64,000 nt of DNA from Verrucomicrobium sp. BvORR106 (GTDB lineage: Bacteria > Verrucomicrobiota > Verrucomicrobiia > Verrucomicrobiales > Verrucomicrobiaceae), in the NCBI RefSeq assembly GCF_000739655.1, contig NZ_BATR01000117.1, positions 1 to 64,000 of the forward strand, given 5' to 3'. A model generated the notes under the pieces. It was not told where the DNA came from and did not search any database. It saw only the letters and a program-made list of their open reading frames with translations. Position numbers and translations under genes: made by a program. Of the stretch, positions 1 to 64,000 are shown one piece after another (the stretch's first letter is position 1; each line of letters begins with the position of its first letter).

Positions 1-177
1 TTGGGCAACGCCCAAGGACAGGATGACCAAAATACGAGGGAGGGCTGTAGGCCCGGCCTCATCAAGCCTGCCCATCACGATCATCCTTGAATGAAGCCGG
101 ACCATCAGCCCTCAAACGCACGCTGGATAGGAATGGAAAGGGTGGTTGTACACCCTTACCATCACTCCACTACTCCA
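1..177. other. Intergenic edge with small hairpins
   Basis: No gene is supported here. The first 15 bases form a perfect 6-bp hairpin (TTGGGC/GCCCAA), possibly the end of a structure cut by the window edge. The rest is the downstream flank of the minus-strand esterase gene. Confidence 0.4.
138..157 (-). terminator. Weak terminator-like hairpin after esterase gene
   Basis: AAGGGTG and CACCCTT arms flank a 6-nt loop about 20 bases past the esterase stop codon. There is no strong T tract on the minus strand, so this may be a processing hairpin and not an intrinsic terminator. Confidence 0.3.
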
Positions 178-1587
178 TCACTCCGCTGCTCCCTTGCCCG
201 CCTTGAGCTGGGCCACGGCCGCATCGGTCATGGCCTTGACGGCCTGGGGCGAGTTGGAGTGCCCGCTGGGGATGTCATTGTAGATCGATTTGTTCTGGAG
301 CGGCAGCGCATTGTAGGCGGCATAGACGCTGGTGGGCGGGCAGGTGGTGTCGATGAAGCCAACCGTCACGATCCCGGCCTTGGCCTTGGTGCGGGCGGCG
401 AAGTTCACCGCGTCGAAGTAGCGCGCGGCCTCCAGGGCCTTGGTATTTTTAACCCCCGTTTTGTCCACGATGGGGAACTTGGGCCAGCCCGCGATGCGGT
501 TGACCTCCATGCCCGTGTGGTCGCAGCCAGCAGGCACCCCGGCGGCGAAGAAGGTGACGCGGTCATCCAGCGCGGCGGCGGCGAAGGCCTGGAAACCACC
601 CTGGCTGGAGCCGTACACGATCAGCGTCTTGCCATCCCACTCCGGCTGGGCGCAGAGGAAGTTCATGGCCTGCATGAGGCGGCGGAACATGCCGAGGTAA
701 TAACAACCCTCACGGCTGTCGTTGATGGCGGAGCGATAGTCCTTGAGGATGCTCTGGTCCACGTCCTTGTAGAACTCGTCTGACCGGCCGTTGGGCAGAC
801 CGTGGGCGTTGATGTCCATCGCCAGCGCTCCGTTGTTGCTCCAGTTGGCCGCGCTGTTGAGCTGGGAGCTGCGCACTCCAGCTCCGTGGACCAGGAGGAC
901 CGCAGGCAGGGACTTGGGGGCGGCTCCGGCAGGTTTGCAGAAATAACCTGAGACAGGGGCGCCGATGCAGTCGAGCTGGACATCGTAGCTCTCGCCGGTC
1001 TTGGGTACGTCGGATTTCACGGGCGTGAGCCGGGGATTCAGAGGCACGGCGGCCACCTTCTTCTTCTGCTCGGCCCAGAAGGCGTCGAAGTCGTCGGGCG
1101 CGGGAAGACTGGGCTTGATCGAGAGAGGCTCGACTCCGGCCCCGCCAAGAGCAGTGACGGGTTTGCCATGGTGCTGCACGGTCACGCGGCAAAGGAGAAA
1201 CCCGGCCTCGGGAAGGCTGCTACTGACCGTTGCCGTACCCTGCGAGAGGCGTGCTTTGCCTTCTTTGATCGGCGGCACGCCGTCCTTGGAGATGTTCCAG
1301 GTGATCTCAGCATCGGGTGCCACGGGCGAGTTGGGGGCAAGGCTGACCTTGAAGGTGACCTCCTCACCCACCTTGTACAGGGCGTCCGGCTTGGTGCTGG
1401 CCACGGTGAGCAGGCTGGCAGGCTTGGGAGCGGGTGCGACGGCTGGAGCAGTCGTTGCCGCCGGGGTGGGAGCCTTGGTAGCAGGGGCTGGGGCAGGCGA
1501 TTGAGCCAGCAGCGGAAGGACGGGGCCGGTGGCAAGGGCGGCAAGAGAAGTGAGCAGCAGATGACGGATCCTGATCGTTGGTCGCAT
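178..1587 (-). CDS. Secreted acetylxylan esterase-like hydrolase (CE7 type)
   Basis: This 469-residue alpha/beta hydrolase probably removes acetyl groups from plant polysaccharide or oligosaccharide outside the cytoplasm. Residues 1-29 form a signal peptide (basic start, hydrophobic core, ending near LLAQS), followed by an Ala/Pro/Thr-rich linker and a beta-rich region of about 100 residues. The hydrolase domain has the nucleophile motif GSSQGG near residue 327, a downstream Asp in GFIDTTCPP and a His in SGHSN, the expected CE7 triad. CE7 enzymes such as Cah/AXE1 are usually about 320 residues; the N-terminal extension makes this longer. It stands alone. The ATG is preceded by a C/T-rich leader without a Shine-Dalgarno. 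Another esterase or deacetylase specificity is possible. Confidence 0.85.
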   Translation of the reverse strand: MRPTIRIRHLLLTSLAALATGPVLPLLAQSPAPAPATKAPTPAATTAPAVAPAPKPASLLTVASTKPDALYKVGEEVTFKVSLAPNSPVAPDAEITWNISKDGVPPIKEGKARLSQGTATVSSSLPEAGFLLCRVTVQHHGKPVTALGGAGVEPLSIKPSLPAPDDFDAFWAEQKKKVAAVPLNPRLTPVKSDVPKTGESYDVQLDCIGAPVSGYFCKPAGAAPKSLPAVLLVHGAGVRSSQLNSAANWSNNGALAMDINAHGLPNGRSDEFYKDVDQSILKDYRSAINDSREGCYYLGMFRRLMQAMNFLCAQPEWDGKTLIVYGSSQGGFQAFAAAALDDRVTFFAAGVPAGCDHTGMEVNRIAGWPKFPIVDKTGVKNTKALEAARYFDAVNFAARTKAKAGIVTVGFIDTTCPPTSVYAAYNALPLQNKSIYNDIPSGHSNSPQAVKAMTDAAVAQLKAGKGAAE

Positions 1588-1925
1588 GTAGATGGATTGG
1601 TTGGAAGCGAACCTCTACGCACGCCAGAGGCGCAAATGTTACGGGCAATCCGTCAATTTTTCAGCCGTCATCAGGTGGGCATGGAATTGTCACCGCTAGC
1701 TGTGCATTTGTGATGGCCACCCGGGAGAATCTGGTAGTTTGCATCATAATGTGATCCGGAATCATGAAATTGTGTCACCTTGAGGGGTTTGTTGAGGGAT
1801 AGAACCCTTGATGCCCCTGGAGGACTGATACAGCACCGGGAGTTGGAACGTTCTTTGCATGTCTGCGTCTTGCGAACTCTGCGATGCCCTCTGACATACG
1901 TCTCCCCATCCCATTCTGCCCTGCT
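1588..1925. other. Divergent intergenic region
   Basis: This gap separates the minus-strand esterase from the plus-strand cytochrome gene and must hold both promoters. I see AT-richer sequence around 1730-1780 but no convincing -35/-10 pair and no operator-like palindrome. Confidence 0.4.
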
Positions 1926-4574
1926 ATGCCCGCCTCATTCCGTGCCGGTGGCGGCATCTGCCAGATTACTTTAGGATTCATCGCGCTGGGCTTGGGCTCG
2001 TCTGTGTGGGGACTGCGTGCTGCAGAGGTTTCATTCGAGAAAGACGTGCGACCGATCCTCAAGGCCCATTGCACGCATTGCCACGGCGAGGAGGAGAAGC
2101 CGGAGGGCGGGGTGGATCTCCGCTTGCGCCGCTTCATGGATGCCCCTCTGGAAAGCGGTGGCACGCTGTTGGTGCCCGGGCATGCCGGGCGCAGTGAACT
2201 CGTGCAGATCATCCGGCGGGGGGAGATGCCCAAGAAGGGCAAGAAGATGTCGGAGCCGGAACTCGCTGTGCTGGAGCAATGGATCGCCCAAGGGGCCAAG
2301 ACCACCAGGCCCGAGCCCCAGCAGCTGCCACCGGGCGCGCTGATCTCGGAGGAGGATCGGGCCTACTGGGCCTTTCAGCCGGTGCAACGGCCTGCCCTGC
2401 CTGAAGGCGGACTTTCCGGGGGCATCACCCCGGTGGATGCGTTTGTCGGGCAGAAGCTCAAAGCCGCCGGGCTGGACTTTGCCCCAGAGGCGGATCGCCG
2501 CACGCTCATCCGGCGGGTGACGCTGGATCTCACGGGACTGCTCCCTGCGCCGAAGGAAGTGGAGGAGTTTGTCAACGACCCGGCGGTGGACGCCTATGAA
2601 CGGCTGGTTGAGCGTCTGCTGGCCTCCAAGGCCTACGGCGAGCGCTGGTCCCGCCACTGGCTGGATGTCGTGGGCTATGCGGACTCCAATGGGTATGCCG
2701 AGGCGGATTCCGTGCGGCCCCAGGCCTGGCGCTACCGGGACTATGTCATCCGGGCGTTCAACGACGACAAGCCCTGGAGTGAGTTCATCCAGGAGCAGCT
2801 GGCCGGTGATGAACTGGCCGGTGTGACCCACGCCACCACCCAGGAAGCGGTGCTGGACCCCAGGCGTCGGGACGACCTGACCGCCACGGCCTTCCTGCGC
2901 ATGGCACCGGATGGCACGGGGGACACGGTGGATGATCCCAAGCTGGCCAAGAACCAGGTGGTGGCAGAGCAGATCAAGGTCGCCACCTCATCCCTGCTGG
3001 GACTCACCGTCGCCTGCGCGCAGTGTCATGACCATCGCTATGACCCGATCACGCAGGCAGACTACTACCGCTTGAGGGCCATCTTCGATCCCGCCTACCA
3101 TTGGGAGGCCTGGCGCACCCCGGCCCAGCGCCTCTATTCCCTGTACACCGCTGAGGAGCGGGCCAAAGCCGCCGCCATTGAGGAGCAGGCCAAGGCCATC
3201 GAAGTGGACGCCCGGGCCATGGGCAAGAAGTTCCTGGATGAGATCTTTGAAGTGGAGGTGCTCAAGCTCCCCGAGGCAGATCGTGAACCCTACCGGCTGG
3301 CCCGCGCCACCGTGGAGAAGAGCCGCACCCCAGAACAGAAGGCACTCATCAAGAAGTACCCTTCCGCGCTGGCCCTTTATTCCCTGAACCTTTACGACCT
3401 GAAGAAGCAGGGCGAGGTGGATGCGAAGATGGCGGAGGCCACCAAGCTCCGTGCCACCAAACCTGCAGAAGGCTTCCTCATGGCACTGACTGAGGTGAAG
3501 GGCCAGGTGCCCGTGTCCAAGCTCTTCAATCGCGGCGATCACGAGCAACCCAAGCAGGCGGTGCAGCCGGGTGAGCTGGGCATTCTCTCCGGCGCAACGG
3601 GGGAGTCCTTCAAGCCAGTCGCCCTCACCTCCGGCTCCTCGGGGCGTCGCCTGGCCTATGCCCAGTGGCTGACCAGCGGGCGGCATCCGCTGGTGGCACG
3701 GGTGCTGGTGAACCGCTTTTGGCTCAATCACATGGGGCGGGGCATTGTGAACACGCCCGGCGACTTTGGCCGTCAGGGGGAGCTCCCTTCGCATCCTGAG
3801 CTGCTCGACTGGCTTGCAGATGAGTTTGTTCAGAGCGGCTGGAAGCTGAAGTCCCTGCAGCGCATGATGCTGCTGAGCCGGACCTATCGGCAGAGCTCAG
3901 TCAGTGCACCGTCGCTCAAGCAAGATCCGGAGAACCGCCTCTACGGACGGTTCAAGATGCAACGCATGGATGCCGAGACCCTGAGGGACTCCGTGCTTGC
4001 CGTGACTGGTGCGCTTGTTCAAGACAGCTATGGACCTCCCAGTGAGATCGGTCGCGATCCCGCAGGGCGGGTGGTGGCTGGCGTGGACAAGGGGACCATC
4101 ACGCTCTTCAAAGTGGAGAGCGGGGGCAAGGCCGACTTCCGCCGCTCCATCTACCTCCAGGTGCGGCGTACCCGGCCGGTCACTGTGCTGGAGACCTTTG
4201 ATGCACCGGTGATGGTGCCCAACTGCGAAATGCGCAGCCAGACCACGGTGGCTCCACAGTCGCTGTTGTTGATGAATGACACGTTTGTGCTTGAGAACTC
4301 CCGCCGACTTGCGGATCGCCTGGAAGCGGAGGCTCCGGGGGACGCTGCCACCCAGATCCGGCGTGCCTGGTTGCTTCTCTACGGCGAGCCAGCGCCAGAG
4401 GGGGCGGTGGCAGAGGCCCAGGCTTACTTGCAAGAGCAGACCCAGTCGCTGACGCAGTATCATCACGACATCCAGCACGCCAAGGGTGCGCCCAAACCCA
4501 ATCCACCCCAGGAGGCATTGGCAAGCTTGTGCCAGGTGCTCTTGAGCTCGAACCGCTTTCTCTACATCGAATGA
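1926..4574 (+). CDS. Secreted cytochrome with PSCyt1, DUF1549 and DUF1553 domains
   Basis: A secreted Planctomycetes/Verrucomicrobia-type cytochrome of about 882 residues. After a signal peptide (hydrophobic GFIALGLGSSVWG) comes a PSCyt1 domain with heme motif CTHCH at residues 49-53, then DUF1549 (PSCyt2) with a second motif CAQCHDH near residue 364, and C-terminal DUF1553 (PSD1), recognisable by NRFWLNHMGRG and the QSLLLMNDTF segment. I chose the ATG at 1926 because it gives a normal signal peptide; an in-frame ATG at 1884 would add 14 residues. It overlaps the next DUF1501 gene by ATGA, so the two are probably translationally coupled. The biochemical role of the family is not established; electron transfer or anchoring during polysaccharide use is often suggested. 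Confidence 0.87.
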   Translation: MPASFRAGGGICQITLGFIALGLGSSVWGLRAAEVSFEKDVRPILKAHCTHCHGEEEKPEGGVDLRLRRFMDAPLESGGTLLVPGHAGRSELVQIIRRGEMPKKGKKMSEPELAVLEQWIAQGAKTTRPEPQQLPPGALISEEDRAYWAFQPVQRPALPEGGLSGGITPVDAFVGQKLKAAGLDFAPEADRRTLIRRVTLDLTGLLPAPKEVEEFVNDPAVDAYERLVERLLASKAYGERWSRHWLDVVGYADSNGYAEADSVRPQAWRYRDYVIRAFNDDKPWSEFIQEQLAGDELAGVTHATTQEAVLDPRRRDDLTATAFLRMAPDGTGDTVDDPKLAKNQVVAEQIKVATSSLLGLTVACAQCHDHRYDPITQADYYRLRAIFDPAYHWEAWRTPAQRLYSLYTAEERAKAAAIEEQAKAIEVDARAMGKKFLDEIFEVEVLKLPEADREPYRLARATVEKSRTPEQKALIKKYPSALALYSLNLYDLKKQGEVDAKMAEATKLRATKPAEGFLMALTEVKGQVPVSKLFNRGDHEQPKQAVQPGELGILSGATGESFKPVALTSGSSGRRLAYAQWLTSGRHPLVARVLVNRFWLNHMGRGIVNTPGDFGRQGELPSHPELLDWLADEFVQSGWKLKSLQRMMLLSRTYRQSSVSAPSLKQDPENRLYGRFKMQRMDAETLRDSVLAVTGALVQDSYGPPSEIGRDPAGRVVAGVDKGTITLFKVESGGKADFRRSIYLQVRRTRPVTVLETFDAPVMVPNCEMRSQTTVAPQSLLLMNDTFVLENSRRLADRLEAEAPGDAATQIRRAWLLLYGEPAPEGAVAEAQAYLQEQTQSLTQYHHDIQHAKGAPKPNPPQEALASLCQVLLSSNRFLYIE

Positions 4575-6019
4575 ATCACGCTCAACTATGCTCCCGCCGC
4601 CACTTCATGCATGCGGGAGGATTTGGTCTTGGCAGTCTGGCGCTGGCCTCCCTGCTCCAGCAGGATGGGCTGATGGCGGCACCGGTCAAGCCAGCCACAT
4701 TCGGTGAGGCCACCTATGATCTGCTGCCCAAGCAGCCGCCCCATGAGGCCAAGGCCAAGGCGATGATCTCGCTCTTCATGATGGGCGGACCATCGCAGAT
4801 GGATCTCTTCGATCCCAAGCCGATGCTGACGAAGTACGACGGCCAGAAATTCCCGGGGGAGATCAAGTATGACAACCTCGCCCAGGCATCGTCGAAAGTG
4901 CTGGGCTCTCCCTGGAAATTCCAGAAGCACGGCCAGTGCGGCATGGAGCTCAGTGAACTGCTGCCGCACCTCAGCAAGGTGGTGGATGACATCACGCTCA
5001 TCCGCTCCATGACCTCAGGGGTCAACAATCATGCCCAGGCGCTCTATGCGATGAATGCCGGTCGCACGACCGCAGGCAGGCCCGCGCTGGGTTCCTGGCT
5101 CACGTACGGACTCGGCAGTGAGACCCAGGATCTGCCCGCCTACATGGTGCTGGCCCATCCAGGAGGTCTGCCTACCTTCCAGGGCGAACACTATACCAAT
5201 GGGTGGCTGCCTGCCTTGTTTCAGGGAACCGTGATTCGGCCGACCGAGCCGCGCATTCTGAATCTGGACCCTCCGCCGTCCCTGGCCGGACGCCCCCAGG
5301 AGCGTCAGTTGCGCTTGTTGAGAGCCTTTAACGAACAGCACCTCAGCGGACACCCGGGGGAGCTGGATCTGCAGGCCCGCATCGCCAGTTATGAACTGGC
5401 CGCCAACATGCAGACTGCTGCCCGCGAGGCGCTGGATATTTCCAATGAACCGGCCTCGATCAAGAAACTGTACGGCGTGGACAACCCGGTGACCCGGGAC
5501 TACGCCACCCGCTGCCTCATTGCCCGACGTCTGGTGGAGCGCGGGGTGCGCTATGTTCAGGTCTTGAACTCCGGCCAGTCCTGGGACCAGCACAGCGCCC
5601 TCCTCTCATCATTGCCCAAGAACTGCGCCGCCTGTGACCAGCCCAGCGCAGCCCTGCTGCTGGATCTTAAACAACGGGGGCTCCTCGATACCACCGTGGT
5701 TCACTGGGGTGGGGAAATGGGCCGTCTGCCGGTGCTGCAAAACGACGCGGGTCGCGATAAATGGGGCCGCGACCACAACACCTACGGCTTCAGCATGTGG
5801 GCCGCAGGCGGCGGCCTCAAGCGCGGTTACGTCCACGGCGAAACCGATGAATGGAGCCACAAGGCCGTGGTGGATGAAGTTCACCACTACGACTGGCACG
5901 CCACCCTGATGCATCTCTTCGGCCTGGATCACAACAAGCTCACCTACCAGCGCAACGGCGTCGCAGCATCGTTGACAGACGGCCAGGGGGCGAAAGTGGT
6001 GCGGGAGTTGTTGGCGTAG
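4571..6019 (+). CDS. DUF1501 family Tat-exported protein
   Basis: A protein of about 482 residues in the DUF1501 family (alkaline-phosphatase/sulfatase-like fold). The N-terminus carries a twin-arginine signal, CSRRHF followed by a Gly/Ala/Leu-rich core. Family hallmarks are FMMGGPSQMDLFDPKP near the start, MTSGVNNHAQ in the middle, and GGEMGRLP and GRDHN toward the C-terminus, likely metal-binding segments. The start at 4571 is fixed by the ATGA overlap with the cytochrome gene stop; an upstream in-frame ATG at 4529 would lie inside that gene and bury the Tat signal. Paired DUF1549/1553 and DUF1501 genes recur twice more in this window, which suggests a shared periplasmic or cell-surface function. 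The substrate is unknown. Confidence 0.87.
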   Translation: MNHAQLCSRRHFMHAGGFGLGSLALASLLQQDGLMAAPVKPATFGEATYDLLPKQPPHEAKAKAMISLFMMGGPSQMDLFDPKPMLTKYDGQKFPGEIKYDNLAQASSKVLGSPWKFQKHGQCGMELSELLPHLSKVVDDITLIRSMTSGVNNHAQALYAMNAGRTTAGRPALGSWLTYGLGSETQDLPAYMVLAHPGGLPTFQGEHYTNGWLPALFQGTVIRPTEPRILNLDPPPSLAGRPQERQLRLLRAFNEQHLSGHPGELDLQARIASYELAANMQTAAREALDISNEPASIKKLYGVDNPVTRDYATRCLIARRLVERGVRYVQVLNSGQSWDQHSALLSSLPKNCAACDQPSAALLLDLKQRGLLDTTVVHWGGEMGRLPVLQNDAGRDKWGRDHNTYGFSMWAAGGGLKRGYVHGETDEWSHKAVVDEVHHYDWHATLMHLFGLDHNKLTYQRNGVAASLTDGQGAKVVRELLA

Positions 6020-6063
6020 GGGGCCGGTGCGTCAGTGCGTCAGTGTTGCGCGAGTTATCTCAT

Positions 6064-6329
6064 GAACCCGGAGGGTTCGCCATGAATAGCCATGGGTGAA
6101 GCGAGCGTAGCGAGTGCAACCCATGGATAGGGAATAGACGCAATCTACCGCGGAGCGGTAGGCCCATAGCGTCCAATCTACCTGCTGGTCACATTCCGTG
6201 CCGGTCGTCCGGAGTCCGCAACACGATGGGCCTACCGCTCCGCGGTAGAGGGAATCAAGACGCATTCCACGGATAGCCCTCGCTCCGCTCGGTCGACCCG
6301 TGGCTACGTATGGTGAACCCTCCGGGTTC
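6064..6329. repeat. MITE/REP-like palindromic element, copy 1
   Basis: This noncoding 266-bp element has 34-bp terminal inverted repeats (6064-6097 and 6296-6329) with about five mismatches, both tipped by GAACCCGGAGGGTTC. Inside is a perfect 21-bp inverted repeat (6145-6165 and 6228-6248), each arm of which also folds on itself (CTACCG/CGGTAG). Almost the whole element can therefore fold into one long nested hairpin. A second copy follows at 6435. No target-site duplication is obvious and there is no transposase nearby. Confidence 0.8.
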
Positions 6330-6434
6330 TCCTGAGGGGCGGCGGATGCGTAAGAGCATTGACGCGTTAGTTCTGAAAATGTATGAAGCACTGGGCGAAG
6401 GCATGCGGGCGATTGATCTGTTGTGTTGCCTCAT

Positions 6435-6703
6435 GAACCCGGAGGGTTCGCCATGAATAGCCATGGGTGAAGCGAGCGTAGCGAGTGCAACCCATGGATA
6501 GGGAACAGGCGAAATCTACCGCGGAGCGGTAGGCCCATAGCGTCCAATCTACCTGCTGGTCACATTCCGTGCCGGTCGTCCGGGCTCCACTCAACACGAT
6601 GGGCCCTACCGCTCCGCGGTAGCATGTGAATGGGTGCCATCCACGGGTAGCCCTCGCTCCGCTCGGTCGACCCGTGGCTACGCATGGTGAACCCTCCGTG
6701 TTC
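6435..6703. repeat. MITE/REP-like palindromic element, copy 2
   Basis: This second copy lies in the same orientation 371 bp after the first. The left arm and about 150 bp of the left half are nearly identical to copy 1. The right half differs by scattered substitutions and short indels, for example CCTCCGTGTTC in place of CCTCCGGGTTC at the right tip. The internal CTACCGCGGAGCGGTAG hairpin is kept. The 105 bp between copies and the 6704-6798 flank contain no supported gene. Confidence 0.8.
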
Positions 6704-6798
6704 GGGCACTCGCGGGGAAGAATTCGGGTCAAGGCGGATTGGCTGCTGATCCGGTCGTGTTCTTGATTCGTCGGTGTCGTTGCGGGTTCGACACCCTC

Positions 6799-6834
6799 AA
6801 AAAAAAAGCCACCGCAGAACGCTGCGGTGGCTTT
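6799..6834 (-). terminator. Rho-independent terminator of the alpha/beta hydrolase gene
   Basis: Read on the minus strand, a GC-rich stem (AAGCCACCGCAG with CTGCGGTGGCTT) is followed by an uninterrupted T run. It starts about 30 bases after the hydrolase stop codon and is one of the clearest intrinsic terminators in the window. Confidence 0.88.
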
Positions 6835-6863
6835 CGACATCATCAAACCGAAGAAATCAGACC

Positions 6864-7667
6864 CTAGTGCTTCAACAGCCAGTCTGTCGTGCGGGGGTTG
6901 AAGTCATTCATACACTCCCAATGGAACGCGTGGCCCGCATCGTCATAGAGATGAAGTTCGGCGCCGGGAATGTTTGCGGCGACTTCCTCGCCCATCCAGC
7001 GGGGGGTGAAGACGTCGTTCTTGCCGCCGATGACAAGGGCGGGGCATTTCACATTCTTCAGGTCGTTCAGCGTGTTATGGCTCATGGCGGCGGCGGCCTG
7101 CGCTTCCATGGCGTGAACCGGCTGCGGGGCAGCGTTGATGGCGGCATCCCGCAGGCCCTGCTGCATGTTGTTCCAGCAGTCGTCGTTGTCGAACCAGGGC
7201 TTCGTGAAGATGAGCATCTGCACATAGTGCATGAAGTCTTCCGGGCGGAAGTCCGCCTTGCACTTCATCATGTGCTCCCAGGTGTAGAGGCCGAAGCGGT
7301 CCTGACGGGCCCAGGTACACATGAGGATCAGGCTCTGCACCTTCTCAGGATGGCGCAGGGCCAGTTTCTGCGCGATGACACTGCCCAGGGAACAGCCGAC
7401 CACACGGGCCTTCTTGATGCCCAGCGCGTCCATCAGGCCGGCGTAGTCGTCCGCCATCATGTCTGTGGTGTACGGTCCGGCAGGCTTGTCAGTCAGACCC
7501 ACGCCGCGGTTGTCTCCGAGGATGCAGCGAAAATGCTCCTGCCAGACGTTGGCATGGGCTTCCCATACGCCGCCAGGGGCGGTGACGCCCATGATGCAGA
7601 TGAGCGGTTCTCCGTTGCCGCGCTCTTCGTAGTACATGTTGATGCCATTGGTCTGGACGTGGGGCAT
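6864..7667 (-). CDS. Alpha/beta hydrolase
   Basis: A 267-residue cytoplasmic alpha/beta hydrolase with no signal peptide. The nucleophile elbow is GCSLGS with Ser93; the acid is in GGKNDVFTP and the His in AGHAFHWE, in the usual order. The DNRGVGLSD-like segment (DNRGVGLTDKP) and overall length resemble 3-oxoadipate enol-lactonase and related carboxylester or C-C bond hydrolases, but the neighbours give no pathway, so substrate is open. It is a single-gene unit with its own strong terminator. The leader before the ATG is C-rich (CCACCC) without a Shine-Dalgarno. Confidence 0.87.
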   Translation of the reverse strand: MPHVQTNGINMYYEERGNGEPLICIMGVTAPGGVWEAHANVWQEHFRCILGDNRGVGLTDKPAGPYTTDMMADDYAGLMDALGIKKARVVGCSLGSVIAQKLALRHPEKVQSLILMCTWARQDRFGLYTWEHMMKCKADFRPEDFMHYVQMLIFTKPWFDNDDCWNNMQQGLRDAAINAAPQPVHAMEAQAAAAMSHNTLNDLKNVKCPALVIGGKNDVFTPRWMGEEVAANIPGAELHLYDDAGHAFHWECMNDFNPRTTDWLLKH

Positions 7668-7889
7668 GGGTGGAAAAAAGGTAGTGAGATGGTTGTTTCT
7701 TGAAGCGTGGCCCAGGGTCGCGTGCGCTCCCTGGCGAGCATCAAGAGCTAGCGGAGGGGGGGAGACATGCCAAGCGCAAAATAGCGCGGAGATGACGGCA
7801 TTTCTCCAGGCAACGGGAATCGGACGTCAGAGAGAGGTGACGAATCTGTTGCGTGTGTTTGGGCACGATTTTTGCGACAATACTGCTGC

Positions 7890-8060
7890 ATGAAAACCAA
7901 AGATGCTCGCAATTTGGCGTCGGCGGCACGTCGGCCGATGGCCCCCTTGGCCATTTGGATTTTTGAGGCCCTTGCCATCCTCGTGCTCACCCTGGTGATG
8001 ACGGTGGTCAATGAGTTCCGCCATCATCCTGCGGCCACTGCAGTGGCCAATGAGACCTGA
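7890..8060 (+). CDS. Small single-pass membrane protein (hypothetical)
   Basis: A possible 56-residue protein: a basic N-terminus (MKTKDARN...ARR), one hydrophobic helix from about residue 19 to 41 and a short polar tail. This positive-inside layout and a hairpin immediately after the stop codon argue for a real small gene. No family is recognised, and no ribosome binding site is seen, as elsewhere in this window. It could still be a chance ORF. Confidence 0.38.
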   Translation: MKTKDARNLASAARRPMAPLAIWIFEALAILVLTLVMTVVNEFRHHPAATAVANET

Positions 8061-8077
8061 GAGCCTGCATGGCTCTC
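8059..8077 (+). terminator. Possible terminator after the small membrane ORF
   Basis: A perfect 7-bp stem GAGAGCC/GGCTCTC with a 5-nt loop overlaps the stop codon of the small ORF and is followed by TTAGATT. The T tract is weak. Confidence 0.4.
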
Positions 8078-8570
8078 TTAGATTAGATCCAGACAAAAAG
8101 ACCAAAGCCGCTTCCAGCACCTGTCGTTCCTACTGTGCAAGGGGAACGACGGAATGCGGGAAACGGCTTTGTGTCAGCCTGGGTGTCCTAGGGGGCGGGC
8201 GGCCGGTGCTCTCACCAGCTTGCGCTGGAAACCGGGAGGACGAATCGCTCACGGGTTCGTCCGAAGACGGAACATCGTGGCGAGGCGGAGCCCAAACTGG
8301 AGCACGGTGCTGGCGGCGTCGAAGGGTCGGGAGACAAGCTCCAAACTGCGGGCGACGCCATACCAAGGGCTGGTGACTTGCTTCTCTGGCAGGGGACGGA
8401 AGGCGTCTGGCGTGATCATGGATAGAACGAAGATGTAACGGTGTTTAAGGGAAATACTGAGAAGTAGTTTTCAGCTGAAAATATACCATGAGATTAGAGA
8501 AATAATAAAACGACTTCGAAAAATAACGAAGATTCTGAACCAAAAGGCGTATGCGCCGGGCTGACTACAG
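8078..8570. other. Noncoding, hairpin-rich region with AT-rich tail
   Basis: No convincing gene. Positions 8104-8170 form a nested imperfect hairpin: outer AAAGCCG/CGGCTTT, then TTCC/GGAA, then inner GTCGTTCC/GGAACGAC. More stems follow (CCAGC/GCTGG near 8217; GGACGAA/TTCGTCC near 8240). From about 8440 the sequence turns strongly AT-rich until the PPK2 stop codon, unlike the rest of the window. Confidence 0.5.
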
Positions 8571-9572
8571 CTAGTATACTTGGGGGACGATGATGTCCTG
8601 AGGCACCGGATTGCGATGGTAATCCTTGTGCCGCTTCCGCACCGGCAGCGCGACGGTCTGCTTGTCCACCTCCTCATAGGGCACCTGTTGGAGCAGGTGG
8701 TAGATGCAGTTGAGACGGGCTTTCTTCTTGTCCACCGCCGGGACGACCCACCATGGGGTCTCCGGGAGGCTGGTGCGTTCCAGCATGATCTCCTTGGCCT
8801 TGGTGTACTCTTCCCAGCGGCTCCGGGACTCCAGATCCATCGGGCTCAGTTTCCACTGCTTCAGGGGGTCATGGATTCGGCAGGTGAACCGGAACTCCTG
8901 TTCCTCGTCCGTGATGGAGAACCAGTACTTCAGCACCTGGGTGCCGGAGCGGATGAGCATCTTTTCAAACTCGGGCACCGAGCGGAAGAATTCCTCGTAC
9001 TCCTCGTCCGTGCAGAAGCCCATCACACGCTCCACGCCCGCCCGGTTGTACCAGCTGCGGTCGAAAAGCACGATCTCTCCGCCAGCGGGGAGGTGGGCGG
9101 CATAACGCTGAAAGTACCACTGGGTCCGTTCGCGCTCGGTGGGGGCGGGCAGAGCGGCGACTCGGCAAACACGCGGGTTCAGGCGCTGGGTGATGCGCTT
9201 GATGACGCCCCCTTTACCAGCGGCATCACGACCTTCGAAAATGACCACCAGCTTGTGCTTGGTGCGCATGACCCACTCCTGAAGCTTGACCAGCTCCCCC
9301 TGGAGACGGAGCAGCTCACGGAAGTAGTGCTTACGAAACTCCATGGCCTCTGACGACACCGCAGGGTCATTGGGATCGAATCCCGCAAGGTCATCCAGTT
9401 CCATTTCCAGTTCCTCGTCGAAGCTGTCCATCGCTTCCTCATGCAGGCGGGCGAAGAGCTCATTGTTGACGTGGAGCGGGGAGTCGCCGTTCGATCCGCT
9501 GGCTTTGCTCTTGGAGGCCGATTTCTTCGAGGCCTTGGCGACTGGGGCGGGGGACTTCTTGGGAGAGGGCAT
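8571..9572 (-). CDS. ppk2: Polyphosphate kinase 2 (PPK2)
   Basis: A 333-residue PPK2-family kinase that transfers phosphate between polyphosphate and nucleoside di- or monophosphates. The Walker A motif GRDAAGKGG lies at residues 114-122 and the Walker B segment DRSWYNR begins at Asp171; HDPLKQWKLSP and the SRSRWEEY segment also match the family. Residues 1-60 are a Lys/Ala/Ser-rich and then acidic extension, a common variable part. The single-domain layout suggests class I (NDP phosphorylation), but class cannot be fixed by eye. A perfect 9-bp hairpin sits just upstream of the ATG and may affect translation. It is convergent to the small upstream ORF and lies downstream of panD on the same strand. 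Confidence 0.93.
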   Translation of the reverse strand: MPSPKKSPAPVAKASKKSASKSKASGSNGDSPLHVNNELFARLHEEAMDSFDEELEMELDDLAGFDPNDPAVSSEAMEFRKHYFRELLRLQGELVKLQEWVMRTKHKLVVIFEGRDAAGKGGVIKRITQRLNPRVCRVAALPAPTERERTQWYFQRYAAHLPAGGEIVLFDRSWYNRAGVERVMGFCTDEEYEEFFRSVPEFEKMLIRSGTQVLKYWFSITDEEQEFRFTCRIHDPLKQWKLSPMDLESRSRWEEYTKAKEIMLERTSLPETPWWVVPAVDKKKARLNCIYHLLQQVPYEEVDKQTVALPVRKRHKDYHRNPVPQDIIVPQVY

Positions 9573-9576
9573 GATG

Positions 9577-9600
9577 GATGCAGGCAGTTAAGCCTGCATC
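9577..9600 (-). promoter_or_regulatory. Leader hairpin immediately upstream of ppk2
   Basis: GATGCAGGC and GCCTGCATC form a perfect 9-bp stem with a 6-nt loop that ends 4 bases before the ppk2 start codon on the minus strand. It could occlude initiation, or serve as a transcription end point for panD; it lacks a proper T tract for the latter. Confidence 0.4.
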
Positions 9601-9698
9601 CAGCCACTAAAAAGAAGCCAAACGTGACAAATAGTTCAGGAAAATCCCCTGGAGATTTTCGGGGACTTTGCCTGCGCAGCCTGGACCTGCGGCCCGGA

Positions 9699-10049
9699 CT
9701 AGAGCACTTGCTCCGTCAGCGGCTCGTTGCTGGGTCCCAGGAGCAGACGCTTGGGGATGATCGGCTTGTCATCCAGGCCAAAGGCCATGATCGTCACCCG
9801 GTGACCGGCGGTGATGAGGTGGGCGGCGGCACCGTTGACGATGATCTGGCCGGAGCCTTCCTTGCCCTCAATGACATAGGTCTCAAGCCGTGCCCCGGTG
9901 GTCACTGAGGTGACCAGCACCTTCTCACCCACCCAGATGTCTACGGCCCTCATGAGATCGGGCGGAATCGAGATGCTCCCTTCGTATTCGACGTTGGAAT
10001 CCGTGATGGCAGCGCGGTGCAGTTTGGACTTGAGCTGAATGCGTAACAC
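9699..10049 (-). CDS. panD: Aspartate 1-decarboxylase
   Basis: A pyruvoyl-dependent enzyme of 116 residues that makes beta-alanine from L-aspartate for pantothenate and coenzyme A synthesis. The self-cleavage site is present exactly where expected: Gly24-Ser25 in VEYEGSISI, with the Ser becoming the pyruvoyl group. The conserved N-terminus (SKLHRAAIT) and NGAAAHL are also present. Length is close to the usual 115-130. The start is GTG. It is divergent from htpG across a 115-bp region; other pantothenate genes are not in the window. Confidence 0.95.
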   Translation of the reverse strand: MLRIQLKSKLHRAAITDSNVEYEGSISIPPDLMRAVDIWVGEKVLVTSVTTGARLETYVIEGKEGSGQIIVNGAAAHLITAGHRVTIMAFGLDDKPIIPKRLLLGPSNEPLTEQVL

Positions 10050-10100
10050 AACTGCAAAGTGCTTCCGGTGGCCGCACCGTCAAGCGGTTTGCCCTGAGTT

Positions 10101-10128
10101 TTGACAACGGGGGAACCGTGCCTATGAT
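10101..10128 (+). promoter_or_regulatory. Sigma70-type promoter of htpG
   Basis: A perfect TTGACA (10101-10106) and TATGAT (10123-10128) are separated by 16 bp, 36 bases before the htpG start. This is the best vegetative promoter match I see in the window. No CIRCE-like or heat-shock sigma motif is visible in the short leader. Confidence 0.7.
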
Positions 10129-10164
10129 CACGGCCCCAGTTTCGCAATTTCCTATCAATCAATC

Positions 10165-12006
10165 ATGAGCAAGGCTCCCACCCACGAGTTCCAGGCCGAA
10201 GTCAAGCAGCTGCTGGACATCGTCATCCACTCCCTCTACACCGACCACGAGATTTTCGCCCGTGAGTTGGTCTCGAATGCATCCGACTCCATGGAGAAGA
10301 TGCGTCTCCTGCAACTGACGGAGAAGGAGATCTTCGACGAGGCCCTTCCCCTGGAAGTGAACATCAGCACCGACGATACCGCCGGTACCCTGACCATCTC
10401 TGACTACGGCATCGGCATGACCCGTGAGGAGCTGGTGGAAAACCTCGGCACCATCGCCCACTCCGGCTCCAAGGCCTTCGTGGAAGCCATGAAGCAGAGC
10501 GGCAAAGAAGGCGGCAACGTCATCGGCCAGTTCGGCGTGGGCTTTTACTCCGCCTTCATGGTGGCGAGCGAGGTGAAAGTGTACACTCACTCCTGGCGCA
10601 ACGAAGGCGAACACCTCGTCTGGACCAGCGACGGCGTCAGCGGCTACACCATCGAGGAGGCCCCCGGGCAGCGTCGCGGTTGCAAACTGGTGCTGCAGCT
10701 CAAGGAGGACAAGAAAGAGTTCGCCAAGCCGGAGCGCATCAAGCAGATCCTCACCAAGTACTCCAACTTCGTGGGCTTCCCGATCCACCTGAACGGGGAG
10801 CGTATCAACACAGTGGAAGCCCTGTGGCTGAAAAACAAAAACGAGGTGACCGCCGAGCAGTACGCTGAGTTTTACAAGTTCACCTCCCACTCGTTTGACG
10901 AACCGCGGTACACCTTCCACTTCAATGCGGATGCCCCGTTGAACATCAATGCGCTGCTCTTCGCTCCTACGAGCAACACCGAGCAGTACGGCATGGGCCA
11001 GATGGAGCCCGGCGTGGCGCTCTACTGCCGCAAGGTGCTCATCGACCACCGCCCGAAGAAGTTCCTCCCTGAGTGGATGCGCTTCGTCCGCGGGGTGGTG
11101 GACAGCGAAGACCTTCCCCTGAACATCTCCCGTGAGACCATGCAGGACAGTGCGCTGTTCCGCAAACTGGGCCAGACCGTGCAGGGTCGCCTCATGAAGT
11201 TCCTCGAGCGCGAGGCAGACGGCGATGCCAAAAAGTATCAGGAGTTCTACAAGGACTTCAGCCGCTTCTTCAAGGAAGGCGTGGCCACCGACTACGAAAA
11301 CAAGGGAGCCATTGCCAAACTGCTCCGCTTTGAAACCTCCCTCACTGGCGAGGGCGAGGTCGTCGGCCTCCAGGAGTACGTGAAGCGCATGAAAGAGGAG
11401 CAGAAGGCCATCTACTACCAGATCGCCCCAAGCCGCGCTGCGATCGAGAACGGACCTTATCTTGAGGCTTTCAAGGCCAAGGGCTTCGAGGTGATCTACC
11501 TCTTTGAGTCCATTGACGACTACGTGGTCAACGCCCTGGCGGAATTCGATGGCAAGCCCCTTCAGGCGGTCAACTCCAGCCAGGTGGATCTGGGTGACTC
11601 CCAGACGGAAGGCGAGACCCTCAGCGCCGAGGACGGCGACAAACTCAGCTCCTGGATCAAGGACAACCTGGGCAACCGGGTCAAAGAGGTCCGCACTGGC
11701 AAGCGTCTGGTGAGCAGCCCGGCGATGGCCGTGCTGCCGGATGGCGAGATGAGCCCGCAACTGCGCCAGATGATGCGTGCCATGAAGAAGGATGACGAAC
11801 TGGATGCCGCCGAGGTCATCCTAGAGCTCAATCCCTCCCATGCGATCGTCCGCAAACTGGCAGGCGCCACGAGCAGCAATCCGGAACTCGCAAGCCTCCT
11901 GGCGAACCAGATTCTGGATAACGCCCTGCTTTCCGCCGGCCTTCTGGAAGATCCCCAAGCGATGATCGGCCGGATGCACAGCATCATGGAGAAGGCGCTG
12001 GGCTAA
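10165..12006 (+). CDS. htpG: Molecular chaperone HtpG (Hsp90 family)
   Basis: A cytoplasmic Hsp90-type ATP-dependent chaperone of 613 residues, about the usual bacterial length (E. coli 624). The N-terminal GHKL ATPase shows ELVSNASDS (catalytic Glu and Mg-binding Asn), DYGIGM and GQFGVGFYSAF; the middle domain has NISRETMQ; the C-terminal dimerisation region ends in ILDNALLSAG. It has its own consensus promoter and a strong downstream terminator, so it is likely monocistronic. A 533-codon open frame on the opposite strand is a codon-bias shadow. Confidence 0.97.
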   Translation: MSKAPTHEFQAEVKQLLDIVIHSLYTDHEIFARELVSNASDSMEKMRLLQLTEKEIFDEALPLEVNISTDDTAGTLTISDYGIGMTREELVENLGTIAHSGSKAFVEAMKQSGKEGGNVIGQFGVGFYSAFMVASEVKVYTHSWRNEGEHLVWTSDGVSGYTIEEAPGQRRGCKLVLQLKEDKKEFAKPERIKQILTKYSNFVGFPIHLNGERINTVEALWLKNKNEVTAEQYAEFYKFTSHSFDEPRYTFHFNADAPLNINALLFAPTSNTEQYGMGQMEPGVALYCRKVLIDHRPKKFLPEWMRFVRGVVDSEDLPLNISRETMQDSALFRKLGQTVQGRLMKFLEREADGDAKKYQEFYKDFSRFFKEGVATDYENKGAIAKLLRFETSLTGEGEVVGLQEYVKRMKEEQKAIYYQIAPSRAAIENGPYLEAFKAKGFEVIYLFESIDDYVVNALAEFDGKPLQAVNSSQVDLGDSQTEGETLSAEDGDKLSSWIKDNLGNRVKEVRTGKRLVSSPAMAVLPDGEMSPQLRQMMRAMKKDDELDAAEVILELNPSHAIVRKLAGATSSNPELASLLANQILDNALLSAGLLEDPQAMIGRMHSIMEKALG

Positions 12007-12033
12007 CCGCCACCTCGTTTCCCGCTCATCCTT

Positions 12034-12067
12034 GGCGCAGCGATCGTTTTGGTCGCTGCGCCTTTTT
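12034..12067 (+). terminator. Rho-independent terminator of htpG
   Basis: A perfect 10-bp stem GGCGCAGCGA/TCGCTGCGCC is followed directly by TTTTT, about 27 bases after the htpG stop codon. Confidence 0.92.
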
Positions 12068-12312
12068 GTTTTGCCTTCACCGTCAGGGAACTAAATGAAA
12101 ATATTTGGTTTCTTCAGACGCGGAATTCGGCTGAGAAGTTAGCAAAGTTGCACTGAAAAGGCTTACTATACTCACCATACAGCCGTGAGGGCCTTTTAGA
12201 TCGATACTAAAGAAACCCCTTATGGTGGTTGTAAATCTTTACTTGAAACCCTCTTCGTGCGTGTGGAAATAATGCCTATGTTGCGAGATTCGAACCACTT
12301 GCAACCTGCAAC

Positions 12313-12651
12313 ATGTATCTGCCAGCCTTCAAGTCCTCCGAAACCGCAAGACGCTACTCGTTCAAAGGGCACTCTGCGGTGCTGCTGAGAAACATCGTTG
12401 CGACTGGCTCGGTTGAGTATCGCTACGCCATGATGGTGTATCGGGAAGGGGAGAGTGACGCCTGCTACTGTGTGGCCTCAGAGGTCAACGGCATGGCGGG
12501 GCAACTCGGGGGCGGCTCGCACTTCCTGGGTGTCTTTGAAGAAGACAGCCACGTGAACTACGGTTCGTCAGACCAGTGGGCGGACGAGGATAAATTCGCC
12601 CAACGCGCCCTGGGGCTGGCCACGGATAAGTTTGGTCCACCCACCAGCTAG
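12313..12651 (+). CDS. Hypothetical protein
   Basis: A 112-residue soluble protein that I do not recognise. It has mixed composition without signal peptide or membrane helix, a beta-rich middle (SVEYRYAMMVYRE, ACYCVASEVNG) and an acidic Asp/Glu/Ser segment before the end. Codon use fits the neighbouring genes, which argues that it is real. It is preceded by about 245 bp of AT-richer noncoding sequence after the htpG terminator and is convergent with the small gene that follows. Confidence 0.6.
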   Translation: MYLPAFKSSETARRYSFKGHSAVLLRNIVATGSVEYRYAMMVYREGESDACYCVASEVNGMAGQLGGGSHFLGVFEEDSHVNYGSSDQWADEDKFAQRALGLATDKFGPPTS

Positions 12652-12699
12652 TGGCTGGGGGGCGGTAGGGGGATGCAGGCTTAGGCTTGCCGCCTCATC

Positions 12700-12933
12700 C
12701 TACTTCTTCTCTTTGCGCCTCTCGCGCTCCTTGCGCCATTCGTCCCGATGCTCCCGGACCCACTCGGTGAGGGCTCGGTCGAAGCCAATGTCCTCGCCAG
12801 CCTTCTGGCTCTCAATCCATTTGTGTTTGAGGATCTCATCACGCTCTTCCAGAAAGTACCCGTAGTACTTGGAGGCGGATTTGGAACTGACGGCCGGGGC
12901 GGATGCTCCGGCGGGAATCTGTCGACTGCTCAT
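12700..12933 (-). CDS. Small conserved basic/acidic protein, DUF4032-like tail
   Basis: A protein of about 77 residues, charged throughout, ending in a Lys/Arg/Glu-rich helix (RKERERRKEKK). The core HKWIESQKAGEDIGFDRALTE resembles a short motif seen at the end of DUF4032 proteins and small stand-alone homologues, an impression I cannot confirm by search. I chose MSSRQIPAG at 12933 as start; an upstream in-frame ATG at 12957 would add 8 residues. It lies just downstream of argS on the opposite side of a short gap, transcribed in the same direction. Confidence 0.6.
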   Translation of the reverse strand: MSSRQIPAGASAPAVSSKSASKYYGYFLEERDEILKHKWIESQKAGEDIGFDRALTEWVREHRDEWRKERERRKEKK

Positions 12934-13029
12934 GACGGAAAGGGGTGAGAAAGGCATTGGATCGTCGAAATCAGAAGACGATGCCAGGCAAGGAGCGGGT
13001 GCGAAACCACTCCTGGCGATGGTTGGACA

Positions 13030-14796
13030 CTACATGCGGTCAGTTGTTTCAATGCCGAGCAATCCGAGGCCAGATTTCAGCACTCGGGAGGTCGTATCCG
13101 CCAGCACCAGGCGGGTGTTTCTTACCACGCCTTCCGAGCGGAGCACCGGGCAGGCCTCGTAGAATGTGTGATAGAAGCCAGCCAGCTCATAGAGATACTG
13201 CGCCAGCAGGTTGGGGCGGAAATCATCGAGCACATCATGCACGGCCTCGCCGAACTGGGCCAGTTTCAGGGCGAGCTGTCGCTCCGCGTCCTCGGTGAAG
13301 GACACTTCGGATTCGAGCTTCACTTCGCCGTCCAGCTTGCGGAAAATGGCACGTGTCCGGACGTAGGCATTGAGTAGGTACGGGGCGGTGTTGCCCTGGA
13401 AGGAGAGCATCTTTTCCCAGGCAAACTTGTAGTCCGTCATGCGATGCTGGCTCAGCTCCGCATACTTCACGGCGGCGATGCCGATGACGCTGGCGATCTT
13501 CGCCTTTTCCTCGTCGCTGAACTCACGCTCTTCCACCACGGCGCGGGCGCGTTCCACCGCCTCGTCGATGACGTCAAGCAGGCCGACGCTCTCGCCGGAG
13601 CGGGTTTTGAACATCTTGCCATCTGGACCCAGGATGCTGCCGAAGGCGATGTGCACCATGCGGGTGGAGTGACCGCGCCGATGGGCGGCCTCAAAGACCT
13701 GCCGGAAGTGCAGCTGCTGAGGCGCGCCAACCACATACCAGATCTCGTCCGCCTTCCACTCGATCACGCGATGGTCGATGGTGGCGAGGTCGGTCGTGGC
13801 GTAGAGGAAGCCGCCGTCGCTCTTGCGCACGATGCACGGGGCGGGTGTCCACTGTCCGTCGCGATTGATCAGGAAGGGGTCTTCTTCAGGCTTCTTCACC
13901 CCATCGGAGAAGACGCAAGCAGCGCCTTCGCTGATGCGCGCCTGGCCCTTGGCCAGCATGTCTTCCACCAAGGGGGCGAGCGCATCGTTGTAGTAGCTCT
14001 CTCCCAGGTAGTGGTCGAACTGGATGCCGAGACGGCCGTAGATGTCATGAAGCTGGTCGAGCGTGAGCTTCACGCACTCCTTCCAGATGGCCAGGTTTTC
14101 GTCATCGCCCTGCTGGAGCTTGACCAGCTCCGTCTTGCAGGTCTCCAGCACGGTTTCATCTGCCTTGGTCGCAGCATTGATCTCGCGATAGACCCGCACG
14201 AGTTCGTGGATGGGATCCTGCTTCAGCGCGTCGTGGTTGAGGCGGGTCTTCCAGCCATGAATGATCATGCCAAACTGGGTGCCCCAGTCGCCGACGTGGT
14301 TGTCAGTAATGACGTTATGTCCCACAAGGCGGGCCAGTCTCGCAAGACTGTCGCCAATGAAAGTGCTGCGGATGTGCCCCACGTGCATGGGCTTGGCCAC
14401 GTTCGGGGCCGAGAAGTCCACCACGATCGTTTTCGCACTGTCCACGGTCGGGACGCCGAGGCGTTCATCGGTGATCAGGCTGGAGAGGGAGCCTTGCAGG
14501 GCTTCCTTCGTGAGTCGGAAGTTCAGAAATCCCGGGCCAGCAATCTCAGGCTTCTCGCAGAGGCCGGTCACGTCCATCGCTTCGACGAGCTGGGTCGCCA
14601 TCGCACGGGGATTGACCTTCAGTTCCTTGGTGGAGAGAAGCTTGGCTGCGGTCATGGCCGCATTGCTCTGATAGTCGCCGAAGCGCGAGTCGCTGGCGTT
14701 GGTCACTTCGATGACCAAGCCTTCCGGCGGAGTGATACCGGCGGTGGTGAAAGCGGCGAGGAGGCGTTCGGTAAGGAGCTGGCGATAGGTGCGCAT
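13030..14796 (-). CDS. argS: Arginyl-tRNA synthetase
   Basis: The class I aminoacyl-tRNA synthetase that charges tRNA-Arg, about 588 residues, normal for the family. From the ATG at 14796 the HIGH-type motif is HVGH at residues 138-141 in APNVAKPMHVGHIRST, and the KMSKS-like loop is KMFKTRSGE. The N-terminal tRNA-recognition domain and the C-terminal DALR anticodon-binding domain (YLYELAGFYHTFYEACPV) are both present. I prefer MRTYRQLL at 14796 over an ATG 39 bases upstream because the former begins the conserved domain. It is followed downstream by the small 77-residue gene, possibly in the same transcript. Confidence 0.96.
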   Translation of the reverse strand: MRTYRQLLTERLLAAFTTAGITPPEGLVIEVTNASDSRFGDYQSNAAMTAAKLLSTKELKVNPRAMATQLVEAMDVTGLCEKPEIAGPGFLNFRLTKEALQGSLSSLITDERLGVPTVDSAKTIVVDFSAPNVAKPMHVGHIRSTFIGDSLARLARLVGHNVITDNHVGDWGTQFGMIIHGWKTRLNHDALKQDPIHELVRVYREINAATKADETVLETCKTELVKLQQGDDENLAIWKECVKLTLDQLHDIYGRLGIQFDHYLGESYYNDALAPLVEDMLAKGQARISEGAACVFSDGVKKPEEDPFLINRDGQWTPAPCIVRKSDGGFLYATTDLATIDHRVIEWKADEIWYVVGAPQQLHFRQVFEAAHRRGHSTRMVHIAFGSILGPDGKMFKTRSGESVGLLDVIDEAVERARAVVEEREFSDEEKAKIASVIGIAAVKYAELSQHRMTDYKFAWEKMLSFQGNTAPYLLNAYVRTRAIFRKLDGEVKLESEVSFTEDAERQLALKLAQFGEAVHDVLDDFRPNLLAQYLYELAGFYHTFYEACPVLRSEGVVRNTRLVLADTTSRVLKSGLGLLGIETTDRM

Positions 14797-14871
14797 GGAA
14801 GAGTCCGGACAAACAGGGTCCGCAATAGAGCACATCCTCCCGGGTTGTGCATCCTCTAACCATTCGCTCTG

Positions 14872-16254
14872 TCAGTTGATGAACTGAATGCCAGCTATCT
14901 TTTCCGCCATGTCGCGGTTCGCCAGGAAGACCAGTTCCGCCGTGGCCGCCCGGCTCAAGCGGGCGCGCAAGCTGACGATGGGGCCCTGGGAAATGCCATC
15001 CACATAGGCGGTGATGGGGCGCTTTTGCGGGTCCAGATTGCGGAACTCCACATCGGTGTCCATGGAGAGCAGGGCGCTCTTCCAATGGGCGGGTTCCATG
15101 ACGTTGGAGCCTACCAGAAGCCACGCTGGCGTGTCCGCCAGCAGGGGGGCTGCGCCCATGGCGCGAGCATAGGCGGTGCTGCCGGCAGCGGTGGAGACGA
15201 GGGCTCCGTCCGCGACGAGCTTGGGCAGGCGGGTCACCCCATTCACACTCACTTCCATCCACGCGCTCTGGCTGGTGGTGCGCTCCACCCAGGCGTCATT
15301 GAAAGCATAGTCGGTGATGCGCTGTCCATCGAGGGTCTCCATCTCCATGAAGATGAGGGGGAGTTGCCGGAAAATCACGTCTTTGGGGGGGAAGGTGCGC
15401 TCCTCGAAGACCTGATCTGGGGCATTGAGCAGGAAGCCAAGGTGGCCCGCATTGATGCCAAAGAAAGGCAGACGCCTGCGCCAGTGTTCCCGGATGGTGC
15501 GAAGCATGGCTCCATCTCCACCCAGGGTCACAATGAAACCCGGGTTTCGAACGTCTTCGTGCGGGCGTAGCTCGGGCTCCCATTCCTGACACTTGGGATT
15601 GGCGGGATCTGCGAGCACCAGGCAACGGAGATCCTCCAGAGTGCCGCGGGACCAGGTGGCAGGGTTGGTGCCCCGGTAGAGACCGTAGCGCTCAATGTAG
15701 CGCAGGGCAGGAGCCGTCAGGAGGTGGGCCGCGCTCTCGCCATGCAGAAAGAGATCGCGGATCTCGGTGCTAGAGTCATCCAGCTGAATGGGGAAGATCT
15801 CTGCGTTCCGGGGTAGATCACCGTGGTTGAGGGCATGGCCCGGGCGGGTCAGCACGGCAAAACGGCTGTGCTGCCAGAGCTCTGGGCCACGTTCCCAGCC
15901 GGTGTGAATGAGGGATTGCCCCAATGCACCGCCGGTCAGCCAGTCAGCTCCCACTACGTGCCAGATTTCGCCTTCTGAGGCATATCGCTCTTCGAGCGCA
16001 GCGTTCCGGGTGAAAGTGTCTTGCTCCAGATCGAAGAGATCGACCTCGACCTTCGCCAGATCCCCAAAGGTGAGATCGCAAAGCGCGGCCCGGAAGACGG
16101 AGGGCACGCTGCCGACCTCCGGTTTGTCCGGTCGGGGGCCGCAGGGCACCACCTTGACCTCATCGAACTTCTCTGAAAGGAGAGCAGCGATTCGACGATG
16201 GTGCAGTCCAGGTGGATTGAAGCTGCCTCCAAAGAGGGCGATGCGGCGGGGCAT
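14872..16254 (-). CDS. Fused nicotinate-nucleotide adenylyltransferase / NAD kinase
   Basis: A 460-residue fusion of two successive NAD(P) biosynthesis enzymes. Residues 1-195 are NadD-like: GGSFNPPGLHHR at 9-20 (nucleotidyltransferase loop; the usual HxGH reads GLHH), WHVVGADW near 99-105 and the SSTEIR signature at 161-166. Residues 205-460 are an NAD kinase: GGDGAML at 245-251, INAGHLGFL near 267-275, and ADGALVSTAAGSTAY at 348-362. It should convert nicotinate mononucleotide to deamido-NAD and phosphorylate NAD to NADP. The NAD kinase part has a shortened segment before GGDG. The start at 16254 begins directly at the Rossmann strand; a longer frame upstream lacks conserved sequence. It sits between argS and a divergent zinc-ribbon gene. 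Confidence 0.9.
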   Translation of the reverse strand: MPRRIALFGGSFNPPGLHHRRIAALLSEKFDEVKVVPCGPRPDKPEVGSVPSVFRAALCDLTFGDLAKVEVDLFDLEQDTFTRNAALEERYASEGEIWHVVGADWLTGGALGQSLIHTGWERGPELWQHSRFAVLTRPGHALNHGDLPRNAEIFPIQLDDSSTEIRDLFLHGESAAHLLTAPALRYIERYGLYRGTNPATWSRGTLEDLRCLVLADPANPKCQEWEPELRPHEDVRNPGFIVTLGGDGAMLRTIREHWRRRLPFFGINAGHLGFLLNAPDQVFEERTFPPKDVIFRQLPLIFMEMETLDGQRITDYAFNDAWVERTTSQSAWMEVSVNGVTRLPKLVADGALVSTAAGSTAYARAMGAAPLLADTPAWLLVGSNVMEPAHWKSALLSMDTDVEFRNLDPQKRPITAYVDGISQGPIVSLRARLSRAATAELVFLANRDMAEKIAGIQFIN

Positions 16255-16421
16255 GGCGGCAAGATGGGATGAAGTGTGACAAAGGCCAAGTACAAAAACG
16301 ATTGGGTCGTCACAGGCCAGAAGGCGGCGATGGCATTTGCCAGCGGGGCAGCGTTGCAGTCTTGCGTCCACCCACTGCGAAGGCTAGTTTCAAGCCCCTG
16401 CCAAAAAAATAAATCGTCATC

Positions 16422-17762
16422 ATGCCCCTGGCCCGTCTGGATTGCCCCCACTGTGAGAGTTCTGTGGAAGTAAACGTCACCAACGTGACGCGTTCCAGGG
16501 AGTGTCCGTCATGCGGGCGGATGATCATGCTGCAGTTTACGACCAAGACTTCGCGGGTGAAGCACAAGGCGCTGCTCACCAACATCATCGAGATGGGCGA
16601 GGGGGGCGGTGTGGCTGTGGCCGCCAAGGCACCCGCTCGCTCCAGTGTCGCGGCCCCGCCTGCGCGCTCCACAAGCGTCTCTGCTCCTGCCAGAACCGCG
16701 CCGTCTCCGTCGCCTGCCCGCGCCGCCACGCCGCCCGTGATTGCGAAAGTGGCAGCGGCAGCGCCCAAGCCTGCAACCGCACCGGTGGTGGTGCCTGCGG
16801 CCGATCTGCCGCCCATGATGCCCCGACCGCCGGAAGGGGATCTGAGGAATCGGCTGGAGTATGATCCGCATGTGAAATCCAGCGCCCGCTCCCTGATCTG
16901 GGGCCTTGGTATTGTGATCTTCCTCATCGCGATTGCCGTCCTGGGGAAGACGCAGAACTGGTGGGAGGAGGTGGCTCGTGGGTGGGAGACTTTCCATGCC
17001 ACTTATATGAAGGAGGAGCCCATCCCGAACGCTTCCGTTTCTGGCAATGGTGCGGAGAGCAAAGAAGGAACTGGAGCTGCGGCGCCAGTGAAAGCCTCCG
17101 CCTGGAATCGTGAGCAGGAGGAGGCGTTGATGACGGTGAAATCTTTCCTCGGCGCCAAAAACCTGGAAGAACGCAAGAAATACATGCGGGACGCCTCGGT
17201 GCTTGAGAAGAGTCTCAAGGACTACTACTCGCGACAGTCTGATGGCCCCGTGTCTTTCTCCCGGGTGGATCTGTTGGAGGCAGAGCCGCAGGGCGCTCAC
17301 AGCTATCTCTTCGCCGTGGTGGATGCTGCCGGGAACCGGCGCAATGCGATGGCGGTGCGCCCGGAGCCAGGTGCACCCTACGTGGTGGACTGGGGCAGCT
17401 ATGCGCTGTACAGCGAAATGGACTGGAGCAAGTTCATGGCAGAGAAGCCCACGCGGCCAGTGTTCTTCCGGCTTCAGGCCGTTCCGGCGGAGCTCTACAA
17501 TTACAACTTCCCAGACTCTCAGCGGCTGCTTTGTCTCAAGCTGGTAAATCCAGCCGAGAAGGGGGCTCCAGAGCTCTACGGCTACTGCGTGCGGACCTCG
17601 ACGGTAGGCAGAACCCTGGACTACCTGACAAAGAAAAATTTTGGTGAAATGACGCCGATGATTGTGAAGCTCCGCTATCCGGCTCCAGAGGAAAGTGATA
17701 GCGCCAATCAGGTGTGGATTGATGAAGTGGTGACTGAGGGCTGGACTGCCCGCGGTTACTGA
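16422..17762 (+). CDS. Zinc-ribbon, single-pass membrane protein (hypothetical)
   Basis: A 446-residue protein with three visible parts: an N-terminal zinc ribbon with two CxxC pairs (CPHC near residue 8 and CPSC near residue 28), a long Ala/Pro/Ser-rich linker (about 65-135), a transmembrane helix near residues 160-180 (LIWGLGIVIFLIAIAVLG), then a C-terminal domain of about 250 residues with no signature I recognise. Topology suggests a cytoplasmic zinc ribbon and an exported C-terminal domain. Zinc-ribbon/membrane proteins of unknown role are common in Planctomycetes and Verrucomicrobia. It is divergent from the NadD-NadK gene. Function unknown. Confidence 0.75.
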   Translation: MPLARLDCPHCESSVEVNVTNVTRSRECPSCGRMIMLQFTTKTSRVKHKALLTNIIEMGEGGGVAVAAKAPARSSVAAPPARSTSVSAPARTAPSPSPARAATPPVIAKVAAAAPKPATAPVVVPAADLPPMMPRPPEGDLRNRLEYDPHVKSSARSLIWGLGIVIFLIAIAVLGKTQNWWEEVARGWETFHATYMKEEPIPNASVSGNGAESKEGTGAAAPVKASAWNREQEEALMTVKSFLGAKNLEERKKYMRDASVLEKSLKDYYSRQSDGPVSFSRVDLLEAEPQGAHSYLFAVVDAAGNRRNAMAVRPEPGAPYVVDWGSYALYSEMDWSKFMAEKPTRPVFFRLQAVPAELYNYNFPDSQRLLCLKLVNPAEKGAPELYGYCVRTSTVGRTLDYLTKKNFGEMTPMIVKLRYPAPEESDSANQVWIDEVVTEGWTARGY

Positions 17763-18072
17763 TTCATGACGAGGCGTATCCTGCGATTCCGAGGCTCAAG
17801 GCAAGGCTATCCTTTTCTCTGATGGCATGCCCTTAAACCAGGGGGGAATTGCGCCTTGATCGGGGTGAATGCGTCTGCACCGGAAGCCGGGCACCGCGTA
17901 GAGTCCTGATGGGACAACATGTCTTGGCGGCCAATTTGGACAAAATTTATTCAGCAATTTTTCTCCTCCTGTAAGAATCCATCACAGGCACCGTAATTTG
18001 CTGGAGTGGTGATTGTGGCACCCAAAGTCACCACCCCAGCAACCAACCCGTCCTCCATCCCTTCTAACCGTC
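17763..18072 (+). other. Upstream region of the second cytochrome cluster
   Basis: No gene supported. The sequence turns AT-rich near 17935-17965 (TTGGACAAAATTTATTCAG), a plausible promoter area for the 18-28 kb cluster, but spacing and hexamers are not good enough for a firm call. A TTG/GTG extension of the downstream frame into this region shows no conserved residues. Confidence 0.4.
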
Positions 18073-19422
18073 ATGAAAATGCATTCTCTTTGCCAGGGCA
18101 ACCACCTCGACCTGAGAGTTGGACAAAGCCGTCGCGAATTTCTCTATGCAGGTCTTGCCGGTGGTCTGGGCCTGAGCCTGCCGAACCTCCTTCGTCTGGA
18201 AGCAGGAATGACCATCCCTGATGTGGCGAAGGTCGATGCCAAGGCGGACGCGGTGATTCACATCTACCTTCCCGGCGGGATCGCCCACCAGGAAAGCTGG
18301 GACCCCAAGCCTTTCGCTTCGGCCGACTACCGTGGCCCGTTGACCCCGGTGAAGACGAATCTGCCGGGAGTCTATTTTGGCGAGCATTTCGCCAAGACCG
18401 CCGCCATCGCGGACAAGTTGACGATCATCCGCTCCATGACGCACGGGGAAGCCGCACATGAGCGTGGCACCCACAACATGTTTACCGGGTACCGCCCGAG
18501 CCCCGCGATCAAGTTCCCGAGCTTCGGTAGCGTGGTTTCTCATGAGCTGGGCGTGAAGAACAGCCTTCCTCCTTATGTCTGCGTGCCGCAGGCCTTCGGT
18601 GGTGTCGCAGGCGGCGAGTCCATGGGCACCGGCTATCTCAGCACGGCCTACGGTCCTTTCAGCCTTGGCAGTGACCCCGCCCAGAGCAACTTCGCGGTGC
18701 GTGACCTCGCCCTGCCGAAGGATGTGACCGAGCAGCGCTTCAACCGCCGCCGCGGTCTCCTGGATGCCGTGGACGCGCACTTCAGCTCCTTGGAGAAGTC
18801 CGATGCGCTGACTGCCATGGACAGCTTCTATCAGGCCGCCTACGGCTTGGTCAGCTCCCAGAAGGCTCGTGAGGCATTCGATCTGAATGCTGAAACCGCC
18901 AAGCTTCGCGATGAATATGGCCGCAATCAGGCTGGTCAGCGTCTGCTCCTGGCCCGCCGCCTTGTGGAATCCGGCGTCCGCCTCGTCACCGTGACTTATG
19001 GCGGCTGGGATCACCACAGCGACATCAAGAACGGCTTCAAGAACAACGCGCCAAACTTCGACATCGCTTTCGCCCGTCTGATCCAGGATCTGGATGATCG
19101 CGGCATGCTGGACCGCACCTTGGTGATGGTCAGCTCCGAATTTGGCCGTACACCCAAGATTAACAGCACCAACGGCCGCGACCACTATCCTCGTGTGTTC
19201 AGCGTGGCGCTGGCTGGTGGTGGTGTGAAACGCGGCATGGTGTATGGCTCCTCCGATGCCCTCGGCGGTGAGCCTGACGCTGACCCCGTCTCCCCGGAAA
19301 GCCTGGCCAAAACGATGTACCGTCTGATTGGGATCAATGCCGAGAAGCGCCTGATGGCCGACGGCGGCCGCCCCATCGACATCGTAAATGGTGGCGAGGT
19401 GATCGAAGGCATTCTCGCCTAA
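18073..19422 (+). CDS. DUF1501 family Tat-exported protein
   Basis: A 449-residue DUF1501 protein. The Tat signal QSRREFLYAG with a Gly/Leu core is near residues 18-40, followed by the family segments IYLPGGIAHQESWDPKP, IRSMTHGEAAHERGTHNM and, near the C-terminus, SSEFGRTPKIN and NGRDHYPRVF, likely metal-site residues. The ATG at 18073 gives a sensible n-region; earlier non-ATG codons extend into noncoding sequence. It heads a four-gene same-strand cluster with a PPC-domain protein and two cytochrome-type proteins. A 13-bp perfect stem-loop follows its stop codon, so its transcript level may differ from the downstream genes. Confidence 0.87.
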   Translation: MKMHSLCQGNHLDLRVGQSRREFLYAGLAGGLGLSLPNLLRLEAGMTIPDVAKVDAKADAVIHIYLPGGIAHQESWDPKPFASADYRGPLTPVKTNLPGVYFGEHFAKTAAIADKLTIIRSMTHGEAAHERGTHNMFTGYRPSPAIKFPSFGSVVSHELGVKNSLPPYVCVPQAFGGVAGGESMGTGYLSTAYGPFSLGSDPAQSNFAVRDLALPKDVTEQRFNRRRGLLDAVDAHFSSLEKSDALTAMDSFYQAAYGLVSSQKAREAFDLNAETAKLRDEYGRNQAGQRLLLARRLVESGVRLVTVTYGGWDHHSDIKNGFKNNAPNFDIAFARLIQDLDDRGMLDRTLVMVSSEFGRTPKINSTNGRDHYPRVFSVALAGGGVKRGMVYGSSDALGGEPDADPVSPESLAKTMYRLIGINAEKRLMADGGRPIDIVNGGEVIEGILA

Positions 19423-19451
19423 CTGAATTCACCGCCAGAACTGTCGTAAGC

Positions 19452-19483
19452 GAAGGCGGTGAAGTTTCTGCTTCACCGCCTTC
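19452..19483 (+). terminator. Intercistronic stem-loop after DUF1501 gene
   Basis: A perfect 13-bp stem (GAAGGCGGTGAAG/CTTCACCGCCTTC) with a 6-nt loop lies 30 bases after the stop codon. No T tract follows (CTGATAT), so partial termination or a 3' mRNA-stabilising hairpin within the cluster is more likely than full termination. Confidence 0.6.
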
Positions 19484-19551
19484 CTGATATCCGAGCCCAC
19501 GCCAGCCCACATCGGGCGGGCGTACAGACTTCTATTAGACTGATGTTGACC

Positions 19552-21984
19552 ATGAAAAACTCTCTTCGCCTAGTGGGGGCGGCACTGGTGCTGGCCACCG
19601 CTGTCCCGGCTGTGGTGGCCGCTCTGCCCACGTTCACAGGCACTTCCCCCACCGGGGTGCAGCGTGGGGTGGAGACGACCTTGACCCTGCGCGGCACTCG
19701 TCTGGCTGACTTCGACGGGCTCATTTTCTATTCTCCCGGGTTTGCCTTGAAGTCCGTGGGCAAGGTGGAGAACGGCTCGGTGGAGACCGTCATTTCTGTG
19801 GCTCCTGATGTACCGCTGGGGAACCATTTCGTCCGCGTGCGCACCCGGACCGGATTGTCCTTCATGAGGCAGATCATGGTGGGTCCGTTTGCCAGCGTGC
19901 AGGAGAAAGAGCCGAACAACGACTTCGAAGCTCCCCAGGAGATTGCCCTGAATCAGACGGTGGAAGGCGTGGCCAATACCGAAGATGTGGACTACTACCG
20001 CATCGCGGCCAAAAAAGGCCAGCGCATCAGCCTGGAGATCGAGGGCATGCGTCTGGGATACATCACCTTTGACCCCTACATCGCCTTGATGAACAGCGAC
20101 CGTTTTGAGGTCGCGGTGTCGGATGACACGGTGCTCCACCGTCAGGATGGCCACCTGACATTTGTGGCCCCGGATGATGGAAACTACACCATCCAGGTTC
20201 GTGAGTCTTCTTATCGCGGCAATGGCGAGTCCCGTTACCGCTTGCACGTCGGCAGCTTCCGCCGGCCTGAGGTGTGCTATCCCTCCGGCGGCAAGGCGGG
20301 CAGCACGCAGAAGGTGAAGTTCATCGAAGCCAATGGCGACGTCACCGAAGAGGATGTCACTCTGCCGGCCGACACGTCAGACAAGCACATGGTGTATCTG
20401 AAGGATGATCCGGCTCCTTCCGGGAACATCATGCGCGTCAGCCCGTTTGACAGCTATCTGGAAGTGGAGCCCAACGACAAGGAGGCGAACCGCACCAATC
20501 TGGAGGCTCCTTGTGCCCTGAACGGCATCATTGAAAAGCCTGGGGATGAAGACCGGTTCTGGGTGAATCTTAAAAAGGGGATGAAGGTGGACTTCTTTGC
20601 CTATGCCCAGTCGCTCGGATCACCTCTGGATCCGGTGATGGTGCTGACCAATGAAAAGGGTGCCCAAATTGGCGCTGCGGATGACGGCGGCACCAAGCGT
20701 CGCCTGGACTGCAAGCTGTCTGTGACGGCACCGGCGGACGGCGCGTATTGTGTGATTATCCGCGACCACCTGGCTCGTGGCGGTCCCACGTATGTGTACC
20801 GCGTTGAGGCGGTGGCCTCGGTGCCGCTCGTGACCTTTGCCTCACCGAACTTCGGGGTGAACGACAGTCACAAGCGTCAGTTCATTGCCGTGCCGCGTGG
20901 CAATCGCTACGCCACCATGGTGAACGTGACCCGCAACAATGCTTCGGGCGACATGACGTTCGAAATGCCGAATCTGCCCCCGGGGGTCAAGATGGTGTCC
21001 ACCAACATGCCGGGAAACCAGACCAGCATCCCGTTGCTCTTTGAGGCTACGGCAGACGCACCTCTGGGCGGCGCGGCCGTGCCGGTGACGCTCAAGCCGA
21101 CAGATGCCAACCAGAAGGTCGAAGGGCGCATGGCGCAGGAGTTCGACATGGTGCGCAGCGGCAACACGATCTACTACACGGAGCAGGTGGATCAGCTCCC
21201 GGTGGCCGTGGTGGAAGAGGTTCCTTATACCCTTGAACTGATCAAACCCACGACCCCCTTGGTGCCCAATGGCATCCTGCCCCTCAAGGTGGTGGCCAAG
21301 CGCAAGGAAGGCTTCAAGGCTGCCATTCGCGTGCTCATGATGTGGCGCCCCAACGGCATGAACTCCCAAGGGGAAATTGACATCCCCGAAGGCCAGGATG
21401 AAGCCACCTTCACGCTGGATACCACCGGCAATGTGTCGCCTGGAAACTACAGCCTGACCGTCCTGGGTGAGGCCGAGGGCGGCAACGGGACCATCTATGC
21501 AGCGTCTCCTTTCTGCGAGGTGACCGTGGTGCCTGCCTACCTGTCTGGCAGCATGCAGCTCACCGCAGTGGAGCAGGGGAAAGACGGCGAGTTTGTCTGC
21601 AAGCTGGAGCTGGCCCAACCCTTCGACGGGGAGGCTTCCGCCAAGATCTTCGGCATCCCGGATTCCGTGGAGGTGGAAACGCTGAAGTTCAACAAGGACG
21701 CCAAGGAACTGAGCTTCAAGATCAAGACCACGGACAAATCGCCTGTAGGCAAGCATGCCAACCTCTTCTGCCAGGTGGAAGTGCCCGTGCAGGGGGGCGT
21801 GGCCGTGCACCGCATCGCCGGGGGCACGACGCTCCGTGTGGATGCTCCCCGCAAGGCCCCCGCCGTACCGGCTCAGCCGGCAGCCCAGGTGGCGGCCGCC
21901 AAGCCAGCCGCACCTGCGGCCGATGCGCCGAAGAAACAACTCAGCCGTCTGGAGCAGCTCCGTCAGGAGTCGGCCGCCAAATAG
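19552..21984 (+). CDS. Secreted PPC-domain protein with IPT/TIG-like N-terminus
   Basis: A secreted protein of about 810 residues. After the signal peptide (MKNSLRLVGAALVLATAVPAV, cleavage near VVAALP) comes an IPT/TIG-like beta domain (TGTSPTGVQRGVETTLTL), then two bacterial pre-peptidase C-terminal (PPC) domains, each introduced by an acidic EPNN/EPND motif (KEPNNDFEAPQ and VEPNDKEAN) and carrying the DVDYYRI or DEDRFWV strand. Further Ig-like strands follow, and the tail is Ala/Pro-rich (VPAQPAAQVAAAKPAAPA). An alternative ATG lies at 19543. Such proteins usually occur with DUF1501 and PSCyt genes in this phylum, as here. Likely a surface or periplasmic binding/structural partner; no catalytic motif seen. 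Confidence 0.82.
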   Translation: MKNSLRLVGAALVLATAVPAVVAALPTFTGTSPTGVQRGVETTLTLRGTRLADFDGLIFYSPGFALKSVGKVENGSVETVISVAPDVPLGNHFVRVRTRTGLSFMRQIMVGPFASVQEKEPNNDFEAPQEIALNQTVEGVANTEDVDYYRIAAKKGQRISLEIEGMRLGYITFDPYIALMNSDRFEVAVSDDTVLHRQDGHLTFVAPDDGNYTIQVRESSYRGNGESRYRLHVGSFRRPEVCYPSGGKAGSTQKVKFIEANGDVTEEDVTLPADTSDKHMVYLKDDPAPSGNIMRVSPFDSYLEVEPNDKEANRTNLEAPCALNGIIEKPGDEDRFWVNLKKGMKVDFFAYAQSLGSPLDPVMVLTNEKGAQIGAADDGGTKRRLDCKLSVTAPADGAYCVIIRDHLARGGPTYVYRVEAVASVPLVTFASPNFGVNDSHKRQFIAVPRGNRYATMVNVTRNNASGDMTFEMPNLPPGVKMVSTNMPGNQTSIPLLFEATADAPLGGAAVPVTLKPTDANQKVEGRMAQEFDMVRSGNTIYYTEQVDQLPVAVVEEVPYTLELIKPTTPLVPNGILPLKVVAKRKEGFKAAIRVLMMWRPNGMNSQGEIDIPEGQDEATFTLDTTGNVSPGNYSLTVLGEAEGGNGTIYAASPFCEVTVVPAYLSGSMQLTAVEQGKDGEFVCKLELAQPFDGEASAKIFGIPDSVEVETLKFNKDAKELSFKIKTTDKSPVGKHANLFCQVEVPVQGGVAVHRIAGGTTLRVDAPRKAPAVPAQPAAQVAAAKPAAPAADAPKKQLSRLEQLRQESAAK

Positions 21985-22060
21985 TTCGCAACGCGCGCTC
22001 CCGATCCTCGCCATCTCCCAACGACTCACACTCAAGACCCCCACGACAGTGTTTCCCACC

Positions 22061-24880
22061 ATGAAGACTTCATCTCTCACCTCCAAGGCCCTTCTGGGCA
22101 TCGGATTGTGTCTTGCGACGGGAATGGCCCGAGCGGAACAGTCTGGTCCGGTGGATTTCGTGCGGGACATCCAGCCGCTGCTTGAATCCAAGTGCGTTGA
22201 GTGTCACAACCCGGCGAAGACCAAGGGCAAGCTGCTCATGGACTCGGGTGAGAGCCTGTTGAAGGGGGGCGAAGGCGGTGCGGCCGTGGTTCCTGGCACT
22301 CCAGAGAAGAGCCCGATCTACAGCCGCGTGGTGCTGCCGCATGATCACGATGACATCATGCCTCCCAAAGGGGATCCGCTTACCGCTGAACAGGCCGATC
22401 TGATGAAGCGCTGGATCGCTGAAGGTGCCAAGTGGCCCCAGGGACTGGTGATCAAACAGAAGACAGAGGAAGAGCTGAAGGCTCTGGCCCGGTTGAAGGA
22501 AAAACTCAACAAGCTGGAGAGCATCGAGATCCTTCCTGGAACCCTGTCGCTGGAGACTCAGCGTGACAGCCAGCGCGTGCTGGTGTTTGCCAGATTCAAT
22601 GACGGCACCACCCGGGATGTGACGGAGCTCGCCGAGCTAAAGGTCACTAACCCCCAGGTAGCCTCGGTCAAGGGCATGCATCTGAAGCCCGGCCAGGACG
22701 GCAGCACGGAACTCACCGCTGCCTTCAATGGCAAGACGGCAACGGCTGCGGTGAAAGTGGCAGACGCCGTCAAGGACCGTGAGGTTTCCTTCCGGCTCGA
22801 CGTCATGCCGGTGTTCTTGAAGGCGGGTTGTAATACGGGTGGCTGTCATGGCTCTGCCCGCGGCAAGGACGGTTTCCGGCTGTCCCTCTTCGGCTTTGAC
22901 CCTGCTGGCGACTACGACCGCGTCACCCGCGAAATGAGCGGACGGCGCATCAACCTGGCCATCCCCGAAGACAGCACCCTGATCGAAAAGGCCCTCGGTG
23001 AAGTGCCGCACTCCGGCAACGCCTGCTTCGACAAGGACAGCCATCTGAGCAAAACGCTGATCGAGTGGATCAGCAAGGGGGTGCCGAATGACGCACCAGA
23101 AGTGGCTCACGTCACGGGCATCGAGATCTTCCCCAAGCAGGCGGTTCTCGAAGGCAAGGGTGAGACCCAGCAGGTCTCGGTTCGTGCCACCTACTCCGAC
23201 GGCACAGATCGCGATGTGACCAATCTGGTGGTGTTCATGTCCAACAACGATCCGAGCGCCAGCGTGGACAAAGAGGGCCGTGTGACCTCCCACGATCGTG
23301 GGGAGTCGTTCATTCTTGCACGCTTCGACGTGTACTCTGTGGTGTCCCAGTTCATCGTCATCCCCGAAGGGTTGAAGTATGAGCGGCCCAAGCTGGTGGA
23401 GGCCAACTACATCGACACGCTGGTCAACGAGAAGCTGCACAAACTGCGCATCCTTCCCTCCGGCGTTTGTTCAGACCAGGAATTCCTCCGTCGCGTTTCC
23501 TTGGACGTGGTGGGCGTGCTGCCTAGCGCTCAGGAAGTGACCGAGTTTGTGGCGGATGCGAACCCCAAGAAGCGTGAAGCGCTGGTGGACAAGCTGCTCC
23601 AGAGAAAAGAGTTCACCGAGATGTGGGTGATGAAGTGGTCGGAGTTGATGCAGATCCGCAGCACCGAGAACAACCAGGGCGCCTACTACAAAAACGTTCT
23701 TCTTTACTACAACTGGCTGGCGGACCGCATTGGCAAGAACGTGCCGATGAATGAGATCGTGGCCGAGTTGATTGCCTCCCAGGGCGGCACCATCAACAAC
23801 CCACCGACGAACTACTTCCAGATCGAACGCGAAACCCTGAAGGTGACGGAGAACGTGGCCCAGGTGTTCATGGGGATGCGCATCCAGTGTGCCCAGTGCC
23901 ACAACCATCCGTTCGACCGGTGGACCATGAATGACTACTACGGGTTCATGGCCTTCTTCACCCAGATCGGGCGCAAGCAGACGGATGATCCGCGGGAAAC
24001 GATCGTCTTCAACAGCAAGGGCGGGGAGTCCCGCCACCCGCTGACGAAGGCGGCGATGAAACCCAAGTTCCTGGGTGGCGATGAGCCCACCATGCAGCCG
24101 GGTGAAGACCGCCGTGCCGTGCTGGCCAAGTGGCTGGCCTCACCGGAGAACCCGTTCTTCGCCCGCAACCTGGCGAACATCACCTGGGCGCACTTCTTTG
24201 GCGTGGGGATCATCGACCCCGTGGACGACGTCCGCATCAGCAACCCCGCTTCCAACCCCGAGTTGATCGACACCCTGGGCAAGAAGCTCACGGAGTACAA
24301 CTACGACTTCAAGCGTCTGGTTCGTGACATCTGCAACTCGATCACCTACCAGCGGGCCACCCAGGTCAACGAGAGCAATGAGAGTGACAAGCGCAACTTC
24401 GCCCACGCCCTGGTGCGCCGCATGCGTGCCGAAGTGCTGGCGGATGCCGTGTCTTCGGTGACGAACACTCCCACCAAGTATCAGGGGCTTCCCCTCGGAG
24501 CCCGTGCGGTTCAGATCGCTGACGGCTCGGTGTCGAATTATTTCCTCACCACCTTCGGTCGCGCCAGCCGTGAGACGGTTTGCTCCTGCGAGGTGAAGAT
24601 GGACCCGACGCTTTCACAGGCGCTGCACTTCATGAACGGCGACGCAGCGCATGAGAACATCAAGCGCGGCAAGGTCGTGGCCACCCTGGTCAACGAGAAG
24701 AAGTCGGATCAGGAGATCATCCTTGAGCTCTATCTGCGCACCTTTGGCCGGGAGCCCCTGGCCAAGGAGTCGGAAGTGGTCCTCAAGCAGATTGCGGAGT
24801 CCGGCGAGCCTCGTCAGGTGGTGCTGGAAGACCTCTTCTGGGCGCTGCTCAATTCCAAGGAGTTCTACTTCAATCACTAG
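22061..24880 (+). CDS. Secreted multi-motif cytochrome: PSCyt1, Ig-like, DUF1549, DUF1553
   Basis: A 939-residue secreted protein. A signal peptide (LLGIGLCLATGMARA) precedes PSCyt1 with CVECH at residues 45-49. Two BIG_2-like Ig domains follow (the repeated YSDGTDRDVTNL / FNDGTTRDVTEL motif), separated by a C-X4-CH site (CNTGGCH, 257-263). Then come DUF1549 (FLRRVSLDVVGVLPS; CAQCHNH near residue 610) and C-terminal DUF1553 (WAHFFGVGIIDPVDD, LSQALHFMNGD). The start at 22061 is chosen for the signal peptide; the frame stays open about 300 bases further upstream inside the previous gene, with no conserved sequence. It lies 76 bp after the PPC gene. Up to three heme-type sites could be filled; whether heme is bound is unproven. 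Confidence 0.86.
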   Translation: MKTSSLTSKALLGIGLCLATGMARAEQSGPVDFVRDIQPLLESKCVECHNPAKTKGKLLMDSGESLLKGGEGGAAVVPGTPEKSPIYSRVVLPHDHDDIMPPKGDPLTAEQADLMKRWIAEGAKWPQGLVIKQKTEEELKALARLKEKLNKLESIEILPGTLSLETQRDSQRVLVFARFNDGTTRDVTELAELKVTNPQVASVKGMHLKPGQDGSTELTAAFNGKTATAAVKVADAVKDREVSFRLDVMPVFLKAGCNTGGCHGSARGKDGFRLSLFGFDPAGDYDRVTREMSGRRINLAIPEDSTLIEKALGEVPHSGNACFDKDSHLSKTLIEWISKGVPNDAPEVAHVTGIEIFPKQAVLEGKGETQQVSVRATYSDGTDRDVTNLVVFMSNNDPSASVDKEGRVTSHDRGESFILARFDVYSVVSQFIVIPEGLKYERPKLVEANYIDTLVNEKLHKLRILPSGVCSDQEFLRRVSLDVVGVLPSAQEVTEFVADANPKKREALVDKLLQRKEFTEMWVMKWSELMQIRSTENNQGAYYKNVLLYYNWLADRIGKNVPMNEIVAELIASQGGTINNPPTNYFQIERETLKVTENVAQVFMGMRIQCAQCHNHPFDRWTMNDYYGFMAFFTQIGRKQTDDPRETIVFNSKGGESRHPLTKAAMKPKFLGGDEPTMQPGEDRRAVLAKWLASPENPFFARNLANITWAHFFGVGIIDPVDDVRISNPASNPELIDTLGKKLTEYNYDFKRLVRDICNSITYQRATQVNESNESDKRNFAHALVRRMRAEVLADAVSSVTNTPTKYQGLPLGARAVQIADGSVSNYFLTTFGRASRETVCSCEVKMDPTLSQALHFMNGDAAHENIKRGKVVATLVNEKKSDQEIILELYLRTFGREPLAKESEVVLKQIAESGEPRQVVLEDLFWALLNSKEFYFNH

Positions 24881-25048
24881 TCAGCATCCCGGCCCACTTT
24901 GCACCTCGTCCGCACCTGATGGTGCCGGGAGACGGGTGGGCCGGATGTGATCATCATCCGTGATCCTGCTGAGGAAGAGGGGGCCAGATAGGTCTGTCAC
25001 CCCTCCCTCGTATCTATCCAGTCCCTGCCAGTTCGTCATTCTGAAGCC

Positions 25049-28000
25049 ATGACTTCCCATCATCGTACTCTTTTCCTACTTCCGATCGCCACCGCATGCG
25101 GCCTGGCGGCCCAGGCTGCAGCCCAGGAGAAGGTCACTTACAATGACCACGTGCGTCCACTGCTGGAGAACAAGTGTTTCTCATGTCACAATCCGGACAA
25201 GAAGAAGGGCGATCTGGACCTCACCAGCTTTGCCGCCGCCATGACGGGTGGCGGGGGTGGCCCGGTGGTGAACCCGGGTGATGCGGAGGGCAGCAAGCTG
25301 GTCTCGACGACAAAGAAGACAGCGGAACCTTTCATGCCGCCAGAAGGCGCGCCGCTCAGCGCGGCGGAGATCGAGGTGCTGACCAAGTGGGTCAACGGCG
25401 GCGTGCTGGAGACCGCATCCAGCATTGCCAAGAAGGGTGCGCCCAAGAGCAACCTCTCCATGGTGGTGGCCAAGGCTGGCAAGCCGGAAGGACCCTTGCC
25501 GATGCCGGAAAATGTTCTGCTGGAACCCGTGGCCACGGCCCCGCGAACCACCGCCATCACCGCCATCGCGGCCAATCCCTGGTCGCCCCTGGTGGCCATC
25601 AGCGGTCTGAAACAGGCGCTGGTCTATGACACCAACACCCAGGTGCTGGCCGGCGTGTATCCGTATCCTGAGGGCTACATCCGCTCCCTGAAGTTCAGCC
25701 AGAACGGCGCACTCCTCATTGCTGGCGGCGGACGCGGGGGCAAGATGGGGAATGCCGTGGTCTGGGATGTGAAGACCGGCAAACGCGTGGCGGAAGCGGG
25801 CAAGGAGTTCGATGCCGTGATGAGTGCAGACATCAGCGCCAACCAGGCGATGATTGCCATCGGTAGCCCTTCCAAGAAGGTCAAAGTCTTCAACACCTCC
25901 ACCGGTGAAGAACTCTACGTCAACAAGAAGCACACGGAATGGGTGCTCGCGGTGGGCTTTAGCCCGGACGGCATTCTGCTGGCCAGCGGTGACCGTAATG
26001 GCAACGTGATGGTGACAGAGGCGGCCACTGGCGGTGAATTTTACCAGCTGGACGGGCACAAGGCGGCCTGTACCGGGGTGGCCTGGAGATCTGATTCCAA
26101 TGTGTTGGCCTCCAGCGGCGAGGACGGGAAAATCAACACCTATGAGATGGAGAACGGGAAGCTGGTGAAGAGCTGGGATGCTCATGCTGGCGGCGTCCTG
26201 GCGGTGGCATTCGCCCCCGATGGCACGGTTGTTTCCTCAGGTCGCGATGGATTGATCAAGGTCTGGGATATCAACGGCACCAAGAAAGCAGAGTCCAAGA
26301 AGCAACAAGACATCGTGACGGAAGTCGCCGGATTGTTCGACAGCAAGACCGTGGTGTCGGGTGACTGGAAAGGGGACGTGCGCCTCTGGAGTGCGGATAA
26401 GTTCGAGGAAAAGGGCGTGCTTTCCAGTAATCCTCCGACCATTGCCCAGCGCATCGTGGAGAGCGAGCGCTACGCCACCGAGCTCGTCGCGAAGGTGCCT
26501 GCGGCAGAGGCCGCGGTGAAGCAGGCTGAAGAAGCGGTGAAGGCGAAGGAGGCTCAGATCGCCGCCCTGCGGAAGCAGCTGGAGGACACAGGCGCCCAGC
26601 GCAACCAGCTGGACGGTGAGATCAAGAATTTCCCCAACACCCTCGCTGGTCTGGAGAAAGCGGTCAAAGAAGCCCAGACCAAGCGTCAGGCTCAGGCAGA
26701 TCTTCTCAAGAAGTACGAGCAACAGGTCGCCCAGCAGAAGGAACTGGAACAGCAGATTGCAAAGCTCGGCGCGGACAAGGCCAAGCTGACGGCACCCGAG
26801 CTGGCGGCACAAGTTGCGGACCTCGACAAAAAGCTGGCCGAGGCAAACGGGAAGCTGGAAGGCGTGAAGAAGGAGACAGCCACGGCCCCGCAGCCGGTGG
26901 CGGACTTCGACAAGGTGGTTAAGGCTGCGCAAGATCAGGTCGCCGCGCTGAATACGGGAAAACCGGCGAAACTAAAGGCCTTCGAGGACGCCAAGAAAGT
27001 GCTCGAAACGCTGCCTAAATCCATTGCCGAATCTGAGAAACAACTGGGGGACACCCGCAATGCCGTAGGGGGCGTGCAGGAAAAACTGAAGGCCTTGCGC
27101 GATCAGCTGGCGGTTTACCAGAAGCTGCCTTCGATGCTGCGTGCGGCCCAGTTCAACGTGAACGTTTTGGCCGAACGTGAGAAGCTTGAGAAGATGGAAG
27201 CTGATTTCGTCGGCTATCAGGAAGCCTTCAAGGACAGCGAGGCTGCCAAGGTCGCGGCGGCGGAGCGGATTGAAACGAGCAAGAAAGCCATAGCGGAAGC
27301 CACGGCAGCCCTGCCTGCGGTAGAGGCAGCCCTGGCCAAGGTGAGTGGCGAACTTCCCGGAGTGGAGAAAATTGTCGAGCCCGCCAAGGCGCAGGAGGCA
27401 CAGCTTCTGGGCCAGACCGAGGAGCAGAAGAAGGCCCAGGGGATGAAGGAGGCTGAGCTGAAGGCCCTGGAGCAGGAAAAAGCGAATCGCGTGGCGGCAG
27501 CCCAGAAGGCTGTGACGGATATCAATAACCAGATCGCGGTGCTGGCCAAGCAGCGCAATGAAGTCAACACCAAGCTGGACGCTCCAGGCAAGGCGGCTCA
27601 GGCAAAGAAGGAAGCCCTGGCCAAGGTCGAGGGTGAACTGAATGCCGCGAAGGCGACTCGTGAGGCGGCAGTGAAGGCCGACGCCACTCGTGCCGAAGAA
27701 GCTAAAACCAAGGAAGCCGCCCTGGCCAAAGTGAACGAGCGTCTCGCTGCGGCAGACAAGGCGGTGCAATCTGCCAAGTCCGCTAAAGAAGAAGCTGTCA
27801 AGGCTTTGAGCGCAGCACAAGCTGCTCAGGCGGCTGCTGAGAAAGCCTTGGCTGATGCTCCCGCTGACCAGAAGGCCGGTGCTCAGAAGCCTTTGGACGA
27901 CGCCAAAACCGCCGCAGGAGCGGCCGAGAAGAAGGCGGCTGAAGTCTCAACCCAGCTCGCTGCGGCCGAGCAGGCCCAGCAGGCCGTGAAGGGTGAGGCT

Positions 28001-28600
28001 GCGACCGCTGCGGGCCCGCTGGATGCCATCAAAAAGCTGTTGGCCGAAGGTCAGGCTGCTGTGAAGCAGTCGAGCGCCCAGGTCGAAAAGCTCGAGAAGG
28101 TGGTCGCCCAGGCTAAAGGCGAGTTTGAAGCAGCGGAGAAAGCCGCCGCGCCGTTCCGCAATCAGCAGCAGAATCTGAACAACCAGATCGCCGCCCAGCA
28201 GAAGACCCTGGCGGAGAAGCAGGCTGAGCCGGGCGAAGCGGACAAGGAGCTCGCTGCCAAGTCGCAACCCGTGCAGACGGCCTTGGCTCAAATCAAGACT
28301 GTCCTGGATCCGCTTGAAAAGCAGCTCGCTGACGTGCGGGCTCGCATTGCTGAGGACATGAAAACCGTCGAGGCGAAGCGCCTGGAAGTCTCCAAGGCCA
28401 ACATCGAAGTGGACGGCACGAAGAAACGCCAGACCGATGGGCAGAAGACCATTGAGAACTCCACCAAGGAAATCGCCGACAAGGAGAAGGCCGTGGTCGA
28501 GATCAAAGGTGAACTGGCCAAGCTGGAGCCTCAGTTGCCCGTCCAGCGCGACAAGGTGAAGCAAATGACGGAGCAGTATCTCGCCATGCTGCCGAAGTAA
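25049..28600 (+). CDS. Giant secreted cytochrome-WD40-coiled-coil protein
   Basis: An 1183-residue protein with a rare composite layout. A signal peptide (residues about 1-25, ending AAQAAAQ) is followed by PSCyt1 with CFSCH at residues 43-47. A WD40 beta-propeller spans roughly residues 165-460, with repeats such as WVLAVGFSPDGILLASG, CTGVAWRSDSNVLASSGED and VLAVAFAPDGTVVSSGRDG. From about 470 to the C-terminus is some 700 residues of Ala/Lys/Glu/Gln-rich coiled coil, broken by Pro-containing hinges. It is the last gene of the 18-28 kb cluster, 168 bp after the DUF1553 gene. PSCyt1-WD40 proteins are known in Planctomycetes and Verrucomicrobia; the very long periplasmic coiled coil suggests a structural or spanning role. 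Function unknown. Confidence 0.85.
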   Translation: MTSHHRTLFLLPIATACGLAAQAAAQEKVTYNDHVRPLLENKCFSCHNPDKKKGDLDLTSFAAAMTGGGGGPVVNPGDAEGSKLVSTTKKTAEPFMPPEGAPLSAAEIEVLTKWVNGGVLETASSIAKKGAPKSNLSMVVAKAGKPEGPLPMPENVLLEPVATAPRTTAITAIAANPWSPLVAISGLKQALVYDTNTQVLAGVYPYPEGYIRSLKFSQNGALLIAGGGRGGKMGNAVVWDVKTGKRVAEAGKEFDAVMSADISANQAMIAIGSPSKKVKVFNTSTGEELYVNKKHTEWVLAVGFSPDGILLASGDRNGNVMVTEAATGGEFYQLDGHKAACTGVAWRSDSNVLASSGEDGKINTYEMENGKLVKSWDAHAGGVLAVAFAPDGTVVSSGRDGLIKVWDINGTKKAESKKQQDIVTEVAGLFDSKTVVSGDWKGDVRLWSADKFEEKGVLSSNPPTIAQRIVESERYATELVAKVPAAEAAVKQAEEAVKAKEAQIAALRKQLEDTGAQRNQLDGEIKNFPNTLAGLEKAVKEAQTKRQAQADLLKKYEQQVAQQKELEQQIAKLGADKAKLTAPELAAQVADLDKKLAEANGKLEGVKKETATAPQPVADFDKVVKAAQDQVAALNTGKPAKLKAFEDAKKVLETLPKSIAESEKQLGDTRNAVGGVQEKLKALRDQLAVYQKLPSMLRAAQFNVNVLAEREKLEKMEADFVGYQEAFKDSEAAKVAAAERIETSKKAIAEATAALPAVEAALAKVSGELPGVEKIVEPAKAQEAQLLGQTEEQKKAQGMKEAELKALEQEKANRVAAAQKAVTDINNQIAVLAKQRNEVNTKLDAPGKAAQAKKEALAKVEGELNAAKATREAAVKADATRAEEAKTKEAALAKVNERLAAADKAVQSAKSAKEEAVKALSAAQAAQAAAEKALADAPADQKAGAQKPLDDAKTAAGAAEKKAAEVSTQLAAAEQAQQAVKGEAATAAGPLDAIKKLLAEGQAAVKQSSAQVEKLEKVVAQAKGEFEAAEKAAAPFRNQQQNLNNQIAAQQKTLAEKQAEPGEADKELAAKSQPVQTALAQIKTVLDPLEKQLADVRARIAEDMKTVEAKRLEVSKANIEVDGTKKRQTDGQKTIENSTKEIADKEKAVVEIKGELAKLEPQLPVQRDKVKQMTEQYLAMLPK

Positions 28601-28913
28601 TGGGCTTCGGCTCAGTCCGCAGTTAATCCCCGAAGGGGATTTGTAGCACAGCCCAAGGTTGGACGAGCCCTAAGCGAGTCAACCTTGGGTACCTTCCAAA
28701 AAAGGTGGTCAGGTGGGAAGGCCGACAGCGTCCGCTTTCCCTCCTACCGCCCTCAACATCTCCAGGTCGCTCCTATGCGATGTTGCACGAGTGTATAGTG
28801 GCACCTCCCGATGCCACGTGCTGACTGACGTTCCCGGCAAGATGCAGAGAACAACGCGCAAGATGCGTGCGCTCCCTTGGCTTGTCCGGTGCAGGCCCAT
28901 TTTCCCTCGAACC
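28601..28913. other. Intergenic region between convergent genes
   Basis: No gene supported. It holds the CCCAAGGTTG hairpin, a CCCC-GAA-GGGG mini-stem near 28628 and a GTGGCA/TGCCAC stem near 28798-28818. These lie between the convergent WD40 and PEP-CTERM genes and may end transcription from both sides. Confidence 0.4.
28652..28689. repeat. REP-like inverted repeat, possible terminator
   Basis: CCCAAGGTTG (28652-28661) and CAACCTTGGG (28680-28689) pair perfectly over 10 bp around an 18-nt loop. It begins about 50 bases after the giant WD40 gene. No T tract follows. The sequence looks like a dispersed REP-type palindrome, an impression not checked against the genome. Confidence 0.5.
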
Positions 28914-29741
28914 TCACACCTCGCTCTTCCTGCGGCGGCGGCAGCCCAAGCAAGCCATCGCCATCATCAGAAGGGCTCCGGTGGTCGGTTCGGGAGTGAC
29001 CGTCACTTGAATGGCGTTGATGGCTGAAAACGTACTCGTGGTCGTATTGGCGTCCGTGGTCCGAATCATGAGCGAGGAGCCGGTGAGCGTAAGATCGGCG
29101 GCATTGAGATAGCGGTGCAGAACGTAGCCCTGGGACTGGAGGCTGAACTCCTGGCTCTTGGTTGTGTTTGTATCCCAACCATTGGTCGTGGCTGCTGTTC
29201 CATCTGCATTGAGCACTCTGAATCCTGTCCAGTTTGTGCCACCATCCAGTGAGTAGTCGAAGAAACCCAGTGCGCTACCGCTATTGCGAGATGCGAGGAG
29301 ATCGATGGATACGATGTCTCCTGCAGTGAGCCCCCCAAAGGTGAGCGTGTAAGATGCGGCTGTGGTCGTGGAGTTGTTCGTGAAAAAGTTGTCGCCAGCG
29401 GCTCCGTTGGCACCTCCCGCTGCCACCCAAGTGGGCAGGTTGACCACACCAGATTGGTTTGGGTCAAAAACGGCTGTTCCAGAGTTGGCAGTATTGTCCG
29501 TAATGGTCCCCGTGACGCTGAAGGTGACGGAACTGGATTGTCCGCTAGAACTCAAGATCGTGGCACCCGTGATGTTGGTGGGTGCTGCATAGGTGTTCCA
29601 AGTCTGACCGGCAGGGAGAGGGGATCCAGCATTCTCATTGAGGTCGATCAGAAAAACCGTGGCACTCGCATTGAAGGTACAAAGGCACCACAAGCCGAGG
29701 GCGAAAATGAGAGGGGAGAGACGGCTGGCGGGGCGGATCAT
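28914..29741 (-). CDS. PEP-CTERM sorting domain protein
   Basis: A 275-residue exported protein. It has an N-terminal signal peptide (LIFALGLWCLCTFNASA) and a C-terminal PEP-CTERM sorting tail: the PEP tripeptide in VTPEPTTGALL, a short hydrophobic helix (MMAMACLG) and a basic cluster CRRRRKSEV. This tail targets proteins to exosortase for processing and surface anchoring or release into the matrix. The body is Thr/Ser/Asn-rich beta sandwich-like sequence. No exosortase gene is in the window. The ligand or role is unknown. The gene stands alone and is convergent with the WD40 gene. Confidence 0.85.
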   Translation of the reverse strand: MIRPASRLSPLIFALGLWCLCTFNASATVFLIDLNENAGSPLPAGQTWNTYAAPTNITGATILSSSGQSSSVTFSVTGTITDNTANSGTAVFDPNQSGVVNLPTWVAAGGANGAAGDNFFTNNSTTTAASYTLTFGGLTAGDIVSIDLLASRNSGSALGFFDYSLDGGTNWTGFRVLNADGTAATTNGWDTNTTKSQEFSLQSQGYVLHRYLNAADLTLTGSSLMIRTTDANTTTSTFSAINAIQVTVTPEPTTGALLMMAMACLGCRRRRKSEV

Positions 29742-30071
29742 GACTGGCGAACAAAGGAGCTAAAATTCGCAAACCATAAAAATGACATCTGGCAGTCGCA
29801 TCGTAAATCCTTTTTGGGTACCACAAGCACCTTAGGAGAGCATCCGGTCGCCGCTTAGCCAGTGTCATAGGGAAAAAATCGCCCGTCTGCTCCTGAAGCA
29901 GGTGCGTATTTCATCAGGCGAGGGACGGAGGGCATTCCGCGGAATCGCGGTTTTGCGTCTGGAAAAGTCGTGAGGCACGTCTTCATGCCCTGTATACTAC
30001 CCATTTTCCAGTTCACGACGGCTCGATGAGAACCCGTCTTTCAGGACCTCTGACCGCTATCATCCAACCCT
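29742..30071. other. Divergent intergenic region
   Basis: No gene supported. It should contain promoters for the PEP-CTERM gene (minus) and the thioredoxin gene (plus). TATACT near 29993 is a fair -10 for the plus strand, without a clear -35. Confidence 0.35.
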
Positions 30072-30896
30072 ATGAAATCGAAATCTCTACTCATGTTTGC
30101 GGCCTTGGCCGGGCTCACATTGGCTCCCCACATGATGGCCGCGATCATCAAAGAAGAAATGGTCAAGATCGTTGGTCAGGTGCAGCAGAAGGCGGCAGCT
30201 GGGAAGTCCACCGCAGAGGATCTGAAGGCGGAGATTGAAGCCTTTGATGCTCTCCTCGCTCAGCACAAGGATGAGAAGACGGACGAAGTGGCCAACGTGG
30301 CCATGATGAAGGCGATGCTGTATGCGCAGATCATCGAAGACGAGGACACGGCCATCAAACTGCTTGGAAAGGTGAAGGCCGACTACCCTGAAACCAAGCC
30401 AGGCCAGCAAGTCGACAAAGTGCTGGCGGCCATTGAGCGGGGTAAGGCCGCGAAGGAGATCAGCAAGAAGCTCGTGGAAGGCGCGGAGTTTCCCAACTTC
30501 GAAGTGAAAGACCTGGAGGGTAAGCCGTTGTCCGTGGCTGGCCTAAAGGGCAAGGTCGTCCTGATTGATTTCTGGGCCACCTGGTGTGGGCCGTGCGTTC
30601 ATGAGATGCCGAACGTGATCAAGGCCTATGAGAAGTTCCACGATCAGGGGCTGGAGATCATTGGTGTCAGTCTCGATCAAGATCGCGCCGCGCTTGATGC
30701 CTTTCTGAAGGAGCACAAGATGACCTGGCCCCAATACTTCGACGGCAAAGGCTGGGGGAACGAAGTTTCCGGGAAGTACGGCATTCAGGGCATTCCGGCT
30801 ACATTTCTGCTGAATCGCGAAGGGAAGATTGCCGGCAAAGACCTCCGGGGCGAACAACTCGCGGCCGCGATCGAGAAGGAAATTGGCAAGAAGTAA
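30072..30896 (+). CDS. TlpA/ResA-like thioredoxin-fold protein
   Basis: A 274-residue exported thiol-disulfide protein. A signal peptide (MKSKSLLMFAALAGLTLAPHMMA) leads into a helical region of about 110 residues, then a TlpA/ResA-type thioredoxin domain with the active site WCGPC (Cys172 and Cys175) in FWATWCGPC, and a cis-Pro region GIPATFLLN. The TlpA family keeps extracytoplasmic cysteines reduced, for example for cytochrome c maturation, which would fit a genome rich in secreted c-type cytochromes, though no maturation genes are next to it. It is monocistronic with a downstream terminator. Confidence 0.88.
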   Translation: MKSKSLLMFAALAGLTLAPHMMAAIIKEEMVKIVGQVQQKAAAGKSTAEDLKAEIEAFDALLAQHKDEKTDEVANVAMMKAMLYAQIIEDEDTAIKLLGKVKADYPETKPGQQVDKVLAAIERGKAAKEISKKLVEGAEFPNFEVKDLEGKPLSVAGLKGKVVLIDFWATWCGPCVHEMPNVIKAYEKFHDQGLEIIGVSLDQDRAALDAFLKEHKMTWPQYFDGKGWGNEVSGKYGIQGIPATFLLNREGKIAGKDLRGEQLAAAIEKEIGKK

Positions 30897-30923
30897 CAGC
30901 TGGTCACCGACCACCTGATTTTG

Positions 30924-30955
30924 AGCTGAGATCGGATGTCCGGTCTCAGCTTTTC
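30924..30955 (+). terminator. Terminator of the TlpA-like gene
   Basis: AGCTGAGA and TCTCAGCT arms flank a 12-nt loop and are followed by TTTC, about 28 bases past the stop codon. Confidence 0.75.
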
Positions 30956-30965
30956 TATTGGGCGA

Positions 30966-31859
30966 CTAGGACACAGTTGGGTTCCGATCCGATTCCTCTT
31001 CGAAGATTTCGATTTCCCCTTGGCGGTACAGAAAGAGTTTCTGTGTCAGTCGATAGGATCCATTTTGCGAGAAGACGTCGTGGTTGATCTGATGCAGCTT
31101 CGCGATGCCCTCTCCGTCTTTGCTGCCAGTTATGACAAGCAGATCGCGAGCTGGGATGGCGAAGACGAACTCGCCGTCAACCTTTAGCCCGGGATCCTTC
31201 CAGACGAAATCCAACAGGGGAAGACTGGCTTCAAAGTTGCCGCCAGCAGCGAGCATGTAGAGGCCATTTTCGCCGTGGCACTCAATTTTGGGGAGCAGAC
31301 GCCGGAGGTTCTCACAGGCGAGATCGCGCAAGTTCCAAGATTCAATGCCCGCCTCAGCGAGGTCGCTGTGGGAGATGTAACGGATGCTGTTGTCCAAGTC
31401 CTCTGCATAGAGGATGACTAACTCGCTGTTGAGTCCTTCAACGATGTGCTCTGGAGGTTCGCCGTCCCCACGTGTTGCCAGGCTGGCCCGTGTTTCCTCG
31501 ATCCACGCACGGTCTTTGACGATTGGAACAATGCGGGAGGGATCCAGCTTCTTGTCCTGGAGATCGAGCAAGTCAAAGATGGTGAGGGTGAACTTTTCGA
31601 AGATCGTCGCCTTGTCTCCAGGGGCTTGCTTGTACACGTCGTAGACATTGTGCAGGAAGGTGCTCACGGCGGGCTGCCCCTCCCGGGCAACGCGGAGTTC
31701 CAAGTCCTGCACCACTTCGATCGTGAGTTCGGGATGGGTGTTTTGTAACGTGTTGACGTAGTCCTCCGTGAACTCTGCTGGAGTGATCAGGCGTGAATTC
31801 GACGAGCCGGGGGCTGGGGTGGATGGTGCAAAGAGTTTGGCGATGAGACGCTTGAGCAT
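30966..31859 (-). CDS. DUF1444-like protein
   Basis: A protein of about 297 residues resembling the DUF1444 (YtpQ) family: RIVPIVKDRAWIEE, YAEDLDNSIRYISHSDLAEAG and the DLACENLRRLLP helix match its typical segments. No signal peptide or membrane helix. I take the ATG at 31859 (MLKRLIAKLF); a TTG at 31901 in the same frame would add 14 poorly conserved residues. It is followed upstream by another small minus-strand gene with a 65-bp gap. DUF1444 function is not established; in some genomes it occurs in accessory or secretion-related neighbourhoods. Confidence 0.75.
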   Translation of the reverse strand: MLKRLIAKLFAPSTPAPGSSNSRLITPAEFTEDYVNTLQNTHPELTIEVVQDLELRVAREGQPAVSTFLHNVYDVYKQAPGDKATIFEKFTLTIFDLLDLQDKKLDPSRIVPIVKDRAWIEETRASLATRGDGEPPEHIVEGLNSELVILYAEDLDNSIRYISHSDLAEAGIESWNLRDLACENLRRLLPKIECHGENGLYMLAAGGNFEASLPLLDFVWKDPGLKVDGEFVFAIPARDLLVITGSKDGEGIAKLHQINHDVFSQNGSYRLTQKLFLYRQGEIEIFEEESDRNPTVS

Positions 31860-31924
31860 GCGGCGCGTTGAAGGGCTGGGATTAGAGTCTTTTGAGGCCA
31901 ACCAGGGGTGCTTTTTGTTGTGGG

Positions 31925-32473
31925 CTAGTTCTTCCAGTCAACACTGTTGATGGTGCGAATGATCCCCTGGGAATCGAAGAGCAGCTCAAAGTCATAGATG
32001 TGGGAAAATTCTGACTTGGGTATTCCGATATAGAAGCGGTATCCGTACTCAACGGGAGCAGCCGGCTCTGCAAAGGCGTCCCGACCGCCCCCCTTGATGA
32101 TCTGATAGGTGATGTCGCCGTGGGCGAGGAGGCCGGGGTAGCTGAAGATGGATGCGCCTACCTTAAGGCTCTTGCGCAATTGCGGGATGATCTCACGGAC
32201 TTTTTCCAAGTTGGCGTTGGCGAACTTGAGCTGGTCTTCGGTGACTTGGGGGCCAGTCCCTTTGACCTGCGCTATGTGCCGCCACAGCGTCGTTTGGGAG
32301 GGGGGCAATTGGTCGAGCAACGCCTTTACCAGCCGGGCCTCATCGTCAGTGACTGGGGAAGCCGTACTCGGGCTTGGCTGCGTGGGTGAGGGGATCGGTT
32401 CCTTCGCTCCGACAATCGGAGCTTGGAGCAGGATGGCGGCAACGGTGAGCAGGTGGAGTGCTGCGGGATTCAT
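31925..32473 (-). CDS. Exported hypothetical protein
   Basis: A 182-residue protein with a signal peptide (ALHLLTVAAILLQAPIVGA), then a Pro/Ser/Thr-rich linker (PIPSPTQPSPSTASP) and a C-terminal domain of mixed alpha/beta character ending in SQGIIRTINSVDWKN. No lipobox Cys is visible. I do not recognise a family. The start at 32473 gives the signal peptide; an upstream in-frame ATG would add 21 charged residues. Probably cotranscribed with the DUF1444-like gene downstream. Confidence 0.62.
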   Translation of the reverse strand: MNPAALHLLTVAAILLQAPIVGAKEPIPSPTQPSPSTASPVTDDEARLVKALLDQLPPSQTTLWRHIAQVKGTGPQVTEDQLKFANANLEKVREIIPQLRKSLKVGASIFSYPGLLAHGDITYQIIKGGGRDAFAEPAAPVEYGYRFYIGIPKSEFSHIYDFELLFDSQGIIRTINSVDWKN

Positions 32474-32785
32474 TGTGGGGAGGTTGTGGTTTTTTCGATC
32501 ACAGGCGTGGCGCAGCCTTTTTGACCACAGGGGCACCCAGTCGTTCGAGCGGGAAGTGTCGGTTTGTGAGGGCGATGTCTGGTAGGGCTGCCCTCGTGGC
32601 CCCGCGGTCTTTTGGCTGGTCGGAGCGGGAAGCGGATCAAGGGACGTTTGGTGCGTGAGCAGGGCTATGAACCCCCGCCTCCTTTATTGCACGAACAAAC
32701 CTGGCCATATCTTCCTCGAACCCGCCAAGGCCAAGTCGGGGGCGTTTGCTGCTGCTCTGCTACTGCTGCTTGTCGCGAGACAACC
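32474..32785. other. Intergenic region, no gene seen
   Basis: A gap between two minus-strand genes. A plus-strand open frame runs through it into the next gene but has no family signature and would be antisense for much of its length. I see no clear promoter or terminator. Confidence 0.35.
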
Positions 32786-33649
32786 TCAAGCGTACACAGG
32801 CCTCTTGATCCAGGCGACAAAGAACCCGACGAACACTCCGAAACTGATTGCGGAGACCAGCGCGAACTCCGGCGATGCCGGATTCGGCGAGGCGTCGAAG
32901 TAAGTGTAGGTGGCCATGGCGACTGGAGACCAGATCCAGGTCAGCAGATCGCTTGAGTGAATCGCGGAACCTCCCGCACTGGCGAAGGAGGCCATGCCGT
33001 CTATAAAATGCACTCCGGCCAGAAGGAAACAACCCAGGAGGTTGAGGCCAGACCCCACAATGCAGGCCACCATTGAGAACGACCCGGGGTTGGACCGTTG
33101 AAGCTCCTGTTCCTCCTGAAGTTCGTCGGTGGTCTCGATCAAGGGGTGTCCGGACAGGGAAGTCGGATATGGATTCCCCCAATCCTTTCCGTTGGTGGAG
33201 GCGATCCAGTCGTCGTTCTCTCGGTACTCGCATAGACCGGCCGCAGCGAACTCATCGATGTCTTCGGCACCCTTGGATACCCCCATCAACTGAAGTGCCA
33301 CGGAGATGGGACCGCGGAAGGCGACGGTCGGTTCCATGATGCAGGTTCCATTCTGATAGACCGTCGCCCCTTGCTCGCCCAGCCCCCCTACATAGGCCGT
33401 CTCGATCCAGGCGACAGGTCCCTCTTTTGAGAGTTCGGTCAGGGTCTCCTTCAATCCAGAGCACAGATAGATCATTTCGTCATCGTGGACGCAGGGATCG
33501 GGAAAGAGCTCATCAAGGTGCTCGTCACTCAGCGGTAGGAAGACCAGATCATTCTTCCTGAGAGGAGTAGGACGGTGCAACTCATGTTGGGTGGCGTAGT
33601 CTGCGACGAGCCCCGCCGGTCCGATGATCCCGAAGATAGAGTGTCCCAT
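32786..33649 (-). CDS. Hypothetical membrane protein
   Basis: A 287-residue protein with an acidic soluble N-terminal domain of about 185 residues (MGHSIFGIIGP..., with several Asp/Glu-rich loops such as DPCVHDDE and ENDDW) followed by two or three membrane helices (about 205-230, SFSMVACIVGSGLNLLGCF, and about 262-282, ALVSAISFGVFVGFFVAWI). I recognise no family. The N-terminal style recalls small immunity or SMI1-like proteins but no motif proves it. Base composition is lower in GC than the housekeeping genes, in line with an accessory region. Confidence 0.6.
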   Translation of the reverse strand: MGHSIFGIIGPAGLVADYATQHELHRPTPLRKNDLVFLPLSDEHLDELFPDPCVHDDEMIYLCSGLKETLTELSKEGPVAWIETAYVGGLGEQGATVYQNGTCIMEPTVAFRGPISVALQLMGVSKGAEDIDEFAAAGLCEYRENDDWIASTNGKDWGNPYPTSLSGHPLIETTDELQEEQELQRSNPGSFSMVACIVGSGLNLLGCFLLAGVHFIDGMASFASAGGSAIHSSDLLTWIWSPVAMATYTYFDASPNPASPEFALVSAISFGVFVGFFVAWIKRPVYA

Positions 33650-34133
33650 AAAATGAAGGGGAGGTTTCTACTGCCTGTTGGTTGGTAACCCAGGACGGAT
33701 ACTGTCAAAGACTCGCAAAAACAGAGCGCCCTGCCAAGTGAAATTCGAATGCCGCCCTGGAATTGGACGTCTGGGACTTTGGGGCACTGAAGCTTACAGG
33801 TGGGGTGCCAAGAGGCGAATCGCAGTGGCACAAGTCGGTACTCTGAGAAACTCCACAAAAAGCAAAAAGGCGTACCTTGCGGGCACGCCTTTTGAAGGAA
33901 TCTGCGGGAGGAAACTGTGGGGCTTACTTCCCGGCAAACTGGACTGTACACTAAGTACAGGCGCTGCTGCCGGTGAGGCCGTTTGGCTAGGCGGAGGTGG
34001 TGACTGATTTGATGTCGAAAAAAGGTGTTAAACATTGTTCGATTGCATCGTTGTAAAAATATTGAAGGTTATATGCAGGTGCAGTCTCGCTCAGGGGCGA
34101 AAGTTGGCTTGGAAGTTCAGAATTCAACAATCC
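33650..34133. other. Intergenic region with hairpin and possible gene remnant
   Basis: No intact gene. On the minus strand at about 33926-33949 the codons read TVQFAGK then TAA, resembling the C-terminus of the isomerase at 35007 (DAQFAEK then TAA), and a terminator-like hairpin follows at a similar distance. Upstream in that frame a stop appears after a few codons, so at most a decayed 3' end remains. Confidence 0.35.
33865..33893 (-). terminator. Terminator-like hairpin
   Basis: AAAAGGCGT and ACGCCTTTT pair around an 11-nt loop; a T-rich run follows on the minus strand. No intact minus-strand gene ends here; it may belong to a decayed gene. Confidence 0.55.
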
Positions 34134-34724
34134 ATGCAAATGAAAGCATTGCGTGCTGTCTTCACTATCATCGCGATTTCGGTACTCTCGTTGACGCAAT
34201 CATCGCGAGCTGAAATCGCCTATGCGGATGGCTTTGAGTTCTTTAAGGCTCGTCAAAAGACGCCGGTATGGTGTTGGGCGGCCTGCATCCAGATGATGCT
34301 TAACTACAAGTCAGTCGAATGGCGGCAAGAGGATATTGTGACCGCAGTGAAAGGCTATCTCAAGTCTGAGACCGCTTCAGATGGGGAAATCGCGCAATTC
34401 TTGAATCAGTGGGGTTTTGACTACGACGGGGCACCGTGGGCTTCCCGTTGTGCCTACTACCGCGGTGCTCCCAGACCAGACTGGCTTGTGTCTGAGTTGG
34501 CGCAAGATCGCCCGTTGATCGTGTCATACCAAACAGGACCACGCATGGGGCACGTGGTTGTGTTGCATCAGGTTGACTTCACGCCGACAGATTTCGGACC
34601 TGTTGTCAACTCTGTAAGGATCTACGATCCTTTTACTGATGCACATTATTCCGTTAATCCTCAAGCCGTACTGCAAACGACGACAGCGCATTGGTTTGTG
34701 GATGTGCGCAAGCGGCGCCGCTAG
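34134..34724 (+). CDS. Exported papain-like cysteine protease (C39/C70-like)
   Basis: A 196-residue papain-fold protein with an N-terminal signal peptide (ALRAVFTIIAISVLSLTQSS). The catalytic Cys47 is in VWCWAAC; Gln41, six residues before it, fits the oxyanion-hole Gln of papain; His140 in RMGHVVVLH and Asp165 in VRIYDPF complete the triad. The short length and WCWAAC motif resemble peptidase C39-like and papain_C70 families, used for processing or as effectors. There is no substrate gene or transporter beside it. The ATG at 34134 (another at 34140) is chosen because the signal peptide begins there; an earlier ATG at 34035 adds unrelated residues. The sequence is less GC-rich than its neighbours. 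Confidence 0.72.
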   Translation: MQMKALRAVFTIIAISVLSLTQSSRAEIAYADGFEFFKARQKTPVWCWAACIQMMLNYKSVEWRQEDIVTAVKGYLKSETASDGEIAQFLNQWGFDYDGAPWASRCAYYRGAPRPDWLVSELAQDRPLIVSYQTGPRMGHVVVLHQVDFTPTDFGPVVNSVRIYDPFTDAHYSVNPQAVLQTTTAHWFVDVRKRRR

Positions 34725-34954
34725 GCGTTCCGCAGACCCGCCTAATTTTTGGCTCTATTCGGGCTCGGTTGACTCGGCAGTCCTTGGCGCTCCGTGGGCC
34801 AGAAGGACAAGGTGCCTCATGGTGTCGTTGAGGACCGCTGACTTGAGCAAGATGCCTCGCCAAAATTGGAATGATGGCTGGCTAGCCTCCACAGTTGCGA
34901 AACTTGGGTTGAAGTTTCAGGAGGTCGTTTTGGATGCCTCAGCCACATGGAAAG

Positions 34955-34981
34955 AAGGCGCGCCCGATTTGGGCGCGCCTT
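34955..34981 (-). terminator. Terminator of the sugar isomerase gene
   Basis: AAGGCGCGCC and GGCGCGCCTT form a perfect 10-bp stem with a 7-nt loop, about 25 bases beyond the minus-strand stop codon at 35007. The following minus-strand run is TTCTTT. Confidence 0.7.
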
Positions 34982-35006
34982 TAAAGGCAAAAGATGTCGA
35001 AGAGAC

Positions 35007-35999
35007 TTACTTCTCAGCGAACTGCGCGTCGAAGATGATCTTCGAGGTGGGGAAGTCCAGGGCCTTCACGAAGGCTGCGGACTCAGTGGCGCCGAACTCG
35101 CGGTCCATGCCGCCGTCTTCCCACTCGATGCTGAGAGGGCCTGCGTACTGGATGTCGTTCAGTGCGCGGATGATCTTCTCGAAGTTGATGTCGCCGCGAC
35201 CCACGGACTTGAAGTCCCAGTAACGGTTGGGGCGGTGGAAGTCCACGTGCCCGCCGAAGACGCCAGTGTCGTTGCTCAGATCCCAGGCCACGTCCTTCAT
35301 GTGTGCGTGGAAGATGCGGTCGCTGAACTTGTAGAGGAACTTCACATAGTCCACCCCCTGGTAGCCGAAGTGGGAGGGATCGTAGTTGAAGCCAAAAGCC
35401 GGGTGGTAGTCCACCGCCTGGAGGGCACGCTCAGCGCTGGCGATGTCGAAGGCGATTTCAGTCGGATGGACTTCGAGAGCGAACTTCACGCCCTGCTTCT
35501 GGAACTCATCAAGGATGGGCGTGAAGCGTTTGGCAAAGTCCTTGTAGCCGTTTTCGATCTGGCTGGGGAGGTTCGGCGGGAAGCTGTACACCAGGTGCCA
35601 GATGCTGCTGCCGGTGAACCCGTTGACCACGCTGACGCCGAAGCGCTTGGCGGCCTGGGCCGTTTTGATCAACTCTTCTGCGGCACGCTGACGCACGCCT
35701 TCAGGATCTCCGTCGCCGTAGATGTAGTCTGGAAGGATCTGCTTGTGACGTTCATCAATGTTGTCGCAAACAGCCTGGCCCACGAGGTGAGCGGAGATGG
35801 CGAAGCACTTGAGGCCGGCCTTCTCAATGAGAGCGCGTTTGGCATCGCAGTAGGCCTGGTCTGCCTTGGCGACTTCGAAGTGGTCACCCCAGCAGCCGAG
35901 TTCCACGCCATCGTAGCCAAAGGTCTTGACCTTGCCGAGCAGAGTTTCCAGCGGGATGTCGGCCCACTGGCCGGTGAAGAGAGTGACGGGTCTGGCCAT
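35007..35999 (-). CDS. Sugar phosphate isomerase/epimerase (TIM barrel)
   Basis: A 330-residue cytoplasmic TIM-barrel enzyme of the AP-endonuclease-2/xylose-isomerase-like superfamily. Candidate metal-binding residues are Glu in [12 protein letters not shown], Asp and His in [11 protein letters not shown], His in IFHAHMKD and Glu in LSIEWEDGG. Such enzymes isomerise or epimerise sugars or inositols; Verrucomicrobia carry many copies near Gfo/Idh/MocA dehydrogenases, as here. It lies 179 bp downstream of the DUF1501 gene on the same strand and may share its transcript. Exact substrate is not readable from sequence. Confidence 0.87.
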
Positions 36000-36178
36000 A
36001 ATCAGTGTCTTGTAAAGAAGCGTTCAGATTTGGTACTTTCGAGCCAGCGATGCTGTCATGGGGCTGCCGGGTTGGCAAAGGAAAAGGGGCTGGGAGATGA
36101 GGGAAATCAACGCGGAAACGGCAGACGAATGCCAAAAGCTGGCAGTCGGACAATAAAACTCCACACTCGCCAAAACGG

Positions 36179-37666
36179 CTACGCCAGGACGGGCGTGACC
36201 ACCTTGCCTGCGACATCCGTGAGCCGGAAGTCGCGTCCCTGGAAGCGGAAGGTGAAGCGCTCGTGATCAATGCCCAGCAGGTGCAGCATGGTGGCATGCA
36301 GGTCGTGGACGTGGACTGGATCCTTGGCCACACCAAAGCCCAGTTCATCTGTTTCACCGTAGCTCACGCCGGGCTTCACGCCGCCGCCCGCCAGCCAGGT
36401 GCTGTAGCAGTCCCGGTGGTGCTCGCGCCCATACTCCATCTGGGAGCCGGTACCGCGCAGGCGCCCTTGGGAGTAGCAGGTACGGCCAAACTCTGAGGTG
36501 AAGACCACCAGTGTGTCCTCAAGCATCCCTTGATTTTTCAGGTCCTGAAGCAACCCCGCTGCTGGCTGGTCCACCCGCGTCGAGAGGCCTTTGAAGTCCC
36601 GCACGATGTTCCCGTGCATATCCCAGCCGGGCTGGTAAAGCTGAATGTAGCGTACGCCGCGCTGCGCCAGGCGCCGGGCCAGCAGGCAGTTTGCCGCGAA
36701 CGTTCCCGGAGTGGAGACCTCAGGCCCGTATAGCCCCTTCACGGCGTCCGTTTCCTGGCTTAAGTCCGTCACCTCGGGTACGGAGGTCTGCATGCGGAAG
36801 GCCATCTCATACTGTTCCAGGCGGGCCTGGAGCGCCGCTTCAGGCGCATCGCTTTGCGCCTGGAGTTCCTGCAAGGCGCGGATGGCCCGGCGGTTGTTGG
36901 CCTCACTGATGCCGGCAGGATTGCTCAGGAAGAGGACGGGATCCTTGGCCGCCCGGAGCTGGACGCCCTGATTCTGGGTGGGGAGGAATCCGCTGTCCCA
37001 GAGCCGGGTGGAAAGCGGCTGATCCACAGCCCCCTTGGTGATGAGGACAACGAAGGAGGGGAGGTTGTTGTTCAGGCTGCCGAGGCCGTAGCTGAGCCAA
37101 GCTCCCATGCTGGGGCGGCCGGGGAGCTGCGCCCCTGTGCTCATGAACGTCATCGCCGGGTCGTGATTGACCGCGTCGGAGTGCATGGATTTGATGAAGC
37201 ACATGTCATCCGCCATCGTGGCCAGATGAGGGAAGGCATCGCTCAACCAGGCACCGGACTTCCCGTGCTGCTGAAAGGGGATCCAGGAGCCAACGAGAGG
37301 AAACTTGGCCTGGTTGCCCGACATGCCCAAGAGGACGGAGCGGCCTTTTTTGAACGAATCCGGCAGTTCCTGCCCCACGCGCTCGTTCAAGAGCGGCTTG
37401 GGGTCGAAGGTTTCCAGGTGTGTCATCCCGCCGCTCATGAAGAGGCAGATGACACGCTTGGCCCGTGGGGCAAAATGTGGCAGTCCAGGAACGCCCGGGC
37501 GAATGGGGGCAGGGTTCTGGGTGGAGCCGGTCTCAGCCGCCAGCAGATCGGCGAAGGCCATGCCCCCCAGACCCATGGCGGTGCGCGCCAACATCTGACG
37601 GCGATTGGGATGGAGAGGGGCAGGGGACATGCGTGAAATCAGTTGGGTGCCAGCAGGGCGGTTCAT
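36179..37666 (-). CDS. DUF1501 family Tat-exported protein
   Basis: A 495-residue DUF1501 protein. The Tat-like signal is HPNRRQMLARTAMGLGGMAF, followed by CLFMSGGMTHLETFDPKP, IKSMHSDAVNHDPAMTF, TSEFGRTCYSQ and GREHHRDCY, the family's conserved blocks. The start at 37666 overlaps the upstream cytochrome gene stop as ATGA, the same junction as in the 4.57-kb pair; an internal ATG at 37630 is the alternative and still keeps the Tat motif. This third copy is again downstream of a DUF1549/DUF1553 protein, which supports joint function. The substrate is unknown. Confidence 0.87.
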   Translation of the reverse strand: MNRPAGTQLISRMSPAPLHPNRRQMLARTAMGLGGMAFADLLAAETGSTQNPAPIRPGVPGLPHFAPRAKRVICLFMSGGMTHLETFDPKPLLNERVGQELPDSFKKGRSVLLGMSGNQAKFPLVGSWIPFQQHGKSGAWLSDAFPHLATMADDMCFIKSMHSDAVNHDPAMTFMSTGAQLPGRPSMGAWLSYGLGSLNNNLPSFVVLITKGAVDQPLSTRLWDSGFLPTQNQGVQLRAAKDPVLFLSNPAGISEANNRRAIRALQELQAQSDAPEAALQARLEQYEMAFRMQTSVPEVTDLSQETDAVKGLYGPEVSTPGTFAANCLLARRLAQRGVRYIQLYQPGWDMHGNIVRDFKGLSTRVDQPAAGLLQDLKNQGMLEDTLVVFTSEFGRTCYSQGRLRGTGSQMEYGREHHRDCYSTWLAGGGVKPGVSYGETDELGFGVAKDPVHVHDLHATMLHLLGIDHERFTFRFQGRDFRLTDVAGKVVTPVLA

Positions 37667-40600
37667 TCCTTTAACAAGGCCTCCTCACTGCCCAGGAGCA
37701 CCCGGATCAGCATGGTGGTGGCGGCGACTTCCGCGCCTGGTAGATCGAGATCCGCTGGATGCTCCCCATTGCCGCGGCGCAGCGCTTCAGCCTCCTGCGG
37801 AGCCTGAGTGTAGTGGAGATGCTCTTCCTCCAGAAGCTTCAGGAGCACCGAGGTTTCACCGGCGCGGGGGCTGCGACTTGACGTGAGCCGGAAGGCCTCC
37901 GCGATGCGCGCAGTCCGGTCTTGCGGATAGGTCCTGATGAGACGCTCTGCCAAGGCACGCGCGGCCTCGACGAATTCCGGAGCGTTCATCATCGCGAGCG
38001 ACTGCATGGGCGTACTCGTGGTCTCCCGCCGGGTGAGGCAGAACTCCCGGCTGGGGGCATCGAAGATGGTCATGGTGGGCGGCGGCAGCGTCCGCTTCCA
38101 GAAGGTGTAGAGGCTGCGCCGCCACAAGGCTTCGCCGTGACTCTGCTTGTAGGTCATCTGCACCCCGGAGTCCTCGTACAGGTTCTCAGGCAGGTAAGGG
38201 CGTGTGGGAGGACCTCCCATGGTTGGCGTGAGCAGACCGCTGATGGCCAGCGCGTTGTCACGGATCATTTCTGCAGAGAGCCGGTGGCGGGGGCCGCGTG
38301 CCAGCAGGCGGTTGTCCGGATCGTCCTTCAGCAACTGCGGATCCTGTGGCGTGGAGGACTGCCGATAGGTGGAGGAGAGCACCACGATGCGGCAGAGCCG
38401 CTTCACGTCCCACCCCTGGTCCATGAAATCAACGGCGAGCCAGTCCAGAAGTTCGGGATGGGTTGGCAGCTCTCCCTGGATGCCGAAGTCCTCCGAGGTG
38501 CCCACGATCCCACGACCAAAGAACACCTGCCAGATGCGGTTCACCGCCACACGCGCCGTCAGTGGGTTCCGTCTGTCCACATACCAGCGGGCAAGGCCCA
38601 GCCGGTTGCGTGGGAAGTCTGCAGGCAGAGGCAGAATGCTGGCGGGAGTTTCAGGAAACACCTGCTCCCCGGGCTGGTCGAACTGGCCCCGTGCCAGCAC
38701 AAAGGTGGCGCGGCGCGGTTCCATCTCCCGCATGACCATGATCTCCCTGGCGTGGTTCACCAGGTCATCCTGGGCGGTCCGGAGGTCATGCAGCCGCTTC
38801 AGTGCGGCCTTGCCTTGCGGGTCCAGGTCCCTCAGCCAGGCTTCATAGCCTGCGTCCGGGGTGGGGGCCACGTCAGGAGCACGGCCGACAAAAGGATGCG
38901 TCAGGCCGTACCAGATGCCGGCCAGGAAACCGCGTTCCTCCTGCTTTTTAGGCGGCTGGGGAGGGAGGGCCAGCAGGGCGGCTTCGTTGGGCGAAAGCGT
39001 CTTGTCGAAGATCTTGAAGTCATCAAAGGTGGCGTTCTTGATGATCTTGTCATTGGGGCGGTAGCCAATCGAAAGGGCCACGTCGTCCTCATCGATGTTG
39101 TCCTGAAGCCGGACGGCATCGTAGTCACCCCACTCGGGACGGTACAAGATGTCACGGTAGAGATGATCAGAAATCACCTCGGCCTCGGCGGCCTTCCCGT
39201 TGACGTAGAGGCGCAGCCCCGTCGACCGGCTGGACCCGTCATAGCTGGCTATGATGTGGGTCCAGGCGTTGAGAGGGATGGCCGTTTTGGAGTGGATGCG
39301 GATTGAGTTGCCCGGAGCGTAGTGGCTCAGGGAGAACTCGGGATGGAGTTCATTGAGGAGCAGTTCGTACCCGCGGCTGGCGGCATCCAGACCACTGCGG
39401 GTGCGGTGAATGACCACCGCTCGGCTCTGCGATTCCTCCGGACGGATCCAGAGGGCGATGGAAAACGGATCGGACCGCCGGAAGACTCCCACCCCGGGGA
39501 ATCTGGCTCCGTTGTCATCCTCGAACCTCAGGCCCAGGCCGCGGACACCTTCGCTTGGTTCGATGGATTGACGCGCCACGCCGGTGAACTTGTCCGGATG
39601 CAGGGAGTCGGAGAAGAGCTTGCGCTGGCCACGTTTCTTCTCGCCCACGCTCTCAAACTCGTAGTGCGAGGTTGGTGTGGCGGGTGGTGGTTTGCCATGT
39701 TCATCCACCCAGGCCTCATACCGCTCCCGGCTGTTCCGTTGCAGGGTGTCCCAAGCGGCTTCCGCCTGCTTGATCTCCTGCAGCATCGCGAGATTGCGCT
39801 CCTCGTCCGCAGAGGACATGAGCAGATGTCCCGGGGCCGGGATTCCCGCTGTCTGCCGGGGGAAAAGACCGAGTTCGGCGATGTTGTTGAAAAACGCCGC
39901 CATCTGGTAGTACTCCCGCTGGGTGAGCGGATCGTACTTGTGATCGTGGCAGCGGGCACACTCCAGGGTCAGCCCTAGGATGGCCGTTGCGTTGGTCTTG
40001 ATGCGGTCCGCCACGTGTTCCTGGCGGAACTCCTCCTCGTTGCTTCCCGCTTCGTTCGATTGTGGCACGAGCCGGTTGAACGTGGTGGCGAGCACTTCTG
40101 CGGTGCGAGGCCGGTCGGACAGTTCATCTCCGGCGGTTTGCCTGACGATGAACTCGTCATACGGCAGGTTGTCATTGAAGGCCTGGATGACCCAGTCCCG
40201 GTAGGGCCAGACGATGCTCTCGGCATCTTCATGCCGCCCGTAGGAATCCGCGTAGCGGGCCGCGTCCAGCCAGTCGGTAGCCATCCTCTCCCCATAGCGC
40301 TGGCTGGCGAGAAGGCGATCCACCACCGTCTCGTAGGCCTGTGGGGAGGTGTCGGCCAGGAAGGCATCCATCTCCTGCAGAGTGGGAGGAAGGCCAGTGA
40401 GGTCAAAGGTGACCCGGCGCAGCCAGCGTTCCCGGGAGGCTGGCAGGGCTGGTTGGTGCCCTTTGACGCGCAGGTGATCCAGGACAAAGGCATCCACCGG
40501 GTTGGTGATGGGGAAGCTCGCGAGCGCCTTGGCGTCGGCCGTCGTTGGGAGCGGTACGGCGGGGGACCTGGGCGGGGTAAAGGACCAGTGCCGCTCGTAA

Positions 40601-40980
40601 CTGGCACCTTCCGCAATCCATTTCTTCAGCACCTCCCGCTGGGGGGTATCAATCGTCTTGTGCGAGTCCGGCGGAGGCATCACCTCGTCCTCATCACTGG
40701 TGAAAAGGCGTTCGATGAGCGAGCTCGCTTCCGGCTTGCCGGGGACAATGACGCCGTCCTTGAGTGCCGCCTCCCGCACATCCAGCCGCAGGCCACCTTT
40801 GCGCTGCTTTTCGTCGGGGCCGTGGCACTGATAGCAGCTGCCCGCAAGGATCGGCTGGACCTGGAAATTGAAGCTCACGGGGCTGTCATTCGCCCCCTGG
40901 ACCGCGCCTCCTGTCAGGCTCACGGCGAGCGCGACCCACCGCGCTAGGGCGGGGGTAGTGGAGGGCAACAGTTTGAGCAT
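37663..40980 (-). CDS. Secreted cytochrome: PSCyt1, DUF1549, LamG-like insert, DUF1553
   Basis: An 1105-residue secreted protein. From the ATG at 40980: signal peptide (WVALAVSLTGGAVQG), PSCyt1 with CYQCH at residues 49-53, DUF1549 with FDLTGLPP and CARCHDH near residue 340, then a concanavalin/LamG-like domain at about 440-665 (FSIALWIRPEESQSRAVV, LNAWTHIIASYDG, LRLYVNGK), and finally DUF1553 (NRIWQVFFGRGIV, QSLAMMNAPEF). LamG domains commonly bind carbohydrate or surface ligands, so this copy may be aimed at a polysaccharide. An ATG 54 bases upstream gives a less likely signal peptide. It overlaps the DUF1501 gene downstream by ATGA and is probably cotranscribed with it. Confidence 0.87.
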   Translation of the reverse strand: MLKLLPSTTPALARWVALAVSLTGGAVQGANDSPVSFNFQVQPILAGSCYQCHGPDEKQRKGGLRLDVREAALKDGVIVPGKPEASSLIERLFTSDEDEVMPPPDSHKTIDTPQREVLKKWIAEGASYERHWSFTPPRSPAVPLPTTADAKALASFPITNPVDAFVLDHLRVKGHQPALPASRERWLRRVTFDLTGLPPTLQEMDAFLADTSPQAYETVVDRLLASQRYGERMATDWLDAARYADSYGRHEDAESIVWPYRDWVIQAFNDNLPYDEFIVRQTAGDELSDRPRTAEVLATTFNRLVPQSNEAGSNEEEFRQEHVADRIKTNATAILGLTLECARCHDHKYDPLTQREYYQMAAFFNNIAELGLFPRQTAGIPAPGHLLMSSADEERNLAMLQEIKQAEAAWDTLQRNSRERYEAWVDEHGKPPPATPTSHYEFESVGEKKRGQRKLFSDSLHPDKFTGVARQSIEPSEGVRGLGLRFEDDNGARFPGVGVFRRSDPFSIALWIRPEESQSRAVVIHRTRSGLDAASRGYELLLNELHPEFSLSHYAPGNSIRIHSKTAIPLNAWTHIIASYDGSSRSTGLRLYVNGKAAEAEVISDHLYRDILYRPEWGDYDAVRLQDNIDEDDVALSIGYRPNDKIIKNATFDDFKIFDKTLSPNEAALLALPPQPPKKQEERGFLAGIWYGLTHPFVGRAPDVAPTPDAGYEAWLRDLDPQGKAALKRLHDLRTAQDDLVNHAREIMVMREMEPRRATFVLARGQFDQPGEQVFPETPASILPLPADFPRNRLGLARWYVDRRNPLTARVAVNRIWQVFFGRGIVGTSEDFGIQGELPTHPELLDWLAVDFMDQGWDVKRLCRIVVLSSTYRQSSTPQDPQLLKDDPDNRLLARGPRHRLSAEMIRDNALAISGLLTPTMGGPPTRPYLPENLYEDSGVQMTYKQSHGEALWRRSLYTFWKRTLPPPTMTIFDAPSREFCLTRRETTSTPMQSLAMMNAPEFVEAARALAERLIRTYPQDRTARIAEAFRLTSSRSPRAGETSVLLKLLEEEHLHYTQAPQEAEALRRGNGEHPADLDLPGAEVAATTMLIRVLLGSEEALLKE

Positions 40981-41146
40981 GAAAAAGGTCCGGCGGCGCA
41001 CCCGCCATTTTCGTATGAGGAGGAAGCGAGGCAAATGAAGGGGCGCTCATGGATCCCGATCCCCGGAATTTGGCCAGCTGTCCGGCGCAATCATAGGACA
41101 AATGGCCTCATTGGCAACCTTCGGCGACCCACTGGAAAACAGAGAA

Positions 41147-41170
41147 GGCACCGTCTGGTGGGACGGTGCC
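41147..41170 (-). terminator. Terminator of the Gfo/Idh/MocA gene
   Basis: GGCACCGTC and GACGGTGCC form a perfect 9-bp stem with a 6-nt loop, about 37 bases after the minus-strand stop at 41207, followed by TTCTCT on that strand. It separates this gene from the cytochrome/DUF1501 pair. Confidence 0.7.
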
Positions 41171-41206
41171 TCAGGGAAATGCAGTTACTGCAGCCCTAGC
41201 GCCAGC

Positions 41207-42364
41207 CTAGACGTTGATCGGAGTCCAGGCTGCGTTGTTCTGGGAGGAGCCCACCACGGCCTCGATGAAGGCCATGCCGCGCACGCCGTCTTCGATTTTC
41301 GGGTAGTCGAGCACCAGGGGATCCGGTGTGGTGCCTTCCAGTTCCGCACGGATGTGCGCTGCGAAGTTCCGGTAGATGTTGGCGAAGGCCTCAAGGTAAC
41401 CTTCCGGGTGGGCAGGGGGAGTGCGACCGGCGGCCAGGGCTGCCTTACCCAGGTAGCCGTTGGCGGTGCGATATACCTGCATGGGCTGGTCGATCCACTT
41501 CACCAGCAGGGTGTTCGGCTCATTTTGATGCCATTCCAGGCCGCCCTTTTCACCGTACACGCGGATGTTGAGGTTGTTTTCCTCACCCACACTGATCTGG
41601 GAGGCGTGAAGTACGCCCTTGGCCCCGTTGTTGAAGCGGAGCAGCACGTTGCCATCGTCATCAAGTGCACGCCCTTCGACGAAGCTGGTAATGTCTGCGG
41701 CGAGTTCCTTGATCTGCAGTCCAGTGATGTACTCAGCCAGGTTTTCGGCATGGGTGCCGATGTCGCCGATACAGCCCGCCGCGCCGGAGCGCTTGGGATC
41801 GGTGCGCCATTCTGCCTGCTTCTGGCCAGAGGCCTCAATGCGGGTGGCCAGCCATCCCTGCGGGTACTCTACCACCACCTTGCGGATTTTGCCCAACTTC
41901 CCGTCGTGCACCATCTCGCGGGCCTGCTTCACCATGGGGTAGCCCGTGTAGTTGTGGGTCAGGCCATAGAGGCGGCCAGATTTTTTGACGATCTCCGTCA
42001 ACGCCTTGGCCTCTTCCAGGGTGAGGGTGGCGGGCTTGTCAGACAGCACGTGGAAACCGGCTTCCAGGGCAGCCTTGGCCGGGGGGAAGTGCATGTGATT
42101 CGGCGTGACGATGGAGACGAAGTCCATGCGCTCCCCTTCAGGAAGGGCGGACTCCTTCTGGATCATCTCCTCGAAGCTGCCGTAGCAGCGATCTGCGGGG
42201 AGGAAGAAATCACTGCCGGAATCTTTGGACTTCTGGGGGTCGGACGAGAAAGCGCCGCAGACCAGCTCAATCTGGCCATCAATGTTGGCTGCGATGCGGT
42301 GAACGCCGCCGATGAAGGCGCCGCGACCACCACCGACCATGCCGTAACGAATTTTTCTGCTCAT
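41207..42364 (-). CDS. Gfo/Idh/MocA family oxidoreductase
   Basis: A 385-residue NAD(P)-dependent sugar or inositol dehydrogenase. The Rossmann motif VGGGRGAFIGGVHR is at the N-terminus, the VTPNHMHFPPAKAAL and SDKPATLTLEEA segments (Lys of the EKP-type motif) are conserved, and the C-terminal alpha/beta domain carries GCIGDIGTHAENLAEY with the catalytic-type His. It likely works with sugar isomerases such as the 35-kb gene. The ATG at 42364 begins the Rossmann strand directly; the open frame continues upstream through low-complexity repeat sequence that is unlikely to be translated. Confidence 0.92.
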   Translation of the reverse strand: MSRKIRYGMVGGGRGAFIGGVHRIAANIDGQIELVCGAFSSDPQKSKDSGSDFFLPADRCYGSFEEMIQKESALPEGERMDFVSIVTPNHMHFPPAKAALEAGFHVLSDKPATLTLEEAKALTEIVKKSGRLYGLTHNYTGYPMVKQAREMVHDGKLGKIRKVVVEYPQGWLATRIEASGQKQAEWRTDPKRSGAAGCIGDIGTHAENLAEYITGLQIKELAADITSFVEGRALDDDGNVLLRFNNGAKGVLHASQISVGEENNLNIRVYGEKGGLEWHQNEPNTLLVKWIDQPMQVYRTANGYLGKAALAAGRTPPAHPEGYLEAFANIYRNFAAHIRAELEGTTPDPLVLDYPKIEDGVRGMAFIEAVVGSSQNNAAWTPINV

Positions 42365-42421
42365 GGGTGGGTAACTAGTGTGAGAGAGAGTGAGGCGGGA
42401 GTCTGGCGCGGGGGCGGAGAA

Positions 42422-42452
42422 GTGAAAAGTAAAAAGTGAAAAGTCAAAAGTG
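42422..42452. repeat. 7-bp tandem repeat
   Basis: Four heptamers GTGAAAA, GTAAAAA, GTGAAAA and GTCAAAA plus a partial GTG lie between the divergent oxidoreductase and ABC genes. A hairpin GGTGCC/GGCACC follows, and a partly inverted T-rich copy lies near 42500-42520. Confidence 0.7.
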
Positions 42453-42536
42453 GGGTGCCATTGGCACCGGAGGCGGGTCGCGCTGAACTCTGCGGATTCA
42501 GTTTTTACTTTTCGCCGTTCACTCCTAACTTTCTCG

Positions 42537-43307
42537 ATGCTTTCTCTCCGCGGTCTGACCAAACGCTATGGCGTTCAAACAGCAGTGGACAACCTGTCGC
42601 TCGAAGTGCCAGCGGGGCAGATTGTCGGGTTGCTGGGGCCGAACGGGGCAGGGAAGACCACCACGCTGAAGATGGTCACCGGGTTGCTCAAGCCGGATGA
42701 AGGCACGGCACTGATCGCGGGGCGGGATATCACGCTGGAGCCGGTGGAGGCCAAGCGGGCGCTGGGATTCGTGCCCGACTCGGGAGCGGTGTACGAGTCT
42801 CTCACCGGGATGGAGTATCTGCTGATGGTGGCCTCTCTCTATGGGATCGAGGAAAGCGCCGCCGTGGAACGGGTGGTCCGTTTTATCGAGTACTTCGAGC
42901 TGGGCATGGACACACTGGAGAGAAAGCTGCTGGGGGCCTATTCGAAGGGCATGCGGAGGAAGGTGGTCATCACCGCCGCCCTTTTGCATCAGCCCAAGGT
43001 GGTGTTTCTGGACGAACCGCTGGACGGGCTGGATGCCAATGCCGCAGTGGGGTTCAAGGCCCTGCTGGAGACCCTGGCCCGCGAGGGCAAAACGATCGTG
43101 TACAGCTCCCACATCCTGGATGTAGTGGAGCGCGTGTGCCATCGGGTGGCTATCATTCACCAGGGGCGGCTCCTCGTCGATGGCGCCCCGGAGGATCTGA
43201 TTCGGGAGCACGCTGCGGCCAGCCTGGAGCAACTATTCACCCGGCTCACAGGCTCGCATGACCACGAACAACGGGCCGAATCGTTCGCCCGGTCTCTCCG
43301 GTCATGA
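42537..43307 (+). CDS. ABC transporter ATP-binding protein
   Basis: A 256-residue ATPase of an ABC-2 type exporter. Walker A is GPNGAGKT (residues 34-41), the signature-like motif is YSKGMRRKV in place of the usual LSGGQ, and Walker B is VVFLDEPLDGLD, with the H-loop in YSSHILDVVER. This shape (SKGM signature) is typical of ATPases that pair with ABC-2 permeases for export. It overlaps the permease gene by ATGA. Substrate unknown. The ATG at 42537 starts at the first conserved strand. Confidence 0.93.
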   Translation: MLSLRGLTKRYGVQTAVDNLSLEVPAGQIVGLLGPNGAGKTTTLKMVTGLLKPDEGTALIAGRDITLEPVEAKRALGFVPDSGAVYESLTGMEYLLMVASLYGIEESAAVERVVRFIEYFELGMDTLERKLLGAYSKGMRRKVVITAALLHQPKVVFLDEPLDGLDANAAVGFKALLETLAREGKTIVYSSHILDVVERVCHRVAIIHQGRLLVDGAPEDLIREHAAASLEQLFTRLTGSHDHEQRAESFARSLRS

Positions 43308-44917
43308 AGACTTCTGCGAGCCAGAGCAACGGGAAAGTTCTGCGGCGCCTCTTTTGGACTCTGTTCTTTCGGGGGCGTGCCACCTCCCGAAAGCGCGGTG
43401 AGGAAGGCAAGGTGAACCGGCACAGCATGCTGGGCACGCTGGGGTTCTATCTTCTGGTGGGGTTCGCTCCCTGTCTGGCCATCCAGCGGGTGGATACCCT
43501 GACGTTTTCTGTGATGATGCATGGGGCCACCCTGTTCCTGGTGGTGATGCATCTAGTGGCCACGGCTGGCAGTGTGTTGTTCAACCGGGAGGAGTCGGAG
43601 ATTCTTCTGCATCGTCCCGTGACTGCCAAAGAGCTCCTCCATGCCAAGACGAGTGTGCTGTGCGGGGTGACCGCCATTATGGCCCTCGCGCTGAATCTCC
43701 CAGGCATGGTCGCAGGTCTGTGGCTGCGGGATGCCCACTGGTGGTTTCCTCTAGCTCATCTGGTTTCATTGGGGGGCATGATCGGCTTTTGTGCCGGAGC
43801 GCTGGTGGTGGTGTATCAGGTGTGTTTGAAGTGGTTTGGCCGGGACCGGCTGGATAACATCATGACCACGTTCCAGACGATCCTGACCGTGGTGCTGGTG
43901 ATGGGAAGTCAGTCCTTCCGGCTGCTGGGCCAGGTGAATCTGGAGGAGCTTCGTCACGCCTGGTGGCTGTTGCTGCTGCCTCCTACGTGGTTCGGGGCGC
44001 TGGATGCCGTCCTGGCATCACACCGGCCGGAGGCCTGGATGGTGATCGCCGCTGCGGTGGGGGTGTTCGCGACCTTGATGGTGGCTTGGTTGGGCATGCA
44101 TCGGCTGGCCGCCAGCTATGGGGAAGGGCTCACCTTGCTCAACGAGCAAGCGTCGCCGGAAGTAAAAGCGACAGGGAAGGCCTGGTGGATTCGCCGCCTG
44201 GTCGGCGCTGCTCCGTTGCGTCGTTGGCTGAGTCATCCGGTGGAGCGCAGCAGCTTCATTTTGACCGCGGCCTATATGTTTCGGGACCGGGAAACGAAAT
44301 TGCGGCTCTACCCGGGCATTGCCCAGGTACTGGCATTGCCCCTGGTGTTTCTCCTGGCAGGTCGGGCGGGGCGCGACAGCGGTGTGGATGTGGCTCTGGC
44401 TGGCATTTACATGGGCTGGCTGCCGCTCATGGCCATGCAGATGCTGGCCTACAGTGAGAACTGGCAGGCCGCGGAGCTCTTCCAATCCTCACCGGAAGGG
44501 CGCTGGCAGCCCCTGTTTCATGGGGCCAGGAAGGCCGTCCTTGTCCTTCTGGCGGTGCCACTCATTGTGCTGCTTTTGACCCTCGTCCTCGCCACCCACG
44601 GCATGAGCAAGTGGCTGCTGCTCCTGTTGCCCAATGTGGTGATGCTCCCTGTGTGGTCTCTCGTGCCCGGCCTGATGAATGAGTGGCGGCCGTTCGCTAC
44701 ACCGTATGACGCCAAGGATCAGGCCCGGTGGGGATGTTTGACGATGATGGTGGTCATGGGGGTGTCCTCGGCCGTCGCCATGGGGGGGTGGGGTGCCATG
44801 AAGTTTGGTTTTTTCCCCGTGGCCATTTCGATCCAACTGGTGATCGTGGGGCTGATCTATCTGGTTCTTGCGAGGAGAATTGATGGCTTGAGCAAAAAAA
44901 GGGGCAACCAAGCTTAG
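43304..44917 (+). CDS. ABC exporter permease, multi-pass membrane protein
   Basis: A 537-residue integral membrane protein with about ten hydrophobic helices, for example near residues 48-60, 70-95, 125-145 and 155-180, and several in the last 150 residues. It should be the transmembrane half of the exporter whose ATPase is encoded immediately upstream; the start overlaps the ATPase stop as ATGA. Its layout resembles the putative ABC exporter family PF16949; the 574-residue protein at 59.7 kb looks like a distant relative without an adjacent ATPase. What it exports cannot be read from the sequence. The chemosensory cluster begins 61 bp downstream on the same strand. Confidence 0.85.
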   Translation: MKTSASQSNGKVLRRLFWTLFFRGRATSRKRGEEGKVNRHSMLGTLGFYLLVGFAPCLAIQRVDTLTFSVMMHGATLFLVVMHLVATAGSVLFNREESEILLHRPVTAKELLHAKTSVLCGVTAIMALALNLPGMVAGLWLRDAHWWFPLAHLVSLGGMIGFCAGALVVVYQVCLKWFGRDRLDNIMTTFQTILTVVLVMGSQSFRLLGQVNLEELRHAWWLLLLPPTWFGALDAVLASHRPEAWMVIAAAVGVFATLMVAWLGMHRLAASYGEGLTLLNEQASPEVKATGKAWWIRRLVGAAPLRRWLSHPVERSSFILTAAYMFRDRETKLRLYPGIAQVLALPLVFLLAGRAGRDSGVDVALAGIYMGWLPLMAMQMLAYSENWQAAELFQSSPEGRWQPLFHGARKAVLVLLAVPLIVLLLTLVLATHGMSKWLLLLLPNVVMLPVWSLVPGLMNEWRPFATPYDAKDQARWGCLTMMVVMGVSSAVAMGGWGAMKFGFFPVAISIQLVIVGLIYLVLARRIDGLSKKRGNQA

Positions 44918-44978
44918 GGCGGCATCCGTTGAAGGGCGTGTTGATCAGCACCAGCCCATCGTTTCCCGAGTTGCTCTC

Positions 44979-45494
44979 ATGCCTTCCGCTCTGACTTTTT
45001 CCATCTGCGGTGTTCGGCTGGGGATCGAAGTGCACCATGTCCGGGAGGTGTTGCCCTGCGTGCGCCTGGTACACCCGCCCGAGACGCCGCCCGTGCTCCG
45101 GGGATTCCTCAACCTGAGGGGCGAGATGGTGCCCGTGCTGCGGCTGGAGAGTGTGCTCCAGCTGGCCATGCAAGACGCGGATTGGAATCCTGAAGAGCAG
45201 CTGCAGTCCCGCCTCGTCGTCGCCCGCCTGGGAGATCTGAATGTGGCCTGGCTGGCTGATGAGGGCGTGGAACTGCTGCGGTATGATGCCGTTCAGACGG
45301 TGAGGCTGCCCGTGGATCACGTTCTCAACAACTGTGCGGACCGCGTGGTCGCGCGTCCAGCTCCTGAGATGTCCATCGTGCTGCTCAGTCCATCCAAGGT
45401 GTTGTTGGAAGGGGAAAGCATCCGGCTCCGGCAGTTGGCGGCGCGTGAGAAGCTGCGTCATGATGCTTTTGAATTGGCGGAACAGGAGGCATGA
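44979..45494 (+). CDS. CheW-type coupling protein (WspB-like)
   Basis: A 171-residue CheW protein, first gene of a chemosensory cluster. CheW couples receptors to the CheA kinase; the CheW fold is visible in LTFSICGVRLGIEVHHVREVL, GFLNLRGEMVPVL and the beta strands after it. It overlaps the following cheR by ATGA (stop at 45492-45494). In Pseudomonas Wsp systems the same order CheW-CheR-CheW is seen as wspB-C-D. The gene is 61 bp after an ABC exporter and may share its promoter. Confidence 0.88.
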   Translation: MPSALTFSICGVRLGIEVHHVREVLPCVRLVHPPETPPVLRGFLNLRGEMVPVLRLESVLQLAMQDADWNPEEQLQSRLVVARLGDLNVAWLADEGVELLRYDAVQTVRLPVDHVLNNCADRVVARPAPEMSIVLLSPSKVLLEGESIRLRQLAAREKLRHDAFELAEQEA

Positions 45495-46957
45495 GCACAG
45501 TGTCGTCCATGGCGGATCCCAGGGTGCACGCCCTGCTCAGAGATCCGGATTTCCAAAAACTGAAGGAGTGGATCATCGCCACCACGGGCCTGTCGTACTA
45601 TGCCGACAAGGACCGCGATCTCGCCACAGCCGTGGGCCGCTGTCAGCAGCTGGAGGGACGCCAGGCTGGGGAGATCCTCGAAATGTTAACCCGTGGGCTC
45701 GACCCGGCGCTGGACCGCCTGGTGGAAGAGTTGACGATTGGCGAGACGTTCTTCTTCCGGCATCTGGAGATGTTCCACGCACTGAGGGATCACGTGTTGC
45801 CGGATCTCATCCATCGGCGCGCGGCGCTCAAGTCCCTCCGCATTTGGAGCGCAGGCTGTTCTGTGGGGGCAGAGCCCTACTCGCTGGCGATCCTCCTGCA
45901 TGATCTACTGGGAGATGCGGCACAAGATTGGTCCTTCGAGATTGTTGCGACGGATATCAACCGCCGTTTCCTCGCACTCGCCCGGGCGGGAGTGTATGAC
46001 AACTGGGCGCTCCGCGGCATGGAGCCGGAATTGCTCAAGCGCACCTTTCACCAGTTGGGAGCCCGCTGGCGCATCAACGATCTTTATCGCGAGGCGGTGA
46101 CCTTCCGTCACCACAATCTGGTCAAAGACAAGTTTCCTTCCATTGAGCATGAGTTGAGCGGGCTGGATCTCATCATCTGCCGGAACGTTATCATCTACTT
46201 CGATGTCCCGACGAACCGGCGTCTTGCGGATCAGTTCTACCGCAGCTTGGTGCCGGGCGGATGGCTGGCCGTGGGGCATGCCGAGCCGCATACGGAGATC
46301 TTTCGCGCGTTCCAGACCGTCAATGCGCCGGGCGCTGTGTTGTATCAGCGGGCCTCGGAAGGAGAAGGAAAGAATGCTCCCTCCCCGGGGCTTGCAGTCC
46401 CTGTGTCCCGGAGTGTGGCAGCACCGGCGCTCCCAGCGGCCCCTACGGTCCAGACTGTCCGGACGAGCGCAGCCGCACCCCAGTGGGTTCCGGTGGTGCG
46501 TGAGGCGTCGCCCGCTGTGCCAGAACCAGTCCGCCCGGCGGAGCGGGAGGCAAACAGAGAGACGGCGGTTGAGGAAATAACCACATCGGCCGACAAGGGC
46601 GATCTGACTTCCGCACGGAAGCTGGCGGAGGCGCTGATTGCGGCCCAGCCTCTGCATGAAGGGGCGCATTTCCACCTGGGGCTGGTGTTGTTCCAGCAGG
46701 GTGAGTGGGAGAAGGCCCGGATGGCGCTGAAGCGTAGCCTGTACCTGCGTCGTGACCTGGCTGTCGCCCACTACTATCTGGGACTGGTGCAGCTGGGGTT
46801 GGGAGAGCCAGCCGCCCGGAGTTTTCAGAATGCCCGCCGGTTGATCATCCGTCTGGAAGGCGGGGCTGTCCTGCCCTGGGGCGATGGATTGACCGCTGGT
46901 GAATTGCGCGCCCTCTTGCAACCCTATCATGGAGCCACCACGACACATGAAGCCTGA
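45491..46957 (+). CDS. CheR-type methyltransferase with TPR domain (WspC-like)
   Basis: A 488-residue protein: an N-terminal helical CheR region (DPDFQKLKEWIIATTGLSYY), an S-adenosylmethionine-binding methyltransferase domain with WSAGCSVGAEPYSLAILL and DLIICRNVIIYF, then a Pro/Ala-rich linker (about 295-350) and TPR-like helices near the C-terminus (EGAHFHLGLVLFQQGEWEKARMAL, AVAHYYLGLVQLG). It should methylate glutamates of the cluster's receptor, setting adaptation. Tail TPRs are typical of WspC. It overlaps the next cheW by 11 bp. Confidence 0.92.
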   Translation: MSTVSSMADPRVHALLRDPDFQKLKEWIIATTGLSYYADKDRDLATAVGRCQQLEGRQAGEILEMLTRGLDPALDRLVEELTIGETFFFRHLEMFHALRDHVLPDLIHRRAALKSLRIWSAGCSVGAEPYSLAILLHDLLGDAAQDWSFEIVATDINRRFLALARAGVYDNWALRGMEPELLKRTFHQLGARWRINDLYREAVTFRHHNLVKDKFPSIEHELSGLDLIICRNVIIYFDVPTNRRLADQFYRSLVPGGWLAVGHAEPHTEIFRAFQTVNAPGAVLYQRASEGEGKNAPSPGLAVPVSRSVAAPALPAAPTVQTVRTSAAAPQWVPVVREASPAVPEPVRPAEREANRETAVEEITTSADKGDLTSARKLAEALIAAQPLHEGAHFHLGLVLFQQGEWEKARMALKRSLYLRRDLAVAHYYLGLVQLGLGEPAARSFQNARRLIIRLEGGAVLPWGDGLTAGELRALLQPYHGATTTHEA

Positions 46958-47522
46958 GACAGAACGAATCAACTGGGAGCAGGTGAAGCTGCGCATGAAA
47001 GATGCGGAGGCGACCCTGCAACGGGCGTTTCAACCCGGGGCAGAGGAGCGGGATGCCGTGTTACTGCGCCGTGCTGCCGCTCTGGCGGAGATGAAAGGGG
47101 CCGGGCGATTGGACGATGACCGAGCTCAGCAAGTGTTGCTCTTGCGGGTGGGGGAGTCCGTGATCGGGTTGGATGCAGCCCAAGTCGCACAGATTGTAAG
47201 CTTCCAGCAGTGGGCGGCTGTCCCAGATGCCCATGAGGCGCTGCTGGGAGTCGTGAATGTCCGGAGTGAATTGGTCGGTCTCTGCAGCCCCTATCCATAT
47301 CTCAAAACGACAGGTGGAGATGTCTCAGGATTCGTGCGAGGGGCAGTGCTGCGTCATTCCACGCTTCGCCTGGCACTGGGCTGTGACGAGGTCCTTGGGT
47401 TTGTGCATCTGGCACCTGAAGCAATCAAAGAAAACCACGTATTTGAGGCGGCAGGAAGGCTGGGGGTCCTTCTGGACGCGAATGTTATTCTTGAACCCTT
47501 TCACAGCACCATTTCCGCTTAG
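46947..47522 (+). CDS. CheW-type coupling protein (WspD-like)
   Basis: A 191-residue second CheW in the cluster, with a charged N-terminal helix of about 60 residues before the CheW beta barrel (VLLLRVGESVIGLDAAQVAQIV, LLGVVNVRSELVGL). Such N-terminally extended CheW proteins match WspD. The ATG at 46947 is chosen because it starts the extension just after the cheR-coding overlap; other ATGs at 46929 and 46899 would lie deeper inside cheR. It should form receptor-kinase arrays with the other CheW, the MCP and CheA. Confidence 0.85.
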   Translation: MKPETERINWEQVKLRMKDAEATLQRAFQPGAEERDAVLLRRAAALAEMKGAGRLDDDRAQQVLLLRVGESVIGLDAAQVAQIVSFQQWAAVPDAHEALLGVVNVRSELVGLCSPYPYLKTTGGDVSGFVRGAVLRHSTLRLALGCDEVLGFVHLAPEAIKENHVFEAAGRLGVLLDANVILEPFHSTISA

Positions 47523-47549
47523 GACGCATCCATTTTTCCATCCATTCCA

Positions 47550-49178
47550 TTGTACATGAATTCTTCTCCCAACGTCTGGCGTGATCTCAAGGTCGGCACC
47601 AAGCTCACCATCATCCCGCTGTTCTTCATGGTGGCCCTGTCCACCATCCTCTACTTTACAGTCAGCACGCTCGACAGCCAGCAGAGCAAGTTCCTCGTCC
47701 TTGAACTGGTGGGACGTCAGCGCATGCTGCAGCAGCAGCACTTCTCCACGGCGCTGCTCCTCATGGAGAAGCGGGTCGCACGGGAAAAGCTGGATTACGT
47801 GAGGAAGGTGTGGGTGAACACCCAGGAGGGATTGTTGAACGGTGGGGAGGTGATCGAGCGCATGAACCGGCCTGAAATGGTCCGGGTGCCAGCTGCACCT
47901 GAAGGACCTGTCCGTGACAACATGCTGAAGCAGGCGCAGCTCATCACGGTGTCCATCGATGATACCGACCGGCTGGTGGCCATGGAAAAAACCTCGCCTG
48001 ACTTCGCACCGCTCCTGACAAGCCTGCTGCAGCGGGAGTCGGAGATCCAGGACCTCGGCATCGTGATCAACAAAGGGTACACTCAGCTCCTGCAGGAGCA
48101 GTCCCGGGAACTGGTGACCAAGGAAGTGCTCATCACCTTGCTCGTCGGCACCCTGGGCTTCCTCATCAGTTGGCTGGTGGCCAGAAGCATCACCGGGCCG
48201 CTTCAGCGTCTGGTTGCCCTCGCAGACAATGTTTCACGGGGCAATCTACGCACGGAAAAGGCCGCCATCGCCAGCCGCAATGAGCTCGGGCTGCTGGGTG
48301 ATGCTTTTGACAACATGGTGGACAACCTCAAAGACTTGAGCGGACAGATTCTCGGGGTTACGGGAAACATCAATTCCGCCGCGGCAGAGATCCTGGCGTC
48401 CACCCAGCAGCAGGCGTCGAGCACCAAGGAGCAGGCGGCCACGGTGCAGGAGGTTTCCGCCACGATGCAGGAAATCACGCAGTCCGGTGCGGAGATCGCA
48501 GACAAGGCCAAGCAGGTGGCGGCCAATGCCGAGGCCACCTCCGCGGCGAGTCAGTCCGGGGTGGGGGCTGTGCAGGCCACCACCCGGCTCATGGAAGGCA
48601 TTCGCCAGCAGGTGGAGGATGTGGCCGTGAAGATCGTGGGGTTGAGTGAGCGGACGCAGGCCATTGGCGACATCATCAGTACGGTGAACGAGATCTCGGA
48701 CCAGTCCAACCTGCTGGCGCTCAATGCCAGCATCGAAGCGGCCAGTGCCGGCGATCACGGGGCCCGGTTTGCCGTGGTGGCGGGCGAGATGCGCAACCTG
48801 GCCCAGCGGGCCAAGGAAAGCACCGTGCATGTGGGCGGTATTCTTGGTGAGATCCAGCGTGGGATCAACAGCACGGTCATGCTCACGGAGGAGGCCGTGA
48901 AGCGCTCAGATTCCGGAAAGCAGCAGGCCCAGGTCACAGAGCAGACCATCCATCAAATGACGCACACGACGGTAGAAAGCGTGCACGCCTTCCAGCAGAT
49001 CATCGGTGCCACCAGTCAACAGCAGATTGGCTTTGACCAGGTGACCCAGGGGATGCGTGACATTCGTCAGGCGGCCGAGCAGACCGCAATCGGGACGGCT
49101 CAGCTGGAGAAGGCCCTGGGTAATCTCAACGAACTCAGCATCCAGCTCCGCATGGCCGTGGGCAAGTATCAGCTGTAG
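47550..49178 (+). CDS. Methyl-accepting chemotaxis protein (WspA-like)
   Basis: A 542-residue receptor with an N-terminal transmembrane helix (about 20-42), an extracytoplasmic four-helix-bundle-like region of about 145 residues, a second membrane helix (about 190-210), a HAMP domain and the cytoplasmic signalling domain with the hairpin tip QSNLLALNASIEAASAGDHG. This simple layout is that of WspA, a surface or stress sensor. An alternative ATG at 47556 would shorten it by two residues. It lies between the WspD-like and CheA-like genes instead of first, as wspA is in Pseudomonas. A hairpin lies downstream. Confidence 0.93.
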   Translation: MYMNSSPNVWRDLKVGTKLTIIPLFFMVALSTILYFTVSTLDSQQSKFLVLELVGRQRMLQQQHFSTALLLMEKRVAREKLDYVRKVWVNTQEGLLNGGEVIERMNRPEMVRVPAAPEGPVRDNMLKQAQLITVSIDDTDRLVAMEKTSPDFAPLLTSLLQRESEIQDLGIVINKGYTQLLQEQSRELVTKEVLITLLVGTLGFLISWLVARSITGPLQRLVALADNVSRGNLRTEKAAIASRNELGLLGDAFDNMVDNLKDLSGQILGVTGNINSAAAEILASTQQQASSTKEQAATVQEVSATMQEITQSGAEIADKAKQVAANAEATSAASQSGVGAVQATTRLMEGIRQQVEDVAVKIVGLSERTQAIGDIISTVNEISDQSNLLALNASIEAASAGDHGARFAVVAGEMRNLAQRAKESTVHVGGILGEIQRGINSTVMLTEEAVKRSDSGKQQAQVTEQTIHQMTHTTVESVHAFQQIIGATSQQQIGFDQVTQGMRDIRQAAEQTAIGTAQLEKALGNLNELSIQLRMAVGKYQL

Positions 49179-49204
49179 GCCCGGCCAGTCTGCCGCACCC
49201 AGTT

Positions 49205-49228
49205 CCTCCCGGTCTATGCCACGGGAGG
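49205..49228 (+). promoter_or_regulatory. Intercistronic hairpin between MCP and cheA
   Basis: CCTCCCG and CGGGAGG pair around a 10-nt loop in the 102-bp gap after the receptor gene. Without a T tract it may stabilise the upstream mRNA and keep receptor above kinase. Confidence 0.35.
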
Positions 49229-49280
49229 GAGCATTCCCCTGACATCCCTTCCATCCAGTTCCTAAATCCCCAATCCCTTC

Positions 49281-51419
49281 GTGTCCTCCTCGTCAGACAT
49301 TCAACAGCGTGTGCTTGCGGCCTTCCGCCTGGAATACCGTGAGCAGATCGTTGCGGTCCGTGCACTGGTGGAGGCCTGGCCGCTGACGGAGGGGCCGGTG
49401 TTTGATGAAGCCTTTCGCATGGCTCACAGCATGAAAGGCGGGGCCCGTGTCTGTGATCTGCTGGAGGTGGAGCATCTGGCCCATGACCTGGAGAGTCTGC
49501 TTTCAGAGATCGCCAGAGGGCGGGTGCCGGCAGATGCTGCGGCGAAGGACCGGATGATCAGGCTCGTGGATGAGGTGGATGATCTGATGGGGGCGGAAGG
49601 GGGCTCGGAGACCAACTTGGTGGACCAGACGTCCGTGACACCATCCGCAATGCTGGAGGAGCAGGTGCCTGAAGGGGTGTTGTACCTTGAACCGGAGGCT
49701 GGAAGCAGGGCTCCCTCAGCGAAGAAACCTCTGGCGTCTGGAGGGGCCGGACCTGACAGCCTGCGGATTCACGCCGGGCATTTGGAAAGGTTGTTGCAGT
49801 CGAGTGGACAGCTGGTGGCTGAAGCCTCGCGTCAAGAGGCCTTGGGACGGGAGCTGGAGGAGTTGTTTGAGCAGACCGAAGCCTTGAGACAATCCAGTGA
49901 TCGTGCCATGGCGGGTTCCACCGAGTTGCATGCGGGACTGGTGGCGCTGAGCAAGCAACTGCAGCGTGTACGCTTGCAGCAGCAGCAGGCGGGTTGGGCT
50001 CTGCGTACGTTGGGAGAGCGTCAGCTGGAGGAGGTGCGGCGCATTGGCATGGTCCCCATCAACAGCGTCTTTGAAGGGTTTCCCAAAATGATGCGCGATC
50101 TGGCGGCGGAGACCGGGAAGAAGGTTGAGTTCACCATCGATGGTGGTGAACTACAGGCAGACCGCGCGGTGCTGCAATCTCTCAAGGACCCTGTGATGCA
50201 TGCATTGCGCAATGCCATGGCGCACGGCATCGAATCCCCCTCGCGACGTCGTGCCGCGGGCAAACCTGAGACAGGAATGGTCCGTTTGGACATTGAGGTG
50301 ATTGGCCAGGTGCTTCGATTGTCAGTTTCGGATGACGGGCAGGGGGTGGACATCCCGTCTGTGCGGGCCCAGGCGCTGCGCAATCGGCTGGTCACTCCTG
50401 AGGTGGCGGAGAATATGGATGACGCCCAGTGGCTGGATTTCCTCTTTGAGCCGCGTTTTTCGACCACGGCCGAAGTGACGCGTGTCTCCGGACGCGGCGT
50501 GGGACTGTCGGTGGTGAAGGATCGTGCCACCCAGTTGCAGGGGACCGCCCGCATGCAGCAGAGTCCGGGGCGCGGCTGCCAGTTGATTCTGGAGGTGCCG
50601 GTGAGCGTGTCCACCCATCGTCTTCTGCTGGTGCGCACCGCTGGGCGTACCTTCGCACTGGGCATGCGCGGGCTCGCGTCTCTGCAGCGCGTCAGGGAGG
50701 TGCACACCGTGGAAGGGCGTTCCGTGATCATGCATGAGGGGCGTCCGGTCCCTCTTGTGACCCTGGGTCCTGCTTGTGGTCTGCCGCCCAGTCTCGTCCG
50801 GCATGAAGATGGCCATCTGCTCGTCGCCGTGCTGAAAGGGGACCGCCCTCTGGCCCTCAATGTCGAGGAGTTCGTTGGTGAGACGAGTGCCCTCATCAAG
50901 GCCTTGCCGCATCCCGCCTCATTGTCACCGCACTTTTCTGGAGCCATTCTTCTGGAGGGTGGGGAGGTGGCGCTGGTCATTAATCTGCCTGGCCTGATGC
51001 AGCGCTTCTTGGGATCAACCCTCCGCGAGGTGAAGCCCGTGTCGATGGTCAAGAAGAAGCCGGTGGTGCTCGTAGTGGACGACTCATTCACCGCCCGCAC
51101 GCTTCAAAAATCCATTCTGGAAGCTGCAGGCTATGCGGTGCGGGTGGCCGTGAACGGCAAGGCGGCTTATGACCTGCTCAGAACAGAGCCGGTGGATGCA
51201 GTGGTATCGGATGTGCAGATGCCGGAGATGGACGGCTTCCAGTTGCTCTCTGCCATGAAGAACCATGCCCGCCTGTCGGAGCTGCCGGTGGTGCTGGTCA
51301 CCTCCTTGAGCAGCCGGGAGGACCAGGAACGCGGCCTGGCCTTGGGTGCAGATGCTTACATCGTGAAGGAGCGCTTCGATCATCGTGAGCTCCTCGATAC
51401 TGTGCGACAGCTGGTCTGA
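49281..51419 (+). CDS. CheA-type hybrid histidine kinase with receiver (WspE-like)
   Basis: A 712-residue kinase, start GTG. The N-terminal HPt domain has the phospho-accepting His49 in FRMAHSMKGGAR; the GHKL ATPase has HALRNAMAHGIE, SDDGQGVD and GRGVGLSVV; a CheW-like regulatory domain follows; the C-terminus is a receiver with Asp644 in VVSDVQMPEMDG. CheA with a fused receiver is WspE-type. It should autophosphorylate on receptor signal and pass phosphate to the receivers of CheB and of the terminal hybrid kinase. No in-frame ATG fits the domain start, so GTG is likely. Confidence 0.93.
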   Translation: MSSSSDIQQRVLAAFRLEYREQIVAVRALVEAWPLTEGPVFDEAFRMAHSMKGGARVCDLLEVEHLAHDLESLLSEIARGRVPADAAAKDRMIRLVDEVDDLMGAEGGSETNLVDQTSVTPSAMLEEQVPEGVLYLEPEAGSRAPSAKKPLASGGAGPDSLRIHAGHLERLLQSSGQLVAEASRQEALGRELEELFEQTEALRQSSDRAMAGSTELHAGLVALSKQLQRVRLQQQQAGWALRTLGERQLEEVRRIGMVPINSVFEGFPKMMRDLAAETGKKVEFTIDGGELQADRAVLQSLKDPVMHALRNAMAHGIESPSRRRAAGKPETGMVRLDIEVIGQVLRLSVSDDGQGVDIPSVRAQALRNRLVTPEVAENMDDAQWLDFLFEPRFSTTAEVTRVSGRGVGLSVVKDRATQLQGTARMQQSPGRGCQLILEVPVSVSTHRLLLVRTAGRTFALGMRGLASLQRVREVHTVEGRSVIMHEGRPVPLVTLGPACGLPPSLVRHEDGHLLVAVLKGDRPLALNVEEFVGETSALIKALPHPASLSPHFSGAILLEGGEVALVINLPGLMQRFLGSTLREVKPVSMVKKKPVVLVVDDSFTARTLQKSILEAAGYAVRVAVNGKAAYDLLRTEPVDAVVSDVQMPEMDGFQLLSAMKNHARLSELPVVLVTSLSSREDQERGLALGADAYIVKERFDHRELLDTVRQLV

Positions 51420-51470
51420 CCCTCCCTTGACCGCCTGCCCTTCCTTTCAACTTCCCAACCCCTTCGCGCA

Positions 51471-52553
51471 TTGACGAAAAAAACCACAGTGATGATTGTC
51501 GAGGATTCCCCGGTGATCAGCATGTTTCTGGAACACATCATCAACCAGGATCCGCGGTTGCAGGTGGTGTCGTCCGTCAGGAGCGGGGAGGAGGCACTGG
51601 CGGTGCTGGAGCATCTGCGTCCGGACGTGATCTCGCTGGACATCCGGCTGCCGGGCATGAACGGCCTGGAGGTGACTCGGCGTATCATGTCGGAGTATCC
51701 CACTCCCATTGTGGTTGTTTCCTCCAACGTGGCGGATGAGGAGCTCAACATCTCCATGAATGCCCTCCGGATCGGAGCGCTGTCGGTGGTGCAGAAGCCG
51801 GTGGGGATGAGTCATGACGACTATGCGGAGCTGGCGGCGGCGCTCTGCACCAAGCTCTACATCATGAGCCAGGTGAGGGTGATCCGGCAGCGTTACCGTG
51901 TGACGTGGCCGGGCATGCCGGAGACTTCCGCCGGTGCCAGGGTGCCAGTGACCCAGGCCGGGCGCTGGCGGCCCACGGTCATTGGCATGGTGGCCTCCAC
52001 CGGGGGGCCCAGTGCGCTGGTCCGGGTTCTAGGAGATCTCTCGCCCTCGGTCACGCAGCCCATCGTGGTGGTGCAGCACATCACACCGGGATTTGTGCGG
52101 GGGTTCGTCCACTGGCTCAATGATGTGCTGCCCGACCGGGAGGTGCTGGAAGGGGTGGCGCAGATGCCGCTGGAAGAGGGAGGGGTCTATGTGGCCCCGG
52201 CAGACCGTCATGCCATCTGTGTGGCGGGCATGCGCCTGGGCCTGCTGGACACGCCTGCGGTGTGTGCGCAGAAGCCTTCCGGGACGGTCCTGTTCCGCTC
52301 CATGAGCCAGGTACACGGGGCCAGGGCGCTGGGTGTCTTGCTCACGGGCATGGGGGAAGACGGTGCCGAGGGACTGAAGGAGATGTGCGACTCCGGAGGG
52401 CTCACCTTTGCCGAGCACGAGTCCAGCGCCGTGGTGTATGGCATGCCCGGTGCGGCGGTGCGTCTGGGGGCGGCCCGTGAGGTCTTGCCCGTCTCGGAGA
52501 TTGGTCCGCGGCTCAACGTCGTCTGCCAGAGCGGGGAGGTGACCCGTGGCTGA
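51471..52553 (+). CDS. CheB-type methylesterase (WspF-like)
   Basis: A 360-residue response regulator/methylesterase. The receiver has Asp57 in SLDIRLPGMNG and an EDS acidic pair at 11-13; the catalytic domain has the nucleophile Ser176 in ASTGGPSALV, His in VQHITPGF and Asp in GMGEDGAEG. It should demethylate the receptor when phosphorylated. The start is a TTG that places the first receiver strand correctly; a later ATG at 51492 would cut into that strand. It overlaps the next gene by 8 bp, so translation is coupled. Confidence 0.92.
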   Translation: MTKKTTVMIVEDSPVISMFLEHIINQDPRLQVVSSVRSGEEALAVLEHLRPDVISLDIRLPGMNGLEVTRRIMSEYPTPIVVVSSNVADEELNISMNALRIGALSVVQKPVGMSHDDYAELAAALCTKLYIMSQVRVIRQRYRVTWPGMPETSAGARVPVTQAGRWRPTVIGMVASTGGPSALVRVLGDLSPSVTQPIVVVQHITPGFVRGFVHWLNDVLPDREVLEGVAQMPLEEGGVYVAPADRHAICVAGMRLGLLDTPAVCAQKPSGTVLFRSMSQVHGARALGVLLTGMGEDGAEGLKEMCDSGGLTFAEHESSAVVYGMPGAAVRLGAAREVLPVSEIGPRLNVVCQSGEVTRG

Positions 52554-54636
52554 GCCGCGCAGTCATATCGTCCTGGTGGAAGATTCCGCCAGTCAGGCGC
52601 TCAAGCTGATCTCCCTGCTGGAAGCAGAAGGCTGGCGGGTCACCTGGGTGTCCACGGCAGAGGAGGCCTTTGTCACCCTGCGTGACAAGCGGCCAGATCT
52701 GGTGCTGCTAGACTACTACCTGCCGGGCATGCGCGGGGATGAGGTCTGCCGCCGCATCAGAATGCATGTGGACAGCCGCAGCCTGCCCATCGTGATCCTC
52801 ACCTCCCAGGAGGACAAGGAACTGCAGGGGCTGGACAGCGGGGCCGATGACTTCATTCTGAAGTCGGGCAATCCGGAGTATTTGCTGCTGAGGGTGCGCA
52901 CGCTCTTGCAGAAGTCGCGGCCGGAGGGGCGCATCTTTACCGGCGGTGACAACAGTTTCCGGACCGCCCGCCTCCTGGCCATCGATGACAGTCCGACCTT
53001 CCTCGAGCACTTGAGGGGAGAGTTGGAGGGTGAGGGGTACAAGGTGGACGTCGCCCTGGATCCCCTGAAAAGTCTGGAGCTGGTCAGGAAGAACAAGTAT
53101 GACGGCGTCATCATCGACCTGCTCATGCCGAAGATGGATGGGTTCGAGGTATGTCGAAGGATAAATGAACTGCGTCATCAGCTGGAGGTGCCGCTCATCA
53201 CGATTGTCCTCACTGGGGCAGAATCACGGGACAATCTCTTCCGTGCCCTGGAGGCTGGAGCAGATGATTTCGTGGGGAAGTCTGGGGACTACGCGATTCT
53301 GAAGGGGCGCATCCGGGCCCTGCTGAGGCGGAAGTTCTACGAGGAGGAGAATTCTCGCATTCTGCATGAATTCCGGGCCAGGGAGCTGGAGGCGGCGCGC
53401 GAACGGGCGGCCAAGGAGGCGGCTGAAGCCCGCGCTGCGCTGGTGGAAGAACTTCAGCAGCGGGAGGAGGAGCTGCGTAACTCCAGAGAGGAACTCAAGC
53501 GTGCCAACGAGGCGAAGGATCAGTTCCTGGCGGTGCTCAGCCATGAGCTGCGCACGCCCCTGAGCCCGGTGCTGGCCGTGGTGGCAGAGTGGTGCAGTCG
53601 CCCCCAAGTGCCGGAGGAGCTGCGCCGGGACCTTGAGATGGTCAAGCGTAACATTGATCTGGAGGCCCGGCTCATTGACGATCTCCTGGATCTGACCCGG
53701 ATCATCAAAGGCAAGATGGAGATGCGGGATGATGAGGTGGATCTACGTGATCTCCTGAACCATGCGGTGGAAATCTGCCGTGAATCCCGCACGGGGCCAG
53801 ACCGCATCGTTACCCATGACACTGCCACGCAGACCCGCGTGCAAGGTGATGCCATGCGCCTCACTCAAGTCCTGTGGAACCTGCTGCGCAATGCGGTGAA
53901 ATTCACCCCCGAGGAAGGCGTTGTACAGGTGAACCTGAAGCCGGGGCAGGCGGGACGGGATGGAGGAAATACGGTCGTGATCGAGGTCTCGGACAATGGC
54001 ATTGGCATCGCCGCCGAGGACATTGGCAGGATCTTCGATGCCTTCGACCAGGGCAACCGGACGGTCACGCGGCAGTTTGGAGGGCTGGGGCTGGGCCTTG
54101 CGATCAGCAAGGCCATCGTGGATCTGCACCATGGCACACTCACGGCGGCGAGTGCGGGGCGGAACAAGGGGGCCACCTTCACTCTCACGCTGCCCGTCTT
54201 TCAGGGGCAGTCAGTGGCGGATTTGGTGCTTCCTGTCTGCCAGCCGTCTTCGGTGCCAACCGTCCCTGCTGTGAAACCCGCCGGGTTACGTATTTTGCTT
54301 GTCGAGGATCATGAGGACACCCGCGAGGTGATGCGTCAGCTTCTGCAGCGTCGCGGGCACACGGTGCTCGTGGCCCGGAGTGTGGCCACCGCCTTGGCGG
54401 TGGTGGAGGGGGGCGAAGCGGTGGATCTGCTGATCAGCGATCTGGGGCTTCCCGATGGGAGTGGATTGGACCTCATGAAATCCATCCGCGCCCGGCTGCC
54501 ATTGCGCGCCATAGCCCTGAGTGGCTATGGCATGGAGGACGATCATCGCCGATCTCGTGAAGCCGGATTTCAGGAGCACCTGGTGAAGCCGGTAAGTTTC
54601 CCTGATCTGCTGAGGGCGATTGAGCGTCTGCGATAG
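52546..54636 (+). CDS. Hybrid signalling protein: REC-REC-histidine kinase-REC
   Basis: A 696-residue protein in the position where Wsp clusters carry the diguanylate cyclase WspR. Two receivers come first (phospho-Asp56 in LLDYYLPGMRG and Asp191 in IDLLMPKMDG), then a coiled-coil stretch (about 280-320), a HisKA domain with His333 in FLAVLSHELRTP, a GHKL ATPase (NAVKFTPEEG, DNGIGIAAEDIG, GLGLGLAISKAI) and a third receiver (Asp632 in SDLGLPDGSG). No GGDEF, HAMP or membrane segment. It likely takes phosphate from CheA and passes it on, perhaps to an HPt or regulator elsewhere. The start is GTG inside cheB. Confidence 0.92.
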   Translation: MAEPRSHIVLVEDSASQALKLISLLEAEGWRVTWVSTAEEAFVTLRDKRPDLVLLDYYLPGMRGDEVCRRIRMHVDSRSLPIVILTSQEDKELQGLDSGADDFILKSGNPEYLLLRVRTLLQKSRPEGRIFTGGDNSFRTARLLAIDDSPTFLEHLRGELEGEGYKVDVALDPLKSLELVRKNKYDGVIIDLLMPKMDGFEVCRRINELRHQLEVPLITIVLTGAESRDNLFRALEAGADDFVGKSGDYAILKGRIRALLRRKFYEEENSRILHEFRARELEAARERAAKEAAEARAALVEELQQREEELRNSREELKRANEAKDQFLAVLSHELRTPLSPVLAVVAEWCSRPQVPEELRRDLEMVKRNIDLEARLIDDLLDLTRIIKGKMEMRDDEVDLRDLLNHAVEICRESRTGPDRIVTHDTATQTRVQGDAMRLTQVLWNLLRNAVKFTPEEGVVQVNLKPGQAGRDGGNTVVIEVSDNGIGIAAEDIGRIFDAFDQGNRTVTRQFGGLGLGLAISKAIVDLHHGTLTAASAGRNKGATFTLTLPVFQGQSVADLVLPVCQPSSVPTVPAVKPAGLRILLVEDHEDTREVMRQLLQRRGHTVLVARSVATALAVVEGGEAVDLLISDLGLPDGSGLDLMKSIRARLPLRAIALSGYGMEDDHRRSREAGFQEHLVKPVSFPDLLRAIERLR

Positions 54637-54659
54637 CGAGCTGGACGGGCCCCAAAAAA

Positions 54660-54683
54660 GCGGCCGGGCATTAGCCCGGCCGC
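54660..54683 (-). terminator. Intrinsic terminator of the peroxiredoxin gene
   Basis: GCGGCCGGGC and GCCCGGCCGC form a perfect 10-bp stem with a 4-nt loop; six T follow on the minus strand. It also lies just past the hybrid kinase stop and may end both converging transcripts. Confidence 0.88.
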
Positions 54684-54720
54684 GGAATACAAAAAGCTAT
54701 GACGGGAACCGTCGTGCGCC

Positions 54721-55200
54721 TTAGGAGAGAGAGCCCAGGGCAGCCTTCACGGCTTCGAAGTTGGGCAGTTCTTTGGGGGAGGGAGTCTGCTCCGAGTACT
54801 GGATCACGCCGTCTTTGTCGATGACGAAGGCGGAGCGGGCCGAGGTGTCACCGATGCCAGCCAGACCGGGGAAGAGCACGTCGTAAGCCTTGGTCGTTTC
54901 CTTGTTGAGGTCGCTGACCAAGGTGATGCCGATCTTCTCCTTCTGGGCCCAGGCTTCCTGAGCGAAGGGGCTGTCCACGCTCACGGCGATGACGTCAGCG
55001 TTGAGATCGCCATAACCACCAAGGCCGGCGGTGATGTCACACAGTTCCTGGGTGCACACGCCCGTGAAAGCGAGAGGGAAGAAGAGCAACACGGTGTTCT
55101 TGCTGCCAAAGTTGGCGCTCAAGGTCACATCTTTGAGGCCATCGGCGTTCTTGCTCTTGAGGGTGAAATCCGGGGCTTTGGTACCGACTGCGAGAGGCAT
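54721..55200 (-). CDS. Peroxiredoxin (AhpE/BCP-like)
   Basis: A 159-residue thiol peroxidase. The peroxidatic Cys49 is in FFPLAFTGVCTQELC (the PxxxTxxC motif); a second Cys54 in the same helix could resolve the disulfide, as in atypical 2-Cys or AhpE/BCP-type enzymes. No signal peptide. The start at 55200 begins the conserved strand; the frame is open further upstream without conserved residues. The leader is purely pyrimidine-rich without a Shine-Dalgarno. Reduces peroxides or hydroperoxides; the electron donor is unknown. Divergent from the nitroreductase gene. Confidence 0.92.
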   Translation of the reverse strand: MPLAVGTKAPDFTLKSKNADGLKDVTLSANFGSKNTVLLFFPLAFTGVCTQELCDITAGLGGYGDLNADVIAVSVDSPFAQEAWAQKEKIGITLVSDLNKETTKAYDVLFPGLAGIGDTSARSAFVIDKDGVIQYSEQTPSPKELPNFEAVKAALGSLS

Positions 55201-55372
55201 GAGAAGAGAGAGTTGGGATTCGGGTTTGTGATCGTGACGCCAAGCGTCCGAACGGGCCGATTGTAGGCGGTACGGTGACGGGGTCAAACAAATCAACTCG
55301 CCTGCTCGCGCCTGGACTTGATTCTGTCGCATCGCGAGGGGAACGTCGTACGTTTTCTTCCTGACCCCATCT

Positions 55373-55993
55373 ATGTCCGAAGCCGCGCCTACCCCTCTTC
55401 AGAGCATCACCGACCACATCCGGCACCGTCGTTCCGTCAAACCGGCGGACATGGATTCAAGCCGGCAGGTGGATAGGGCACTCCTGGAGGCGTTGATGGA
55501 GAATGCAAATCAGGCTCCCACTCACGGCATGACGGAGCCGTGGAGGTTTCACGTGCTGCAAGGAGCGGCCCGGGCTGAACTGGCTGCGACGATGCAGGCG
55601 GTTTACCAGGAGATCACACCTGCCTCAGAGTTTCGTGAGGACAAGTATCGGAAGATGACGGAGAGCGCCCGACTGGCACCCGTCATCATTGCGATCGTCA
55701 TGGCCCGGCGCGGCGGGGCAAAGATCCCGGAACTGGAGGAAATCGAGGCGGTGGCCTGTGCCGTACAGAATCTGCATCTGAGCGCGAGTGCCGCAGGGCT
55801 GGCGGGCTACTGGTCCACCCCGGCTTTGGTGTACGACCGCAAGTTTGCTGATTGGCTACAGTTGGGGACTGAAGATCGTTGCCTGGGCTTGTTTTACCTG
55901 GGCTGGCCCAAGCCAGGCTTTGTGTGGCCGGAGGGGCGTCGCAGCCCGGTGCAGGGCAAGATCACCTGGCATGGAGAGGCAGCCGGGGAATGA
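55373..55993 (+). CDS. Nitroreductase-family flavoprotein
   Basis: A 206-residue FMN-binding enzyme. The nitroreductase fold shows in IRHRRSVKPADMD near the N-terminus, ENANQAPTHGMTEPWRFHVL (FMN and dimer region), VACAVQNLHLSASAAGLAGYW and the C-terminal GLFYLGWPKP. It resembles the YdjA-like branch of short nitroreductases. Reduces nitro compounds, quinones or similar with NAD(P)H. It overlaps the next gene by ATGA. Confidence 0.88.
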   Translation: MSEAAPTPLQSITDHIRHRRSVKPADMDSSRQVDRALLEALMENANQAPTHGMTEPWRFHVLQGAARAELAATMQAVYQEITPASEFREDKYRKMTESARLAPVIIAIVMARRGGAKIPELEEIEAVACAVQNLHLSASAAGLAGYWSTPALVYDRKFADWLQLGTEDRCLGLFYLGWPKPGFVWPEGRRSPVQGKITWHGEAAGE

Positions 55994-56523
55994 GCTGGTG
56001 GCATGATATGGTGCAGTGGTTCCAGAGCCTGGAGATCGGGCACTGGATGGTGTGGTGCCTGACGGTCCTGCTGATGTTTGTCGGCGTGCTGGGCACCGTG
56101 GTCCCTATGCTCCCCGGTCCGGTGCTGCTCTTTGTGGCAGGCGGGCTTCACACCCTGCTGATGCCGGATCACGGCATGAGCCTGTGGGGACTCGGCGTCA
56201 TGGCGCTCCTGCTGGCAGCCACGTTCGCAGTGGATTTTCTCAGTGGAGCCGTGGGGTCCAAGTGGTTTGGCGGCAGCCGCTGGGGCTTCTGGGGTGTCTT
56301 GGTGGGCGGGATTGTGGGACTGTTCTTTGGCCCATTGGGATTGATCTTCGGTCCTCTCATTGGCGGCTTTGCTTTTGAGGTCCTTTTTGCGAAAAAGAAG
56401 ATCAACCCTGCCATGAAAGCGACCTGGGGTACCGTGGTGGGGACGACCATGGGCATGGTGCTCAAGCTGGGTCTGAGCATCGCCATGGTGGTGTGCTTTC
56501 TCGTGGACGTGTTCTGGTGGTGA
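55990..56523 (+). CDS. DUF456 family membrane protein
   Basis: A 177-residue protein with about four or five membrane helices, rich in Gly near the centre (GGIVGLFFGPLGLIFGPLIGGF), matching the DUF456 (YqgC-like) family. The ATG at 55990 forms an ATGA overlap with the nitroreductase stop, which fixes the start; an upstream ATG at 55879 reads inside that gene. A strong hairpin overlaps the stop codon. Function of the family is not established; the pair with a nitroreductase suggests joint expression only. Confidence 0.85.
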   Translation: MSWWHDMVQWFQSLEIGHWMVWCLTVLLMFVGVLGTVVPMLPGPVLLFVAGGLHTLLMPDHGMSLWGLGVMALLLAATFAVDFLSGAVGSKWFGGSRWGFWGVLVGGIVGLFFGPLGLIFGPLIGGFAFEVLFAKKKINPAMKATWGTVVGTTMGMVLKLGLSIAMVVCFLVDVFWW

Positions 56524-56547
56524 CGACCGGCATGGAATGCCGGTCGT
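56523..56547 (+). terminator. Terminator after the DUF456 gene
   Basis: A perfect 11-bp stem ACGACCGGCAT/ATGCCGGTCGT with a 3-nt loop begins in the last base of the stop codon and is followed by TTTG. It may also serve the converging gatA transcript. Confidence 0.75.
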
Positions 56548-56585
56548 TTGACTCCTGAACCGCGTGAGATGACGGCCGAAGCCTC

Positions 56586-58034
56586 CTACCGGGGCTTTTT
56601 CAAATGCCAGGAGGTGGACTGCTCGTAGGCATGGGCCGCGCGAAGCAGGGTGACTTCATCCAGCGCACGTCCCACCATCTGCAGACCCACTGGCAGCGTG
56701 GTGCCGCCATCTTCCACGAACCCACATGGCACGCTGATGCCGGGGAGCCCCGCCAGGTTGGCCGGAATGGTGAATAGGTCCGCCAGATAGACGGAAAGGG
56801 GATCATCGCTGTGGGCCCCCAGCTTGAAGGGGAGCTCGGGCGTTGTGGGAGAGAGCACGATATCCACCTTCTTGAATGCCTCGTCAAAGTCCTTACGAAT
56901 GAGGGTCCGGGCCTTCTGGGCTTTCACGTAGTAGGCGTCATAGTAGCCCGAACTCAGCACATAAGTGCCGAGCAGGATGCGTCGCTTCACTTCAGGCCCG
57001 AAGCCTTCGGCGCGGGTCGTGAGATAGTGATCCAGAACGTCTTTGGTGTTCTCGGCGCGGTGGCCGTACCGGACGCCGTCAAAGCGTGAGAGGTTCGTGG
57101 AGGCCTCAGCTGGTGCGATGACGTAATAGGTGGCAATACCCACGTCGGTGTGCGGGAGGCTGATCTCCTCCACAATGCCTCCCAGACCCTGAATGTGGGT
57201 GATGGCAGCATCAACGGCACTGCGAATGCGAGCATCCACTCCATCCACAAGGTACTCCTTGGGCAGGCCAAAGCGCAGCCCCTTGATATCCTGGCCGAGG
57301 CCAGATGTGAAGTCGGGCACTGCTGCGTCCAGTGAGGTACTGTCGCGTCCGTCTTTGCCGCAGAGATGGTTTAAGACCAGCGCGGCGTCTTCGACGGTCT
57401 TCGTGATGGGGCCGATCTGATCAAGGGATGAAGCGAAGGCCACCAGACCGAAGCGGGAGACCCGCCCGTACGTGGGCTTGATGCCAACGCACCCGCAGAA
57501 GGCGGAGGGTTGCCGGATCGAGCCGCCCGTATCGGATCCCAGGGCGGCAATGGCGATATCACCGCCTACTGCGGAAGCTGAGCCGCCGCTGGACCCGCCA
57601 GGGACGCGTTCAGTGTCCCACGGGTTCCGGCTCGCGAAGAAGGCGGAGTTCTCTGTGGAGGAGCCCATGGCGAACTCATCCATGTTCAGCCTTCCCAGGC
57701 TCAGGGCACCGGCTGCGTGCAACTGGTTTACGCAAGTGGCGTTGTACGGCGCGGTGTAGTTTTCAGCGAGGAACTTGGAGGCGCAGGTGCAGGGGGCACC
57801 TTTGACATTGATGTTGTCCTTGATGCCAATGGGGATGCCTCCCAGAGGCTTGCTGATGTCTGCCTTTGCGGCATCCGCCAGCGCACGCTCTGCATCGACC
57901 GAGAGGTAGGCCTTGAGGCTGGGATCCTGCTTCTCAATGGAGGTCAGCACATCCTTGACGATGTCCGTCGGAGTGATCTCCTTGCTGAGAAGTTGCTTGC
58001 GGAGGGAGGCGATGGATTGAGCGGCGAGGGACAC
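56586..58034 (-). CDS. gatA: Asp-tRNA(Asn)/Glu-tRNA(Gln) amidotransferase subunit A
   Basis: A 482-residue amidase-signature enzyme that releases ammonia from glutamine for GatB to amidate mischarged Glu-tRNA(Gln) or Asp-tRNA(Asn). The Ser-cisSer-Lys triad is intact: Lys72 in GIPIGIKDNI, Ser148 in PGGSSGG and nucleophile Ser172 in SDTGGSIRQP. Start is GTG, with a C/T-rich leader. It is 52 bp after gatC in the same direction; gatB is not in the window. Normal length (about 485). Confidence 0.96.
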   Translation of the reverse strand: MSLAAQSIASLRKQLLSKEITPTDIVKDVLTSIEKQDPSLKAYLSVDAERALADAAKADISKPLGGIPIGIKDNINVKGAPCTCASKFLAENYTAPYNATCVNQLHAAGALSLGRLNMDEFAMGSSTENSAFFASRNPWDTERVPGGSSGGSASAVGGDIAIAALGSDTGGSIRQPSAFCGCVGIKPTYGRVSRFGLVAFASSLDQIGPITKTVEDAALVLNHLCGKDGRDSTSLDAAVPDFTSGLGQDIKGLRFGLPKEYLVDGVDARIRSAVDAAITHIQGLGGIVEEISLPHTDVGIATYYVIAPAEASTNLSRFDGVRYGHRAENTKDVLDHYLTTRAEGFGPEVKRRILLGTYVLSSGYYDAYYVKAQKARTLIRKDFDEAFKKVDIVLSPTTPELPFKLGAHSDDPLSVYLADLFTIPANLAGLPGISVPCGFVEDGGTTLPVGLQMVGRALDEVTLLRAAHAYEQSTSWHLKKPR

Positions 58035-58086
58035 GGGAGAAAGACGAGATGCGGAGTGCGAGATATGGCGGGCGTGAGAGGGGTGG

Positions 58087-58371
58087 CTATTCCACCACGC
58101 GGGAGATCAGGAATTGCCCGGCGGTCTTACGGGGCGCATTGGAGAGGGCCTCGTCACGATCCAGGCCTTCCACGGACACATCTTCACGCCAGACGTCATA
58201 GATCGGCATGGCGTGGGCGGTCAATTCAACACCCGACAGATCATGGCCTTCCAAAGTCTCCATATAGTCCAGCACCTTGGCGAGCTGAGCCTCATACTTT
58301 ACCGCCTCCTGTTCGGTCAGCTTGAGGCGGGCGAGCTTAGCGGTGTGTTGAATGTCGATGTGGTGGGCCAT
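58087..58371 (-). CDS. gatC: Asp-tRNA(Asn)/Glu-tRNA(Gln) amidotransferase subunit C
   Basis: The 94-residue small subunit that stabilises the GatA-GatB complex. The N-terminal helix (IDIQHTAKLARLKLTEQEA) and the conserved segment LSNAPRKTAGQFLISRVVE are typical. It lies upstream of gatA in the usual order. A terminator-like hairpin about 100 bp upstream shows that it begins a new transcription unit. Confidence 0.94.
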   Translation of the reverse strand: MAHHIDIQHTAKLARLKLTEQEAVKYEAQLAKVLDYMETLEGHDLSGVELTAHAMPIYDVWREDVSVEGLDRDEALSNAPRKTAGQFLISRVVE

Positions 58372-58473
58372 GCGCCCCTAATGGAAAGGCGGAGGCGGCA
58401 AAGTCAAGCCTCTGGGCGGTGCCGGGAAGGAAAATGGGGGCCTGCGCTCCAAGCCAAATCGGGGCACAAAAAA

Positions 58474-58499
58474 GCGGGGTTGCATGACGCAAACCCCGC
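58474..58499 (-). terminator. Terminator separating the membrane-protein genes from gatC
   Basis: GCGGGGTT and AACCCCGC pair around a 10-nt loop with six T following on the minus strand. It lies about 32 bases past the stop at 58531. Confidence 0.75.
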
Positions 58500-58530
58500 A
58501 AATGGATCGATCCTCGAAGGCTGAGGATGG

Positions 58531-58914
58531 TTAGAAGCCGCCCTGGGTGCGCATCCACCACTGGTAGAGCCAGGCGCAGGCTCCAACCAAGATGATGGCC
58601 GTGACGGCGAACTCTGCCCACTGCACCATCTGTTTGCGATTCCGGGCGCGGGTTTGAGCCAGCGTGAGCCGGCGTTCGCCCTGGGCGAATCCCCGGCGGA
58701 CGGAAGGCTCGGGAGGAAGGGTGTCGCGGTACTTGATGCGACGCTCCTGGGCCTGACGGGAGGCGGACACGATGTCCATCTCCACCCGGAGGATCCGGGT
58801 CTGGAGGTCATCAGATTTTTCCTTGAGGCTGCGGGTGTTGGCGGCCTTGTCCTGCTGCGTCAGAGACTTGGCAGTCTTGGCGGAAGGCTTGCGTACGCGA
58901 ACGTTGCTGGACAT
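58531..58914 (-). CDS. Hypothetical protein with C-terminal membrane helix
   Basis: A 127-residue protein: a basic, helical N-terminal two-thirds rich in Lys, Arg, Gln and Glu with coiled-coil character (about 20-65), and one membrane helix near residues 100-120 (FAVTAIILVGACAWLYQWW) close to the C-terminus, so probably tail-anchored. No family recognised. It is 17 bp downstream of a second coiled-coil membrane gene, with which it likely forms an operon ending at the hairpin. Confidence 0.68.
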   Translation of the reverse strand: MSSNVRVRKPSAKTAKSLTQQDKAANTRSLKEKSDDLQTRILRVEMDIVSASRQAQERRIKYRDTLPPEPSVRRGFAQGERRLTLAQTRARNRKQMVQWAEFAVTAIILVGACAWLYQWWMRTQGGF

Positions 58915-58931
58915 GGGAGTGCGGCTCGGGG

Positions 58932-59627
58932 TTAGAGGAACAACTTGCCCAGCAGCATGAGCAGGGCGATGCCCGCCAGCAGCGGGAGGGTAAAGGCGAA
59001 TCCGGCGCGCAGCCAGCTCTGGAAGTCCTGGGGCAGGGCACCGCCGCTCAGCTGGGATCCGGCAAGAAATGAAGCCTGGCTGCTTTCAGGAAGGACCGTC
59101 GCAAGCCGGCGGCTCGCTTTGCCAAATTCATTCTCGGCGTCCTCGACCGCGCCGATGGCGCGATCCAGTTCCTCATTCAGATCGCAGCGTTTCCACGCTT
59201 CAGGGCGGATGGTCCGGAGGGCCTCAAGGTGATGCTCAAAGGACTCGCGTGCCACCGAGATTTCTTCGATGATCTTCTGCGCGTTGTAGAGCTCGCGCTC
59301 CAGGCGGGCAAGGTTCCGGGAAACTTTTTCAGTGATTTCGCGACGACCGGTGGTGAAGCGTTCTTCTTTGAGACGCTGGGCCTCCAGTTCCTGCGCCTCG
59401 CGCTGGGTGCGATCCAGCTCCTGACGAAGCTTGAGAAGGGATTCCTGCTTGCTCTTGAGCTCGCTGAACGGATCATCGCTTCCGGATGAAACCGGGGCGC
59501 TGTGGTTCACCACTTGACTGTGCCCGTTGGGCTTGGCGGCATAGTCATTGAAGTCATCCGACTCCTCGAAGCGAAGCACCGGTGCTTCCCTGTCATAGTA
59601 CATCGAACTTGTAGCGGCTTTAGGCAT
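58932..59627 (-). CDS. Coiled-coil protein with C-terminal membrane helix
   Basis: A 231-residue protein: a polar N-terminus (about 1-50), a long charged coiled coil (about 55-175; SKQESLLKLRQELDRTQREAQ and on) and a C-terminal membrane helix (FAFTLPLLAGIALLMLLGKLFL). The overall shape, cytoplasmic coiled coil anchored at the C-terminus, is shared with the smaller gene downstream, which suggests partners. No catalytic motif. The 31-bp gap to the multi-pass gene upstream means all three may be cotranscribed. Function unknown. Confidence 0.7.
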   Translation of the reverse strand: MPKAATSSMYYDREAPVLRFEESDDFNDYAAKPNGHSQVVNHSAPVSSGSDDPFSELKSKQESLLKLRQELDRTQREAQELEAQRLKEERFTTGRREITEKVSRNLARLERELYNAQKIIEEISVARESFEHHLEALRTIRPEAWKRCDLNEELDRAIGAVEDAENEFGKASRRLATVLPESSQASFLAGSQLSGGALPQDFQSWLRAGFAFTLPLLAGIALLMLLGKLFL

Positions 59628-59658
59628 GACAGACGGGTTTGGTTTACCCGTCTAAGTA

Positions 59659-61383
59659 TTACAGCTCTCCTAAGTTTGCGAGGGTTTTCGTACGGCGAAG
59701 GGCGAAATAGTATGGAATTCCTCCAATAAGCACTGTTAAGATGAACAGTGCTCCAATTGCCGATGCTTCTAATCGATAAGTATCTTCCATGGGCAACGGA
59801 GAAACCGCTCTGCGACCGATCACCGTGGGTACTACCAGGACCGTCATGGCGATGGCAATGTAGAAGAAACTGGCCACCAGACAAAGCGTGCCGCCGAAGC
59901 TGGACACGATCTTGGCGGAGTTGGTCTCTCGCAGGTTCGGCAGGAGGGTTCCCAGGGAGAGAGCAAGGGCATTGAGGCCGACCGTCATCAAGACGATGGC
60001 TGAGACAAAAAACACGGCCCGATGCATGGGCAGCTTCAGGCTGAAGCATGACACGATCACGAGCAGGGTGGTCAGCGGAGTGGAGGCGGCGAGGTTGAGC
60101 CAGAGCTTCTGCCGGATGACGCGGGTGAGGGGAAACGGGGCGAGGCCAAGGATCCACAAACGCTGTCCTTCAAGGCTGAACTGGGGAAAGACGAACCGGG
60201 TGGTGAGGGTGGACATGGCCAGGCAGCACACCGTGAGGTTGAGGTGGCTGATGATGGCGCTCCAGGTGGGGTCCTTGTAGTTGTACCCAAGGTTGCGCAG
60301 GTTCGAGGTATAAAGCAGCAGCAGGCCGAAGATCAGCGTGCACTGGCCCCACTGCATGGGTTCACGGAGAAACGTCAAGGCATCCTTCCCCACCAGAGCC
60401 AGCGTGCTGCGGCGGAAGGGGATGATCCTTCGCAGCAGAAATTCAGGGCGGGATTTGTGATTGGCAAACACCGCCTGACCGTTGGCAATGTTCCGGAGTT
60501 CCGAGTGCTGGAGTGCGCGGTTCCACGAAGGATAAAAGTAACGATTCGCCACCAACGCCGTGAGAATCCAGGCGGCCATGGCATTGCTTAACAACAGCAG
60601 GGTAAAGAACACCGCCCGGCCCGGAAGCTCCCTCCCGGAGGCGATCACCACCTCCGCGACCCAGGAGCTGGGCAGGAGCGGGTGGGTGCAGATCTGGGTG
60701 TGCCCGAGGATCTGGCGCACGTTGCTGGCCACGTCACTGGAGACAAACTGTCCGGTCTCGCTTTCGCGGATCTGCCAGATGACGTAGATCACCATGCTCA
60801 GCACCACGATGCCTCCCACCTTAAGCCACCAGGGGCGGTAGAACTTTACCACCGTGAGTAGAAACCAGGTGCTGACATTGGAGGCCAGGGCGATGAGGCA
60901 CACTACGGCCGCAAGGCTCGAGACATAGAAGAAGGGGCCGGCGTCAAAGATCCGCCCAAACCCGGCCAGAATCGGGGCGCTCAACAGGATGAGTCCCCAG
61001 CTGGAGATGAGCAGCCCCTCGATGGTCTTCCAGATCACGATGCTGCCATGCGGCATGGGTAGGCTCAGGTGCCAGCCCGTCTCCTGCCTGCGGAAGAGGC
61101 TGATGCCGGTGATGGCGGCGTTGGACATCACCAGCATCAGGAAAAAGAAGAAGAACAGCAGGTACAGCATCCGCTCGGTGAGGAGGGGGCCAAGCAGGGG
61201 AAGGGCGTGGACAAAGTTGAGCCCCCGGTTCACCAGCAGGTAGGCTGCTGTCATGTACAACAACATGAAAGCGGAGATGGTCAACGTCATGAGCCGCTTT
61301 TCCCCTAAATCTTCTCTTAGGCGGTGTCTCAGGGCTGCGAGATGGGCACGGGCTTGGGCTAGGGTCGCCTTGGCGTGGGTCAT
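59659..61383 (-). CDS. Multi-pass membrane protein, ABC exporter permease-like
   Basis: A 574-residue membrane protein with about a dozen hydrophobic helices. Its order of helices and the cytoplasmic segment near residues 340-355 (KDALTFLREPMQWGQ) recall putative ABC exporter permeases of the PF16949 type, like the 43.3-kb permease. No ATPase is adjacent on either side, so it may use one from elsewhere. It precedes two tail-anchored coiled-coil genes on the same strand and is divergent from the Sel1-repeat gene. Substrate unknown. Confidence 0.7.
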   Translation of the reverse strand: MTHAKATLAQARAHLAALRHRLREDLGEKRLMTLTISAFMLLYMTAAYLLVNRGLNFVHALPLLGPLLTERMLYLLFFFFFLMLVMSNAAITGISLFRRQETGWHLSLPMPHGSIVIWKTIEGLLISSWGLILLSAPILAGFGRIFDAGPFFYVSSLAAVVCLIALASNVSTWFLLTVVKFYRPWWLKVGGIVVLSMVIYVIWQIRESETGQFVSSDVASNVRQILGHTQICTHPLLPSSWVAEVVIASGRELPGRAVFFTLLLLSNAMAAWILTALVANRYFYPSWNRALQHSELRNIANGQAVFANHKSRPEFLLRRIIPFRRSTLALVGKDALTFLREPMQWGQCTLIFGLLLLYTSNLRNLGYNYKDPTWSAIISHLNLTVCCLAMSTLTTRFVFPQFSLEGQRLWILGLAPFPLTRVIRQKLWLNLAASTPLTTLLVIVSCFSLKLPMHRAVFFVSAIVLMTVGLNALALSLGTLLPNLRETNSAKIVSSFGGTLCLVASFFYIAIAMTVLVVPTVIGRRAVSPLPMEDTYRLEASAIGALFILTVLIGGIPYYFALRRTKTLANLGEL

Positions 61384-61565
61384 TTGTCGGCATTGTCAAC
61401 CGCCGCCCCCCGCCGGAGCAAGCAAAAGTGCCATTATAGGTATTCTCGATTGGCATTTTTCGGCCATTCATCGGAATTTCTTGATTTAGGCGAATCTTTT
61501 GGCCAAAAATGAGCGCTTCGACCTCATGCGGGTCTGAATCGCACTCTTCATTCAATTCGAAAATT

Positions 61566-63311
61566 ATGTTGCATAGTATTATTAGCCTCAAGATGGCCGC
61601 GATGGTAGCGGCCCTCGGACTCAATACCGCAGAGTGGTCGAGCCCCTCCCCAGAGATGACGGCCCAGGTGCAGAAGCTGGCCGACGCCATGGGTAATATT
61701 TCCTCGGGTGACACGTCCCAGGTGGGGACGGCGGTGAACGAAACGATCAAGAAGATCAAGGATCTCGCCGACACCAAGGGTGACAAGGATGCCCAGTTTG
61801 CGGTGGGTCTCTTCCTCCAGCAGAGCAATCAGCAGGGGGCTCTGGAGCAGGCGCTTGATTACTACAAGAAGGCCGCCGCCCAGAATCAGCTTCAGGCCAT
61901 GAACAACCTTGGCTTCATCCTTGCCGCATCCGGCAAAGAAGAAAAGGTGACGAAAGAAGGGGTGGACTGGATTCAGAAGTCCGCTGACAAAGGCCTGAAT
62001 GCGGCCCGCCGCAATATGGCCCAAATCCACCTCCGTGGCCTCGCCGGCTACAAAGTGGACCCCAAGGCTGCCGAAGCGCTACTCGAAGTTGCCAGCAAGG
62101 AAAAAGACAGCCAGGCCAAGTTTGAGCTCGCCCAGTTCTATCTCGGCGCAGGTGGCAAAGAAAATCAGAATGACGACAAGGCTTGGTCGTTGCTGAATGA
62201 GGCTGCAGACCTGGGCAACCCCGGCGCTCTGGCGAGCCTCGGATCCGTGCTGCTCGACGGCAAAAAGATCGGCGAGAAGACGATTACTGCTGATCCTGCT
62301 GCCGCTGTGAAGAAGTTCGAAGAACTCGCCAAGCAGAACAACGCCACGGGTCTGCGGATCATGGGCGAACTGCATGAGAGCGGTCTGGCTGGTGTGACCA
62401 AGGACTTCGAGAAGGCTCTCGACTTCTACCGCCGCGCAGCCCAGGGCAATGACTCCATTGCTCAAGTCCGTCTTGCCGGCTTCTACGACAAGGGTGTGGA
62501 CCTCAACAAGGACGACAAAAAAATTGATGTGGCCCCCAACGCTGCTGCCGCTCTTGAGCTCTATCGCCTGGCCGCCCAGAGCAACGTGCCACTCGCCATC
62601 TACAATGTGGGCACCTTCTATGAAGAAGGTCGCACCGTGGACAAAGACCCCGCCAAGGCCTTCGCCTTCTTCTTGCAGTCCGCCGTGAACGGTCTGGCTT
62701 ATGGCATGCAGAAAGCCGGTGTTTACTACCTCAATGGCAGTGGCACCCAGAAAGATCCTGTTGCTGCCGCCGGCTGGTTCGCCCGCGCCGCCGCCGCTGG
62801 TCTTCCTGATGGCCTTCTGAGCTACGGTGTTGTGAGTGAGCAGGGGCTCGTGATTGACAGCGACAAAGGCTCCCCCTACCAGGCCGCTGCTGCTTCCTAC
62901 CTCGCCGCTGCGGATTCTCCTGCTGCCAGCGAGGCAGTGCGTCTTGAGGCATTTGTCCGTCTGGGCAGCCTGCACTTCCGTGGCTTGATGGTTCCAGTTG
63001 GTGACGTCGCCAAGCCGGACTACGAAGCCGCCTACGTGTTCTTCAAGCAGGCACAGGAAATCGACGGCAAGAATGAAGTGGTCAAAGGCGCTCTGGATGC
63101 CGTGACGAAGGGCAACAAGGCTCTGACTCAGGAGAAGATCCAGAAGGCTGAAGCCACCATCGCTCGTATGAAGGCTGATCGTGAAGCCCGCAAGGCAAAG
63201 GCCGCCGCTGATGCCAAGGCTCCTGCGGTGACGCCGCCTGCCGCTGCTCCTGCTGCCGCCCCGGCGGCTCCTGCTGCGACCGCTCCCCGTCGCCCTGCTA
63301 CCACTCGTTAA
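61566..63311 (+). CDS. Sel1-repeat (TPR-like) protein
   Basis: A protein of about 581 residues made of roughly nine or ten Sel1-like repeats, helix pairs with AxxxLGxxYxxG spacing, for example AIYNVGTFYEEGRTVDKDPAKAF and AQVRLAGFYDKGVDLNKDDKK. The N-terminus (MLHSIISLKMAAMVAALGL) could be a weak signal peptide; the C-terminus is a Lys/Ala helix and an Ala/Pro-rich tail. Sel1 proteins are scaffolds for protein-protein contacts. The ATG at 61566 is preferred; an in-frame ATG at 61509 adds a Ser/Cys-rich stretch that spoils the hydrophobic start. Strong downstream terminator. Confidence 0.82.
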   Translation: MLHSIISLKMAAMVAALGLNTAEWSSPSPEMTAQVQKLADAMGNISSGDTSQVGTAVNETIKKIKDLADTKGDKDAQFAVGLFLQQSNQQGALEQALDYYKKAAAQNQLQAMNNLGFILAASGKEEKVTKEGVDWIQKSADKGLNAARRNMAQIHLRGLAGYKVDPKAAEALLEVASKEKDSQAKFELAQFYLGAGGKENQNDDKAWSLLNEAADLGNPGALASLGSVLLDGKKIGEKTITADPAAAVKKFEELAKQNNATGLRIMGELHESGLAGVTKDFEKALDFYRRAAQGNDSIAQVRLAGFYDKGVDLNKDDKKIDVAPNAAAALELYRLAAQSNVPLAIYNVGTFYEEGRTVDKDPAKAFAFFLQSAVNGLAYGMQKAGVYYLNGSGTQKDPVAAAGWFARAAAAGLPDGLLSYGVVSEQGLVIDSDKGSPYQAAAASYLAAADSPAASEAVRLEAFVRLGSLHFRGLMVPVGDVAKPDYEAAYVFFKQAQEIDGKNEVVKGALDAVTKGNKALTQEKIQKAEATIARMKADREARKAKAAADAKAPAVTPPAAAPAAAPAAPAATAPRRPATTR

Positions 63312-63773
63312 CTGGCGTTTCAGGAGTCCTTTCCTGAACCACCTCTTCAAAACCCGCACTGGCAACAGTGCGGGTTTTTTTTGTTGGGAGGGAGTGCTGG
63401 TCCCAGGCAAATCAGATGGGGCTGTAGGAGGGGGCGGCGTGGAGTGTATTCTCCGTCCTTGGCAAGCTGCGTAAGTCAGCAATGGACCCCGGTCTGGTTG
63501 TGGGCACGGGACCTTGCGTCACTTTTCTCTGACGCCATCGACTATTGACTGCCTGACGCTGGGAGAAGTTGACTCAACTTGCCAGGCAGATGAGGGACGG
63601 GCCGCGACAGCGTTTGATGCCGCGGCGTGGTATGCAAATTGGGCTCGTTATAGGAGCCAACCTAAGAAGGTCCCAGTGGATGGTGGTTTCCTAAACCGGG
63701 TTCAGTGAAACAAGCCGAATCTCGGTTGTTTGCAGCTATTTTGCGGGGAGTCCACCAAACCAATCTTGAGGTT
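63312..63773. other. Intergenic region before tRNA-Ala
   Basis: Besides the Sel1-gene terminator and a 10-bp inverted repeat at the tRNA 3' end, I see no supported gene. A 64-codon plus-strand ORF at 63514-63708 has no family and unlikely composition. Confidence 0.4.
63351..63382 (+). terminator. Rho-independent terminator of the Sel1-repeat gene
   Basis: AACCCGCACT and AGTGCGGGTT form a perfect 10-bp stem followed by a run of T, about 40 bases after the stop codon. Confidence 0.92.
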
Positions 63774-63849
63774 TGGTGGAGCATAGCGGATTCGAACCGC
63801 TGACCTTCTCAATGCCATTGAGACGCTCTACCAACTGAGCTAATGCCCC
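63774..63849 (-). tRNA. tRNA-Ala (anticodon GGC)
   Basis: A 76-nt tRNA reading on the minus strand from GGGGCATTAGCTCAG to a genome-encoded CCA. The acceptor stem pairs 7 bp with one G-U, the anticodon stem TCTCA/TGAGA holds the loop ATGGCAT (anticodon GGC), and the T arm GCGGTTCGAATCCGC is standard. It decodes GCC and GCT alanine codons. Confidence 0.95.
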
Positions 63850-64000
63850 GTGCTGCGGGAGGACGAGATAGTAACACGAACCCAAAAACTGACAAGTGTT
63901 TTCTGTGCTTTTTTCTGCGGTTTTTTCAGGGCACAGTCGCAGCGGCTCTCTCTTCAAGGTGATGAAGCTCAACTCCCACTTGGCGCATCCCGCTTCGTCG

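Follow-up and report, generated by a model that had tools for sequence, protein, structure and literature searches.

Which protein receives the phosphate from CheA in a chemosensory operon whose parts list is that of the Wsp system, but whose last gene encodes a hybrid histidine kinase and no GGDEF domain? The question is raised by a 64,000-nucleotide stretch of DNA from Verrucomicrobium sp. BvORR106 (hereafter, the window), for which an earlier note, made from the sequence alone, had described a Wsp-like cluster with a kinase in place of WspR. We collected chemosensory clusters across the phylum, from plasmids, and from named genomes, built CheA trees from them, and searched the genome (8.69 Mb, 99.94% complete) with domain profiles.

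Organization and conservation of the operon

Open reading frames and Pfam matches delineate seven same-strand genes (44979-54636, plus strand), in the order CheW, CheR-TPR, CheW, MCP, CheA-REC, CheB, and REC-REC-HisKA-HATPase-REC. The first CheW adaptor (44979..45494, 171 aa; Pfam CheW E 7.8e-16), which heads every orthologous cluster, overlaps by 4 bp the gene for a CheR methyltransferase with C-terminal TPR repeats (45491..46957, 488 aa; Pfam CheR E 5.5e-49 and TPR). The second CheW adaptor (46947..47522, about 191 aa; Pfam CheW E 3.5e-12) has an uncertain start, its open reading frame opening at 46899. It is followed by a chemoreceptor (MCP; 47556..49178, 540 aa) with Pfam HAMP and MCPsignal domains and by CheA-REC (49281..51419), in which Pfam recognizes an Hpt domain (H49), a HATPase kinase core, a CheW-like domain, and a receiver (D644). 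H49 is invariant in 8 homologs, and D600, D601, D644, T674, and K696 are likewise invariant in the CheA alignment. CheB (51471..52553), comprising a receiver and a methylesterase by Pfam, overlaps by 8 bp (52546-52553) the gene for the terminal hybrid kinase (52546..54636, 696 aa), whose architecture, from Pfam and a residue check, is REC1(D56)-REC2(D191)-HisKA(H333)-HATPase-REC3(D632), with these four phosphorylation sites, like H49 of CheA, all intact. A strong terminator-like inverted repeat (54660..54683) with 10 G-C pairs and a T tail on the minus strand sits between the operon and a convergent peroxiredoxin gene. We found no plus-strand promoter-like site inside 44850-54800 and no cheY or further receiver gene in window positions 40000-60000. 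The gene content, order, and domains given in the earlier note hold, as do the 8-bp overlap, the residues that it named (H49 of CheA; D56, D191, and D632 of the kinase), and the lack of a GGDEF domain in the cluster. An ABC transporter ATPase and membrane genes (42534-44914) lie directly upstream on the same strand; we rejected this transporter pair as a part of the system, because its position beside the cluster is conserved only within the genus.

A comparison of synteny, one of the checks proposed with the earlier description, recovered the seven genes, in unchanged order and ending with the kinase, in six relatives (two further members of the genus and four genomes from two other genera of the family), whose flanking genes vary from genus to genus. 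Identity among the hybrid kinases is 92-93% inside the genus and 57-58% between genera. Since the order recurs with differing flanks, the arrangement is not due to chance, and the terminal kinase is a genuine part of the chemosensory system. This CheA is found at an identity of at least 47% in 7 of the 68 genomes of the family. The seven-gene order with a REC-REC-HK output is also seen in Methylobacterium, Microvirga, Magnetospirillum, Roseomonas, and others, as well as in Bryobacterales, and the on-contig part of a cluster from Elusimicrobium fits the same order.

The operon belongs with Che3 and not with Wsp

An identical parts list could mean that the operon is a true Wsp system that has lost WspR, with its CheA continuing to act on a diguanylate cyclase from another locus; that a Wsp system can carry a kinase output is known from WspH of Burkholderia (PMC8552884). 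The CheA phylogeny argues against such a descent. In the more careful of our trees (52 rows), 25 clusters with REC-REC outputs, including the window cluster and Che3 of Rhodospirillum centenum, form one clade (100/100), and ten Wsp-order clusters, among them that of Burkholderia WspH and two with WspR, form a separate one (100/100). The clade uniting the window CheA with CheA3 was recovered in all of 200 bootstrap trees; one cluster with a long branch was left out of the later trees. On the larger tree (97 rows), the difference between the MCP-first and MCP-fourth orders amounts to a single change over 64 rows. Together with the CheA tree, this makes the fourth position of the MCP gene the normal one in this and neighboring ACF branches, not the mark of a rearranged Wsp operon; a transposition of the MCP gene within a Wsp operon is rejected on the same grounds. 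The MCP, CheA, and CheB proteins are closer to those of R. centenum Che3 (40%, 41%, and 47% identity, respectively) than to those of Wsp (27-30%, 30-33%, and 32-38%). A WspE-clade CheA, the MCP-CheW-CheR-CheW-CheA-CheB order, and a REC-GGDEF (WspR) output are all lacking in the window.

The genome searches point the same way. No GGDEF match was found anywhere in the genome, whereas the control for this search gave matches in 8 of 14 genomes; PilZ and FliG matches were likewise absent from the genome. As there is neither GGDEF nor PilZ, we can exclude a c-di-GMP output within the limits of the assembly, and a WspR-type target of CheA encoded elsewhere, the finding that the earlier note had named as fatal to its proposal, does not exist. 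GGDEF is rare in the family, with any match in 9 of 68 genomes, one of which keeps the hybrid-kinase cluster and has two GGDEF genes elsewhere. The Wsp-clade cluster that this genome does possess is at another locus, on contig C186. With all this against it, we regard a true Wsp operon minus WspR as exceedingly improbable.

The lack of FliG implies that there is no flagellar motor. The CheR-TPR protein, the multidomain response regulator, and the absent flagellar link are traits of the ACF class (alternative cellular functions; PMC3447774), and the operon is a non-flagellar, ACF-class chemosensory system. Judged from the trees and identities, it is best regarded as a distant cousin of the Che3/CheS3 system of R. 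centenum and not as a Wsp biofilm system. Hence, three elements of the earlier reading are not supported: the label "Wsp-like," the kinase as a stand-in for WspR (the cluster being a separate lineage), and the MCP as displaced from first place.

A chimeric terminal kinase

The two halves of the terminal kinase have different affinities. Its REC-REC half is 44-53% identical to the post-cheB genes of Magnetospirillum, Acidobacteria, and Elusimicrobia, and its kinase half only 28-35%; identity to unrelated hybrid kinases from its own genome is as high as 40-45% over the kinase part and 37-47% over the HK-REC part. When whole genomes were searched with the window kinase, the only match at E <= 1e-60, in Paramagnetospirillum as in Methylorubrum, was the gene directly after cheB. 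The REC-REC parts form one clade with CheS3 (97/98); in this tree, four Methylobacterium rows tagged "other" are Che3-type genes missed by our neighbor rule, and the resulting change count of 3 is an artifact. In the kinase tree, five other kinases from the genome group with the window kinase (98), and the hypothesis that REC-REC-HK proteins owe their kinase parts to one common origin is rejected (p-AU 5.3e-6). REC1 retains D56, T86, and K106, the set expected of a phosphorylatable receiver in an orthologous REC-REC input.

These comparisons indicate that the terminal kinase is a chimera, in which a CheS3-type REC-REC input, orthologous to that of the post-cheB genes of Alphaproteobacteria, Acidobacteria, and Elusimicrobia, has been fused to a local HK-REC module. 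A broader idea, to which we would give somewhat less than an even chance, is that CheA and REC-REC constitute a portable front end that has been repeatedly joined to whichever kinase the host lineage had available. In Verrucomicrobium, it would have taken over a local hybrid-kinase module that brings a receiver along, so that the array commands a native two-component kinase family with neither CheY nor c-di-GMP.

The sensor domain of the MCP

In an AlphaFold model (pLDDT about 88), the sensor of the MCP (approximately residues 43-180; window 47556-48185) adopts a periplasmic four-helix fold resembling that of PilJ, McpN, and NarQ. The model matches the McpN LBD (6gcv) with a Z score of 16.6 and an rmsd of 2.1 Å over 124/124 residues, and NarQ is matched as well. 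The Pfam PilJ profile gives no match in the window MCP; one ortholog scores above the cut-off and another just below it. Residues G53-R54-Q55-R56 of the sensor are invariant. The N-box reads LELVGRQRMLQQ against the pattern [IVL][ND]xAGxQRML[ST]Q, with the G, the Q-R-M-L, and the final Q fitting and three positions departing from it. Matched by this motif, R56 falls at the position of McpN R61, which contacts nitrate (PMC6381276). As the N-box is conserved only in part, we name nitrate as a lead without claiming it as the ligand; it is possible that the MCP is an anion sensor.

Proposed flow of phosphate

Taking these findings together, we propose, as a fairly likely scheme, that this operon of the Che3/CheS3 lineage conveys a signal from the MCP via H49 of CheA to D56 of REC1, thereby altering activity at H333. 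A periplasmic signal, perhaps an anion, would act at the PilJ-like MCP to change the autophosphorylation of CheA at H49, with CheR and CheB providing adaptation. Phosphorylated CheA would then phosphorylate REC1 of the terminal hybrid kinase, for which the CheA receiver and CheB might be competing acceptors or sinks. The REC1-REC2 pair would serve as a PleD-type regulatory stem, whose state may travel via one continuous helix to the phosphoacceptor helix and raise or lower the activity of H333. Onward signaling from the kinase would use REC3 (D632) of the same protein, an unlinked response regulator, or both.

Several observations bear on individual steps. The REC-REC half aligns with that of PleD (E 1e-32), in which REC1 is phosphorylated and the REC-REC pair controls dimerization. 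One continuous helix, spanning residues 249-350 from REC2 into the phosphoacceptor helix with H333, is predicted by AlphaFold (pLDDT mostly 65-83). Across 36 kinase-fused proteins, the REC1 Asp is intact in 35, and the REC2 Asp is kept in 22 and lost in 14, a contrast inflated by kinship, as the losses lie largely in related Alphaproteobacteria and do not represent many independent events. Such retention of the REC1 Asp alongside frequent loss of the REC2 Asp points to REC1 as the common input. It is not the universal receiver, given that REC1 is degenerate and REC2 intact in Azospirillum, and REC2, which is intact here, could also be a CheA target. Transfer from CheA to REC1 has been shown for the homologous R. 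centenum pair (PMC3868531); for the present organism, the direction and the sign, the parts played by REC2 and REC3, the ligand, and the eventual output are inferred. The CheS3 kinase of R. centenum is inhibited when its REC1 is phosphorylated (PMC3868531), but this sign of regulation belongs to a kinase module different from that in the window. With a HisKA kinase, an intact REC3, and no cheY, unlike CheS3 acting on CheY3, the output step may also differ.

An intact REC3 would also suit a multistep phosphorelay from H333 through REC3 (D632) and an Hpt domain to an output regulator, with CheA merely modulating the kinase or lending its Hpt H49 as an intermediate; indeed, an ortholog from Geminicoccus carries a fused C-terminal Hpt domain, indicating that relay use of the architecture exists. 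However, the only Hpt domains above the cut-off in this genome are those of its three CheAs, a further weak match lying within a larger kinase open reading frame, and CheS3, which lacks a REC3, passes phosphate directly to CheY3 (PMC3868531). We consider such a relay unlikely, and the three-receiver phosphorelay advanced in the earlier note is doubtful on account of the same Hpt census, the search for an orphan Hpt that it proposed having returned no stand-alone domain above the cut-off in the genome. Less probable again is that the kinase is an independent sensor merely cotranscribed with the array, or that it donates phosphate to the CheA receiver or CheB. Its kinase half is of a common local hybrid-kinase type and could have partners of its own; yet the protein has no sensor domain, its input end consists of REC-REC only, and that REC-REC half has been co-inherited with CheA across four phyla, which would make little sense without a link to CheA. 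The array thus probably signals from CheA to the hybrid kinase. That CheA feeds a second histidine kinase and not a diguanylate cyclase, the central point of the earlier note, is the most likely reading given a genome devoid of GGDEF and the CheA3-to-CheS3 REC1 transfer (PMC3868531).

Other chemosensory systems and the diversity of outputs

The cluster on contig C186 (5893-13819, minus strand) has the wsp order MCP-CheW-CheR-CheW-CheA-CheB, with a CheA in the Wsp clade and a lone single-domain CheY-like receiver as its output. Close to it is an open reading frame (4011-5141, minus strand) with a match of about 70 residues to Pfam VRP3 (PF03536; E 2.5e-11). The Wsp system has been described as exclusive to Beta- and Gammaproteobacteria (PMC8552884); contrary to this, we find the Wsp CheA clade also in Verrucomicrobiota and Alphaproteobacteria. 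In a third system (7643-18837 within C118:200000-219999), a gene set for CheW, CheR-TPR, CheW, CheB, and REC-HK faces one for CheA-REC, a REC-SpoIIE phosphatase, and a CHASE8 MCP, adjoining a YfiR-like protein and a TonB-type barrel. Compared with each other, the three systems have three different output types in one genome.

A new survey of the genes after cheB, biased toward matches of the window CheA, gave REC-REC-HK (21), REC-SpoIIE (15), lone REC (14), REC-REC-HK-REC (9), REC-GGDEF (9), REC-HK (6), and others. Within the sampled verrucomicrobial clusters, REC-SpoIIE (PP2C phosphatase) is the commonest post-cheB gene, occurring at 15 loci, which suggests partner switching (sigma factor) as an output of these arrays. 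The output end of chemosensory operons is thus exchangeable, with kinases, PP2C phosphatases (SpoIIE), GGDEF domains, or a lone CheY after cheB, and within the Che3 lineage REC-REC is constant while the kinase is replaced. For the window, a likely misannotation as Wsp or c-di-GMP is corrected, and an uncharacterized verrucomicrobial operon is linked to a pathway with a worked-out phosphate flow, D56 of the window kinase being the residue of note.

Comparison with known systems

The closest characterized relative, R. centenum Che3 (CheA3-CheS3), is an ACF chemosensory pathway controlling the formation of dormant cysts, in which He et al. found that CheA3 phosphorylates REC1 (D54) of CheS3, damping the CheS3 kinase and, through it, CheY3 (PMC3868531). 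The R. centenum cluster that we used agrees residue for residue with the published che3 (CheS3 D54, A191, and H453; CheA3 D663; PMC3868531). It shares with the window the order CheW-CheR-CheW-MCP-CheA-CheB-kinase, the CheA clade (100/100), and a REC-REC input in which the Asp positions correspond (D54 versus D56; A191 versus D191); a receiver gene stands at the upstream end of the R. centenum cluster. CheS3 differs in that it has PAS and an HWE kinase, its REC2 is dead, a C-terminal REC is missing, and cheY3 is linked to it; the window protein has, by Pfam, HisKA, HATPase_c, and REC in place of PAS and HWE, a live REC2, and the added REC3. A linked single-domain counterpart of CheY3 is absent here (40000-60000), as it is from many clusters of the clade. 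Because the clade's kinase halves do not share a single origin, we did not treat PAS and HWE as lineage defining.

Clusters from Methylobacterium, Microvirga, Magnetospirillum, and Bryobacterales have the same seven-gene order and orthologous REC-REC regions (35-53% identity), but their products are mostly REC-REC-HK proteins without REC3, with kinase halves only 24-36% identical to that in the window, and many are followed by a separate REC-HK-REC gene. At ten Azospirillum loci, the order is the same as far as cheB, after which REC-REC and HK-REC are encoded by two genes; this looks like the unfused counterpart of the hybrid kinase with the active receiver switched. The annotation of the post-cheB gene in Azospirillum as a DNA-binding "response regulator transcription factor" is wrong, its sequence being REC-REC. 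In Burkholderia, WspH is likewise a receiver-kinase hybrid replacing WspR (PMC8552884), but with a Wsp-clade CheA, an MCP-first order, a single REC, and its gene upstream of wspA. PleD (REC-REC-GGDEF) has a similar stem and a GGDEF output where the window protein has a kinase. Array-to-kinase wiring is not new as such, having precedents in WspH (PMC8552884), in CheS3 (PMC3868531), and in a survey from 2012, where a kinase module was present in about 40% of the response regulators of cheR-TPR clusters (PMC3447774). New are the verrucomicrobial variant, which combines a HisKA kinase with an intact third receiver and lacks a cheY, and the evidence that the kinase has been exchanged repeatedly while CheA and REC-REC stayed constant.
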